From IMG/VR virus record IMGVR_UViG_3300047443_000092, positions 1 to 38,320 of that record: a DNA stretch of 38,320 nucleotides; one strand, 5' to 3'. The notes under the pieces are model-generated. The model was not told the DNA's origin and did no database searches. It saw only the letters and a list, made by a program, of their open reading frames with translations. Of the stretch, positions 1 to 38,320 are shown piece by piece; within the stretch, counting starts at the first letter, position 1, and each line of letters starts with the position of its first letter. The position numbers and the translations under genes are program-made. The DNA comes from a virus.

Positions 1-50
1 TGCATATGTTCCGCGCACTTCCAGCCGGGGTGTTACCACCCGCGGACGGG

Positions 51-126
51 GAGAGCGTAGCTCAGCTGGTAGAGCAACTGACTTTTAATCAGTAGGTCTC
101 GGGTTCGAACCCCGACGCTCTCACCA
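51..126 (+). tRNA. tRNA-Lys (anticodon TTT), prophage integration target
   Basis: The cloverleaf can be folded by eye. The acceptor stem GAGAGCG pairs with CGCTCTC, the D arm GCTC..GAGC follows, the anticodon loop CTTTTAA carries TTT, the T arm contains GGTTCGAACC, and the gene ends with an encoded CCA. The 3' part from position 79 onward is identical to a fragment near the right end of the prophage, so the phage copy restored the tRNA on integration. The gene should therefore be functional. Confidence 0.97.
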
Positions 127-127
127 A
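79..127. repeat. attL core, 49-bp direct repeat
   Basis: A 49-base segment running from the anticodon stem to one base past the CCA end is repeated perfectly at 37813-37861. The match ends abruptly on both sides. This is the expected footprint of a tyrosine integrase that uses the 3' half of a tRNA gene as its target. The copy here is part of the intact tRNA. Confidence 0.95.
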
Positions 128-150
128 AATTCAAATACTTAGATGGCGTC

Positions 151-190
151 GTGGGACTTTTTGGGACAGCCAGAAAGTCCCACAGTCCCA
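151..190. promoter_or_regulatory. Candidate integrase arm-type (or Xis) sites, left arm
   Basis: Four copies of a TGGGAC/GTCCCA hexamer lie just inside attL. Two are forward (152-157, 162-167) and two inverted (177-182, 185-190). The outer parts form a 10-bp inverted repeat, GTGGGACTTT at 151-160 with AAAGTCCCAC at 174-183. The same 10-mer AAAGTCCCAC occurs just inside attR at 37761-37770. Presence at both phage ends fits arm-type integrase binding sites. The folded form could also act as a terminator at the phage edge. This is an inference from position and repetition only. Confidence 0.55.
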
Positions 191-214
191 TGGACTGAAA
201 TCCCACCAGAAATG

Positions 215-496
215 CTACCACTTGCCGATAGCCATCTTGCCGCGCTGGGGGATGCGGTCGCCGGGCATGACGTAGATCACCCGGATTTCGCGACAGCCGC
301 AGCGCGGGCAACGGAGACGTTTCGCCAGGTCGGCGACCGGGAAATCACGGCCGCGCGTGGCGACGAGCGTCATCATGTCGAGGTTGTAGCTCCACTCGCA
401 CTTCGTCGCCGATCGGCCGTAGTCGATCATGCCTCGAGCGCATCGCGCCATGAGGTGCCAGTCAGCATTCCAAGCTTCGCCCAGCGTTTCGATCAT
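215..496 (-). CDS. Small zinc-ribbon-like phage protein, unknown function
   Basis: The product is 93 residues from the ATG at 496; a GTG directly before it at 499 is the alternative start, and neither has a clear ribosome binding site. A cysteine pair in CPRCGC near residue 63, together with two upstream cysteines near residues 19 and 33, suggests a zinc ribbon. Similar small proteins (TLGEAW..W.L start, CPRCG end) are, as far as I recall, common in rhizobial prophages, but no function is known to me. It is the last gene of the leftward late region, between the lysis genes and attL, a usual place for accessory genes. Confidence 0.7.
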   Translation of the reverse strand: MIETLGEAWNADWHLMARCARGMIDYGRSATKCEWSYNLDMMTLVATRGRDFPVADLAKRLRCPRCGCREIRVIYVMPGDRIPQRGKMAIGKW

Positions 497-554
497 CACG
501 ATCGAATGCCAGAACGAAATGAGAACATCAAGAGGGAATTGAAACGACCTGGCG

Positions 555-977
555 CTAGCGCAGGCTAGGGATCTGCCGATCCTGCCGGTCCTGGCGCACC
601 AGGATCTCGCGAACGACCTTCACATCGCCGTTCAGTTCGTTGACGGAGGAGGTCAGATCCTTGATCGAAGCGAGCACGGATCCGACGGATTGCTCGCTGG
701 CAGACATGCGGAAGCCGAGGGTCTTGAGGTCGCCATCTGTCATGGACTGCTTCTCCTCGACCGTCTTTAGCCGCTGATCAACGCGCGCCGCCGTCGTTTC
801 GGTCTGGACCATAATGTCCTTGCGCCAGTTCTGCAGCTCCTCGATGTCGCGGCTCTTGTTCGCCGTAACCCAAACGCCAGTGCCAATCGAGGAGGCGATC
901 GATAGAGCACCGACGAGCAGCATGACGCCGGTGTTGAAATTCGCCCCCATCTTCTTTGCGCGCTCCGACATCTGCAT
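555..977 (-). CDS. Membrane-anchored coiled-coil protein of the lysis region
   Basis: The product is 140 residues. One hydrophobic segment (about residues 17-38, GVMLLVGALSIASS region) is followed by a long charged helical stretch with heptad-like spacing (about 42-130). I chose the ATG at 977 because GGAG lies 8 bases upstream; a GTG at 1004 with AGGG upstream would add nine residues. The topology, an N-terminal anchor plus coiled coil facing the periplasm, is like an i-spanin, but a better spanin candidate lies upstream. It could also be a holin-associated or virion-assembly protein. It follows the lipoprotein gene by 37 bases and is probably co-transcribed with it. Confidence 0.7.
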   Translation of the reverse strand: MQMSERAKKMGANFNTGVMLLVGALSIASSIGTGVWVTANKSRDIEELQNWRKDIMVQTETTAARVDQRLKTVEEKQSMTDGDLKTLGFRMSASEQSVGSVLASIKDLTSSVNELNGDVKVVREILVRQDRQDRQIPSLR

Positions 978-1014
978 CGTATCGTCTCCGTTTTGATCAG
1001 TCACGGCAGGCCCT

Positions 1015-1227
1015 TCACTTCCGGCACATTGGATCCTTACCGCACTGGACATTGTGTGCGGCGACTTCATGAACGAACGGGCGATCGTTGGCGAAAATGA
1101 ATTCGCGTGTCGCGGCGCTCGGATGCAACGCGGCATAGCCTGCCCCGTCAATGGCACCCTTCGTCGCGCCACACGCCGTTAATAGCCCGGCACAGCTCAG
1201 GATCAGACATGCTCTGGACCTTTTCAT
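1015..1227 (-). CDS. Small lipoprotein, probable o-spanin (Rz1-like)
   Basis: The 70-residue product starts at the ATG at 1227, with AAGGAA about 8 bases upstream. It has a lysine/arginine N-terminus, a hydrophobic core and a lipobox LLTACG, so signal peptidase II should cleave before Cys19 or thereabouts. The first 80 bases of the gene overlap the end of the upstream membrane-protein gene (1148-1405) in another frame. Overlap of a small lipoprotein gene with an anchored coiled-coil gene, just after the endolysin, is the hallmark arrangement of Rz/Rz1 spanins, which fuse inner and outer membranes at the last step of lysis. It lacks the proline-rich stretch typical of lambda Rz1, and a mature chain of about 50 residues with a C-terminal cysteine pair is unusual. 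Confidence 0.75.
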   Translation of the reverse strand: MKRSRACLILSCAGLLTACGATKGAIDGAGYAALHPSAATREFIFANDRPFVHEVAAHNVQCGKDPMCRK

Positions 1228-1405
1228 CGGTGATGTTCCTTTCCTTGAGCTGGTTGAAAATGGCTTGTGTCTGTTCGGCCTGACCTTCGGCCTTGCCGAC
1301 CGCGACACCCTTCAGGTAGACGCCGCCGATCGCCGCCATGATCGCGAGAACGATGACGATCGGGATCCAGTTATCCTTGAGGAAGAGACCGATCACAGCG
1401 CCCAT
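1148..1405 (-). CDS. Inner-membrane anchored protein, probable i-spanin (Rz-like)
   Basis: The 85-residue product starts at the ATG at 1405, which shares its A with the endolysin stop (TGATG), so translation is likely coupled. A membrane segment spans about residues 13-31. A short helical region follows (GKAEGQAEQTQAIFNQLKER), and then a segment, MSDPELCRAINGVW, that resembles the C-terminal motif (MSD..LC..L.G) seen in small alphaproteobacterial phage lysis proteins. It is short for an i-spanin, but the partner lipoprotein overlaps its 3' end, which supports the assignment. A holin role cannot be excluded. Confidence 0.72.
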   Translation of the reverse strand: MGAVIGLFLKDNWIPIVIVLAIMAAIGGVYLKGVAVGKAEGQAEQTQAIFNQLKERNITDEKVQSMSDPELCRAINGVWRDEGCH

Positions 1406-2481
1406 CAACCTTGCTCCACTGTGCTGGTCGACTTCCACCAGCCGTAGAGCGCGTAGCTGGTCAGACCGACGCCGATGATGGCGGCGGCGGCCAACAGCAG
1501 CTGTGAGGCAACGTCGGCGGCCTGGAAGCCGGTTCCGGTCATCTGGGCGGCGGCATCGGAGATCTGTCCGCGCATGGTTGCCAGCAGTGCCACGGGCGCC
1601 ATGCCCTTTGCGGCGTTCTGGACGGCCGGCACGGCGCTGAAGGACATTGCCCCCGGCCGCTCCGTCGCCGTCACCTGGTAGGCCTTCAGGGCGGCTTGCG
1701 TCTGAGGTCCGGCAACGCCGTCGACCGTCAGGCCCTTGACCTGCTGAAGCGCCTTGATGCTGTCGCGGGTGGCCGGGCCGTAATCGCCGTCGACCTTGAG
1801 CGTGTAGCCGGCACGCACCAGCAGCGTCTGCAGCTCGCGGACGCCAGCGCCGGAGGATCCCATGCGCAGCATGCCGGTGGCCGGCGAGGGCGCCACAGCG
1901 CCGCCATAGGCCGCGAAGGCCTTCGCCATCTTGGTATCGTAGGCGTTGACCTTGTAGCTCGGCCCGTTGTAACCGCGCGCAAAGCCGGCCCAGTCCTGCC
2001 GCTCGATTTCGTCGAGCAGCCCGTTGCGCTCGATGAAGCGCACCATGACCTCGACCTGGTTGCCGAGACCGCCGCAGACGAACAGACGGAAAGCCTCGGC
2101 CGAGGCGAAGCCCAGCACCTTCCAATGCACGCCCATAACCTGGCCGACACCCCAACTGAGGGATGAGATCGCCGCGTCGCGATCGATGTCGCACATCGCC
2201 GAGAACATCCGGTAGCGGTCTTCCTGCAATTTCGGGTTCTTCACCCCGCCGACAACGGGGGAGGCCAGGCCGGCCTTGCGCGCCGCCGCCTGCTTTGCCG
2301 CCGGAACCAGCTTGTCGAAATAATGCCCCTCGATCCGGATCAGCGGCATGTCGACGCCCTGGATCCTGGTCGAGACGACGCCGCCGCTCTCGGTATCCAC
2401 CACGGCGCAGAGTGCTGCGGCCGGGATCTGGCGGGAAACGGCGATCGCGGCGATCGCGGAAATGGTGGCTGGGTTGAACAT
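1405..2481 (-). CDS. Endolysin: N-acetylmuramidase with peptidoglycan-binding domain and C-terminal membrane segment
   Basis: The product is 358 residues. Residues 1-195 match the N-acetylmuramidase family known as DUF3380/PF11860, with DTESGG (Glu31 as likely catalytic acid), IRIEGHYFDKL, SWGVGQVMG (109-117) and WAGFARGYNGPSY (164-176). Residues about 205-267 form a PG_binding_1 type domain (VRELQTLL...VDGDYGPAT...VDGVAGPQT). Residues about 327-349 are a hydrophobic segment ending in WW, followed by a short tail. The enzyme cleaves the glycan backbone of peptidoglycan during lysis. No signal peptide is seen. The C-terminal hydrophobic anchor is unusual and could hold the enzyme at the membrane until a holin acts. 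It lies at the head of the spanin genes. Confidence 0.9.
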   Translation of the reverse strand: MFNPATISAIAAIAVSRQIPAAALCAVVDTESGGVVSTRIQGVDMPLIRIEGHYFDKLVPAAKQAAARKAGLASPVVGGVKNPKLQEDRYRMFSAMCDIDRDAAISSLSWGVGQVMGVHWKVLGFASAEAFRLFVCGGLGNQVEVMVRFIERNGLLDEIERQDWAGFARGYNGPSYKVNAYDTKMAKAFAAYGGAVAPSPATGMLRMGSSGAGVRELQTLLVRAGYTLKVDGDYGPATRDSIKALQQVKGLTVDGVAGPQTQAALKAYQVTATERPGAMSFSAVPAVQNAAKGMAPVALLATMRGQISDAAAQMTGTGFQAADVASQLLLAAAAIIGVGLTSYALYGWWKSTSTVEQG

Positions 2482-2553
2482 GGACGGCTCCGGTGATGAT
2501 CGGAGCTGAGTTTAGAACCGTGTTGATAGGGTCAAATGCGGGGCGGCCCGCCG

Positions 2554-2814
2554 CTACTCGGCAAGTCTGACGTAATTCTCTTTGAATTCAACTTTGTCGA
2601 CCGCCGACAAAGCGCCGTCGTCATCTCGCACGATATAGTCATCGTCGACGATCGGCGTCCCGGCCGGGTCGATCACGTACTGGCGGAACTCGGAAAGCCG
2701 GATCTGTTTCGCGCGAATGGCGGAGAGCAGCCAATCCGGATAGGCTTCGGGATCGTTGCCATAATTGAAGCGGACTGCATCCACCTGCTTGCCGCTGATC
2801 TGGTATTTCGCCAC
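2554..2814 (-). CDS. Small conserved phage protein, unknown function
   Basis: The 86-residue protein is hydrophilic, with a compact beta-rich C-terminal half ending in DDDYIVRDDDGALSAVDKVEFKENY. The pattern DYIVR..G......F...Y is one I associate with small unassigned proteins found near tail and lysis genes of many phages. It sits between the tail spike/53-residue membrane protein and the endolysin. No catalytic motif, membrane segment or zinc site is visible, so no function is offered. Confidence 0.75.
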   Translation of the reverse strand: MAKYQISGKQVDAVRFNYGNDPEAYPDWLLSAIRAKQIRLSEFRQYVIDPAGTPIVDDDYIVRDDDGALSAVDKVEFKENYVRLAE

Positions 2815-2843
2815 GGGGATTTCCTATCTTTTGATGTTGAAAC

Positions 2844-3005
2844 TCAAACGAAAAACAGAAGTCCAAGCAGGATTCCGGCACCAACAAAAAGCGCTAGAAA
2901 CGCTACGGCATGCCAGCCGTCAAACTCATAATGCCACGTCATTGGCCCTATACGATTGATCTTCACGCCCATCGTTTCAACTTCCGTAGGTTCTACAATC
3001 TTCAT
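2844..3005 (-). CDS. 53-residue single-pass membrane protein, candidate holin
   Basis: A short reading frame begins at the ATG at 3005, ten bases after the tail-spike stop, and ends at TGA 2846-2844. The product has a soluble N-terminus of about 30 residues (MKIVEPTEVE..., WHYEFDGWH) and one strongly hydrophobic C-terminal helix (AVAFLALFVGAGILLGLLFFV). Size, single helix and position between the tail spike and endolysin fit a small holin or pinholin, but no family match can be claimed. The ribosome binding site is weak, and coupling to the preceding gene is possible. Confidence 0.6.
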   Translation of the reverse strand: MKIVEPTEVETMGVKINRIGPMTWHYEFDGWHAVAFLALFVGAGILLGLLFFV

Positions 3006-3014
3006 GCAAAAGCA

Positions 3015-5291
3015 TTAGCCGGTCTTCACCCTTGCGAAACACGCAACTTGCATGGTGATACCCGCTGCGGCTGCGACGACAACTCGAAATGCTCCGATGA
3101 TTTGTGACGACGACACAGCGGACACCATGAGGCCGGAAATTTGCAGATTTCCATCCAGAGTGCCACGGACCAAGTTTAGATTGACATCGGCAAGGCTCGG
3201 AGTGAATGCCAGACTATGATTGAAAGTAAAAGTTTTTAGCCCGGTAGTGGAAACGTCGATCGACGCTGACAGCACCAGATGCTGTTCCGTACGAAGGCCG
3301 CTGACGTTGCTGATCGTCGCTATGCCATCAACGTCATTAACGTTCGTGCCGTTGCCCGTGCAAGATCCACCGATGATCCGGATCGCCGTCGAGCCGGTGC
3401 GAATGTCATAACCGATCCCGGTATTGTTTCGCACGTCACAGCCCATGAAGCTGACTTCGTCGACGCTGTCGACGATGATGCCAGCCTGTGTGTTGTTTCT
3501 GGAAACCAATCCTACATAGGTATTGGTGTCGGCCTCGAGACCGGCGGCAGCATCCTGCCAAAGACGGAAGCCGGCATTATTGGCCTCCGCAATGCAGTTC
3601 GAAATACGCACATCCGGCTCGCTGATCGAGAAGCCGTCGCCGCCGATGCCCTGAGCCTTTCCGAATGCTATTTGCGCATAGCGGGTGATGGCACGCACGC
3701 CTTGCGTGTTGGCGATGTTGGTGCCCGTGACCTTGAAATCTTTCAGCGTCGAGACCTGATAGGGCACTTCGCCGGCAGTGCCGACCTGCAGGCGTATGCC
3801 GACCGTCGCCATAGGCCCGAAGCCTTTGACATGAATGTTGGTCGCCGTAACACCAGAACGAAGATCAAGCCCGGCCTGCCCCGTCAGCAAGCCAGTTGCG
3901 AGACCGAAGTTTTCGATATCGATCTCATCCACCACATTGCCATGCCCGGTGGCGGTATCATCCTTCCAATCGATCGCATCCGCTCCGGTATTGTAGCACT
4001 TCACCCGCCGAATAGAGCAGTTGATCAACGCGTCGCGCTGCATGCCGATCGCATAATACTGGCAATCGTGAATATACATGTCGTGCAGATGCACGCGGGA
4101 GCAGCCAGAGCTGACGGTGATGCCGGACCAGTGGTTTTCGTCGTCGCCTGGCAACGGCACGTTGTCACGATTTCCATCGATCTCGATATCACTGATGATG
4201 ACGTCTTTGACCGTGATGATCGTTTCTACACGCTGTCCGACCTGAATAAGATCAGCGGTCTCGCCATCGGCGAGCTTCAGGATCGTGCCGCCGGATCCGC
4301 GCAGACGCACATGGTCATTCATGATGGCGATGGCGCGCATATTTGCCCAACTGCCGGCGCCGGGATTGGTATTCCTGCAGAGCGCCGTTCCCTGGCCGAG
4401 CAGTACCGTTCCACCGCCTCGATAGGCGATATAGCTCAAAGCCGCATTGATCGGGGGTGCGCAGTCCGTGAACCCGTTGAGTTTGGCGCCGATGCTTTCG
4501 GCCCGAACGGTCGAGCCGGCGGGCTCCCACCAGGCGCCGTCGGCGGATTGCCATTTCATGTCGTGAGGAGGCTCGCTTGCCACCCAGCTCCAGACCTCGA
4601 TGCCGCCATCGCCGGCCTGGTCGTAGCCGGCAGTGACGACGCTGCGATATGTGGGAGGGAAGTGCACCAGCTTTGCCCCGCCAAGCGTGTCGACATAGGC
4701 GGTGCTGACCGAGTGATTGGCGGCGATCAGCGCTCTCAGCGCATTGTCGCCGGCGATGCGATCAAGCACCTCCTGATCGACGCGGCCACGCAATCCATTG
4801 TAGGTCTCGGCGCCATTTGCGAGGCCAAGGCCGTCGGTCCGCCAGATAAGAGGCTTGCCAGGATCGGGAAACGGGATCGGTAGAAGGTTGTTGCCGCCGT
4901 AAGCGACCTTCAGCGACCGGTCGATATCACGCTGCTGCTCCTGCTGAATGATGCGATTGCGATCGAATTCATCGTCCGTCAGCCTGGAGCTGAAGCGACC
5001 GTCGCGCACGATGGACGAAAGGCGGTCGAGGATCGCGCGGCCAAGCACGCCGATGACATCCCCGGCAGAACGGCCTGTCGCAAAATTTACCGCTCCACCT
5101 GTGGGGTCTTCAGCGCCTGCGATGTTATAGAGGGACGCATCGATTTCCACCCATTGCGAGGTCTGCAGCAACATGACCGCAACGTCGTCTTCTTGCTGAA
5201 AAGGGAATGGAATTGCGAACTGCGTCTGTCCGGCGCTGGCCGTATACTGACGAAAGCGACTATCAGGCTCGATCGGCAGGACTACGCTCAT
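3015..5291 (-). CDS. Tail spike / tail fibre protein with T7 gp17-like N-terminus and pectate-lyase-type beta-helix
   Basis: The product is 758 residues. About residues 1-135 resemble the virion-binding N-terminal domain of T7-type tail fibres (FRQYTASAGQTQFAIPFPF, YNIAGA, TGRSAGDVIGVLGRAILDRLSSIVRDGRFSS). From about residue 265 the sequence follows the pectate-lyase-3/right-handed beta-helix pattern (SIGAKLNGFTDCAPPINAAL...RGGGTVLLGQG). Many short repeats with N, G and small hydrophobics run to about 650, followed by a C-terminal beta domain. Such spikes bind and often cleave surface polysaccharide, so this is the likely host-range protein. Its ribosome binding site lies inside a hairpin (5295-5327). 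Confidence 0.9.
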   Translation of the reverse strand: MSVVLPIEPDSRFRQYTASAGQTQFAIPFPFQQEDDVAVMLLQTSQWVEIDASLYNIAGAEDPTGGAVNFATGRSAGDVIGVLGRAILDRLSSIVRDGRFSSRLTDDEFDRNRIIQQEQQRDIDRSLKVAYGGNNLLPIPFPDPGKPLIWRTDGLGLANGAETYNGLRGRVDQEVLDRIAGDNALRALIAANHSVSTAYVDTLGGAKLVHFPPTYRSVVTAGYDQAGDGGIEVWSWVASEPPHDMKWQSADGAWWEPAGSTVRAESIGAKLNGFTDCAPPINAALSYIAYRGGGTVLLGQGTALCRNTNPGAGSWANMRAIAIMNDHVRLRGSGGTILKLADGETADLIQVGQRVETIITVKDVIISDIEIDGNRDNVPLPGDDENHWSGITVSSGCSRVHLHDMYIHDCQYYAIGMQRDALINCSIRRVKCYNTGADAIDWKDDTATGHGNVVDEIDIENFGLATGLLTGQAGLDLRSGVTATNIHVKGFGPMATVGIRLQVGTAGEVPYQVSTLKDFKVTGTNIANTQGVRAITRYAQIAFGKAQGIGGDGFSISEPDVRISNCIAEANNAGFRLWQDAAAGLEADTNTYVGLVSRNNTQAGIIVDSVDEVSFMGCDVRNNTGIGYDIRTGSTAIRIIGGSCTGNGTNVNDVDGIATISNVSGLRTEQHLVLSASIDVSTTGLKTFTFNHSLAFTPSLADVNLNLVRGTLDGNLQISGLMVSAVSSSQIIGAFRVVVAAAAGITMQVACFARVKTG

Positions 5292-5294
5292 ATG

Positions 5295-5327
5295 AAAATC
5301 GCCTCGCTAGTGAAACAAGGCGATTTT
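5295..5327 (-). promoter_or_regulatory. Hairpin over the tail-spike ribosome binding site; possible attenuating terminator
   Basis: AAAATCGCCT (5295-5304) and AGGCGATTTT (5318-5327) form a perfect 10-bp stem with a 13-base loop, four bases before the tail-spike ATG on the leftward strand. The only purine-rich candidate ribosome binding site (GAGGCGA) lies in the downstream arm of the stem. A short T run follows the stem on both strands. The element could terminate part of the transcripts from the ejection-protein genes, limit spike translation, or both. Confidence 0.65.
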
Positions 5328-5353
5328 TTCATGAGCCTGATCAGGTCAACTCG

Positions 5354-8300
5354 TCATGGATGGAGTACTGGGCGGGGCTTTTTCTTCCGCTTCTCCCCGT
5401 CGAGGGCCAGGCCGCCCGCCTGTACCTGCGCGACCAGGTCGCCGGCAAAGGTATCGGACCCATCGGCAAGCGCGCGGTCGCGCAGCTCCGGCCACGTTTC
5501 GTTCACCGCGTCCGACGTCCAGACCTTGTTTTGCGCGAAGGCGGAGCCAAGCCGCTCGGCAAGCCTCGGGTTGATCGCCTCGAGCTCGCGGTAATAGCCA
5601 TCCTCGGGGATCTCGGTACGCTGCGCCCAGCCGGCAACGCCGGTTTCTTTCAGCGCATTCCTGGCCATCGCCATGGCAAGCGAAGAAAACACATCGTCGG
5701 CGGCAGTGCGCTCGGCCGAGGAGATCTGGAGAGGATTGCCATCGTCGTCGGTTAGCCTGCCCATGGCCATTTCGCGCCGCACCGTACCGATCGCCTGGAC
5801 TGCGCCACGGGCGCGGATCATCGGATGCAGCCGGCGAGCGTCGGCCGGCAGGCTCGAGACGGCGACATAGGCCTTGGCGATCGGCTCGAGCGTTGCATAG
5901 TAGTCCGCGGCGCCGGCACTGTCGCCGGCCTCCATCATGGCTTTCCAGCTCTTCACCTTGCCCTCGAGCGTGCCTTCGCGCTGGCCGACCATATCCCAGA
6001 ACATGGTGACGCTCTGGGCGCCGCGGCTGGCATCCTTGATGAAGCGGCGCGTGATCGGGGCGTCGTCCCAGGCAAAGCCAGGCGCGTCCGGCTGCGCCAG
6101 GTCGTAGAGCGCCAAGGCGTTTCTGCCCCAGGAGCCGAGATGCGCCGTGATCAGATGATCGATCACGACAGGCGGCTCGTTGAAGATACGACCGAGTTGC
6201 TTGGAAAGGGCGCTGGTGCGGGCCGTGTACTGCAGCCAGGGCTCGAGGCCCTGCAGCTGATCGGGCACGATCGGCGCACCGGTGAAGAGATCCTTGTTGG
6301 CCTTGAGCTCGAAATAGCTCTTGATCGCCGGATTGCCCTCGATCAGCGACGGCGGGGTGACGGTGAGGAAAATGCTGTCCCGCCAACGCCCCATGGCGGC
6401 GGGATCCTTCTTCGCCCAGCTATCGAAGAGCGCTTCGCCGAGATTGATGGCAATCGCCATTTCGAAGGGCTTCGGGATCGCGACCCATTTTTCGCCGTCC
6501 TTCACCATCCAATGCGTCGCCTTGGTGGTCTCGGAAACCTCGTCGTAATCCTCATGCTGGCTTTGCAGCGCATAGAGCGAGACGGAACCAGCGACGAGGA
6601 CGCCGAGCCGCGCCCAGGTCTTGACAGCAAGCGCCATGGCGGCGGTATCTTCAGGACCGGCCGCGACGCCGAGCATCTTGCGGGCAAGTGGCGCGATCAT
6701 ATGACGAGAGGCCTTGTCGAGGCCCTGCAGGCTGGCGTTCAGGAAGGGGATGACACGCGACAGCGCCGCCATGCCGGATCCGCGCCGATCGAAGTCGAGA
6801 TAGTCGCGCGCCTGCCAGGACGCTTCCAGGGTCGCCTCGTAGTCCGACAGGCCACGCGCCTTCGCTTCATCCTTGAAGGTACGAAACAGGCCGAGCCTGG
6901 TCGCAGTTTCGGCGATCTCGGCTGTCTCGAGCAATCCGCGAAAAGACGTGAGGCGATTGGCGAACCACCCCTTACGCTTGAGAGCGGCGAGATCGCGCTT
7001 TGCCATCGCCTCCGAAAGAGAGGCCGTTTCGGCGCCACCGGAAATTCCGAACATGCGGGCATAGGACTTCGCGACGTCACTGCCAATGATGTCGTCCGTG
7101 GCGCCCTGCAGGGTGGCTGCAACTCGACGAAACGGCTTGCCGTAAAGCACGGTCGCCATGAACTGGTCGCGTACGAAATTGGCGCCGATGAATTCCGGAG
7201 ACAGGGTAATGCCGGCACGCAACACGCGGGCAGGGATCGAGACCAGGTCGAGCCAGAAGTTCTTTTCGCCGCGGCCCATCATGGTGATGGCCTTGTACAT
7301 GTCCTGGCCGAATTTCCCATCAGCCAGGCGTAGCGCCTTCAACTGGCCGCCATCGCGGAAGAAGACGATCGGCTCGCCCTTCTCGTTGATCATCGCCGGC
7401 CGGAAGATCGCGGCCTTCTCCGAACCAACGGCGCTTTCCACCGCGTCGCGCAGCACGGTGATATCGGGAACCGAAAGACCCGCGTTCCTCGCCGCCGTTT
7501 CGACCGCCTCGAGCGGATCGATCATGCTCGCCCGCAGTTCCTTGGTCGGAATGATCTCGGCGATCGCGCCGGATCCCGGGCCGGCGTTGAGGGAAAGGCG
7601 ATGCAGCGCCTTGACGACATCGTTGCGGGCGATCGTCATATTGGTTTCATAGGCATCGGCCGCCATGCTCTCGAGCGGATTGATGACGTCGCGCTTCGAT
7701 CCCTTGAAGCGCTTGACCAGGCCGCCTTTCATGGAGCCGCCACGGTGCTTCTGAGCCGTGATCTTCATGTCCGCCTCAGAGGTGGAGAAATCGCGAAGGC
7801 CAGGCACATAGTCCTTGATCAACAGGCCGCGATCATAGGTCTCCTGGTCGATCAGGCCGGCGTCGAGCTTCTTCTTCCAGAGCGCCCGGCTGAACTCATG
7901 CGCCTTGTCGGCCGCGCTGACAAAGGCGGGAAATTCCTTCTCCAGCTCGGCGATGTTAGCGTGGTGATCGGCTTCCGTCAGCTTGTCGGGCGGATTGGGG
8001 ATATCGCCGGCGCGATAGCGCTCCCATTCGCCGACGGCGCGGCGCGACCAGAGATAGGCGCCGAATTGGCCGACCCGCTCCTCATCCCATCCGGAGAGCG
8101 CGTTCGGCTTGCCGGTTGCCTCGACGATCGCATCGCGAAGCGAAGGGCTTTCTGGGTGCATGCCGCGATAAGGCGCGACGCCATACATGACATCCATATG
8201 GCCGGCCGAATAGGCTCCCCGAGACATGCGGGCGAGCTTGTAGGGATTGCCCGACGTGTTGAGCTCGAGGTGCTGCCCCTTATTCTCGTAATGCAGATCT

Positions 8301-10357
8301 TTGAGGTAGGAGACCGCCCGGTTGATCGGATTGAGGTCGTCGAAACCGAAGGTGTATATCCTTTGCAAAACATCGGATATCGTCCCGCCGAAGCCGCTTT
8401 TCTTCAGCTCCTTGGCGGCGGATTTGATCCAGCCATCCTTTTTAGCGGACACGATCGTCGATCGCACGGCAACCGAAGACGGCGCGGAAAGGAAGGCGTT
8501 CCAGGCGGCAGATGCCTCGTCGATCGCCTTTGCCATCTCCGGCGCCTTGGTCGTCAGGACCTGCTCGAAGTCGGCGGCCAGCGCCGGCATGTTCTTGCGC
8601 AGATAATCCCGGTTCGTCACCCAGAGGCGGAAGAATTCCGCGAAGCCCTCGAAATCACGGCCCTTGCTCGGATCGTAGTCCAGGGCTGAAAGCGCCTTCG
8701 AATTGGTCTTGATGAAGGCTTTGACATCGGGGACATGCGCATCGAGATGATGGCCATATTCATGGGTGAGCGTGTCGAAGTCGTCGAGCGATCGAACGCG
8801 CACGACGCTGTCTTTGGTGTCGAAGGTCCCGAGAACGCGTTTGCCGCCAGAAATCCGGCCCTGCCTGGTCGCGGTAATGTTCAATGCCTTGGCGAGCGCG
8901 TCGGCCGTCTCCCGCACACGCTCGATCCGTCCGGAGGCCGCTTGCGCCGGCGCAGCATTGGCAACGTTGCCCCTCGATCGCTGAGCGTTCAGGCCGGCGG
9001 TCGGCTGCGCCATCATGAAATCGCCAACCTGCTTTTCCGATTTTGTCCGGGTCGAACGGACAGTGTTAACGATTTCCAGATCCTCCGCCCGAGGCTTTCC
9101 AGCCTTCACCGCCTTCTTGAGGTCGCGGATTTCAGCCTGCCTCTCCTTAATGAGGCCGGGGCGCTCGTTTTCTGTGAAGCCGGCATGACCGAACTGATCG
9201 TAGTCAGCGTCAAAGCGTGAATGGCCTATGAAAGCGCCGCTTTTGCCGGTCGATGTTAAGACCGGAGATCCGTCAAAGCCGGTCTCGTCGGTCGGTTTCA
9301 GCGAACGCAGCTCCTTGAGCTCGATCTCCGCCGCGCGTAAGCGATCGCTTGTCGCGAGCATTGCCTCCGTTTCCGGAGATGCCACAGCTCTGAGGATACT
9401 TAATTCATCAGCAGGGATTTTTCCGCCGTCGAAATCGACAGCCGCCAGGCGTTCACGCGCGATATCCGGCGTGATCTCGGCCGCGGCTGCCGCCGGAGCG
9501 GGCTGCTCGAGTCCGCGTGCCTTTGCAGCTTCGGCGGAAAGGGTTTCTCCGATCGTCGGCGATGGCGGCGGCGCAGCCTGGTCGGCGATCGGCGCCGACG
9601 TTGCGGTCGGAGCATTTTCGGGCGCTGTCGTTTCCGGGCGAACGTTCGGCACTTCCTCCGGCGCCATGACGATCGGCGCCTGCGGATCCGGGGCAGGTTT
9701 GATCTGGGCGGCGACATCGACGGTATTAGCGATCGGCGCCGGTGCATTGTCGTCGAGCTCGTCGAATGGATTGAAAGAGGTGCGCTCTCCCGGTGCCGCG
9801 CGGACGCCACGGCCTTCACCGCCCAGCAGATCGCCGACAACCTTGCCGCCGGCGCCACCGAGGCCGCCGACGCCGAAGCCGAGCAGGACGCTAGCCGCAT
9901 ATTGCTCAGGATTAAATGTTTGCTGTGTGCCGCCGGTGATATTGATCCCCTGGATCGCCGCATCCGCGACGGCATTCGACGCGGCGCTATCGACGGCGCC
10001 GGAAAAGATCCTGGCCCATAGGCCAGTGACCCCTATTTTCCCCGCGACCAGGATTTTTTCGCCAAGGCCGACCGGCACGAAATTTTCAGGGCTGGCAGCG
10101 GTGCCGGCGATCTGGCCGGAAAGCGCCGCGCCGCCATCGAGGAGCCCCTGCCATGCCGGGAAGGAGTCATAGCGCCGCTCGAAGCGAGCGCGATCGTCCC
10201 GGCGCAGTGGAGATGAATTATCCTTGATCGCGCCGGCGATTGTGTTCTGTCGGTTACCCGCCTCGAAGTTGAGCTGAAAGCGCTCCCAGAGACCAGGCGC
10301 CGGCGCCGATTGGATGAAGGAGCCGTCGTCGTCCAGGTCGTCGAAGGGATTTGCCAT
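5354..10357 (-). CDS. Giant internal virion / DNA-ejection protein (1667 residues) with zincin motif
   Basis: Length and position, between a lysozyme-bearing virion protein and the tail spike, match the largest ejection protein of T7-like phages (gp16 counterpart). Residues 270-300 are low-complexity Pro/Ala. HEYGHH at 532-537, with a downstream EGFAEFF (Glu574), forms a plausible zinc-metallopeptidase site. The C-terminal third (roughly 1100-1500) has the look of LPD38-type large polyvalent phage proteins, with LVAGSVSLYALQ and W/F-rich segments that might insert in membranes. The motif NPFDDLDD at residues 3-10 recurs as NPFDELDD at 196-203. The start has GGAG six to seven bases upstream. 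The role inferred is ejection into the host envelope ahead of the DNA; peptidase activity is a prediction. Confidence 0.85.
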   Translation of the reverse strand: MANPFDDLDDDGSFIQSAPAPGLWERFQLNFEAGNRQNTIAGAIKDNSSPLRRDDRARFERRYDSFPAWQGLLDGGAALSGQIAGTAASPENFVPVGLGEKILVAGKIGVTGLWARIFSGAVDSAASNAVADAAIQGINITGGTQQTFNPEQYAASVLLGFGVGGLGGAGGKVVGDLLGGEGRGVRAAPGERTSFNPFDELDDNAPAPIANTVDVAAQIKPAPDPQAPIVMAPEEVPNVRPETTAPENAPTATSAPIADQAAPPPSPTIGETLSAEAAKARGLEQPAPAAAAAEITPDIARERLAAVDFDGGKIPADELSILRAVASPETEAMLATSDRLRAAEIELKELRSLKPTDETGFDGSPVLTSTGKSGAFIGHSRFDADYDQFGHAGFTENERPGLIKERQAEIRDLKKAVKAGKPRAEDLEIVNTVRSTRTKSEKQVGDFMMAQPTAGLNAQRSRGNVANAAPAQAASGRIERVRETADALAKALNITATRQGRISGGKRVLGTFDTKDSVVRVRSLDDFDTLTHEYGHHLDAHVPDVKAFIKTNSKALSALDYDPSKGRDFEGFAEFFRLWVTNRDYLRKNMPALAADFEQVLTTKAPEMAKAIDEASAAWNAFLSAPSSVAVRSTIVSAKKDGWIKSAAKELKKSGFGGTISDVLQRIYTFGFDDLNPINRAVSYLKDLHYENKGQHLELNTSGNPYKLARMSRGAYSAGHMDVMYGVAPYRGMHPESPSLRDAIVEATGKPNALSGWDEERVGQFGAYLWSRRAVGEWERYRAGDIPNPPDKLTEADHHANIAELEKEFPAFVSAADKAHEFSRALWKKKLDAGLIDQETYDRGLLIKDYVPGLRDFSTSEADMKITAQKHRGGSMKGGLVKRFKGSKRDVINPLESMAADAYETNMTIARNDVVKALHRLSLNAGPGSGAIAEIIPTKELRASMIDPLEAVETAARNAGLSVPDITVLRDAVESAVGSEKAAIFRPAMINEKGEPIVFFRDGGQLKALRLADGKFGQDMYKAITMMGRGEKNFWLDLVSIPARVLRAGITLSPEFIGANFVRDQFMATVLYGKPFRRVAATLQGATDDIIGSDVAKSYARMFGISGGAETASLSEAMAKRDLAALKRKGWFANRLTSFRGLLETAEIAETATRLGLFRTFKDEAKARGLSDYEATLEASWQARDYLDFDRRGSGMAALSRVIPFLNASLQGLDKASRHMIAPLARKMLGVAAGPEDTAAMALAVKTWARLGVLVAGSVSLYALQSQHEDYDEVSETTKATHWMVKDGEKWVAIPKPFEMAIAINLGEALFDSWAKKDPAAMGRWRDSIFLTVTPPSLIEGNPAIKSYFELKANKDLFTGAPIVPDQLQGLEPWLQYTARTSALSKQLGRIFNEPPVVIDHLITAHLGSWGRNALALYDLAQPDAPGFAWDDAPITRRFIKDASRGAQSVTMFWDMVGQREGTLEGKVKSWKAMMEAGDSAGAADYYATLEPIAKAYVAVSSLPADARRLHPMIRARGAVQAIGTVRREMAMGRLTDDDGNPLQISSAERTAADDVFSSLAMAMARNALKETGVAGWAQRTEIPEDGYYRELEAINPRLAERLGSAFAQNKVWTSDAVNETWPELRDRALADGSDTFAGDLVAQVQAGGLALDGEKRKKKPRPVLHP

Positions 10358-10413
10358 GCGGAGCTCCGATAGATGAGAGCCTGCAGCATAGGATCTGGAA
10401 AATCAGGTCAACC

Positions 10414-12915
10414 TCAACGCCGCTGTGCCGGCGCAGCGACTGGTGGCCCGAGTACGCGCGAGGAAGCGCCTGGTCCGAACTTTGCATCAAACTGCGATGA
10501 GAGCTGCGGATTTTGCTGCAGGCGCTGCATCTGCAGATAATTCGGGATTGGCCACACATCGGCCATGGTCGCGGACTGACGGGCGGCGCTGGGAACGACC
10601 TGCGTCGGATCCGCAGAAGGGCCGACAGGACCGAAGGTGCGTGGTGTGGTGCTCCCGGAATTGTCTGCAGCCGACGTTTCGTTGATCACCTGCCCCTGCC
10701 GCCGATCGGCGCCCGTTGGTTGCTGGCCGCGCTCGAGGCGTCGGAAATAGCCAGCACCAAGCGTCGCCATATCCTTGCTGATCCCTTGTTCCTGCAGGAC
10801 CTGAGAGAGCACTTTGTCGGCATGAGCCCCATAGGTCGTATTGACCTGCGTCACGAGATCCATCATCGCTTTGGATGCAAGCCCAGGATCCGGCTGCGCG
10901 GAAATAGGTTTCGAGAGCGCGATAGCTTCCGTCTTGGTCAATGGTGCCTGCTCGAAATCGGAGATCCCCAGCGCCTGCTGCGCATGCAGCCGCGTCGTGA
11001 CCAGCGTCTGCATGGAGGAAGGATCCTGCGGATCGGCCGCGGCGGCTGCTTTCTTGACGTCGGGAAACGCCTTGTCGACGACGGCGGCCGGATCCTGTGC
11101 GCGAGCCTTGATGACGGCCGACGCCTGTTTCTGCGCCGCCTCGTAGATCTCGAGATTTTCCGCATAGCCAGGCGTACCAGGCTTTGGCTCGATGGCGGCC
11201 AGGCGTTGTGTGAGATCCTCGGCCGACTGCGTTTCCATGCCGTTGGTGGCATCGTAGACCCGGCCAGCTTTTTCGCGACCGGCCTGCCATTTCGTCAGGC
11301 CGGCGTCACCAAGAAGAGTTTGCACCCGTTCGGCCGTCAGTCCGGATTGTGCCGGGTCGAGACCCTTACCGGTCGTCTGCAGGCTGGTAACGTCGTCGTC
11401 GATCAGCGAGGAGACGCGAACGGCTTCAACCTTGTTTTGCGCCTTCTCATGGTTCTTGCGCTCGAGCGCATCACGGCGCAGCGTGTCCGATATCGCCTTG
11501 ACGCTCGCAAAGGGCAATTGCGCCAGGGGACCCTTGCCGGTTTTCCAATCGTCGAGGATCGCGAGCGAATATTGCTCTTTCTGATCGTCGCTCGGAAGAG
11601 CGTCATAGACGCCCTGGATCCGGCCACGGGCGGCGGTCTCGGCGATATTCTGCTTTGCGGTCTCGCCTTGCGCCGGCGTAATCGTGCCGGCGGCGATCGC
11701 GCCGTCGATCGAGTTCTGGATTGTGCGGACCTGCTTTCCGATGATCTCGTCACCGTTCGGATTGGCCCCCAGCACCTGAGACTGCCGTTCTAGATCAACG
11801 CGCTGCGCATCGAGGCCGGAAGCGTAAGATGCTTCCTGCTCATTACGAATTTGCGTCTGGTGGCGAGCGGCGATGTTCTGTCGATAGGCTTCCGTCCGAT
11901 CGACAAAGGCTTTGTCGAAGGTCTCGCGCATTTGCGGATCCTGGGGGATCGCCTGTGCATACTGGTCGCGGATCTTTTGCGATGCCTGGGTGAAGCCGCC
12001 CGGGTCGTCCTGAAACTGCTGCGCCGCATTGAAGAGGTCGGTCGAAAGTCCGGCCTGCATGCGCCAGGAATAGGCACTGATCGCCGCGTCATCCATGGCA
12101 TCGCCACGGATCGTGCCGTCGCGACGCAATGCCAAAGGTGCCGTTGGTACCACGGGTGCCTGATAGGTATTGGAAGCCGGATCCGCTCCGGGCGAGGACG
12201 GCAGTGCGCCGCCGCGTATGATTGCGGCCTCTCGTTTGCGCCGCCCTGGGTTGGCATCCAATCCTTCTACAGATGCCGCCAATTGTTCGACGTCACCGGT
12301 CTGAGCAGCCTTGACGACTGACGGCGGCAAAGAGCCATAATTATATCCGACGGACGTGACGACTGCCTTGGCGCTGTCGGGCAACGCATCGAAAGCCGGG
12401 CCGAGCTGCTTGCGCACCTGGGCGCCTTCGCGATTGGCGATGCGATAGGAGAGGTCGCGCTCGGCATCGTCCTGGCTGATCTGCATGCCCTGAGTGACCG
12501 GCACGACCTTTCCGTCCGCAGTGACGATCGTATCGGAGCCGTAACCGACACGATAGGCATTCACGTCATGATAAGGCTTGTCGCGAAATCCCTCTTCCTT
12601 CCGGATGAGCGCTTTCGCCTGCTCCTCCCACGGCCCGACGCCGGCAGCACCACCAGCTTGTGCGGCCGCCTGTTGTGCCTGCAAATAGGAAGCACCGGCG
12701 GCCTGGCCCTCGGTAAGACCGGCGAGCTGTCCTTCGCGCTGCGCCGCCCGATCGGCGAGCTTGCCAAGCGTGTCGGACAGGCTGCCGGCGACGCTGGCGA
12801 GCGCCCGCGAGGCCTGCCCGGTATCGACGGCATAGGAAGGGACATCCGTGGAGATCAACGGATCTGCTGCGTAACGAGCGAGATCGCCGGGAGAGCGAGG
12901 CTGACGATTGACCAT
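10414..12915 (-). CDS. Virion-associated lysozyme / ejection protein (833 residues)
   Basis: Residues about 94-240 form a GH24-like lysozyme domain. IRKEEGFRDKPYHDVNAYRVGYGSDT places an acidic pair (Glu107/108), Asp117 and the GYGSDT loop as in T4-type lysozymes, followed by FDALPDSAKAVVTSVGYNYG. The rest is long, Ala/Gln-rich and mostly helical, typical of internal core proteins of podovirus virions. It probably opens the peptidoglycan locally during genome entry, as the transglycosylase domain of T7 gp16 does, rather than acting in lysis. The start codon shares one base with the preceding stop (TAATG). Confidence 0.87.
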   Translation of the reverse strand: MVNRQPRSPGDLARYAADPLISTDVPSYAVDTGQASRALASVAGSLSDTLGKLADRAAQREGQLAGLTEGQAAGASYLQAQQAAAQAGGAAGVGPWEEQAKALIRKEEGFRDKPYHDVNAYRVGYGSDTIVTADGKVVPVTQGMQISQDDAERDLSYRIANREGAQVRKQLGPAFDALPDSAKAVVTSVGYNYGSLPPSVVKAAQTGDVEQLAASVEGLDANPGRRKREAAIIRGGALPSSPGADPASNTYQAPVVPTAPLALRRDGTIRGDAMDDAAISAYSWRMQAGLSTDLFNAAQQFQDDPGGFTQASQKIRDQYAQAIPQDPQMRETFDKAFVDRTEAYRQNIAARHQTQIRNEQEASYASGLDAQRVDLERQSQVLGANPNGDEIIGKQVRTIQNSIDGAIAAGTITPAQGETAKQNIAETAARGRIQGVYDALPSDDQKEQYSLAILDDWKTGKGPLAQLPFASVKAISDTLRRDALERKNHEKAQNKVEAVRVSSLIDDDVTSLQTTGKGLDPAQSGLTAERVQTLLGDAGLTKWQAGREKAGRVYDATNGMETQSAEDLTQRLAAIEPKPGTPGYAENLEIYEAAQKQASAVIKARAQDPAAVVDKAFPDVKKAAAAADPQDPSSMQTLVTTRLHAQQALGISDFEQAPLTKTEAIALSKPISAQPDPGLASKAMMDLVTQVNTTYGAHADKVLSQVLQEQGISKDMATLGAGYFRRLERGQQPTGADRRQGQVINETSAADNSGSTTPRTFGPVGPSADPTQVVPSAARQSATMADVWPIPNYLQMQRLQQNPQLSSQFDAKFGPGASSRVLGPPVAAPAQRR

Positions 12916-13475
12916 TATCCGCGCTCCGCCAAACTGACGCCGTACTGCGCGACCTGGCCGAGCGAGGTGAGAAGCGCGCCACCACGTTGCGAACTCGCCT
13001 GGGCGCGCAGCCCCTGGGCGCGCATCTTGTAGAGCGAACGCTGAAAATCCGTCTGTTGCTGATCGATCGAGATATCCTGCGCTGCCTGTTGCTTCTGTCG
13101 GGCGGCATTGTCGGCGGCAACGCCCTGGGTGAGATCGATGCCGGCAGCGGCATAGGCGACGTCGTTCTGGCCGAGCACGCGCGCGAGTTCCTTGCGCATT
13201 TTGTTTTCGCGCTGCGTGCCGGCGAGTTGCTCTTGTCCAGACTGCAGGTCCGCCTGGTCGGCCTGTTGCTCGGAAGCGCGAGAGGATGCTGCGCCGGCGC
13301 CGATCGTCCCCAGCACGCCGAGAACGGTGGAGACACCCTGCAGCGCCGAAAGAACGCCGGACCCGGCCGATGCGACCGTGCCTGCTGTCGTCGCTGCTGT
13401 GCTAGCGGCGGCCGCGCCTGTCGTCAGACCAGCTCCGCCAAAAAGACTGCCGAGCGCCGAAATCGCCAGCTCCAT
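12915..13475 (-). CDS. Internal virion protein, T7 gp14-like by position
   Basis: The 186-residue product starts at the ATG at 13475, chosen because AGGAGG lies six bases upstream. The N-terminus (about residues 1-65) is rich in Gly, Ala, Thr and Ser with hydrophobic runs (LGSLFGGAGL, VLSALQGVSTVLGVLGTIGAGAA) that could span a membrane. A Gln/Arg/Glu-rich helical region follows (about 70-165). T7 gp14, which forms the outer-membrane part of the ejection channel, has a similar layout and the same gene place, between the nozzle gene and the lysozyme-like core protein. Sequence identity was not testable here. Confidence 0.78.
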   Translation of the reverse strand: MELAISALGSLFGGAGLTTGAAAASTAATTAGTVASAGSGVLSALQGVSTVLGVLGTIGAGAASSRASEQQADQADLQSGQEQLAGTQRENKMRKELARVLGQNDVAYAAAGIDLTQGVAADNAARQKQQAAQDISIDQQQTDFQRSLYKMRAQGLRAQASSQRGGALLTSLGQVAQYGVSLAERG

Positions 13476-13485
13476 ATTTTGCCTC

Positions 13486-15516
13486 CTATAATGCAGCCTC
13501 GACGGTAATTGAGCGCACATTCAGTCTACCGGGCCGGATCTGGGAGATCGTCACATAGGGCGCATCGGAATAGCCGCGCAGATTTCGGATCTTGATCGTG
13601 CCCGTCACACCCTGGTCGAGCTCGGCGACATCGGCGAGCAACCCATAGCGATAGAGGTCGTAATCCTGCACCGCATTGCCATTGACCGAGATCGCAAGGC
13701 TGGTTGTATCGAGGATCGAGATCTGGACGCTGTGAATTCTCGCCTTCCGCTTCAGCACCGTATTCGGGCCGATGTCTCGCGGCGGCGGCAGCGTCGAAAC
13801 GATCGGCGGTTTCCATGTGCCGACAGTGGCGGCGGAGACGGCGACCGACAGCGTCACGGTGCCACCAGCAACTGTGAAAGGGCCGAAGACGTTGCGATCG
13901 CCGATGACCCAGACTTGGCGGCCATTGAAGCGCTCGAGGCCGGTAATGGTCTTCTGGGCCGGCGCAAAGGCGAAATCCTGCGCCTCGTCGAGAAGAAGAC
14001 CGGCTTCCAGCCGCTCGAAGAAACGGCCGCCGCTGCGTTGCGTGATGAAAGACATCTCGTTGCGGCCGTTCTTGCCGGTCGCAATGAAGGTGCCGTTCGT
14101 CGTCAGGCGCGAATAGGCCGTTACCTCCTGCTCTCGCAGTAGGGTGACAAGTCGCGCCTGGCCGTCGTCGCGGATGATTGAATGCACGTTTCCGTCCATC
14201 GAGGCATTGGCGCGCCGCACGGCCATGTCGGACACGCCATCGACCAGGTGCGAGGCGAGCAGGGAAATGTCTGTCGCGACGAAATTGCCCTCGACATCGG
14301 TATAGCGGAGCTCGCCGATCGTCGCGCCGTTCTTGTGGCACCAGATCGCCGCACCCTCGTTTTCGACGACCGGAACGCCACGCTTGATACCATTGCGCGA
14401 CGCCTGGACGTGGTTCGGTGCGTCGGTTTTCGAGATCGTTCTCTCGGCGATCCAATATTCCGCCTGGCTGGTAAAAATCAGAAGATTGAGCGAAGAGACG
14501 ATCGCCTCGATCTGCTCGCCACCGGCAACGTCCATCGGCACAACGAAAGGCCCATTCGCCTCGGTAAAGCGGTCGTCATAGTTGAAATAGTCGGCCGATT
14601 TCGATGGCATCCAGGCGTTGGGCAAAGACTTAAAGCCGCCTACGATCAGGCGTTGCGCATAGAAGCAGCCGCATTGCGGCCAGCCTCGCTCATTGGAAAT
14701 CAGGGGTTCACCAGGAGAGACGCCGGCGGTCTGCTTGACGGCAACGATGGCAGCATCGGCCTTGTTGATGATGGTACCGGACACGGCCCAGCCGTCGCCC
14801 TCGTTACCATCGCCGGAAAACTCGATTGTCACGATACGGCTCGAAGGCGATGCGACATTGATCCCGGGCTGAACATTCGGGAGATCGCCGATCGCGGCGT
14901 CGATCGCAGTTACCAGCGTCGGCATATCGCTGTTGTAGGTGATCGACTCCGTCGTCTGCCCTGAGACCGTCAACGTGAAGACAGTGTCAGCGGTCGACAG
15001 GCCGACGAATTCCAACCGCCAGACGGCAGGGACGCCGTTGGTGTAGACGCCGCCGTAATCATAGTTTGGGATGCTCTCGAATGGCAGGTCGTCGACAACA
15101 AAGCCGCCATCCGTGAGCCTGATCCGCTTGCTACGCAGATCCTGGTGGAATAGCAGCAGCGTATCCAGGCGTTGCGCGTAGGTCATATAGGGCAGATAGG
15201 CGGACATGCCGGCGACGGTCATCGTGGCGACGAGCGATGTCGCACCCCAGGCGGTGCAGTTGTCGCCGGCGAGAACCAGGTCGTAGGAAGAGCCATTGGA
15301 GGCGTCGAAGGGCACAAGCCGCGAAGCATTGGCGGCGAGCGCGCCTATATTGCGCAAGCCGTCACGCTGACGGAATCCACCTTGCGGCGCGATCACGATG
15401 TTCTCGGCATATTTCAGGCCGGTCGCAAAATACTTGAGAGTGGTTCTGTCCTCGAGGAGCGGGTCGAGCTCGCCGGCGGTGAAGGCAGACTGCATGCGTC
15501 CTGGGCGTCCGACCAT
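13486..15516 (-). CDS. Tail tubular protein B / nozzle protein (T7 gp12-like)
   Basis: The product is 676 residues. The ATG at 15516 overlaps the upstream stop (TGATG) and has GGAG six bases before it; the frame is open from a TTG at 15528, but that start has less support. The N-terminus (GELDPLL..RTTLKYFATGLKYAENIVIAPQGGFRQRDGLRNI) has the R-D-G-L motif and layout of nozzle proteins that extend the short tail. The body is beta-rich, as expected for a propeller-type tail component. It sits directly after the gp11-like gene, as in T7-like phages. Confidence 0.83.
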   Translation of the reverse strand: MVGRPGRMQSAFTAGELDPLLEDRTTLKYFATGLKYAENIVIAPQGGFRQRDGLRNIGALAANASRLVPFDASNGSSYDLVLAGDNCTAWGATSLVATMTVAGMSAYLPYMTYAQRLDTLLLFHQDLRSKRIRLTDGGFVVDDLPFESIPNYDYGGVYTNGVPAVWRLEFVGLSTADTVFTLTVSGQTTESITYNSDMPTLVTAIDAAIGDLPNVQPGINVASPSSRIVTIEFSGDGNEGDGWAVSGTIINKADAAIVAVKQTAGVSPGEPLISNERGWPQCGCFYAQRLIVGGFKSLPNAWMPSKSADYFNYDDRFTEANGPFVVPMDVAGGEQIEAIVSSLNLLIFTSQAEYWIAERTISKTDAPNHVQASRNGIKRGVPVVENEGAAIWCHKNGATIGELRYTDVEGNFVATDISLLASHLVDGVSDMAVRRANASMDGNVHSIIRDDGQARLVTLLREQEVTAYSRLTTNGTFIATGKNGRNEMSFITQRSGGRFFERLEAGLLLDEAQDFAFAPAQKTITGLERFNGRQVWVIGDRNVFGPFTVAGGTVTLSVAVSAATVGTWKPPIVSTLPPPRDIGPNTVLKRKARIHSVQISILDTTSLAISVNGNAVQDYDLYRYGLLADVAELDQGVTGTIKIRNLRGYSDAPYVTISQIRPGRLNVRSITVEAAL

Positions 15517-16145
15517 CAGGATCTCCAAGCCTGCTCGAGGGGATTGTGGTAGACCGCCATCCGTCGAGGCGGATTGGCGAAGGCATCCTCGAACAGGGCA
15601 GCGCGCATCTGGCCACCCCGGAAATTGTCGCTGGGAACGCCATAGGCTTCCTGCAGGAAATCCGCCTTGGTGTTCCGATCGCTCGCGATCGCATAGACGA
15701 GGTGGCCGCCGAGCGCGGTAATGGTCGCCATGCGGAACGTCGCGGTCCAGCGGTGCGGATCCGGCCGAAACTTGACCATGGCGAAAAGCGGATCCGCGTC
15801 GGAATGCACCTGGCCGTTGGTCAGAATGAAATCGGTGAACGGCTGGTCTGGGCAGCGGATATCGTCGGCCAGGAAAACCGGAAGACCGGTGTACGGCCCC
15901 GGAATATCGAACACGAATTTATAGCCCGTCAGCGGCGTAGCGCCGTCGAGTTTCGACAGTTGCCGCATTTCACGGGCAAACGCGAAACCGGACGGCTGCA
16001 GACCGAGATTGAAATCGACGATGTCCTCATAAATGAGTGACGCGCTCTGGCCACCCCCCAAGTCCTCCTCGAGGCTTTCCACCGGTTCTTCGCCGATACG
16101 GGCGCAAGCGGCGTTGATGACGTCAAGTGCAGTGAGTAGGACCAT
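15516..16145 (-). CDS. Tail tubular protein A (T7 gp11-like)
   Basis: The product is 209 residues. LTALDVINAACARIGEEPVESLEED at the N-terminus, a helical segment, and a later LVYAIASDRNTKADFLQEAY region match the general pattern of head-completion/gatekeeper tail proteins that form a ring below the portal. GGAG lies seven bases before the start. The gene is first after a strong terminator (16157-16198), so it may have its own promoter or depend on readthrough. Confidence 0.83.
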   Translation of the reverse strand: MVLLTALDVINAACARIGEEPVESLEEDLGGGQSASLIYEDIVDFNLGLQPSGFAFAREMRQLSKLDGATPLTGYKFVFDIPGPYTGLPVFLADDIRCPDQPFTDFILTNGQVHSDADPLFAMVKFRPDPHRWTATFRMATITALGGHLVYAIASDRNTKADFLQEAYGVPSDNFRGGQMRAALFEDAFANPPRRMAVYHNPLEQAWRS

Positions 16146-16156
16146 GAGCTCGCTCC

Positions 16157-16198
16157 GAAAAAAACAAGCCCTCGCCGGGAAAGGAGACCGGCGAGGGC
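16157..16198 (-). terminator. Intrinsic terminator downstream of the capsid/decoration genes
   Basis: On the leftward strand an 11-bp GC-rich stem (arms 16168-16178 and 16188-16198, nine-base loop) is followed by TTGTTTTTTT. This is a textbook rho-independent terminator. It separates the capsid block from the tail genes, presumably letting capsid transcripts outnumber tail transcripts through partial readthrough. Confidence 0.9.
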
Positions 16199-16208
16199 AG
16201 GCAGAACA

Positions 16209-16487
16209 TCAGGCAGCGATGTTCTGCGCTGCGATCGTCACGACGGTGCCGGTATTGGCGGTGACGACGTAGTTTCGACGCATGACGGTGCCGTCGAGAT
16301 CGAGCGTCACGTCGATATGGTCGCCGACCTTGACGCGCTTGGCCAAGGCATTGAAGTAGCCAGCCGTCTCGACCGCAGCGCGATCGTCATTGGTGACGTA
16401 CTTGTGAACGCCGAGATTGGCGCCCGCGAGACCGGAAGGATTGAACATGAAGTCGACCGTCCGGAAGCCTTTCACATCGTAAGTCAT
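16209..16487 (-). CDS. Small structural protein, probable capsid decoration or stabilising protein
   Basis: The product is 92 residues and mostly beta-strand in character (VDFMFNPSGLAG, GDHIDVTLDLDGTVMRRNYVVTANTGTVVTIAA). It lies directly downstream of the major capsid gene and upstream of a strong terminator, so it should be made at levels near that of the capsid protein. Similar small proteins after the capsid gene are often head decoration proteins; this remains an inference from position. No enzyme motif is present. Confidence 0.72.
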   Translation of the reverse strand: MTYDVKGFRTVDFMFNPSGLAGANLGVHKYVTNDDRAAVETAGYFNALAKRVKVGDHIDVTLDLDGTVMRRNYVVTANTGTVVTIAAQNIAA

Positions 16488-16516
16488 TCGAAATTCCTCT
16501 TGCTCGAGAAGGTGAA

Positions 16517-16536
16517 GCCAGGCGCGAACGCCTGGC
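16517..16536 (-). terminator. Hairpin between capsid and decoration genes
   Basis: GCCAGGCG and CGCCTGGC form an 8-bp perfect stem closed by a four-base loop, ten bases after the capsid stop. It is not followed by a clear T run. It could be a weak terminator or an RNA stability element for the abundant capsid message. Confidence 0.5.
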
Positions 16537-16545
16537 CATGAAGTG

Positions 16546-17418
16546 TCAGACGACCACGATCGCCGAGTTGCTGGAGGTGGTAAAACGCTTGATGCCCCGG
16601 CCTTCCTGCAGCGGCGAGGCAGCGCCCTTGCAGGTCATGTTGATCGTCCACCAGTTTTCGTAGTTGTCCCACTGGGTGATGACCGAGAGGTCGGTGTTGT
16701 TGCACCAGCCCATCGCGCTCTTGTGCCAGATGAACAGATCCTGCTTATTGGCGGCCGGCACGGGGTAGAGATCCAGTGCATCTTCCTCGACGAACAGGAA
16801 CCAGTTGACGCCGTTCCAGAAGCGGGTGTCGGTCGCCTTCACGAACGGCAAATCATTGCTACCGACGTGGTCGGAGCTGTTGACGATCTTGTTCGCAAGC
16901 AGCTGGTTCCACTGCAGGGAGGGCAAGCCGCAATAGACCTGGCCATCCCACTTGACCTTGTCGTTCTGCAGCATGCTGCAGAGCGTGAGGGCGTTGGCTG
17001 CGCTGAACGCGGCCGCCGAGAAGTCGACGTCGGCGACCGTTTTCACGGCGGCCGCCTGGGCGTAGATTTCGATATCGGTTGCCCGGCCGAGCGAATTGGC
17101 GCCGGATTCGTAGACGACTTCCTTTTCATCCACGCTCATGCGATCGACGTCGTATTCTTCGATGACGTCGAATGCCTTCCAGGTGGCGAGCGGCACTTCG
17201 AACTTCTTGCGCTCGCCGTTTCCGGGCTGATTGCGTTCGCGGCGCTCGATCTTCTTGGCCTTGGTCTTGCCGGCGAGCCAGAAGACGCCCTTTTCGTTGT
17301 TCTCGATACGCATGGCCTGCGTCACGGTCGGGCGCAAGCGGTTGCCTTCCTGCTGATAGATGGCCATCGCACGGTTGGCGTATTGCGTCGTGTTCCAGTT
17401 GGGAGAGTTCTGCGTCAT
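16546..17418 (-). CDS. Major capsid protein
   Basis: The 290-residue product starts with GGAG about six bases upstream. Position after the scaffold gene, length, and the pattern of an N-terminal helix (TTQYANRAMAIYQQEGNRLRPTV) followed by VFWLAGKTKAK, a KKFEVPLATWKAFDVIEEYDVDRM segment and a Trp-rich C-terminal beta region fit the HK97-fold coat proteins of alphaproteobacterial podoviruses. WNGVNWFLFVEEDALDLYP and LFIWHKSAMGW are late-sheet type segments. No fused protease or decoration domain is visible. Confidence 0.85.
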   Translation of the reverse strand: MTQNSPNWNTTQYANRAMAIYQQEGNRLRPTVTQAMRIENNEKGVFWLAGKTKAKKIERRERNQPGNGERKKFEVPLATWKAFDVIEEYDVDRMSVDEKEVVYESGANSLGRATDIEIYAQAAAVKTVADVDFSAAAFSAANALTLCSMLQNDKVKWDGQVYCGLPSLQWNQLLANKIVNSSDHVGSNDLPFVKATDTRFWNGVNWFLFVEEDALDLYPVPAANKQDLFIWHKSAMGWCNNTDLSVITQWDNYENWWTINMTCKGAASPLQEGRGIKRFTTSSNSAIVVV

Positions 17419-17466
17419 GGTTGTCTCCGATGTTGGGGAAAAACACCGGGGAGGAGAGGCCGCCTA

Positions 17467-17505
17467 AGCCCGCGGGTCCGGAGGATACCGGAGAGGCCGC
17501 GGGCT
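17467..17505 (-). terminator. Stable hairpin between scaffold and capsid genes
   Basis: AGCCCGCGG (17467-17475) pairs with CCGCGGGCT (17497-17505), and an inner TCCGG/CCGGA pair extends the fold. It lies in the 143-base gap ahead of the capsid gene. There is no T run directly after it on the leftward strand, so an RNA processing or stabilising 5' structure for capsid mRNA is as likely as termination. Confidence 0.45.
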
Positions 17506-17561
17506 ATGCAGGTCCGCCCTGTGCTGATCTTGACGATAAGCGGGCGGGAATTCAGTCAACT

Positions 17562-18404
17562 TCAGCGGCTGGGGAACAGGCGGTTGTAGCCTTCGTCGTA
17601 GCGCTTCCGCAGACTTTCGTCGAAACGCTGGTTGGGATCCTTATGATCGCGATTGCGCGGATCGATGCGCGGATCCGTATCGAGCTTCTTCAGGTCATCT
17701 GCGGTCATTGCACCTTCGCCTCCACCTTCGCCGCTGATGCGAATACCGTTTTCAGAAAGCCGGCCGGAGAGGGCACGCAACAAAACATTGCCCGCCGCCG
17801 TGTCGGTCATGGCGATCAGCATGGCGCCGACGTCGTTCTTTAGAGCCTCGGGAACATCCTTCAGCTGCGTCGTCAGGCCCTTGGCGAAAGTCTCGGCGGC
17901 AACAAGCGCCTCTTGAGCGCCGCGCTGGTCGAGGCCGGTGGCCGTCTGGAATGATTTAAGCTCGCCGGCCGGATCGAAGGGGCGCGCCAGAACACCTTGA
18001 TCGACAAGCGGCGAATATACGTCGGCGATGAAGCCGGAGAATTGGTCCTGACTGAGACCGTGTTTGTGAGCGGCAGCGCGGGCATGGTTGAATACTGGGC
18101 TCTTAGAGACATCACCGAAGTAGGGCTTCAGCTTATCGTCCGGCTCGAACTGGTAGAGATCCGGCTTTTCCGGTGCCGACGGCATCTTTGCGAGCTTGTC
18201 GCGCATGCCGCTAAAACGCGTATTGAGATCGGTGTAGCCGGCGACCATTTTGCCGAGCGTCTCGTCGGCATTTGAGCCCACGAACTCTGTCGGCAGACCT
18301 TGCGGCGCAGACCAGCCACCACCACCGTCTCCACCGCCGTTACCGCCATTGCCCAGGCCTTCACCCTCGAAAACCGGCCGAAGCCGGGCAAGAATATCCC
18401 TCAT
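17562..18404 (-). CDS. Scaffolding protein
   Basis: The 280-residue product has a flexible Gly-rich stretch near residues 17-30, an acidic and helical body (YTDLNTRFSGMRDKLAKMPSAPEKPDLYQFEPDDKLKPYFGDVSK) and a basic C-terminal tail (DPNQRFDESLRKRYDEGYNRLF). The gene lies between portal and capsid genes, as scaffold genes of T7-like phages do. The mix of a helical core and a basic, coat-interacting tail is typical. AAGGAAGG precedes the start by about eight bases. Confidence 0.82.
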   Translation of the reverse strand: MRDILARLRPVFEGEGLGNGGNGGGDGGGGWSAPQGLPTEFVGSNADETLGKMVAGYTDLNTRFSGMRDKLAKMPSAPEKPDLYQFEPDDKLKPYFGDVSKSPVFNHARAAAHKHGLSQDQFSGFIADVYSPLVDQGVLARPFDPAGELKSFQTATGLDQRGAQEALVAAETFAKGLTTQLKDVPEALKNDVGAMLIAMTDTAAGNVLLRALSGRLSENGIRISGEGGGEGAMTADDLKKLDTDPRIDPRNRDHKDPNQRFDESLRKRYDEGYNRLFPSR

Positions 18405-18418
18405 ATCGTACCTTCCTT

Positions 18419-18784
18419 TCAGGTATCTCGAGGCTTCACAGCCTCATTCATGCCCAGGCCGATTTGCCGGGCAATCTCATGAGCGACCGCGTTCTGGCCC
18501 TCCCGCATGGCACCGAAGACAGCCATCGACATCGGATCGAGACCGAGGGCGGCAAAGAACACGGTGCGCCGAAGCGTGGTGTTAAAGAGCGTCTCGAGCG
18601 CCTTCTGCCCGTCTGGCGACAGGTAGAACCTCGCCCAGGCGGCGGAGACCGCTTGAGCGTCGGCCGATGCTCTTTCCTGCTGGACATCGAGCGCCTTGCG
18701 GATTGACGGGTCGGCCTTTTCAAACCAGTCCCACCCGCCTGATGCTGCGCTCGAAATGATGTCCTGCATGGAATTGGGCTGCAT
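18419..18784 (-). CDS. Conserved phage protein between portal and scaffold genes, unknown
   Basis: The 121-residue, mainly helical protein (DPSIRKALDVQQERASADAQAVSAAWARFYLSPDGQKALETLFNTTLRRTVFFAALG) has a good ribosome binding site (AGGAGG, about 10 bases upstream). The segment ARFYLSPDGQKALE..LNTTLRR looks like a compact DNA- or protein-contact helix pair. Its place in the head-assembly cluster suggests a minor virion or assembly factor. I do not recognise the family. Confidence 0.72.
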   Translation of the reverse strand: MQPNSMQDIISSAASGGWDWFEKADPSIRKALDVQQERASADAQAVSAAWARFYLSPDGQKALETLFNTTLRRTVFFAALGLDPMSMAVFGAMREGQNAVAHEIARQIGLGMNEAVKPRDT

Positions 18785-18786
18785 GG

Positions 18787-20376
18787 TTACTGTCCTCCTG
18801 CGCCGGCGACGGTCGCGGCCGTTTGTGCGGCGCCAGGCACCCCAGCGGCTTCACCGGCCGCCTGTAGCGCAACTGCGGCGGCAGCTTGCTGTTGCTGCTG
18901 TTGGTCCATTTGCTGCCGTTCTTCTTCTGTGACGATATAATTCACGGGGACGCCGAGCTGGCGGCCGATGTCGCTGAGCGCAAGCTCAAGGTGGGCGACA
19001 CGGCCGGCGCCTTGCCGCATGAGAGTGATGACCATCTGCAGCCATTGCACGACCTTCTCGATGCGCTGGGCCTCGCGGGCCATGGCGAGAGGCGATTTCA
19101 CCTTGATCCGGATCAGCAGCTGGTCGATCGGGATCTCATTGGGCAGCAGGCCGCGATTGTAAGCGAGCTCGATGACCCGCTTGACGGCGGGGATGGTGAT
19201 CTCCTTGATCAGTCGGCCGTACGCGCCGATATGGTCTGAAGCCAGTCGCTTGACACGCTCGAGGATCTCTGTCGCCGAACGCACGGCCGCGCCATCCGGT
19301 GGCAGCGACTGGTCCATCATGGTCGCTTTCACGCCCATCCGCATATCCTGGAGCACCATGTTCGAGAGATCGAGGCGCGGATCCGGAAAGCGATTGATGG
19401 AAGGGCCGAGCGCGCCGCCATTGCGGGCGACCTTCCAGAAGACGCCTGGCTCGATCGGCGCTAGATCCGGATTGAACACGCCGTCGTCGACCGCCGTATA
19501 GATGCCGAGCATCGCGATGGCGGCTGCCTGCAGCTGTAGGCGCGCCGCCGTATTCAACGTCTTCGTGGTCGGCAGCGACAACATGCCGACGCCACGGCCG
19601 TAGGTTTCGCCTGGAACCCGGAAGTAGCGAGGCGTGAGCCATGGGCAGGTACGGCTTTCCGCCTGGTAGATGATCTCGTCCTGCTTTTGGCACCAGACGA
19701 TCATGTCCCAGCGTCGGCGCTTCCGGTCATAGATCGTATCGATATAGACATCGAATTCGTCTTCTGGCTTTTTGGCGAGCAGATCCCGGAGTTTCTGGGA
19801 ATATTTGCCGTCTGGATAGGTCTCATTTAGAACCCGGATGCTCATCTTGCGGCACCAGAAGATGCCTGAGATCTTGTTGTTTGCACCGCCCTCGAGGATG
19901 AGCTCGTCGATCGATACGGATATTGGCTCCCAGAGCGTGTCCGGATCATTGGATGGGTTCATGAGCATGGCGCCGGTGCCAGCGACTAGGTCGAGCGCCA
20001 TTTCGTGGAACGACATGTCCCAATCGCCATTGTCGAAAAACGCGGTCGCGACCTTGCTGATCGGGACGAGCTGTTGCGCCATCTGCTCGCGTTCGCCCTG
20101 GTTGAGGACGATAGGCCCGGGCTCGAGCTCGAAATTTTCCTCGCCGGCCGGCCAGAAATCCTGCTGGACTTTGCCGGCAAAACGGAAAGCGCTGTCGATC
20201 GCCGTATGATCGAAGACCTGATCGACACGCGTCTGACCGGTCCCGGTGTCCCTGGTCGACTTCCGAAACGGTATGGAATAGCGATAAACATCGTCCATCA
20301 GCGGCTGAAAGCTGTCACGCTCCCGCTTTGCGACGTTGCGCCGCTGCTTCAGCTTGGCGGTATCGTACTCGGCCAT
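18787..20376 (-). CDS. Portal protein (T7-type head-to-tail connector)
   Basis: The product is 529 residues. The N-terminus (KLKQRRNVAKRERDSFQPLMDDVYRYSIPFRKSTR..GQTRVDQVFDHTAIDSAFRFAGKVQQDFWP) follows the head-tail connector family PF12236: ordered helix, D-S/T-A body and a W..L type clip. A later segment, MSLPTTKTLNTAARLQLQAA..ML region, and a C-terminal Gln-rich run (QQMDQQQQQQAAAA) are also typical. It forms the dodecameric DNA channel at one head vertex. Its ATG overlaps the preceding stop (TGATG). Confidence 0.9.
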   Translation of the reverse strand: MAEYDTAKLKQRRNVAKRERDSFQPLMDDVYRYSIPFRKSTRDTGTGQTRVDQVFDHTAIDSAFRFAGKVQQDFWPAGEENFELEPGPIVLNQGEREQMAQQLVPISKVATAFFDNGDWDMSFHEMALDLVAGTGAMLMNPSNDPDTLWEPISVSIDELILEGGANNKISGIFWCRKMSIRVLNETYPDGKYSQKLRDLLAKKPEDEFDVYIDTIYDRKRRRWDMIVWCQKQDEIIYQAESRTCPWLTPRYFRVPGETYGRGVGMLSLPTTKTLNTAARLQLQAAAIAMLGIYTAVDDGVFNPDLAPIEPGVFWKVARNGGALGPSINRFPDPRLDLSNMVLQDMRMGVKATMMDQSLPPDGAAVRSATEILERVKRLASDHIGAYGRLIKEITIPAVKRVIELAYNRGLLPNEIPIDQLLIRIKVKSPLAMAREAQRIEKVVQWLQMVITLMRQGAGRVAHLELALSDIGRQLGVPVNYIVTEEERQQMDQQQQQQAAAAVALQAAGEAAGVPGAAQTAATVAGAGGQ

Positions 20377-20597
20377 CAGGCCTGCCCGAACTTGTCGGGG
20401 CCGGACCCGGAAAGACCGCTGTCGGTCAGGAATGTGAGAAGCCGGCTGCCGGTCTTCCGTCCCGTCGCACCGGCGGCGGCCTGGTCGGCTTCAGCCTGTT
20501 GCGCCGCTAGGCTCGCCAACGTTTGGCGCTGTTGCGCCTCCGCCTGCTGTTTCTGCAGGTTCGCGGCCTTGCTCGAGCCGCCCAGCAAATCGCCCAT
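20376..20597 (-). CDS. Small Gln/Ala-rich protein overlapping the upstream gene
   Basis: The 73-residue product is strongly helical and low in complexity (KQQAEAQQRQTLASLAAQQAEADQAAAG), followed by a basic tail. Its first 107 bases overlap the end of the 20491-20970 gene in a different frame, and its stop overlaps the portal start (TGATG). Small proteins of this kind just before the portal gene occur in other podoviruses; function unknown. Confidence 0.65.
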   Translation of the reverse strand: MGDLLGGSSKAANLQKQQAEAQQRQTLASLAAQQAEADQAAAGATGRKTGSRLLTFLTDSGLSGSGPDKFGQA

Positions 20598-20970
20598 AGG
20601 TCCAGATCTCCCCTAAATCGCAGATCTTCACGAATTGAAAACCGCAGGCAACCGCGATCCGGCAACCTGCAGCAGTGGTGCAGATCACCGCGATTTCAGG
20701 GTAAGAGCGGGAAGCTAACGTCAACCGGATTTGGCGGATCAGCCAAAGCATATGATCTGCTCCGGCCGGAGCGATGTTGAACCAGGCTTCTGCGCCGTCT
20801 CCGCAGGGATAGAGGCCAAAAAGACCGAGAAGACGATCGCCGCGTCGCATCGCGAATGTCTCTCCACCAGACCACATTTCGCGGGCGACGGCCCAATGAA
20901 CCTGCGTCGTTGCCCCTCCAAGCTCGGCCATGTCGAAGACCGTCGCCGGCGTCTCGATCACCGGCTTCAT
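20491..20970 (-). CDS. GNAT-fold protein, T7 gp13-like internal protein by analogy
   Basis: The 159-residue protein has the order of secondary elements of a GNAT acetyltransferase (MRRGDRLLGLFGLYP, EAWFNIAPAGADHMLWLIRQIRLTL, EIAVICTTAAGCRIAVACGFQFV). The acetyl-CoA loop (Q/RxxGxG/A) is not convincing, so it may be catalytically inactive. T7 gp13 also has this fold and is needed for virion morphogenesis. The start overlaps the terminase stop as ATGA. The last 36 residues overlap another gene and are Gly/Ala/Pro-rich, as if recently extended. Confidence 0.7.
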   Translation of the reverse strand: MKPVIETPATVFDMAELGGATTQVHWAVAREMWSGGETFAMRRGDRLLGLFGLYPCGDGAEAWFNIAPAGADHMLWLIRQIRLTLASRSYPEIAVICTTAAGCRIAVACGFQFVKICDLGEIWTYGRFAGRLEQGREPAETAGGGATAPNVGEPSGATG

Positions 20971-22646
20971 CGCGCGCCTGCCTTGTGGGGATCGAAGCCG
21001 CCGCGACCTCCCCAGGGCGAGGATCGTTGTGTAGAAGCGTGGTGCCCGCGATCGTCGCGCGGATCCGCGCGGCCGGCTGCACCGCGAATAATGCCAGCTC
21101 GACCACGGAAGCCGCCTATCAAGTATTGTCCAGCATCCTGCAAGTCGGCCCAGGGGTGGGTTTTTTCCGGCTGCTCCTCGAATTCGGTTGAAGCCGTCTC
21201 CTTCCGCCGCTTAAAGCGATATTTTCCGTCGAAGCCTTCGAGCAGCAGCGGGCACTTCTCAGGGCATATCAAGAGCTCGCTGTTGGGCTCGTGATATCCT
21301 CGCAATTCAGTTTTAACCGCATCAAGTCGCATGCCCAGCTCGTTCGATCCGCCGAAAGGAAGCAGGATCGGTAGCTCGAGGATCATCGCAATGGTCTCAA
21401 GTGCGGTGAGCTGGCCGCCCTCTCGGTCGGCGCCGTACTCCGCAGCGGGGTCCGCCCATATCCGGATTTTGCGTGCGTTCGGATATTCCTGCTGAAGTTT
21501 CATCTTCAGGCCTTCGGCAAATCTGGCAGCCCCCACGCCGTGCCCCAGATAAAGCTCATTGATCAATTTGATCCGAGTGCTGACCTGGCCGAACACTGCG
21601 GCGGGGTTGAGGGTGTTCATCGATATGTCGATCCCGATCCCCAGCTCGAGGCGCGGGTCGAATTCTATGCGTTGTCTCGCCACATGGATGATGCGATTGA
21701 ATTTCTCAAAGACCGGCTTGCCGTGACGGGAATAGCCGAACTCATTGTCGACCATGCGCTTGATGAAGTGTTCTTCCTGGTTGCGCACGATACGGGCATA
21801 GTAATCCGGCTCGAGGTTGAATAGGTTTTCGGCCGCTTCCGATCGGCCGGAAGGTTGCCGGAAGAGATGTCGATCAGGCGAGATCTTCTTGACGAAATCC
21901 TTGTAGACCCAATTGTCGATCGTTGGCGCATTCAAGTCGCCGATAACCCTTCGCTGGCGCTGTCCGGAAACGATCGGCCGCCCGAGCTGCTTGCCGAGAT
22001 CCTCGAGCTCGGCGACCGAGAGCAGCAGCTTGGCCGAAGGATAGCGTCCGACACGCTGCTCGAGGTCGTCGAGTGCACCATCCGCATGCGTATCGGCTTC
22101 GTTGAGCCAGGCGCCGGAATATTCGCGCCCCTTCATCAAGGTCTCGATCGAGTTTTCGCCGAGCCCGGCGAATTCTGTCACGACCTCGACGCGGATCCCG
22201 TCGATCCCCATGAAGCGCAATGTATGCGTGACCGGGCGATCGTTGCCTCCGGCCCACTTCGAGCCTGGGAAACCCTTCGGAAACCACTGTTTCCAGCTCT
22301 CAAGAACCGTCTTTTCCGCCGATCGGAAGGTGTCGCGAAGAACAATCCAGCGGCACATGCGGGTGGGCTTGCCGTCTTCCGGATGTCTGGCGATAGGGGC
22401 AAAGGTGGCGGAGATGATCCGGAAGAAGGCGCAAAGCGTTGTCTTTCCCCCACCCAGCGGGCCCATGATGAAGGTCGTGAGACAGGTGGAATTGAGGAAT
22501 GATTGTCCAACCGGGCCGGGCGGTGTGTAATTGAACGGGTCGAAGTCTTCGGAGACCTCGAGCTGCAGGACGAGCTTCCGGACCTCCTCGTCGGTATAGA
22601 TCTTGATGTCGTCGCGGGAGACGATGTCGGAGAGATGCTGGGCCAT
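20967..22646 (-). CDS. terL: Terminase large subunit (packaging ATPase and nuclease)
   Basis: The product is 559 residues from the ATG at 22646; a GTG just before it at 22649 is possible. Walker A is GPLGGGKT (62-69), and the Walker B-like YSGAWLNEAD places Asn182-Glu183. The C-terminal nuclease domain has GIGIDISMNTLNPAA (Asp340) and IWADPAAEYGADREG as metal-binding acidic positions (Terminase_6C type). It cuts concatemers and pumps DNA through the portal. The start codon sits in the loop edge of a perfect 10-bp inverted repeat (22637-22659), which is unusual and may control expression. Confidence 0.93.
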   Translation of the reverse strand: MAQHLSDIVSRDDIKIYTDEEVRKLVLQLEVSEDFDPFNYTPPGPVGQSFLNSTCLTTFIMGPLGGGKTTLCAFFRIISATFAPIARHPEDGKPTRMCRWIVLRDTFRSAEKTVLESWKQWFPKGFPGSKWAGGNDRPVTHTLRFMGIDGIRVEVVTEFAGLGENSIETLMKGREYSGAWLNEADTHADGALDDLEQRVGRYPSAKLLLSVAELEDLGKQLGRPIVSGQRQRRVIGDLNAPTIDNWVYKDFVKKISPDRHLFRQPSGRSEAAENLFNLEPDYYARIVRNQEEHFIKRMVDNEFGYSRHGKPVFEKFNRIIHVARQRIEFDPRLELGIGIDISMNTLNPAAVFGQVSTRIKLINELYLGHGVGAARFAEGLKMKLQQEYPNARKIRIWADPAAEYGADREGGQLTALETIAMILELPILLPFGGSNELGMRLDAVKTELRGYHEPNSELLICPEKCPLLLEGFDGKYRFKRRKETASTEFEEQPEKTHPWADLQDAGQYLIGGFRGRAGIIRGAAGRADPRDDRGHHASTQRSSPWGGRGGFDPHKAGAR

Positions 22647-22659
22647 CACATGGCCCAGC
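22637..22659. promoter_or_regulatory. Perfect inverted repeat at the large terminase start codon
   Basis: GCTGGGCCAT (22637-22646) and ATGGCCCAGC (22650-22659) are exact complements with a three-base spacer. The terminase ATG lies in one arm. The structure could hide the start codon in mRNA or be a dyad DNA site for a protein. It lies at the border of the GC-rich interval to its right. Confidence 0.6.
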
Positions 22660-23149
22660 CCAACAAAAGACTTGCCGGCGCGCGCATCAGCGCAAGCGCG
22701 CCGGCTCCGCTAATGCCGACCGAAGGCCGAAGGCCGAAGGGCGACCGCTTTTCCTTCCCTCCCCAAAGACAAGAAATCGAGTTTTCCCCCGACCCCGAAG
22801 GCGCGAGGAGAGTGCGGGGTGAACTTGAAACCCGCACCCCAACCCCCATCCGATTGAGCCCAGCCGCAGCGAATGCCCTCAAAATGCAACCTAGAATATG
22901 CCTTTGCCCTTGATGCAAAAATAGCGATCGGTGCGTGTGCGCCGACCCCTGGGTGGGGGGAGGGGGCCGCTTTCGGGGAAGCGCCGCGCGGCCGGCGCCG
23001 GAGGCGCCGCTATGCGGCCGGCGCATGGCATGGGAAGTGCGGCCGGAGAAAAAGTCGATCGCTCGAAAATGGCCGGTCCCCCTCAAAATCGAGGCGTCAC
23101 GCAACTGATTTTTAGTCAGCGGCTCAATCACATATCCACCTGATTTCAT
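22646..23149 (-). other. GC-rich interval with a doubtful 167-codon reading frame; candidate packaging region
   Basis: An uninterrupted leftward frame links the small and large terminase genes. It starts with an ATGA overlap at 23149 and ends with a TGATG overlap at 22646. Only the first 40 or so residues (MKSGGYVIEPLTKNQLRDAS) look protein-like; the rest is rich in Arg, Ser, Pro and Gly with homopolymer-derived runs. The DNA contains a 9-bp hairpin (22675-22683/22696-22704), a tandem CGAAGGC repeat (about 22720-22740), runs of G and C near 22953-22970, and an 11-bp direct repeat GCGGCCGGCGC (22988-22998, 23014-23024). A cos/pac site, a decayed gene, or a coupled leader frame are all possible. 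Nothing else is seen here. Confidence 0.4.
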
Positions 23150-23736
23150 TCGTCTTTTCCTTTCGTGGGACTTTCCGCCGTGGGACTTCCGGTCGATCGA
23201 TCCGCTAACTTATTGATTTCATTAGGCGTTAGATCGAGCGGCCGACCGATCGAGAGACCGCGCTGCCGGGCGATCGCGGCGGCCTGGTCGAGCTGGTTCG
23301 TGCCCATGTTGATGACCAGGACGGGCAGGCGTTCGTCATCCGGCACGTCGCGCGCTGGTGCCTTGCCATGCAGATAGGGCGCGATCGCATCCGCCCGGGC
23401 CATCTGCTCTTTCACGATGTCGAGCAGCGTCGGCACCGCCTGGATGAGGAACTTGCCGGCCGGGCGCTTGGCCTGCTCATGCTCGATGAACCACGCCTGC
23501 AGCGCCACCGGATCGGCCGACATGAAGTCCGCCTGCAGCGCCAGGGGATCCTTGAAGCCCTGCGCCTCGTACCAGGCCGAGAAATCGGCCGTCTTCTTGT
23601 TCGTCGAGCCTTTTGGGCGGCCACGCTGGCGGAATGCCGCCTTCTCCGGCTCGCGATGCGCCAGCGCCGCGTCCGCGTCGGAGCGCCAATCGAGCCCCTC
23701 GCCAGCATTATCCTCGTTTATTTTATTCCCGCTCAT
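23146..23736 (-). CDS. Putative terminase small subunit
   Basis: The 196-residue protein has a basic, AT-hook-like motif (QRGRPKGSTNKKTADF, residues about 37-52), then a helical central part (PLALQADFMSADPVALQAWFIEHEQAKRP...IQAVPTLLDIVKEQM) and a disordered polar tail (STGSPTAESPTKGKDE). DNA-binding terminase small subunits often begin with such a GRPKGS segment, and the gene lies just upstream of the large subunit. The helical core could form the usual ring. The assignment rests on motif and position, not on a clear family match. Downstream of the repeat array, it is the first gene of the packaging and late region. Confidence 0.65.
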   Translation of the reverse strand: MSGNKINEDNAGEGLDWRSDADAALAHREPEKAAFRQRGRPKGSTNKKTADFSAWYEAQGFKDPLALQADFMSADPVALQAWFIEHEQAKRPAGKFLIQAVPTLLDIVKEQMARADAIAPYLHGKAPARDVPDDERLPVLVINMGTNQLDQAAAIARQRGLSIGRPLDLTPNEINKLADRSTGSPTAESPTKGKDE

Positions 23737-23746
23737 GAGCGCTCGC

Positions 23747-23988
23747 TGTCTAGTGACTGTCTACACACTGTCTAAGTAAAAATATTCAATGAAATCATAT
23801 ATATACATATGATTTTAGACAGTTAGACGATTAGACAGTGCGTATTCTCGTATGCATATGCGTGCCTGCACACTACGTGAGAGTTTTAGGTGTCTAAGTG
23901 TCTAACTGTCTAATGAGTGAAAATTACCGAATGAATTCAGTAACTTCCGAAGCCGTTGGCTCTAGACACTCATTAGACAGTCTAGACA
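23747..23988. repeat. Array of 12 TGTCTA iterons in four alternating triplets; candidate replication origin or control region
   Basis: Copies of TGTCTA start at 23747, 23758 and 23769 (forward, 11-bp period). Copies of the complement TAGACA (one reads TAGACG) start at 23816, 23824 and 23832 (8-bp period). Forward copies start at 23891, 23899 and 23907 (8-bp period), and complement copies at 23963, 23974 and 23983. Triplets two and three are joined by a perfect 14-bp inverted repeat (23815-23828/23900-23913), triplets three and four by a perfect 15-bp one (23905-23919/23967-23981). The order forms a large imperfect palindrome. Position after the primase and helicase genes suggests an origin; late-promoter operators are the alternative. 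Confidence 0.85.
23792..23815. promoter_or_regulatory. AT-rich palindrome inside the iteron array, possible unwinding element
   Basis: AAATCATAT (23792-23800) and ATATGATTT (23807-23815) are perfect 9-bp arms around a six-base AT-rich centre. It lies between the first and second iteron triplets, in the most AT-rich stretch of the window. Origins commonly place such a segment next to initiator repeats. Confidence 0.55.
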
Positions 23989-24142
23989 GACGACGCACAG
24001 CCAGCACACGCCATGCGTTACGCTACACCGGGGCAAAATCCGTCAACCGCGCTGTTTTCAGCACGCCAAAGGGTGGGGGTCCGGGATTTCCGCCGCAAAA
24101 ACACACAAATGGGCGGTCCTGTGCTGCCACAGGTTGCGGCGG

Positions 24143-26014
24143 CTATTTCGTGAGCCATTCCTTGTAGTCCTTAAGGTTGACGAACAGGCAGCGGCGCTGG
24201 ACGCCTGCGACGGTGACGCGATTGCCCATTTCACCGCCGGCGAGCATGATTTCCTTCATCACGATCTCCGGCGGTCCGCGCCGGAGCGCCCATTTCCAGC
24301 TGCCGTTGCCGGCGCGATCGCCGTATGGCGTGTTGATCAGCGCCGTGCCGAGGATCTGCGACTGATTGGGGATGACCAGGATGAGGCCGGTATCGATACT
24401 GCCCATCAGGCCGATGTCGATCGCGGCCAGCCGCTCCCGCGTGCCCGAGATCGAGACGTCCGGATCCATCTTGAGTTTCTGCAGCTCCTGGGCGACCGTC
24501 CGGCGCTGCCCGCCGGAATAATTGTCGATGATCGAGGTCAGGATCATGTCGAGGCATTTCTTCCACTCCGGCTCGACGCCCTCGAGTTCCGGCATCTTGT
24601 CCGGCGCCAGGCGCTCACCCCATACGCCGTAGCCGCCCTCGCTGCTCTCATGGGGTAGGCCGAGCGCCTCGAGGCCCTCCTGGCCGAGCATGGTATGTGC
24701 GACGGCGAGAAACGTGCCGAAGGTCTTCTGGCCACGGCTATCGTGGCCCGCTTCGCGCAGGATGGCGTAGTATTCCTCGAGCCGTTCCTTCAGGTCTTCC
24801 CATTTGTCCATCAGGACGCGCAGAAGGCGCGGCCCCACGGTCTCAGCCGCTTTCAGCACCGGCTTCTTGTTGCTGGTGGCCAGCAGCGGCAGCATTTCGA
24901 CGATGACCAGGCGCGTCAGGTTTGCCGGCGGGATCGGCGGCGGGTTGATGCCGGAAAAGCTGAAGGTGGACTGGGCTTCGAAATCGACGCCCTTGTGGTT
25001 CTGTCCGCCACGGATACGCACGGATCCGCTGGCAGCATCGCGTGCCATCTTGATGATCTTCTGCGCCTGCTCGCGGCCCTCGTCGCCCTCGAGCTCGTCG
25101 ATCGAGATTGGCAAGCTGTCGTGCCCGACGAGCTGATAGAGGCCGGCCTCGCTGGCGTTGGTCGTCGTCACCATCATGCGGCCGAGGATGGCGCGCAGCA
25201 GGCCATGCTTGCCGAAGAGCTCGGATTTACCCGTGCCGGCGTCGCCAACCGAGAAGATCGAGGGCCGCCATTCCAGCGCGCCGCCGAGCATGGCCACGCC
25301 AATCCAGCCGAGCAGGAACATGGCATCGATGTCGCCGCGGGCGAAATTCCAGGTGCGCAGCAGCTCGACGATGTGAATGGCCGGGTTGTCGGCCGGCAAT
25401 ACCGGCTCGCTCCAGGGCGCAAGCGACGGCGGCCGGCGAGGATAGATGAAATCCCCATGCTCGCCGGTCTCCTCGATCTTGCCGTCGAGCCAGAGATGAT
25501 CGCCGCAATGCAGGATGAGATTGCCCTCGAGGTCGCGCCAGGCGCCACGGCCGCGCACCAGGCTCGAGCTGCTCCAGGCGCCGCGCTCCCGGCAGGCGGC
25601 ATAGAGATCGCGGCGGATCCGCTCGCTCTTGAACGTCGGATCCGCAAACATCTTCTTCGGTTCCTTCGCCGGCCAGGCCCAATAGACGAAATCCTCATGG
25701 CCGGCGAAAAGCTTCTGGATCCGCTCGACGCCGAGGGCGCTGTCGCCGGTGTTGAACACCTGGCCCATCGTGTCGAGGAAATAGAAATTCTCGCCATCAT
25801 AGCCGAGCGGCTTCACGGGGCAGTCGGCCGGCAGATAGCCGGTCGCGTCCTGTTCTCCATGGACCTGCCACTCGCCAGGCTGCACCCCTTGCCACGGCCG
25901 GCCAGGCTTGGGATAGGTCGAGCGCCTGTCGCGCTCCTTCATCTTGATCCGGTTTTGCGCGCCGGCGATCAGCCCACGCGTTTTGCGGATCCCCTCGTCA
26001 TTATCGTCAGCCAT
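24143..26014 (-). CDS. Replicative helicase-like AAA/SF3-type ATPase
   Basis: The 623-residue product starts at the ATG at 26014 (a TTG lies one codon before). Walker A is GDAGTGKS (257-264), Walker B is LPISIDE (301-307), and a sensor/motif C-like FSFSGINPPP (351-360) precedes NLTRL, a likely arginine finger. This order is that of SF3-like and DUF927-like helicases of phages and satellites. The N-terminal 220 residues contain a YDGENFYFLDTMGQVF segment of unknown role. With the upstream Toprim protein it likely forms the primosome, and its gene ends next to the iteron array it might bind. The C-terminal part (GVQRRCLFVNLKDYKEW) is a candidate DNA-binding domain. Confidence 0.85.
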   Translation of the reverse strand: MADDNDEGIRKTRGLIAGAQNRIKMKERDRRSTYPKPGRPWQGVQPGEWQVHGEQDATGYLPADCPVKPLGYDGENFYFLDTMGQVFNTGDSALGVERIQKLFAGHEDFVYWAWPAKEPKKMFADPTFKSERIRRDLYAACRERGAWSSSSLVRGRGAWRDLEGNLILHCGDHLWLDGKIEETGEHGDFIYPRRPPSLAPWSEPVLPADNPAIHIVELLRTWNFARGDIDAMFLLGWIGVAMLGGALEWRPSIFSVGDAGTGKSELFGKHGLLRAILGRMMVTTTNASEAGLYQLVGHDSLPISIDELEGDEGREQAQKIIKMARDAASGSVRIRGGQNHKGVDFEAQSTFSFSGINPPPIPPANLTRLVIVEMLPLLATSNKKPVLKAAETVGPRLLRVLMDKWEDLKERLEEYYAILREAGHDSRGQKTFGTFLAVAHTMLGQEGLEALGLPHESSEGGYGVWGERLAPDKMPELEGVEPEWKKCLDMILTSIIDNYSGGQRRTVAQELQKLKMDPDVSISGTRERLAAIDIGLMGSIDTGLILVIPNQSQILGTALINTPYGDRAGNGSWKWALRRGPPEIVMKEIMLAGGEMGNRVTVAGVQRRCLFVNLKDYKEWLTK

Positions 26015-26035
26015 CAAAAATATTTTTCCCAGGAG

Positions 26036-26084
26036 CCGAAAAGCGGTCGGAAAACCGCCTTTCGGTTGACTTTTGACCGGTCAA
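26036..26084. promoter_or_regulatory. Hairpin and 12-bp palindrome upstream of the helicase gene
   Basis: In the 72-base gap, CCGAAA-A-GCGGT pairs with ACCGC-C-TTTCGG (26036-26065, one mismatch). Next to it lies the perfect palindrome TTGACCGGTCAA (26073-26084). The palindrome has the form of a dimeric repressor operator, and the hairpin could attenuate transcription into the helicase gene. No matching copy was noticed elsewhere. Confidence 0.5.
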
Positions 26085-26086
26085 TT

Positions 26087-27013
26087 TCAGTTCGGTGATT
26101 TGCTTTTCGACGGTTTCACAGCCGCCGGCTGATCATTATCTGCAGCGCCGTCGTCGCCAGCGGCGTCTTCCACCGGCGCCTCCAGCTCTGCAGCTTCGAT
26201 ATCCTGCGGCTGTACGGAAGCTGGTAACTCGGCCGCCAGCTCATCATGTCCGCTATCAGCGACCTCAGATATTTCGCCCTGTGCATCCGGATCCGCGCTC
26301 TCCGGATCGCCCTCGTCCTGTCCCTGGTCTGCAGCGTCTTGCGCATTCGTATCCTCCGGCAGTTGTCCGATGCTGATTGCCGGCGGCTTATCCGGCCCGC
26401 TGTGGGTGACCACATTTAAAGGCAGGCCGACGTCGTCGCCGGCTTCGTCCTCCTGGAGCTGCTCGAGCGCTTGTCGCCGGCGCTCGATTTCTGCCTCGAC
26501 CGCCGGCTGGTCGGCAAGGAACTGCCTGGCGTGCGGCTCCATGTAATCGAGCGGCTGCGTTCTCGCGAAAATGCTGTCCTCGAGCTTCAAGGGCACGCTG
26601 TCGAGCTTCGCCGCGATCCGCGCATCAGCGGCCGCCTTCTGGGTCCGGCTGATCTGCAGGTAGGCGTGCAGGGACACCGTGGCGAACATGTCGAAGGCCC
26701 ATTGCCTGGTGAGCGGCGCATCGACGAACTGCAGGCTCTCCGGCAGGTCCTCGACGACGATCCCGTCGATCCGTGCCTTCTGCCAGAGGCGGGCGCCGCC
26801 GGCATCACGCTCGGCGACATAATTGGCGAGCTCGTAGATCTTCTGCGACAGCTCTTCCTCTTCCGAGGGATCGCAGCCGATCCAGTCGCCGTCGAAAGCC
26901 TTGCTCCGGCCGCTCAGCACATAGAAGAGCTGACCCGCCGCCGCATGGCCGATCGAGGCCGCATATTCGAAGGGGTCGACCTCCATCAAGTCCAAAGTCT
27001 TTTCATCCGTCAT
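26087..27013 (-). CDS. Replication-module protein with long acidic C-terminal tail, unknown
   Basis: The product is 308 residues. The ATG at 27013 overlaps the Toprim-gene stop (TGATG), and GGAG lies nine bases upstream; an ATG at 27019 is less well spaced. Residues 1-185 are a mixed helical domain (EYAASIGHAAAGQLFYVLSGR, QWAFDMFATVSLHAYLQISRTQKAAADA). Residues about 190-300 are extremely acidic and low in complexity (Asp, Glu, Ala, Gln), ending in a short basic tip (KPSKSKSPN). Being between primase and helicase genes suggests a loader, single-strand DNA accessory factor or inhibitor; no family was recognised. Confidence 0.75.
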   Translation of the reverse strand: MTDEKTLDLMEVDPFEYAASIGHAAAGQLFYVLSGRSKAFDGDWIGCDPSEEEELSQKIYELANYVAERDAGGARLWQKARIDGIVVEDLPESLQFVDAPLTRQWAFDMFATVSLHAYLQISRTQKAAADARIAAKLDSVPLKLEDSIFARTQPLDYMEPHARQFLADQPAVEAEIERRRQALEQLQEDEAGDDVGLPLNVVTHSGPDKPPAISIGQLPEDTNAQDAADQGQDEGDPESADPDAQGEISEVADSGHDELAAELPASVQPQDIEAAELEAPVEDAAGDDGAADNDQPAAVKPSKSKSPN

Positions 27014-28089
27014 CACCATCCGCTCCTTATTGCGTCGTTGACGTCCTTCCCCCATTCGGCCGGCATCGAGACCACCTCGACGGGCTTCCTGAAGCTCTTC
27101 AGCCGCGCGATCGCGCGATCAAACTGTTGCTGTGCCTGGCGCTTGCCCCAATCATTGTCCTTGAAGACGATCCAGCCGGAGACGCAGGCATGATCCGGCA
27201 CCGATCCGAAGCCGCCGAGGCTGCCGGCCGACCACATGCGCAGCTCCGGAAAGGCGATGGCGGCCGAAAGCCCATCCTCGATGCCTTCGACCAGGCCGAC
27301 GAGGCCGGGCGTGCCCTGAGTGGCAGCATCTTCGGCCGACAGGCCGGAAGCGCCGTTCGTTAGCCGGATGACCAGGCCGCCCGTTTCCGGAAACATCAGC
27401 TTTGCCTTCGGCACGTCGGCCTTGTCGGATCCGTCCGGCTGCAGGAATGTGTAGTGGCAGGCGCCGATACGGCCGCCCTGATCGACCATGGCAGACACCA
27501 TCGCCGGCATGCGCGGCCGGCCGTCGAGCATCCAATATTCGCAGTCCGGACGGTATCGCAGCGATCGGCCGAGATGCTGGACGCGATCGAGCCCGGCATG
27601 GCGCGAGGCGAGATAGACGGCGGTGGGCGTGCCGGCGACATCCTCGCGGCAGGAATAGAAGAATTTGCGCGCGCGCGCGATCGAGCTCTCGCGCCGGTTC
27701 AGCTCTTTCGCTTCCGCCGCCTTGCGCCTGGCCGACGCTTCGGCTGCGAGCTGCTCGCGACGTGCCGGCGCCATATTGCGCAGCCCGTAGCGGTCCTCGA
27801 CCCATTCCACCGCCGCCATCCGGCTATCGTCGTTGACGTCGCCCGTCAGCCCGAAGGCGACCAGGTCGATCGCGTCCCCCTTGTCGCCGGAGACGAAATC
27901 CTTCCAGGCGCCGCGGCGGTTGTCGCGCAGCCAGACGACCATCTGCTCCGGCTTCGATTTCGGTCGATAGGGATTGGCGACGTTCCAGAGGCCGCCGCGC
28001 AGATGCTTGCGCGAGGCGCGCAGCAGCTGCTCGACGATAGCCTCGAGATCGTCCAGGACCTTTTCCTTGGCGACGGAGAAACGGCTCAT
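27013..28089 (-). CDS. Toprim-domain primase-like protein
   Basis: The product is 358 residues. The Toprim core is visible as LVGLVEGIEDGLSAAIAF (Glu268) followed by GWIVFKDNDWGKRQAQQQF (Asp311, Asp313), the acidic residues that bind metal. The N-terminal region (GGLWNVANPYRPKSKPEQMVVWLRDNRRGAWKDFVSGDKGDAIDLVAF) looks like the CHC2 zinc-binding module of phage primases, but the cysteine and histidine ligands are missing. It likely makes primers for, or otherwise supports, the downstream helicase. It may need host DnaG if the degenerate N-terminus cannot recognise templates. The start overlaps nothing upstream except the ATGA with the next gene. Confidence 0.85.
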   Translation of the reverse strand: MSRFSVAKEKVLDDLEAIVEQLLRASRKHLRGGLWNVANPYRPKSKPEQMVVWLRDNRRGAWKDFVSGDKGDAIDLVAFGLTGDVNDDSRMAAVEWVEDRYGLRNMAPARREQLAAEASARRKAAEAKELNRRESSIARARKFFYSCREDVAGTPTAVYLASRHAGLDRVQHLGRSLRYRPDCEYWMLDGRPRMPAMVSAMVDQGGRIGACHYTFLQPDGSDKADVPKAKLMFPETGGLVIRLTNGASGLSAEDAATQGTPGLVGLVEGIEDGLSAAIAFPELRMWSAGSLGGFGSVPDHACVSGWIVFKDNDWGKRQAQQQFDRAIARLKSFRKPVEVVSMPAEWGKDVNDAIRSGW

Positions 28090-28355
28090 GGGAGCTTTCC
28101 CATGAGAGCCCCGAAGAACAGCTCTTCGTGTTTCCGCTCGATATCTTTGGAAAGCCGCCGGCGCAGTTCCAGGAACAGCACCGGATGAACGATGAGCGTA
28201 CCGTCCGCGAGCGAGTAAGCGCCCGGCTTCTGCCGGATCTGACCGAACCGCTCGAGATCGTCGACCATGCTGCGCATGTCGTCGGAGATCGGAAGGGCAG
28301 GCGGGACCAGCGCGTGAGGGCTCTCGATGACCCGGGTTGAAGCAAAGCGGCTCAT
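28086..28355 (-). CDS. Small early protein, unknown
   Basis: The 89-residue product ends with an ATGA overlap onto the primase gene. It contains a hydrophobic and proline-rich N-terminal third and a charged helical C-terminus (PVLFLELRRRLSKDIERKHEELFFGALMGK). The first residues MSRF are shared with the primase N-terminus, probably by chance. No motif identifies a function. Confidence 0.7.
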   Translation of the reverse strand: MSRFASTRVIESPHALVPPALPISDDMRSMVDDLERFGQIRQKPGAYSLADGTLIVHPVLFLELRRRLSKDIERKHEELFFGALMGKLP

Positions 28356-28358
28356 GCC

Positions 28359-28664
28359 TTACGCCTCCTCGGCCGAGGTCGTTTTATCTCCGGCAACGGA
28401 TGGATAAGGGCGAAAACCTGCCCCCCCCCCATCGATTTCGGAGAAAAGATCGTCCTTCTGAGAGACCAGGATCCCGGCACCGATCAGGATCCGCGCCGGC
28501 TTGTGATGCACGGCCTGGCCGCCCGGGTGCAGCGAATAGACGTACCCGCCGTTTTTCACGGCGCTGTCGGTATCGGACGTCTGGCGCACCAGGCTCAAAC
28601 GCCGGCGCACCATGCTGTCGAAGAGCACCAGGGCGCGCTTGGGAAGGCGGATCAGGTCAGTCAT
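28359..28664 (-). CDS. Small early protein with a 10-base homopolymer near its 3' end, unknown
   Basis: The 101-residue product starts at the ATG at 28664 in an ATGA overlap with the upstream gene. It reads MTDLIRLPKRALVLFDS and continues with a beta-rich segment (NGGYVYSLHPGGQAVHHKPARILIGAGILVS). Ten consecutive C on the plus strand (28421-28430) become a G10 tract in the gene, encoding Gly79-81 or so. One base more or less would change the last 20 residues, so the C-terminus is uncertain. Confidence 0.65.
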   Translation of the reverse strand: MTDLIRLPKRALVLFDSMVRRRLSLVRQTSDTDSAVKNGGYVYSLHPGGQAVHHKPARILIGAGILVSQKDDLFSEIDGGGAGFRPYPSVAGDKTTSAEEA

Positions 28665-28882
28665 CGCTCGGCCACCTTCTTGACGGTGATGACGAGCGAG
28701 CTTCCATTCATCCGCATATCGAATTCGGCGAGAACGCTGAGAACGATCTTGTCGAGATCGGCATTGATCCGCTGCGCAATGCGCCGGCTTGCCGCTTTCG
28801 TCTCTTCGTCGCAGATCCGATGGTGCAGCTCGGTCTTGAGCATGCGCGTCATGGCGTCTTCGCTGATCGGCATGATGCTCAT
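28661..28882 (-). CDS. Small early protein, unknown
   Basis: The 73-residue protein is charged and helical (MTRMLKTELHHRICDEETKAASRRIAQRINADLDKIV) with a short strand-rich end (SSLVITVKKVAER). It is coupled by ATGA overlaps on both sides, a sign that it is truly translated. No function can be assigned. Confidence 0.68.
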   Translation of the reverse strand: MSIMPISEDAMTRMLKTELHHRICDEETKAASRRIAQRINADLDKIVLSVLAEFDMRMNGSSLVITVKKVAER

Positions 28883-29400
28883 GAGCGCTGCTCCGGCTTT
28901 TTAGGTTCGATGAATTCGCCGTAGCGGAACGTTGGGATCGATCCCGGTACTGGTTCTCCGGTGTCGAGGTCGACAGTCGGCGAGCCTTCGAGGCAGGCGG
29001 CATGGCAGACGCCCAGCTCAATATCCACGGCGCAGATATCATCCGCCTGGAACGCCTCCGCACAGACCGGGCATCGATCGACTTCCTCGTCCTTCTCCTG
29101 CTTTTGCATGTCGGCGAGCCAGACTTTCGCGTCGGCTATATCTTCCTCGGCGCGTTGCATCCAAAGATCGAGCCGAGGCTCTCGTTTCTCGATCTCGCAG
29201 GCCATGACAGCCATCCTGGCGGCGTGAACGCGCAGCTCGCGGACGACGATGTGAAATACTACCGTGGTCTCGAGACCGGCCTCGAAGAGCTCTTCCGCCA
29301 TCTGAAATGGTAGCGCCATGTGATACTTCTTGATAATCTCGTCGACCTTGGCGCGTAGCTCCGGCGGCACGTCGAAAGTCACGGCTAACTCTTCCGTCAT
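28879..29400 (-). CDS. Early protein with zinc-finger-like cysteine cluster
   Basis: The product is 173 residues. The ATG at 29400 overlaps the preceding stop (TGATG), with GGAGG six bases upstream; a GTG one codon earlier is the alternative. Residues 1-30 resemble a ribbon-helix-helix or bacteriocin-type start (TFDVPPELRAKVDEIIKKY). A long helical part follows, then CPVCAEAF...C......CHAAC (about 109-137), a likely treble-clef or zinc ribbon site. Function unknown; a DNA or RNA partner is plausible. Confidence 0.7.
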   Translation of the reverse strand: MTEELAVTFDVPPELRAKVDEIIKKYHMALPFQMAEELFEAGLETTVVFHIVVRELRVHAARMAVMACEIEKREPRLDLWMQRAEEDIADAKVWLADMQKQEKDEEVDRCPVCAEAFQADDICAVDIELGVCHAACLEGSPTVDLDTGEPVPGSIPTFRYGEFIEPKKPEQRS

Positions 29401-29678
29401 CACTCACCTCCAAATGCAGCCTCGAGCCGCTCGAGCGCGGCGTCGAAGGTGCGGTCGTCCCGGCGGTCCTCGACCGCCTTCAGGAGCTTTGAAACATTCT
29501 GCTTGGTGCAGCCGCAGACATCGGCCGCCAGCGGCTGGCTGGTGCCGCAGACCGTCACCAGCAGGTAGATCTCGACGGCGCGCCGATCGGACGGCCGCAA
29601 GGGGCTCGCCGAAAGGCCGAAGCGGATTGCTTTGAGGGCGACGCCGGCGGCGCGGCGAACGACGCGGATCTCGCTCAT
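29400..29678 (-). CDS. Small helix-turn-helix protein
   Basis: The 92-residue product has a likely HTH at about residues 50-72 (AADVCGCTKQNVSKLLKAVEDR), preceded by helical DRRAVEIYLLVTVCG. This form, an HTH after a short helix bundle, recalls TrfB/KorA-like or sigma-4-like folds. Its gene overlaps the following one by TGATG. It may regulate later phage genes, but no target can be seen. Confidence 0.65.
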   Translation of the reverse strand: MSEIRVVRRAAGVALKAIRFGLSASPLRPSDRRAVEIYLLVTVCGTSQPLAADVCGCTKQNVSKLLKAVEDRRDDRTFDAALERLEAAFGGE

Positions 29679-29926
29679 GGCTCACCATCGAACATGATTT
29701 CGGCCGCTCGCTGCTTGAGCTCGAGCGTGCGCAGCGCATAACGCAACGATCGGATATGACGGTCGAAGCCGCGGCCGCTGCGCAGCATCCGCCGATAGGT
29801 GCGGTTCGAAAGTGCGGCCGCGCCGCAGAGATCCTCTTGCGTGATCGCGAGCTCGAGCCGGCGGCTTTCGATACGGGAAAGCGCCAGGCCCTGGTCCGGC
29901 CTGTAGGGGGTCCGCTGTTTCTTCAT
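29675..29926 (-). CDS. Small XRE-like helix-turn-helix protein
   Basis: The 83-residue protein has ESRRLELAITQEDLCGAAALSNRTYRRMLRSG, which fits an XRE-type HTH with the recognition helix near residues 40-50. Its stop overlaps the start of the next gene as ATGA. A hairpin (CGCCGGC/GCCGGCG, 29959-29984) lies upstream, in the 68-base gap, and may mark a transcript boundary. It is a candidate early-to-middle switch regulator. Confidence 0.65.
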   Translation of the reverse strand: MKKQRTPYRPDQGLALSRIESRRLELAITQEDLCGAAALSNRTYRRMLRSGRGFDRHIRSLRYALRTLELKQRAAEIMFDGEP

Positions 29927-29958
29927 CTCGGTCTTTCAATTTCGGGGCATGGGATCCG

Positions 29959-29984
29959 CGCCGGCACAACGGACAAAGCCGGCG
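29959..29984 (-). terminator. Hairpin in the early operon
   Basis: A 7-bp stem, CGCCGGC with GCCGGCG, encloses a 12-base loop in the gap between 29926 and 29995. On the leftward strand no T run follows at once. It could be a weak terminator, pause or stability element within the early operon. Confidence 0.4.
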
Positions 29985-29994
29985 AGGGGTAGTC

Positions 29995-30291
29995 TCAGGT
30001 GTACGGAACAGAAATCTCGGTATTGCCGCCGGCGTATTCGAGCATCGTCTCGCGCCATCGGTTCAGATGCGTGAGCTCGCCATCGGAGCGGGGCAGGCGA
30101 TACCGCCACACCTCGCCCTCGAGATATTCGACGCCATGCTGGAAGCCGGCGAGCGTCAGCCGGTTGCGGATCGTACCCTCATATTTCGACAGTACCGGCA
30201 TGCGCGTCGTCAGCAGCCAGGCGGCACGCTCGGCGTCGGTGTAGCAAGACATCAGTTCCTCGAGCTCGTCGACCAGGGGATTGACCGTCAT
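29995..30291 (-). CDS. Small early protein, unknown
   Basis: The 98-residue protein starts MTVNPLVDELEELMSCYTDAERAAW and contains a central strand-rich part (GFQHGVEYLEGEVWRYRLPRSDGELTHLNRW). The ATG overlaps the stop of the upstream gene (ATGA). No recognised domain. Confidence 0.68.
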   Translation of the reverse strand: MTVNPLVDELEELMSCYTDAERAAWLLTTRMPVLSKYEGTIRNRLTLAGFQHGVEYLEGEVWRYRLPRSDGELTHLNRWRETMLEYAGGNTEISVPYT

Positions 30292-30608
30292 CGGGCACTC
30301 TCCCGAGCCTGCTCCATCAGTACGGAGCGATAGCGGTGTTCGAGCTCGAGGAGCTCCGCCTTCGCGACACCTAGCGCTACCGGCCAGAGATCCGCCAGGC
30401 GCTGACTGATGATCTTCTCTAGGATCCCGGCCGCAATGTAGGCGCCATCCACGCTACCCGCGAAAACCGGCTCGACAGTAATTCGTGGCGGGTCGGAGCC
30501 AATCACATCGGCATGTTGCTCGATCCAGGCAATTGCCTTCGCCAAGTGATCAGCTTGATGGCCGTCGGCACGCATGGTGTCGGCCATGTTCCGCAGAGGG
30601 TGCGTCAT
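30288..30608 (-). CDS. Small early protein, unknown
   Basis: The 106-residue protein is mostly helical (RADGHQADHLAKAIAWIEQHADVIG; KAELLELEHRYRSVLMEQARE). Both ends overlap neighbouring genes by four bases. I see no metal site, membrane segment or HTH. Confidence 0.68.
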   Translation of the reverse strand: MTHPLRNMADTMRADGHQADHLAKAIAWIEQHADVIGSDPPRITVEPVFAGSVDGAYIAAGILEKIISQRLADLWPVALGVAKAELLELEHRYRSVLMEQARESAR

Positions 30609-31408
30609 GCCCTGGCTCCAATCTGAATATGATTGAGCTGCAGGCCCTTGTTGTAGATCTCGACAAGAGCCTTGGAGAGCGCCAGTGCTGCATCGCCCCC
30701 CCCCATTTTGCGGAGCGCTTCGGCGTTGGCGATCAGGATCTTGCGATCCTTCGAGCGCAGTTTCAGCACAAGGCGCTCGACATCCATGGTCTTGTTGTTG
30801 CGATAGAGGCGGGCAAGCGCCTGGATCGTCACGCCGTTGAGCGCGCCGTTGTCTTTGGGCCAGGAGGCGAGCAGCGTCATGCAGGCCCGCGTGACGGCGA
30901 AATCGCCATAGGTGCGGATCGCCCGCTCGATCGCCGTCACCGCGCTGGTGCGGTTTGGTGCGCCGGATTTCGTGCCAGGTGGAACCACCTCACAACCGGC
31001 CTCCTCGAGGACGGCGCAGATCCGCATCATCGTCTCGTCGCCGGCCTCGAGACCGGCCCAGTATTTCTCGACGGTGGAGATCGACGAGCGGTTGACGTTG
31101 ACGCCCAGGAAGCTTTGCGCTTCCTCGAAGGCCTGCCTGAGCACGACGATCGCGACGGGAACCTCGTCGATCCCGGGATGGCGCTTGGCCGCCTCGAGGC
31201 GGTGCTGGCCGTCATAGACGGTATAGGAACCGTCGCCCTGGTCGACGAGCATCAGGGAGCCGAACTGCGCCCAGGTGAAATCGCGCAGGATCTGCAGCAC
31301 GCGCCGCTCCTTGAGCGGCCGCTGATAGCTGTCGTCGACGCGGATCAGATCCTTGCTCAACCATTCCAGTCTCGGCCGTTCGCCGATCTGCATATTGACG
31401 CCTTGCAT
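30605..31408 (-). CDS. ParB/Srx-fold nuclease- or partition-like protein
   Basis: The product is 267 residues. The N-terminal part matches the ParB/sulfiredoxin-like fold: LIRVDDSYQRPLKERRVLQIL, then QFGSLMLVDQGDGSYTVYDGQHRLEAAKR, whose DGQHRLEA corresponds to the nucleotide-binding GxHRxxA box. The C-terminal 150 residues are helical without an obvious HTH. There is no ParA gene nearby, so plasmid-like partition is unlikely; phage ParB-like proteins are often nucleases, CTPase-like regulators or DNA-modification helpers. A nine-base G tract (plus strand C at 30696-30704) lies in the coding region. Confidence 0.8.
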   Translation of the reverse strand: MQGVNMQIGERPRLEWLSKDLIRVDDSYQRPLKERRVLQILRDFTWAQFGSLMLVDQGDGSYTVYDGQHRLEAAKRHPGIDEVPVAIVVLRQAFEEAQSFLGVNVNRSSISTVEKYWAGLEAGDETMMRICAVLEEAGCEVVPPGTKSGAPNRTSAVTAIERAIRTYGDFAVTRACMTLLASWPKDNGALNGVTIQALARLYRNNKTMDVERLVLKLRSKDRKILIANAEALRKMGGGDAALALSKALVEIYNKGLQLNHIQIGARA

Positions 31409-31683
31409 CAGAACAGTCTCCCTTCCTCGGCTTGTTCGGCCTCGATCCGCTTCTGCTCGTCGCGAAAACGGCGCAGGTCGAAGATGGTCGCCGGTCGATC
31501 GGCCGGCTCGATGGTGATGGAAACGTAGCCGCCGATAACGACGTATTGGGCGATCCGGCTACCAGACCAGCCGTCACCGGCGGCGACCTGGTTGAGCTCG
31601 TCGAGCAGCGCCTGGTGCGCGACGGCATTGCTCGAGGCGTCCGTGCCGCGCTCGATCGCGGAAGCGAAAGCCAGTGCGGTCAT
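31408..31683 (-). CDS. Small early protein, unknown
   Basis: The 91-residue product starts at the ATG at 31683 in an ATGA overlap and ends in a TGATG overlap with the ParB-like gene. It has a beta-rich middle (SRIAQYVVIGGYVSITIEPADRPATIF) and a charged helix at the end (LRRFRDEQKRIEAEQAEE). Function unknown. Confidence 0.68.
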   Translation of the reverse strand: MTALAFASAIERGTDASSNAVAHQALLDELNQVAAGDGWSGSRIAQYVVIGGYVSITIEPADRPATIFDLRRFRDEQKRIEAEQAEEGRLF

Positions 31684-32081
31684 GGCTGCACCTTGCAGCC
31701 GAACCGCAAAACGTCGCTCTCCACACATCGATGCGCGCCGTGGGAGACATCGACCGTCGCGATCGGTTGGCCCGGGGCGGGATATCCGATGACGCCGACG
31801 ATCTGGCCGCCCGCCTTCACGAAGATGGCGCAGACCGAGAAGCACAGCGCGGTGCTCTTGAGCGTGTGGTCGCCGGGCTGGATGACCGCGCCGCGATAGA
31901 TGAGGCGCCGGTTTTCCAGGAAGGCCTTGACGCCTTCCGTGTCGTCGTCGCGACCATTGGCGAAAATCACCGGCATGGTCAGGATCTCGGGCAGCGGCCC
32001 GCGCCGTAACTGCGTCGGCCGCTTTGCCGGACCGCCGAGAAAGAACTTTGCCGCCGCCTGGGCGAGGAGGGACCAGATCAT
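31680..32081 (-). CDS. Early protein, unknown
   Basis: The 133-residue product has a mildly hydrophobic N-terminus (MIWSLLAQAAAKFFLG) and a beta-rich core with PGDHTLKSTALCFSVCAIFVKAGGQIVGVIGYPAPG. Three cysteines lie in that core and near the end. The N-terminus is too short for a certain membrane anchor. Its ATG overlaps the stop of the leftward frame at 32078 (ATGA). No family recognised. Confidence 0.65.
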   Translation of the reverse strand: MIWSLLAQAAAKFFLGGPAKRPTQLRRGPLPEILTMPVIFANGRDDDTEGVKAFLENRRLIYRGAVIQPGDHTLKSTALCFSVCAIFVKAGGQIVGVIGYPAPGQPIATVDVSHGAHRCVESDVLRFGCKVQP

Positions 32082-32476
32082 CGCTTGCCTCCGTGCCGAG
32101 ACTCACGAGAGAGTGCCGCCTTCGCCAGGGAGAGCAGCGACGTGACAGATGAAGAGATAAGGCATTTCGTTGATACGGTGGCCGCTACAGCCATGGCCAA
32201 CAAGGCGGTTCTGACGCTGTATATGGCCGGTTTGCCGATCACGCCCGAGAATGCTGCTCGTGCATATGGCCAGTGGATCAACCCGGATAGCCCGCATTTC
32301 GATCGCCTGGTGCTTGCCGTCGATCGGCAGGTCAAGGACATGATGGATACGGCAGTCCGCATGTCGCCGCCGGCGGCGGGGAATGCCTGACGGGCAACAG
32401 AACGCGCAATTTCGAGGACGTCGGCACTATCGGACGGCGCGGAAACCTTGATCGCTGTGAAGAGATAATCGCTCAT
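32078..32476 (-). CDS. Leftward frame in strand conflict with 32142-32390 (132 residues)
   Basis: Both ends have four-base ATGA overlaps with leftward neighbours, as expected for a real operon member. The first 45 or so residues (MSDYLFTAIKVSAPSDSADV...ARQAFPAAGGDMRT) look like normal protein. The remainder is rich in Ser, Arg and Cys and reads like the complement of another gene, which a rightward frame with good codon use does occupy. Either the tail of this gene has been replaced, or the long frame is only the antisense of the rightward gene. Confidence refers to translation of the start region. Confidence 0.45.
   Translation of the reverse strand: MSDYLFTAIKVSAPSDSADVLEIARSVARQAFPAAGGDMRTAVSIMSLTCRSTASTRRSKCGLSGLIHWPYARAAFSGVIGKPAIYSVRTALLAMAVAATVSTKCLISSSVTSLLSLAKAALSRESRHGGKR
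32142..32390 (+). CDS. Rightward gene inside the leftward early operon, unknown (82 residues)
   Basis: A GTG start at 32142 has AGGGAGAG seven bases upstream. The product reads like a real soluble protein (TDEEIRHFVDTVAATAMANKAVLTLYMAGLPITPENAARAYGQWI...HFDRLVLAVDRQVKDMMDTAV) and uses GC-rich codons typical of the window. It is the only rightward frame of this quality between 130 and 33100. If real, it is an inserted accessory gene with its own promoter, which would then be antisense to early transcripts. Confidence 0.55.
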   Translation: MTDEEIRHFVDTVAATAMANKAVLTLYMAGLPITPENAARAYGQWINPDSPHFDRLVLAVDRQVKDMMDTAVRMSPPAAGNA

Positions 32477-32808
32477 CGCGACACCTCGCCGAATTTCTCG
32501 ATCGCCCGACGGGCGGCGGCAATCCAGTTCGTCAAGGCTCCGGTCGTGCCGCTGGTGCAGGTCGCGCGGATCCCTGCAAGCTTGAATGCGCACGCGCCGC
32601 CGTTAATATGATCGGTGAATTTTGCGCCTTCGGCTTCCGTCAGCTGGTCGACGATCTTATTGACGGCGGCATTGTATGTCGCGCGATCGTCGTAGCTGTA
32701 TGCTGGCAGCGTCGCCAACCTGACCTCGATCAGATCGATCAGTCGCTTGAGCTCCTCGATCGGAGCCGCTCTCTTAACTTCTTGGCAGGCGAATTTGGTT
32801 TCAGTCAT
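32473..32808 (-). CDS. Early protein, unknown
   Basis: The 111-residue product has a helical N-terminal half (IEELKRLIDLIEVRLATLPAYSYDDRATYNAAVNKIVDQLTEAEG) and a C-terminal segment with NGGACAFKLAGIRATCTSGTTGALTNWIAAARRAIE. Both ends overlap neighbours by four bases. It is the second gene of the leftward early operon, so it is expressed first on induction; such positions often hold host take-over or regulatory factors. No family recognised. Confidence 0.68.
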   Translation of the reverse strand: MTETKFACQEVKRAAPIEELKRLIDLIEVRLATLPAYSYDDRATYNAAVNKIVDQLTEAEGAKFTDHINGGACAFKLAGIRATCTSGTTGALTNWIAAARRAIEKFGEVSR

Positions 32809-33038
32809 TGCCGCTTGTCTCCTTCGTCAATGTTCTCAATGACGGTCACCCCGCGATCGCGGGCGATCTCTTCCAGAGCAGCGGCAAGCTTCCTGCGAAT
32901 TCTCTTCGTGGGCTGGCGCTGCGCAGCGCGGGCGCGTGACACCGTGCTTTCAGAAACATCGGCGACACGACACATATCGGCCTGTGCAATTCCGAGGCGA
33001 TTGCGCAGGCTATCGATTTCATCCAGAGATTTTTCCAT
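32805..33038 (-). CDS. Cro-like repressor (first gene of the leftward operon)
   Basis: The 77-residue product starts at the ATG at 33038; an upstream extension in the same frame would run through the operator and is not likely. Residues about 15-37 form an HTH (GIAQADMCRVADVSESTVSRARA), followed by a basic stretch (RQPTKRIRRKLAAALEEIARDRG). Divergent arrangement with the CI-like gene, with operator-like repeats between, matches the cro/cI switch of lambdoid phages. It likely represses the repressor gene during lytic growth. Confidence 0.78.
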   Translation of the reverse strand: MEKSLDEIDSLRNRLGIAQADMCRVADVSESTVSRARAAQRQPTKRIRRKLAAALEEIARDRGVTVIENIDEGDKRQ

Positions 33039-33055
33039 GGTTCCGCTGCAATTTT

Positions 33056-33108
33056 TCACATGTGTCTTGAATTTGCATATGGACATGTGATTTGCTCCAC
33101 AATGTCAA
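33056..33108. promoter_or_regulatory. Divergent immunity promoter/operator region
   Basis: An 8-bp inverted repeat, TCACATGT (33056-33063) and ACATGTGA (33083-33090), flanks TTTGCATATG (33072-33081). The left copy is part of the full palindrome CACATGTG (33057-33064). On the leftward strand TTGACA (complement of 33103-33108) is a good -35 hexamer for the Cro-like gene. Its -10 would fall on the right operator (near 33080-33085), although the hexamer match is weak. Binding here would block leftward early transcription. These are reading-based inferences. Confidence 0.65.
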
Positions 33109-33129
33109 GTGGAGTATTGCGTTTTGAAC

Positions 33130-33771
33130 ATGATGGCGGCGGCTGCGATATTCGCGCCCATGACAGACCTGCGCGAACAGCAGCTCGCCTGGCTCGAGAA
33201 CATCACGTCCTCGAGCGGCTTGACATTGACCGACATAGCGAAGCGGGCGAACCTCAACCCGTCGACGCTCACCCGTTTTCGTTCCCGCGACGATGGCGGG
33301 CACGTCCTCACCTCCCGCACCGTCCAGAAGATTGAGGCGGCGACGGGTGTCCCAGCATATGAGCAGCGCACGCGGCCAAGCCTTTCTTTCTTCAGTGAAG
33401 AAGAAGGGGAGATCTTCAAGATCGACACCAAGGCCCAGGACATTCTCGTCGAGGCGCTTCGTTCTGTTGTGAAAACCACCAACAGCCTGGATTTATGGAC
33501 ATTGAAGACGCCGGCTCTTGCTGCTGCAGGCTATGGTCTTGGCGATATCGTGCTCGTCGATCGCGACGCGACCCCGCGCGCCGGCGATGCTGTTTGCGCG
33601 CAGAAATACGATCATCGTCGCGGTACGGCCGAGACAATCTTCCGGATCTATCGGACACCCTATCTGCTTACCGCTCTATCCAGTGGGCAGCCGGGCATGC
33701 CGGAAATCGTCGATGATGAGAATGTCGTTATACGTGGCGTGATTGTTGGTGGGTGCCGCGTCCGCGGCTGA
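33130..33771 (+). CDS. CI-like phage repressor with degenerate S24 C-terminal fold
   Basis: The 213-residue product is given from the ATG at 33130; ATG 33160 (MTDLREQQ) and GTG 33109 are alternatives, and no start has a strong ribosome binding site. An HTH lies at about residues 32-51 (TLTDIAKRANLNPSTLTRF), then ISRTVQKIEAATGV-like spacing (TSRTVQKIEAATGVPAYEQR). The C-terminal domain has the S24 framework (AAAGYGLGDIVLVDRDATPRAGDAVCAQ, AETIFRIYRTPYLL) but no Ser in the nucleophile position and no evident catalytic lysine. It should dimerise but not cleave itself, so induction must occur another way. Confidence 0.85.
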   Translation: MMAAAAIFAPMTDLREQQLAWLENITSSSGLTLTDIAKRANLNPSTLTRFRSRDDGGHVLTSRTVQKIEAATGVPAYEQRTRPSLSFFSEEEGEIFKIDTKAQDILVEALRSVVKTTNSLDLWTLKTPALAAAGYGLGDIVLVDRDATPRAGDAVCAQKYDHRRGTAETIFRIYRTPYLLTALSSGQPGMPEIVDDENVVIRGVIVGGCRVRG

Positions 33772-33784
33772 GTGGGGATCTCTC

Positions 33785-34156
33785 ATGAGCATGAAGTTGG
33801 GTGCGCGGCTGGTGGCCGCCGCCGGCGTAGGCGCGTTGCTGTTCTACGTCGGCTTTGGAATTCAGACCGTTGGCACGCTGAAAGACGACGATCTCGTCAC
33901 GGTCAACAGCAACATGCTGATCTACGCGAGCATTCCATGTGATTTTGCACATATCACCGAGGCCTATGCGCCAGATGCAAACCCTTTCGACAGATATGAT
34001 GAGCGGAAAGTGATGAAACTTTCCGAGGCGCGATCGATGGGCGCGCGCCCCGACGCTATTTGTCGGTCAGCAAAAGGCTTTGAATTCGGGCATTCCTCGC
34101 TATCCGCCGATCTTTGGGGTGGCGCTCGGGGCCTGGTGACTAAGATTTTCTGGTAG
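33785..34156 (+). CDS. Small membrane or exported protein, unknown
   Basis: The 123-residue product starts at the ATG at 33785 (GGGGA seven bases upstream), 13 bases after the repressor stop. An N-terminal hydrophobic segment at about residues 8-28 (LVAAAGVGALLFYVGFGIQTV) is followed by a soluble domain with two cysteines (SIPCDFAHITEAY, AICRSAKGFEF). It is probably expressed with the repressor in the lysogen, which makes it a candidate for superinfection exclusion or another lysogenic conversion trait; that is inference. Confidence 0.68.
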   Translation: MSMKLGARLVAAAGVGALLFYVGFGIQTVGTLKDDDLVTVNSNMLIYASIPCDFAHITEAYAPDANPFDRYDERKVMKLSEARSMGARPDAICRSAKGFEFGHSSLSADLWGGARGLVTKIFW

Positions 34157-34206
34157 ATTTCTGTGTATGAAATTCATCCATCGGATTTGAGTTTTTCATC
34201 TTTTCA

Positions 34207-34268
34207 CATTTTCATTTGATTTGCACATGAAAATGCGCAACTCTTGCGATGCAACTGATTTGCACGCA
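34207..34268. promoter_or_regulatory. Repeats upstream of the excisionase-like operon
   Basis: CATTTTCAT (34207-34215) and ATGAAAATG (34227-34235) form a perfect 9-bp inverted repeat. TGATTTGCAC occurs twice, at 34217-34226 and 34256-34265. TTTGCACATG (34220-34229) differs by one base from TTTGCATATG in the immunity region (33072-33081). This pattern suggests an operator read by the phage repressor or Cro-like protein, and perhaps a promoter for the operon starting at 34280. Confidence 0.5.
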
Positions 34269-34279
34269 GGAGACGCGCC

Positions 34280-34579
34280 ATGTCCTTGGCAGACAGACTG
34301 GTACGGATCGAAGAGGTCGCAGCCGCCCTCGATCGCACGGAAGATTGGGTACAGCGTAACTGGCTGAAAATGCACCTTGAGCACGGCATGCCGCGCAAGC
34401 TGCCCACCGGCTGGCAGTGGCCGCGTGTCGCCATGGAACGCTGGATCGATGCCCACGGCTTTGCCGTCGACGACACTTCCGTCAATGACGAGCACGCCGA
34501 CCTCGCCGCCGATCTCGCCGACCTGGTCGCCAACCAGAACCGCCGCCACCGCGATCGTTACTCGGGGGCAGGGCGATGA
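34280..34579 (+). CDS. Excisionase-like winged-helix protein
   Basis: The 99-residue product starts with AGGAG nine bases upstream. Residues 8-60 (VRIEEVAAALDRTEDWVQRNWLKMHLEHGMPRKLPTGWQWPRVAMERWIDAHG) have the pattern of MerR/excisionase-type winged helices: helix, turn, recognition helix, wing, then W..P...ERWI. It is the first gene of a rightward operon next to the integrase, which is where directionality factors usually sit. The C-terminal 35 residues are acidic and then basic. Xis function is inferred. Confidence 0.7.
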   Translation: MSLADRLVRIEEVAAALDRTEDWVQRNWLKMHLEHGMPRKLPTGWQWPRVAMERWIDAHGFAVDDTSVNDEHADLAADLADLVANQNRRHRDRYSGAGR

Positions 34580-34854
34580 TCACGCCTCTCACTGAAAACC
34601 CGGCCGTCGTTGATCCCCAGCGGACCCTGTCCAGCCGTCAAAAGGATGCGCTCTCCTCCATCGCATTCTATCGGCACCAGCGGATCAACGGCGGCCATTG
34701 GCAGGTGGGAAACAAGCGTTTCTCCACCCGCCTGGTCAACACGCTCCTCGAGCACAACCTCATCCAGCATCGCGGCCCAGGCCTGGCGCTCACCACGGCC
34801 GGCGAGATCGTTGCCGAGAAACTGAAACGGGGAGGCGCCCATGGAAGCGCGTGA
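34576..34854 (+). CDS. Small winged-helix-like protein, unknown
   Basis: The 92-residue product overlaps the preceding gene by ATGA. The segment LSSRQKDALSSIAFYRHQRINGGHWQVGNKRFSTRLVNTLLEHNLIQHRGPGLALTTAGEIVAEKL has the helix and wing pattern of MarR-like or RepA-like winged helices, including a typical wing of the form LALTTAGEIV. It may assist excision or regulate this operon. No specific family claimed. Confidence 0.65.
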   Translation: MITPLTENPAVVDPQRTLSSRQKDALSSIAFYRHQRINGGHWQVGNKRFSTRLVNTLLEHNLIQHRGPGLALTTAGEIVAEKLKRGGAHGSA

Positions 34855-35098
34855 ACTGATTGCCAAGCTCGAAGAGATCTATGACGAGGCCGACGCACTC
34901 ACCCGTCAGCTGATCGCCGACCTGAAGGAACGCGAGGCCGCCAAGGAGGCCCTGCAGGATCTGCAGATCCGCCGCCTGGAGCAGCGCACCGCAGCGATCG
35001 CCCTGGTCGTCGAGGCCAATTTCGCCAGCGGCGATCTCGATCGCGCCGAGCTCCGCAAGAAGGTCTATGGCCGCATGGGCTTCGGGAGGGCGTCATGA
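34841..35098 (+). CDS. Small coiled-coil protein, unknown
   Basis: The 85-residue product is almost all charged helix (ELIAKLEEIYDEADALTRQLIADLKEREAAKEALQDLQIRRLEQR), with GGGGA/GGAGG before the start. It overlaps the preceding gene by 14 bases and the following one by ATGA. It could be an oligomerisation partner for the neighbouring small proteins. Confidence 0.65.
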   Translation: MEARELIAKLEEIYDEADALTRQLIADLKEREAAKEALQDLQIRRLEQRTAAIALVVEANFASGDLDRAELRKKVYGRMGFGRAS

Positions 35099-35211
35099 CG
35101 GCCGTCGTCTGCACCGCCTTCATGGTCGGCATGATTGTCGGCGCCTGGGTGATCCTGTCGCTGCTCAGCCTGCGGCCGGATCTGGCCGAGGCCTGGAGAC
35201 GCCGCAAGTGA
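35095..35211 (+). CDS. 38-residue membrane peptide (first of a tandem pair)
   Basis: An ATGA overlap with the preceding gene starts a frame coding for a hydrophobic stretch (VCTAFMVGMIVGAWVILSLLSL) followed by a short tail ending WRRRK. The stop overlaps the GTG of the next frame (GTGA). Length, helix and basic end resemble small phage membrane or toxin-like peptides. The coupling on both sides supports translation. Confidence 0.6.
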   Translation: MTAVVCTAFMVGMIVGAWVILSLLSLRPDLAEAWRRRK

Positions 35212-35324
35212 TCCTGCTCGCGATCGTCGTCGGCACCATCCTGACCATCGCATTCTTCACGGCGCTGCTCATGTGGCTGCCGTCCGTCATTCGCCGCACG
35301 ATCGAGCGTCGCCGGCGCAAATAA
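35208..35324 (+). CDS. 38-residue membrane peptide (second of a tandem pair)
   Basis: The frame starts at the GTG at 35208, overlapping the previous stop, and codes for a strongly hydrophobic helix (ILLAIVVGTILTIAFFTALLMW) followed by a basic tail (RRTIERRRRK). It has the same length and end as the peptide before it without clear identity. No function is known to me; possible roles are discussed in the findings. Confidence 0.6.
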   Translation: MILLAIVVGTILTIAFFTALLMWLPSVIRRTIERRRRK

Positions 35325-35416
35325 ATCTCGAACCCGGTGCCTGCACTCCTCACCCCTCTAGCCAGTGCGGGCCCTCAAGGCCGGATCCTCCGCCCCCAAT
35401 CGGGATCCGGCAAACC

Positions 35417-35454
35417 CGGCCCGGCGGTCTCTGTTTCGCGTGACCGCCGGGCCG
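35417..35454 (+). terminator. Intrinsic terminator directly upstream of the integrase gene
   Basis: A 13-bp GC-rich perfect stem (arms 35417-35429 and 35442-35454) with a 12-base loop is followed by AATTTT. It ends about eight bases before the integrase ribosome binding site (AGGAGG). Transcription from the excisionase-like operon would largely stop here, separating the two functions unless readthrough occurs. Confidence 0.85.
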
Positions 35455-35472
35455 AATTTTCTAGGAGGCACC

Positions 35473-36717
35473 ATGCCCAAGAGCGAACGCACTTCCATAA
35501 TTCCAGCGTCATCGAAGAGCACCGCTCCCGGCAGCCAGGTGAAGATAAAGCACGTCGAGTGGCGCAACGGCCGCCCGCGCTTCAAGCCCGGTCCCGGCCT
35601 GCGCGAGAAGGGCTATAAGCCCAAGGATCTGAAGCATCCGGACGATCGCTGGTTCACCCAGGGTGAGGCCATCGACTGGTCCAATGAATTTTCCCGACTA
35701 CACAAAGAGGTCGAGGCCGTCGCCAGGATGGCGCCGAAAAAGCCCGTCATCATCATCGAGCCGCCGAAGCCCAGGGGCTTCTATCCGGTCTCGAAACTGT
35801 TCGAGGAATGGCTGGCGAGCCCGCGCGTGCTCAGCAAGCGGACGAACACCATCAGGGACTACAAGCAGAAGGCCAGGGTCATCGAGAACCACGATCCGGA
35901 TCTCTGGGCCTCAGACGTTCGCTCCCTCGACCAGCCGACCTGCTACAGCCTGTATGAGGAGCTGTGGGAGGAGCGCGGCGTATCGACCGCGCGCGGCGCG
36001 CTGACGGTCCTTGGCATGGCCATCAAGTGGGCCATGAAGCGCGGCAAGGTGAGGGGTCTCACCATGAACCCGGCCCGGGATCTCGAAATGCAGACGCCGG
36101 ATCCGCGCGCCCGTTTCATCAAGCCGGCCGAGTTCGACGTCCTGGTCTGGGCAGCCGAGAACAAGATGCAGCGCATCGACCTGGCCGACATGCTCTATTG
36201 CGGCGTCTGGACCGGCCAGCGCCAGAGCGATCGCCTCGGCATGCTGAAAAGCGCCTTCCGCAATGGCCGCTTTGTCGTTCGCCAGGATAAGACGAACGCG
36301 ATCATCTCGCCGCCGGTATCCAAGCAGTACCAGGCCAGGCTCGACGCCGCCGATCGGCGCCGGAAGGCAGCCGGGAAGACGAGCGACTACGCGCACCTTA
36401 ATGAAAGCACCTGGGAACAGTGGAACGGCTACACCTACCGCCAGCTCTTCCGCAAGGTGCGCGTCGAGGCGGCCAAGAAGATGCCGAGCTGCGCCACCAT
36501 CATGGAAAAGGATCTCCGCGCCACGGCCGTCACCTGGCTGGCGCTCGCCGGCTGCACCATCCCGCAGATCTGCGCGATCACCGGCCACAGCCTGAAGACG
36601 GCAACGGAGATCCTGAAACACTATCTCGCCCTCCAACCCGAAATGGCCGCGACCGCGATCGGCAGCCTGGTCGAATGGTACGAGGCAGGCGCGAGCATCG
36701 AAATGGCTGCCGTTTAA
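35473..36717 (+). CDS. int: Tyrosine-type site-specific integrase
   Basis: The 414-residue product starts at the ATG at 35473 (AGGAGG seven bases upstream). Residues about 103-200 form a SAM-like core-binding domain (FYPVSKLFEEWLASPRVLSKRTNTIRDYKQKARVIENHD). Catalytic residues can be placed: Arg250 (TGQRQSDRL), Lys273 (RQDKTN), Arg349 in EKDLRATAVTW (Asp347 replaces the first His of the usual HxxR box), His372 (ITGHS) and Tyr384 (ILKHYL). It recombines attP with the 3' end of tRNA-Lys. The N-terminal 70 residues (KIKHVEWRNGRPRFKPGPGLREKG) form an arm-binding-like domain that could read the AAAGTCCCAC sites. Confidence 0.93.
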   Translation: MPKSERTSIIPASSKSTAPGSQVKIKHVEWRNGRPRFKPGPGLREKGYKPKDLKHPDDRWFTQGEAIDWSNEFSRLHKEVEAVARMAPKKPVIIIEPPKPRGFYPVSKLFEEWLASPRVLSKRTNTIRDYKQKARVIENHDPDLWASDVRSLDQPTCYSLYEELWEERGVSTARGALTVLGMAIKWAMKRGKVRGLTMNPARDLEMQTPDPRARFIKPAEFDVLVWAAENKMQRIDLADMLYCGVWTGQRQSDRLGMLKSAFRNGRFVVRQDKTNAIISPPVSKQYQARLDAADRRRKAAGKTSDYAHLNESTWEQWNGYTYRQLFRKVRVEAAKKMPSCATIMEKDLRATAVTWLALAGCTIPQICAITGHSLKTATEILKHYLALQPEMAATAIGSLVEWYEAGASIEMAAV

Positions 36718-36726
36718 GGAGAGAAC

Positions 36727-37227
36727 ATGAGCGAGACGATTCGGAAGATCCGCAGTCTGTACGACGAGCTGGCAGCATTCCCGATGGGAATGGATGCAGC
36801 ATGGGAAGTAAAAGCCGACAGAGGAAAACCGCTGCTCTACGGCCGAAATCTCGGACCGATCGCTTATGGCACCATTGCCACCTGGAAAGAATATGAGCTG
36901 ATCGTTGCTGTCATAAATGCGCTTCCGGAGATTTTGGGGAAGCTGGCGAGCCTTAAGGAAGAGGACATCGATGAGATCGCTTACGAGAAGGCCGACGCGT
37001 TTTCAGACTGGTACGGCTGCGATCACTTGAAAAGGCAGCGGCTGACGGAGGCCTTCGCTCAGTCGATCGCAGTGGAACGAGAGCGGTGCGCTGGCATAGC
37101 CGATCGCAGGGCTGCGGTCCTGAGAAAGATCGCCGGGTATCACAGCGAGGTTACCGAGCTGCAGACGCTGGCGATCACTATTCGTGGCGGAGCCACGATC
37201 GCGGAGAGCGGCGATGCCCAATCCTAG
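36727..37227 (+). CDS. Accessory protein downstream of integrase, unknown
   Basis: The 166-residue product has a strong ribosome binding site (AAGGAGAG). It is soluble and helical, with LLYGRNLGPIAYGTIATWKEYELIVAVINALPEILGKLASLKEEDIDEIAYEKADAF and a second helical part with RERCAGIADRRAAVLRKIAG. The gene follows the integrase by nine bases and may share its transcript. Placement between int and attR is typical of cargo (moron) genes. Confidence 0.7.
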   Translation: MSETIRKIRSLYDELAAFPMGMDAAWEVKADRGKPLLYGRNLGPIAYGTIATWKEYELIVAVINALPEILGKLASLKEEDIDEIAYEKADAFSDWYGCDHLKRQRLTEAFAQSIAVERERCAGIADRRAAVLRKIAGYHSEVTELQTLAITIRGGATIAESGDAQS

Positions 37228-37474
37228 ATGGAAACGAAAGAAGGGTATCGAGCGCAAGGTCGGCTTTCGACGCCTTGAAAAGTGGTCACCGAAACGGGCA
37301 CATAAGTTCGCGATAACCAGGTTGAACGACATCGAGGCGCTGATCGACGAGATCGAGTGTGTCTATGACGAGATCGACATGATGATCGTTCAAAGCTGCC
37401 GCGATCTACGCGCCCAGCTCCCGGAGCTCCGGGAGCTGATAGAGACGGCATGCGAGGCGGGGACCGAACTATGA
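37214..37474 (+). CDS. Small basic/acidic protein, unknown
   Basis: The 86-residue product starts at the ATG at 37214 (GGAG seven bases upstream) and overlaps the gene before it by 14 bases. The N-terminal 30 residues are very basic (MPNPRWKRKKGIERKVGFRRLEKWSPKRAHK), the rest an acidic helical pair (IEALIDEIECVYDEIDMMIVQSC...LPELRELIETACEAG). The split charge suggests nucleic acid or complex binding. Confidence 0.63.
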   Translation: MPNPRWKRKKGIERKVGFRRLEKWSPKRAHKFAITRLNDIEALIDEIECVYDEIDMMIVQSCRDLRAQLPELRELIETACEAGTEL

Positions 37475-37725
37475 GCTGTCCGCACAAAAATATCCGGTTC
37501 TGCCCTCTGTATCTCGCCGCCCACACGGGCGGCGGTTTTGGTTGTGATGATGGCCGGTTAGATGAGCAGACTTGCGCCGTCGCAAGAGGTCTGAATTATC
37601 GGAGCCAGATCGAGCGGATCCGCTTGGCATGTCCCGGCCTCGTGGAGCAATGTGAGTTTCGAGAGAGGGCCGAGGAGAGCCAGGAGCAGCGCCGGCGCAA
37701 CATGCGTTTGCTGGGATTACATTGA
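37471..37725 (+). CDS. Cysteine-rich small protein, unknown
   Basis: The 84-residue product is coupled by ATGA to the gene before it. The N-terminal half contains five cysteines (MSCPHKNIRFCPLY, GCDDGRLDEQTC) plus one histidine, which could bind zinc; the second half is a charged helix. It is the last prophage gene before attR. Confidence 0.62.
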   Translation: MSCPHKNIRFCPLYLAAHTGGGFGCDDGRLDEQTCAVARGLNYRSQIERIRLACPGLVEQCEFRERAEESQEQRRRNMRLLGLH

Positions 37726-37760
37726 AACTAGTGGATCGACTGATATCAACGTGATAGACA

Positions 37761-37770
37761 AAAGTCCCAC
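37761..37770. promoter_or_regulatory. Candidate integrase arm-type site, right arm
   Basis: AAAGTCCCAC here is identical to the 10-mer at 174-183 near attL. It lies 43 bases before the attR core. Recurrence of this sequence at both prophage ends and nowhere else noted in non-coding DNA suggests binding by the integrase or excisionase. Confidence 0.5.
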
Positions 37771-37812
37771 AAACGAGATTTGTTAACTATTTGAAATCGT
37801 TGCAACCAACGA

Positions 37813-37861
37813 TGACTTTTAATCAGTAGGTCTCGGGTTCGAACCCCGACGCTCTCACCAA
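37813..37861. repeat. attR core, displaced 3' tRNA-Lys fragment
   Basis: This is the second copy of the 49-bp repeat. It lacks the 5' half of a tRNA: upstream bases (CAACCAACGA) do not pair as an acceptor or D arm. It is therefore a pseudo-tRNA end, left by integration, and not a second tRNA gene. A short GCCTTT/AAAGGC dyad follows and may be the original tRNA terminator. Confidence 0.95.
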
Positions 37862-38129
37862 GGCCTTTTCAAAGGCTTGTTTGGTGAAGTTAATCCAAGA
37901 GATAATGATCTTTTTCCGCTTGGGGTAACGCCGCCGCCAACGAAATGGCGACGGAAAGAACTGCGTTATTTGATCAAACGCAACGGCCGCGTTTGCAACA
38001 TCGACCCATTGTCTGATCAACTTTTGGGCTTCCCAGCGCGCCTCGAACCATCCTGAGCATGTTGGCCGTATTTCCTGGAATGCCTTTTGCAAGGTTACCA
38101 GCATCTTTAGGTTTTTGAGGTAACGAGTC
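37862..38129. other. Host flank without a recognised gene
   Basis: This 268-base stretch is less GC-rich than the phage. It holds a small GCCTTT/AAAGGC dyad right after attR and no convincing gene. A rightward frame ending at 38056 reads partly like protein but has no supported start, so it is left unassigned. Confidence 0.55.
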
Positions 38130-38320
38130 TTGGAACGAAACACTTTACGACCATTTCCGGCCGCCGTAACGCTGGTGATGAGCGACACCGGTGGATATCG
38201 ACGTGTCAATACGGCACAGGATGCGACCGAGACGCTGCTGGACCATTGGCCGATTAGGGATGGCGAAGCTTACCTGACGGCGATCCAGGCATGTCTTGAC
38301 GCAATAATGGAACGCACTCA
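38130..38320 (+). CDS. DUF982-like host protein, 5' part only
   Basis: The gene runs off the window. A TTG start at 38130 has GAGG nine bases upstream; the ATG at 38178 would cut off conserved residues. The translated start reads RPFPAAVTLVMSDTGGYRRV, then TAQDATETLLDHWP and GEAYLTAIQACLDAIM. The pattern of PV, then YR.V, then A..LL..WP, then G..Y..A...C..A is that of DUF982, a small family of unknown role with many copies per genome in Rhizobiaceae. It is the main sign of the host lineage and shows that host DNA resumes here. Confidence 0.75.
   Translation, partial: MERNTLRPFPAAVTLVMSDTGGYRRVNTAQDATETLLDHWPIRDGEAYLTAIQACLDAIMERT

What the first reader, a model, noticed from the sequence alone, without database searches (positions are those of the whole stretch)
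8747..8764. Zinc-metallopeptidase motif inside a 1667-residue ejection protein
HEYGHH with a downstream EGFAEFF (Glu at residue 574) fits a gluzincin-like active site. Internal ejection proteins of known T7-like phages carry peptidoglycan lytic domains, and here the lysozyme sits in a separate protein. A protease delivered into the host envelope or cytoplasm could process virion proteins or inactivate a host defence.
Basis: partly seen in the sequence, partly recalled or inferred. Interest (0 to 1): 0.62.

Follow-up and report, generated by a model that had tools for sequence, protein, structure and literature searches.

The report
Zinc protease inside phage polyvalent protein
A very large protein that this bacterial virus probably carries into its host contains a well-conserved zinc-dependent protein-cutting domain of a kind already described in such phage proteins; what it cuts is unknown, with its own flexible linker the best guess.

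Summary
The motif is real. HEYGHH lies on the minus strand (8747-8764), residues 532-537 of a 1667-aa protein (P0001, 5354-10357), with EGFAEFF at 570-576. Residues 472-640 give a confident AlphaFold2 model (pLDDT 93.8): helix, three strands, an HExxH helix, then a Glu-bearing helix. Its best PDB matches are the M34-like peptidases (lethal factor, PPEP-1; Z 8.7 and 7.9). Relatives fished with the C-terminal 1027 aa alone keep HExxH and the downstream Glu in 12 of 12. P0001 carries Pfam LPD38, so this is a zincin-like metallopeptidase of a phage "polyvalent protein", a class described in 2017. The gene sits in the podoviral internal-protein slot, next to a separate lysozyme protein. Best reading: an active peptidase acting in cis, probably in the Pro/Ala-rich linker just upstream. 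The domain is co-inherited with the C-terminal core and diverges at the same rate, which fits self-processing better than a fast-changing anti-defence effector. No cleavage has been shown. Ordinary in kind, but a clean test case for the unsolved role of such domains, including the one in phage N4's virion RNA polymerase.

The parts
5354..10357 (-). P0001, 1667-aa LPD38 polyvalent protein in the podoviral internal/ejection-protein slot
   Evidence: ORF and translation; Pfam LPD38 2.5e-41 at residues 1268-1435; PHROG 9854 1.4e-43
8438..8944 (-). zincin-like metallopeptidase domain, residues 472-640
   Evidence: AlphaFold2 pLDDT 93.8, pTM 0.89; Foldseek/VIA matches to M34-like peptidases; profile match to solved zincins
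8747..8764 (-). HEYGHH, residues 532-537: predicted zinc ligands His532 and His536, general base Glu533
   Evidence: HExxH kept in 12 of 12 loci found with the C-terminal part alone
8630..8650 (-). EGFAEFF, residues 570-576: predicted third zinc ligand Glu570 (8648-8650); Glu574 (8636-8638) one helix turn on
   Evidence: Glu570 53 of 53, Glu574 52 of 53 in A2; Asn at 574 in L132 and L133; coordinates
8675..8677 (-). Tyr561, near-invariant, candidate transition-state tyrosine
   Evidence: Tyr in 49 of 53, 6-11 residues before the Glu in 48 of those 49, 25 in one
8798..8800 (-). Arg520, invariant, on the third strand just before the HExxH helix
   Evidence: 53 of 53 in A2; strand 47-50 of the model
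8948..9787 (-). Pro/Ala-rich variable linker, residues 191-470: proposed region of self-cleavage
   Evidence: 27% Ala+Pro; 7-26% identity to 14 relatives against 37-74% for the zincin; alignment
9818..10300 (-). conserved N-terminal domain, residues 20-180, with a glycine-rich hydrophobic stretch 157-175
   Evidence: 37-63% identity to 14 relatives and hydropathy; alignment
5378..8437 (-). helical C-terminal core, residues 641-1660, including LPD38 (6053-6556)
   Evidence: AlphaFold2 pLDDT 77.4, pTM 0.69; LPD38; relatives with and without a zincin
10414..12915 (-). P0002, neighbouring internal protein with lysozyme domain
   Evidence: PHROG 7 and 3572 endolysin, 3.3e-13
12915..13520 (-). P0003, internal virion protein
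   Evidence: PHROG 418 internal virion protein 1.4e-06

Best explanation
Residues 472-640 of P0001 are an active zinc metallopeptidase (gluzincin type: His532, His536 and Glu570 bind zinc, Glu533 activates water, Tyr561 may stabilise the transition state) built into a phage polyvalent/ejection protein. It most likely acts in cis, or between copies of the same protein, cutting the flexible Pro/Ala-rich linker (191-470) that separates the N-terminal domain from the peptidase plus helical LPD38 core, either before packaging or after ejection. Shown here by computation: motif, predicted fold, conservation, LPD38 membership, gene order. Inferred: zinc binding, catalysis, presence in the virion, the cut site and its timing.
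For: Predicted fold at pLDDT 93.8 with the element order described for polyvalent-protein peptidases (against PMC5512222 passages). Best PDB matches are catalytically active M34-like peptidases (profile search). Catalytic residues kept in 12 of 12 loci found without using the domain. The domain sits next to a long, variable, Pro/Ala-rich linker. Domain and core distances correlate at r = 0.94 over 16 sequences with equal mean identity, 31% and 29%, as expected for a part that works on its own protein. Precedent: phage P1 DdrB is processed before packaging and its own C-terminal peptidase domain is the proposed agent (PMC5512222, passages).
Against: No cleavage data exist for this protein in anything I saw. 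The N4 virion RNA polymerase, which has an HExxH zincin domain before a large helical C-terminal domain, is packaged unprocessed (PMC5512222; structure preprint). The domain is dispensable: 5 of 9 core-bearing phage proteins that I translated have no HExxH (one of the 5 seen only in part). No conserved cut site could be named in the linker. Foldseek gave no PDB match at E <= 0.001, and the VIA Z values of 8-9 are middling by the tool's own note.
Confidence: 0.5

Rival explanations
1. The domain is an injected effector: after ejection it cuts a host envelope or cytoplasmic protein, for instance part of a defence system.
For: Its closest solved folds are secreted or delivered proteases that act on other proteins; zincin peptidases are known effectors in conflict systems (PMC5512222); the gene order suggests delivery with the DNA.
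Against: It is inherited with the core and diverges at the same rate, unlike a quickly swapped weapon; no target is known; PADLOC gave no match, although that library holds defence proteins rather than their targets.
Confidence: 0.2
2. The peptidase matures other virion proteins in trans during assembly, as a head protease does.
For: Proteolytic maturation is common in phage heads (PMC9024508); no separate head protease was recognised among the ORFs I scanned.
Against: Only 24 ORFs were scanned, so a protease may have been missed; relatives without the domain exist; peptidases built into ejected proteins are proposed mainly to cut their own chain (PMC5512222).
Confidence: 0.12
3. The zinc site is structural or vestigial; the domain helps encapsidation or folding, as proposed for the N4 polymerase region.
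For: In N4 the region with the zincin is needed for encapsidation and the protein stays uncut (PMC5512222); C1 contacts the polymerase domain (PMC12633501, section 6).
Against: The general-base Glu533, not needed for a structural zinc, is kept in 12 of 12 loci found without the domain, and HExxH in 13 of 13 N4-type proteins examined.
Confidence: 0.15

Closest known systems
Zincin-like MPTase domains of polyvalent proteins (Iyer et al. 2017, PMC5512222)
   Same: HExxH helix, Glu on the next helix, N-terminal helix and three strands; embedded in a large phage protein with an LPD domain; Asp three residues after HExxH (Asp539)
   Different: The widely distributed phage clade has a His at the end of strand 2; the window has no His at positions 510-515 (Phe at 512; His in 5 of 53 there). 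No Pfam model reaches its cut-off on the domain
M34-like peptidases: lethal factor catalytic domain, PPEP-1/Zmp1
   Same: Predicted fold aligned over about 120-130 residues at Z 7.5-8.7 for most rows; HExxH ... Tyr ... Glu order (their residue roles partly recalled)
   Different: Mostly 13-18% identity; a phage ejection-type protein, not a secreted toxin or protease; Tyr-Glu spacing mostly 9-11, and 7 in 8 of 53
Phage N4 virion RNA polymerase C-terminal region (C1 zincin + C2)
   Same: Membrane-type N-terminal part, linker, zincin, then a large helical C-terminal domain; ejected protein of a podovirus
   Different: No RNA polymerase here; profile match to C1 covers only 31 columns around HExxH and none is found to C2
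VvAW1 / X14 / BA3 / FGH large proteins (annotated DNA methylase or hypothetical)
   Same: Same zincin upstream of the same core, 26-28% identity in the aligned domain
   Different: 2.6-3.6 kaa proteins, about 1,100-2,100 aa longer upstream of the motif
T7 gp16-type ejection proteins
   Same: Position in the gene order
   Different: No sequence match to any solved phage ejection protein; the lytic domain is in the neighbouring protein

Membership tests
Zincin-like metallopeptidase of polyvalent proteins | HExxH with two His ligands and a catalytic Glu | tested here: met
   Residues 532-536; kept in 12 of 12 loci found with the C-terminal part alone
Zincin-like metallopeptidase of polyvalent proteins | Third ligand Glu on the second C-terminal helix | tested here: met
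   Glu570 in helix 97-110 of the model, 53 of 53 in A2; rows of A2 were fished partly with this motif
Zincin-like metallopeptidase of polyvalent proteins | Core fold: N-terminal helix, three strands, two helices | tested here: met
   Predicted model H10-20 E25-28 E39-42 E47-50 H56-70 ... H97-110; prediction, not a solved structure
Zincin-like metallopeptidase of polyvalent proteins | Linked in one chain to other polyvalent-protein domains | tested here: met
   LPD38 in the same chain, 2.5e-41; LPD38 is reported only from phage-type polyvalent proteins (PMC5512222)
Widely distributed phage-type clade of these MPTases | Conserved His at the end of strand 2 | tested here: not met
   Window Phe512, no His at 510-515; His in 5 of 53 at position 512
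Pfam MPTase-PolyVal (PF18818) | Match above the curated cut-off | tested here: not met
   No match for the window protein or domain; 2 of 53 relatives at best E 0.0043
Pfam ATLF / M34-like peptidases | Sequence-family match | tested here: inconclusive
   No match for the window; 8 of 53 relatives at E <= 1, best 6.9e-5; A2 profile against solved chains, lethal factor 4.6e-4
LPD38 proteins | Pfam PF18857 above cut-off | tested here: met
   142.3 bits, cut-off 27
T7 gp16-type ejection protein | Gene order after tail proteins and lysozyme/internal proteins | tested here: met
   PHROG 394, 376 (tail), 418 (internal virion), endolysin protein, then P0001, then tail-fibre protein
T7 gp16-type ejection protein | Detectable homology to solved ejection proteins | tested here: inconclusive
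   A3 profile: two hits, E 0.13 or worse, none a phage protein; fold search of the core gave nothing at E <= 0.001
Ejection protein | Present in the virion and delivered to the host | not testable with these tools
   An LPD38 protein of phage JC1 was found in virions by mass spectrometry (PMC9144972, passages); nothing on this phage
Active metallopeptidase | Zinc-dependent peptide cleavage | not testable with these tools
   Needs the purified domain and a Glu533 mutant

The most novel reading that the evidence does not exclude
The peptidase is switched on by ejection: once the chain has been threaded into the host envelope, it cuts its own Pro/Ala linker (or that of its neighbours), freeing the membrane-type N-terminal domain from the helical core, so that the transient DNA-delivery channel is remodelled or taken apart by a built-in protease. 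The zincin of N4-type virion RNA polymerases would do the same.
Probability: 0.15. Interest if true: 0.72.

Novelty: new member of a known kind. Interest (0 to 1): 0.36.

Why it matters
Zincin peptidases are the commonest domain in polyvalent proteins that phages and plasmids bring into cells (PMC5512222, passages), yet in the passages I read none has a shown substrate. Here the domain is compact, confidently modelled, and found in chromosomal loci of ordinary marine bacteria (Stappia, Labrenzia). One catalytic-residue mutant would therefore tell self-processing, virion maturation and host attack apart, and would bear on the unexplained zincin in the N4 virion RNA polymerase. The separation of Glu570 from Glu574 says which residue to mutate.

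Tried and rejected
Glu574 as zinc ligand: rejected, since L028 (EGFANLF), L132 (EIVANAF) and L133 (ELIANLY) have Asn there and keep the first Glu.

Loss of the motif in a close relative: L121 first seemed to lack it. My script had taken the longest frame, which was the wrong one; with the right frame the motif is there.

Homology of the C-terminal core to N4 C2: not found. hhalign probability 0.1%, no better than the reversed control at 0.4%. The zincin against N4 C1 gave 88.5%, but over 31 columns only.

Fold of the core: no PDB match at E <= 0.001 and, with the whole model, one chain with Z >= 5; the tool warns that domains of a 1020-residue model can be missed. T7 gp16 was not among the rows shown; that excludes nothing.

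N-terminal motif NPFDxLDD as the P1 DarB capsid-targeting sequence: no such motif at the N-termini of P1 DarB, DdrB, DarA, DdrA or Ulx. The looser pattern PF..[FLMI][DE] is not enriched, 12 seen against 10.9 expected; only strict NPFD is, 10 against 0.9 in 93 frames. Both counts cover full-length frames of relatives that are partly near-identical.

P1 DdrB as a close relative of this zincin: not supported, E 1.3 with the A2 profile.

Query P0001 in viral contigs found nothing; the domain alignment A1 did. NCBIfam and PADLOC gave nothing useful.

Papers: no cleavage or virion data on VvAW1 or X14 in the passages searched. No paper in the library holds both 'large polyvalent protein' and 'ejection protein'. 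A review of ejection proteins has none of the words protease, peptidase, zinc, polyvalent, cleaved. Most subscription-journal papers are not in the library.

Full report
What was checked. The 18 bases at 8747-8764 encode HEYGHH on the minus strand. They are residues 532-537 of the 1667-aa ORF 5354-10357 (-), with EGFAEFF at residues 570-576. From the composition of the protein about 0.018 HExxH are expected.

Context. PHROG matches on the minus strand, in the order of transcription, are: a connector (18787-20376), a major head protein (16546-17418), two tail proteins (15516-16145 and 13486-15528), an internal virion protein (12915-13520), the lysozyme-bearing P0002, P0001, and a tail-fibre-type protein (3015-5291). 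An integrase (35365-36717 +) points to a temperate phage. The window is a virus record of 38,320 bases with no named source. That P0001 is an ejection protein rests on this gene order and on one published precedent: an LPD38 protein of podovirus JC1 was found in virions by mass spectrometry with 51 unique peptides (PMC9144972, passages and tables seen).

Families. P0001 matches Pfam LPD38 at 2.5e-41 over residues 1268-1435 and nothing else at E below 0.09. No Pfam, NCBIfam or PADLOC model recognises the motif region in the window protein above its cut-off. [quoted passage not shown]

Relatives of the domain. In annotated phages the 181-aa region matches VvAW1 (3e-12), X14, FGH, BA3 and others, down to 4e-6 for BA3. 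The motif is kept in all four: HEMAH or HELAH followed by EGFAEF. Alignment A1 drew 80 loci from viral contigs and 9 from genome contigs. The closest, at 57-73% domain identity, include genome loci of Stappia and Labrenzia. Of 93 long frames in the loci held then that scored with the A1 profile, some of them duplicates of one another, 92 have HExxH in the domain; L076 has HEVIGH, the HExxxH form. Alignment A2 holds the window plus 52 representatives of those 92. L076 was left out, so the invariance of HExxH in A2 is by construction; and the loci were fished with stretches containing [IFK]EGFAEF or the residues up to HE, so the conservation of EGFAEF is biased as well.

Test without that bias. 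I searched whole genomes with the C-terminal 1027 aa alone. In the order of the Stappia genome 10 of 397 genomes matched, with 12 places; in the class 4 of 385, with 4 places. Leaving out two loci already known from the motif search (L106, which occurs in both lists, and L112) and one C-terminal fragment (L130), 12 loci are new: L121-L129 and L131-L133. HExxH is present in 12 of 12, and a Glu at the 570 position in 12 of 12. Ten have EGFAEF or EGFAEW; L132 has EIVANAF and L133 ELIANLY. For L132 and L133 the identity with P0001 is about 25% over the aligned part of the core, and the domain itself is barely or not recognised by the A2 profile, so these two assignments rest on position and pattern.

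Which Glu. Glu570 is 53 of 53 and Glu574 52 of 53 in A2. Asn replaces Glu574 in L028, L132 and L133 while the first Glu stays. In gluzincins the first Glu of such a helix is the ligand (recalled). Glu570 is therefore the likely third ligand. Gly510 and Arg520 are also 53 of 53, and Tyr561 is 49 of 53. In PPEP-1 a Tyr and the HExxH Glu are the residues mutated in the substrate-bound entries (E143A/Y178F in the entry titles); that Tyr561 has this role is inference.

Fold. AlphaFold2 on A2 gives pLDDT 93.8 and pTM 0.89, with helix 10-20, strands 25-28, 39-42 and 47-50, HExxH helix 56-70, and Glu helix 97-110. This is the element order published for these peptidases (PMC5512222). Foldseek against the PDB has lethal-factor entries on top, best E 0.015, with none at E <= 0.001. 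VIA-align gives Z 8.7 (3.5 A, 126 residues) for lethal factor and 7.9 (3.7 A, 121 residues) for PPEP-1. The tool notes that Z under 8 can be a common arrangement, but the rows shown are nearly all M34-like zincins. The A2 profile against PDB sequences has lethal factor first at 4.6e-4 and PPEP-1 at 0.027. Among viral models 4 match at E <= 0.001; two carry descriptions, a 'Type I restriction enzyme Methylase' and an LPD-domain protein.

Anatomy of the protein. Against 14 near relatives, residues 20-180 are 37-63% identical, the linker 191-470 only 7-26%, and the zincin (478-600) 37-74%. The linker is 27% Ala+Pro. The C-terminal core (641-1660) is predicted mostly helical, pLDDT 77.4 and pTM 0.69, with no significant PDB match. 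The core occurs with and without the peptidase: of nine core-bearing phage proteins translated, L002-L005 have HExxH and L007-L011 do not; L011 was seen only in part, about 2,700 residues. Within the group that has it, pairwise distances of domain and core correlate at r = 0.94 over 16 sequences, 0 of 2000 permutations reaching it, with mean identities of 31% and 29%. The 16 are those of the 26 A3 rows whose locus is also in A2.

Function. The 2017 analysis proposes self-processing, before packaging (P1 DdrB) or after delivery, and also attack on host proteins; it notes that N4 vRNAP is packaged uncut (PMC5512222). The anatomy here, a conserved peptidase beside a variable Pro/Ala-rich linker and inherited with its core at the same rate, fits cutting of its own chain best. 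I put this at about one half, with host attack, maturation of other virion proteins and a structural role as rivals. Zinc binding, catalysis, cut site and timing are all inferred.

Comparison with N4. N4 gp50 has a membrane-type N-terminal part, linkers, an HExxH domain (C1) and a large helical C2 (PMC12633501, section 6 read). The layout is parallel. By profile comparison only 31 columns around HExxH match C1 (probability 88.5%), and C2 does not match the core (0.1%, reversed control 0.4%). HExxH is present in 13 of 13 N4-type proteins I aligned.

Verdict. It is a new member of a known kind.

Noticed in passing
10328-10351 and 9749-9772 (-), residues 3-10 and 196-203 of P0001: The N-terminal octapeptide NPFDDLDD recurs as NPFDELDD just after the N-terminal domain. 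In L012, L013, L014, L019 and L029 an internal copy also resembles that protein's own N-terminus. It may be a docking or packaging signal; strict NPFD is seen 10 times against 0.9 expected in 93 frames, some near-identical.
   Followed up: partly
9509-9553 (-), residues 269-283 of P0001: A short conserved island (IGETLSAEAAKARGL) in the otherwise unconserved linker, similar in several relatives; candidate docking or cut site.
   Followed up: no
L132 and L133, residues about 332 and 328 of the frames: HExxH with E..AN instead of E..AE: the second Glu is replaced by Asn while the first stays.
   Followed up: partly
L076, frame starting at 6135: The domain has HEVIGH, the HExxxH form described for another set of polyvalent-protein peptidases.
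   Followed up: no
L135/L136 (phage N4) and L137-L148: N4-type virion RNA polymerases show a similar order, HExxH domain then a large helical C-terminal domain, without detectable homology of the latter to the LPD38 core.
   Followed up: yes
1405-2481 (-): Protein matching PHROG endolysin families, two of them filed under head and packaging (best 2.1e-73).
   Followed up: no
30605-31408 (-), 35365-36717 (+): ParB-like protein and an integrase, pointing to a temperate podovirus.
   Followed up: no
24143-26017 and 27013-28089 (-): Two separate primase-like genes.
   Followed up: no

Follow-up and report, generated by a model that had tools for sequence, protein, structure and literature searches.

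The alpha protein of P4 fuses primase and helicase, and P4 uses two separated sites, ori and crr. Short repeated sites also occur just before or at small-terminase genes: lambda has cosB just before Nu1, and the pac site of P1 consists of hexamer clusters on both sides of the cut. PICIs carry two iteron sets that flank an AT-rich region, a layout said to be shared by no other known bacterial replicon (PMC6092414). In SCCmec, Cch2 forms hexamers and dodecamers, and its C-terminal domain binds repeats located downstream of its own gene (PMC7581432). The iterons of PLE RepA are selected to change by an origin-cutting nuclease, the Odn of ICP1 (PMC8263062).

We analysed a virus record of 38,320 bases (the window, i.e. 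the whole stretch of DNA), which reads as a prophage and has relatives in Rhizobiales. It carries an array of short hexamers between a helicase gene and a gene for a small-terminase-like (TerS-like) protein. We propose, with a probability of roughly two in three, that this array is the replication origin of the prophage and is recognised by its own SF3/D5-like helicase. The original prediction had already favoured an origin bound by an initiator, and this still seems the best reading of the array. If it is true, an origin layout described as exclusive to PICI satellites has a doubled counterpart in complete temperate phages of a widespread family, which would supply about twenty or more matched pairs of initiator and site on one fixed geometry. 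One could then test how two hexamers of an SF3 initiator come together on DNA, and how initiator and site change in concert and still function.

The array resembles the Rep-ori of SaPI/PICI elements (SaPIbov1, SaPI5, EcCICFT073) in several respects. Both have an SF3/D5-like helicase as known or proposed initiator and short iterons, which in the window come after the helicase gene but in relatives can be several kb from it, both have iteron sets flanking an AT-rich stretch, and in both the specificity is expected to reside in the C-terminal domain of the helicase (PMC7581432, PMC6092414). However, SaPI/PICI origins have two iteron sets, whereas the window has four triplets arranged in a dyad, of which triplets 3 and 4 do flank an AT-rich spacer. 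The window also has a purine-pyrimidine central tract, its array keeps to the terS-like gene, and it belongs not to a satellite but to a full phage that encodes a portal, head and tail proteins and a terminase of its own. The arrays may well work like SaPI/PICI rep-ori, but they are not members by definition, because they have four triplets, belong to a whole phage and are tied to terS. SCCmec Cch (5dgk) is the best Foldseek match of the window helicase. The putative origin of SCCmec Cch2, made of AAGTG direct repeats, differs in having three iterons only and a different primase, and SCCmec is not a virus. These two systems are closer to the window than P4, which had been put forward as the nearest analogy (PMC7581432, PMC6092414). 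The window shares with P4 a phage-type initiator helicase with short iterons, but its Toprim primase and helicase are separate genes and it has a single array: when we looked in the window for a second site of the P4 type, we found one high-scoring array only. The position of the array recalls lambda cosB and P1 pac, but here the specificity tracks the helicase and not the TerS-like protein. Finally, iterons change in PLE, under selection, as they do here, but PLE has a RepA_N initiator and three repeats of ~30 bp, unrelated in sequence to the window arrays. An origin-cutting nuclease is one possible cause of the hexamer turnover described below; none of this kind has been found here.

Prophage and gene neighbourhood

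The window contains a 49-bp direct repeat (79-127 and 37813-37861) that corresponds to the 3' part of a tRNA-Lys gene. A stretch of 48 bp within this repeat also occurs, without mismatch, beside the integrase of Rhizobium phage RHph_TM3_3_14B. Because of this location and this recurrence, the repeats are very likely attachment sites; two otherwise different phages therefore share an integration site. The 48-bp match was first taken for iterons, and is actually the att core at 37813-37860.

The genes on the minus strand are ordered as follows: Toprim primase, a 322-aa protein, the 624-aa helicase, the array, the 196-aa TerS-like protein, a 167-aa protein, the terminase large subunit (TerL), portal, capsid, and T7-like tail and internal virion proteins (Table 1). 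The name TerS-like is tentative: it rests on the place of the gene and its recurrence just before TerL, not on a known family. PDB sequence-profile searches with the helicase, the primase and the 322-aa protein gave no match. We considered the 322-aa protein as the binder of the array and dropped it. Only 27 of 50 array phages, mainly those with TGTCTA-type arrays, have a detectable copy, so it is unlikely to be a general array binder.

Table 1. Coordinates of the array components and neighbouring genes in the window.
Feature	Positions	Strand	Remarks
Terminase large subunit	20967..22649	-	BcepC6B TerL relative
TerS-like protein, 196 aa	23146..23736	-	GRPKGSxNKxT motif; start codon ~11 bp from array
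Triplet 4 (outer)	23747..23774	+	TGTCTA at 23747, 23758, 23769; 11-bp period
Spacer 3, candidate DNA-unwinding element	23775..23815	.	41 bp, AT 0.85; 12-bp inverted repeat AAATCATATATA/TACATATGATTT
Triplet 3 (inner)	23816..23837	-	TAGACA at 23816, 23832; variant CGTCTA (minus strand) at 23824; 8-bp period
Central spacer at dyad	23838..23890	.	53 bp; alternating purine-pyrimidine run of 17 (at most 37 in relatives); Z-DNA-prone by sequence
Triplet 2 (inner)	23891..23912	+	TGTCTA at 23891, 23899, 23907; 8-bp period
Spacer 1	23913..23962	.	50 bp, AT 0.58
Triplet 1 (outer, gene orientation)	23963..23988	-	TGTCTA at 23983, 23974, 23963; spacing 9 + 11 bp; place and phase kept in relatives
Promoter-like box, by eye only	24018..24048	-	conserved GGTTGAC(N)nTGTAGCGTAA, ~60 bp upstream of array
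SF3/D5-like helicase, proposed initiator	24143..26017	-	Walker A GDAGTGKS
322-aa protein between primase and helicase	26087..27055	-	conserved first half (LKLEDSIFEPHGSL), long acidic low-complexity tail
Toprim primase	27013..28089	-	DUF7146 + Toprim_3
ParB-like protein	30605-31408		

A dyad of twelve hexamers

The array spans 242 bp (23747-23988) in the intergenic gap between the 624-aa and 196-aa open reading frames, both on the minus strand, and is non-coding as predicted. Twelve TGTCTA iterons had been announced; eleven are exact copies of TGTCTA/TAGACA at the expected places, and the twelfth has one mismatch. Their order, three forward, three reverse, three forward and three reverse, makes four alternating triplets and agrees with the original prediction. 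The helical phasing it described applies to the outer triplets, whose period of ~11 bp is near helical phase, but not to the inner ones (8 bp). Likewise, the 15-bp inverted repeat is perfect, but the 14-bp one, also thought to be perfect, matches at 13 of 14 positions. The whole forms an imperfect dyad, in line with the large imperfect palindrome that had been described.

The hexamer TGTCTA is found 14 times in the whole window where 3.8 are expected, a number reached by none of 100 shuffles, and the array is not due to chance, because it is conserved in relatives. GC skew was uninformative: its sign does not switch at the array, which, if anything, speaks against an origin. With the array as query, direct searches of phage and plasmid DNA gave no relevant match.

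The geometry is conserved across many hexamers

We retrieved 13 relatives by their primase. All 13 have repeats at the corresponding position. In most of them 10-12 copies are exact and follow the order seen in the window, and the two most distant (L014 and L015) carry shifted versions of TGTCTA. A gut phage whose helicase and primase are only ~31% and ~32% identical to those of the window has a syntenic array built of GGTTCT/AGAACC. We then collected relatives of the helicase from genomes and viral contigs, including two large scans from which 80 of 154 and 80 of 166 matches were kept. Most loci were thus fetched by helicase similarity, and the co-occurrence of array and helicase is biased for this reason.

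To describe the arrays we used a layout finder that presupposes no word and counted as distinct those with a score of at least 8. Among the matches listed, the layout is present in 66 distinct genomes. The inner sites are spaced by 8 bp (153 intervals) or 9 bp (67 intervals) in 220 of 222 cases, with two exceptions, and the outer sites mostly by 11-12 bp; the three spacers have medians of 39, 52 and 38.5 bp. Scores of at least 6 were obtained in none of 218 shuffled regions and in 5 of 184 control stretches (10.0, 8.9, 8.3, 6.6 and 6.6). These five scores equal those of real displaced arrays in L146, L165, L093, L142 and L143, so the control has no unexplained match. Such an origin had been called unusual for a phage with a T7-like virion. 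In this family the array is not unusual: it is present in most members that encode both the helicase and the TerS-like protein.

The spacers are also conserved in composition. The alternating purine-pyrimidine run of the central spacer has a median of 17 in the 66 arrays, against 6.2 after shuffling (p < 0.01 in 47 of 66). Spacer 3 has a median AT content of 0.67, compared with 0.34 in the genome upstream, and is AT-richer than spacer 1 in 60 of 66 arrays. This makes the layout asymmetric, in that only one spacer, beside an inner triplet, is a candidate for melting.

The hexamer itself is variable. About 20 or more versions occur, mostly with a GT core. They include TGTCTA, TGTCCC, TGTCTC, TGCCTA, TGTCTT, TGTTCC, CGTTCC, CGTCTC, CGTTGG, GGTAAC and GGTTAG, as well as GGTTCT, GGTTCC, CCTTCC, CGTGAG, GGTGGT, CGTAAG, CGTTAG, TGTCGC, GGTTTC, CGTAGC and CGTTGC. 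Divergent repeats in related prophages had been set as a result that would refute the prediction. The outcome was one that had not been foreseen: the letters of the hexamer diverge while the geometry is constant. The comparison suggests that the geometry was conserved while the recognition hexamer changed some twenty times or more.

Position and specificity of the array

The array lies at a median of 25 bp upstream of the TerS-like start, and within ~105 bp in 63 of 64 cases. Its distance to the helicase gene ranges from 18 bp to ~4 kb across relatives (in the window it is 158 bp downstream), and when the helicase gene is displaced the array stays beside the TerS-like gene. This tie counts against an origin, which has no obvious need of such a position. 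Because the array nearly always adjoins the terS-like gene, also in phages whose helicase gene lies several kilobases off, a packaging site or a late operator keeps some probability. Three records lack part of the gene set. No array was detected in L243 and L267, which have the helicase and TerL but no TerS-like gene. L301, the only TerS-positive helicase-negative record, encodes TerS and TerL, but neither a helicase (within 20 kb) nor an array was found in it; upstream of position 9725 it has a few GTGTCTC/GTGTTCC words that could be array remains. Only in L268 (7994-8151; GGGAAC, score 7.0) was an array found that is close to the helicase and yet 1.15 kb from the TerS-like gene.

A packaging initiation site (cos/pac) would have the terminase bind the repeats upstream of its small-subunit gene and cut near the dyad centre. 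In addition to the position, which holds in nearly all phages, the dyad symmetry of the array fits this explanation, as do two short metagenome contigs with TGTCTA arrays that end inside the central spacer. These ends, 57 bp (L037) and 9 bp (L067) before the inner triplet, may be virion ends or assembly breaks at the palindrome. However, contig breaks at palindromes are common assembly artefacts, and near-full-length contigs do not end at the array, though many of them are prophages. Moreover, the AT-rich spacer suits melting better than cutting.

The motif also argues against packaging. In a multiple regression on distances among 70 phages, a comparison of related sequences that is not a proof, motif distance depended on the helicase (beta 0.81; none of 500 permutations was as large) and weakly on TerL (0.29). 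The coefficient of the primase was -0.19 and that of TerS -0.14 (permutation p 0.95), the distances of the latter being noisy because the protein is short. An earlier, smaller distance analysis agrees. Co-variation of the sites with TerS, as for cos/pac, is thus not observed once the helicase is considered. In the 145 pairs where the helicase is close and TerS is far, the motif difference is 0.10, against 0.50 for all TerS-far pairs. For example, L088 and L103 have a TerS-like protein very different from that of the window, but a close helicase and an unchanged TGTCTA, and L151 and L091 share their motif despite very different TerS. These results suggest that motif divergence tracks the helicase and not the TerS-like protein or the primase. 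A packaging site is in our opinion unlikely; it would be an unusually elaborate cos/pac element, with a specificity that oddly tracks the helicase. The array may also serve packaging with the help of the helicase.

Late transcription offers another explanation, which we regard as quite unlikely: a phage protein, possibly the helicase or a regulator, would bind the repeats, which lie in the terminase operon leader, and thereby switch late transcription, a role that could coexist with that of an origin. The array does mark the boundary of early and late genes and immediately precedes the TerS-like gene, and 27 of 66 array phages, which correspond to the TGTCTA clade, have a GGTTGAC...TGTAGCG box ~60 bp upstream of it. 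Yet, the box is missing in the other 39, and a consensus promoter scanner found no sigma-70 site. The twelve phased sites, together with the AT-rich spacer and the purine-pyrimidine centre, exceed the needs of an operator, and the motif tracks the helicase and not a known transcription factor. A role as a partition (or centromere-like) site, or as a structured element of the late leader RNA, is very improbable: the palindromic layout and the ParB-like protein would fit, but the prophage is integrated, no ParB-like homologue was detected in several array phages, the array region has no match in Rfam, and its centre folds as single-stranded DNA no better than shuffles.

In summary, the position of the array argues for packaging or late control and its specificity argues for the helicase. 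The two are most simply united if an origin occupies the early/late border and at the same time adjoins the terminase operon.

The helicase as putative initiator

The product of 24143-26014 had been named, together with that of 27013-28089, as one to test for binding to the array, and it is our favoured candidate given its fold and the motif divergence that tracks it. Its AF2 model (mean pLDDT 78) matches in Foldseek SCCmec Cch, SaPIbov1 Rep, the C-terminal region of NrS-1, poxvirus D5/E5 and ASFV PrimPol (structures 8tch, 6k9c and D5 in addition to 5dgk), which places it by fold in the SF3/D5-like group. The C-terminal domain (~485-623) is modelled as a helix-strand-helix-helix-strand-strand unit and a hairpin with Q606, and the last 139 residues modelled alone reach a pLDDT of 92. 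We read this domain as winged-helix-like. The Foldseek comparison of its model with solved structures gave no significant relative (best E 0.17), so it is a putative DNA-binding domain.

Under the origin reading, the C-terminal domain of the helicase would bind the twelve hexamers, perhaps with one site for each subunit. The two convergent triplets of a half-array, six sites in all, would gather one helicase hexamer, so that a double hexamer would form on the whole array. The strands would first open in the AT-rich spacer 3 beside the inner triplet, perhaps with help from the alternating purine-pyrimidine tract at the centre, and the Toprim primase would prime after opening. The assembly of the helicase would fix the geometry, while hexamer and helicase would drift together and give lineage-specific origin specificity. 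It is possible, but rather doubtful as a whole, that the twelve phased sites seat the twelve subunits of an SF3 double hexamer, that the hexamer was rewritten about twenty times or more with the C-terminal domain, and that coexisting prophages hold separate replication specificities.

One residue of this domain, 606 in window numbering, reads like a code in two of three clades, those of TGTCTA and GGTTCT. Here Q is paired with T at base 5 of the motif (all but one case), K/R with C (nearly all cases) and E with G (two cases). A Martelella alba prophage, for instance, has TGTCCC and R606. L084 (TGTCCC) differs at only 2 of the 160 helicase positions invariant in the TGTCTA set, and Q606 is one of them. 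The link with base 5 ranks first among helicase columns in the pairwise analysis and second of 1452 columns in the branch-wise one; a TerL column scores like Q606 in the cross-protein control, in which descent was not removed. We rejected a general residue-to-base code at this position and keep it only as a lead, because it is confounded by descent and the third clade does not obey.

Similar repeats in other contexts

Some TGTCTA arrays contain further repeats. The array region of L049 and L060 has ATTATCCAA/TTGGATAATT repeats interleaved with the TGTCTA sites, and in L019, L040 and L058 several copies of the palindrome ACACACTAGCGGGTAGTGTG lie around these sites.

TGTCTA triplets are also present near TerL in phages unrelated to that of the window, which encode PolA, an SNF2-type helicase and a different primase-helicase. 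We found in these phages no detectable relative of the window helicase, of its C-terminal domain or of the primase. Either the same hexamer was reached twice, or there is a shared binder missing from the present picture. Nine loci with other replication genes (L018, L019, L020, L024, L039, L047, L052, L058 and L062) have TGTCTA triplets with the same inner layout, i.e. reverse pair, spacer and forward triplet. Finally, Synechococcus phage S-H1 (L272) has three copies of AACGGT spaced by 10 bp (17725-17755), ~40 bp past a distant helicase relative and more than 1 kb from the terminase, which are possibly a simple form of the same origin.
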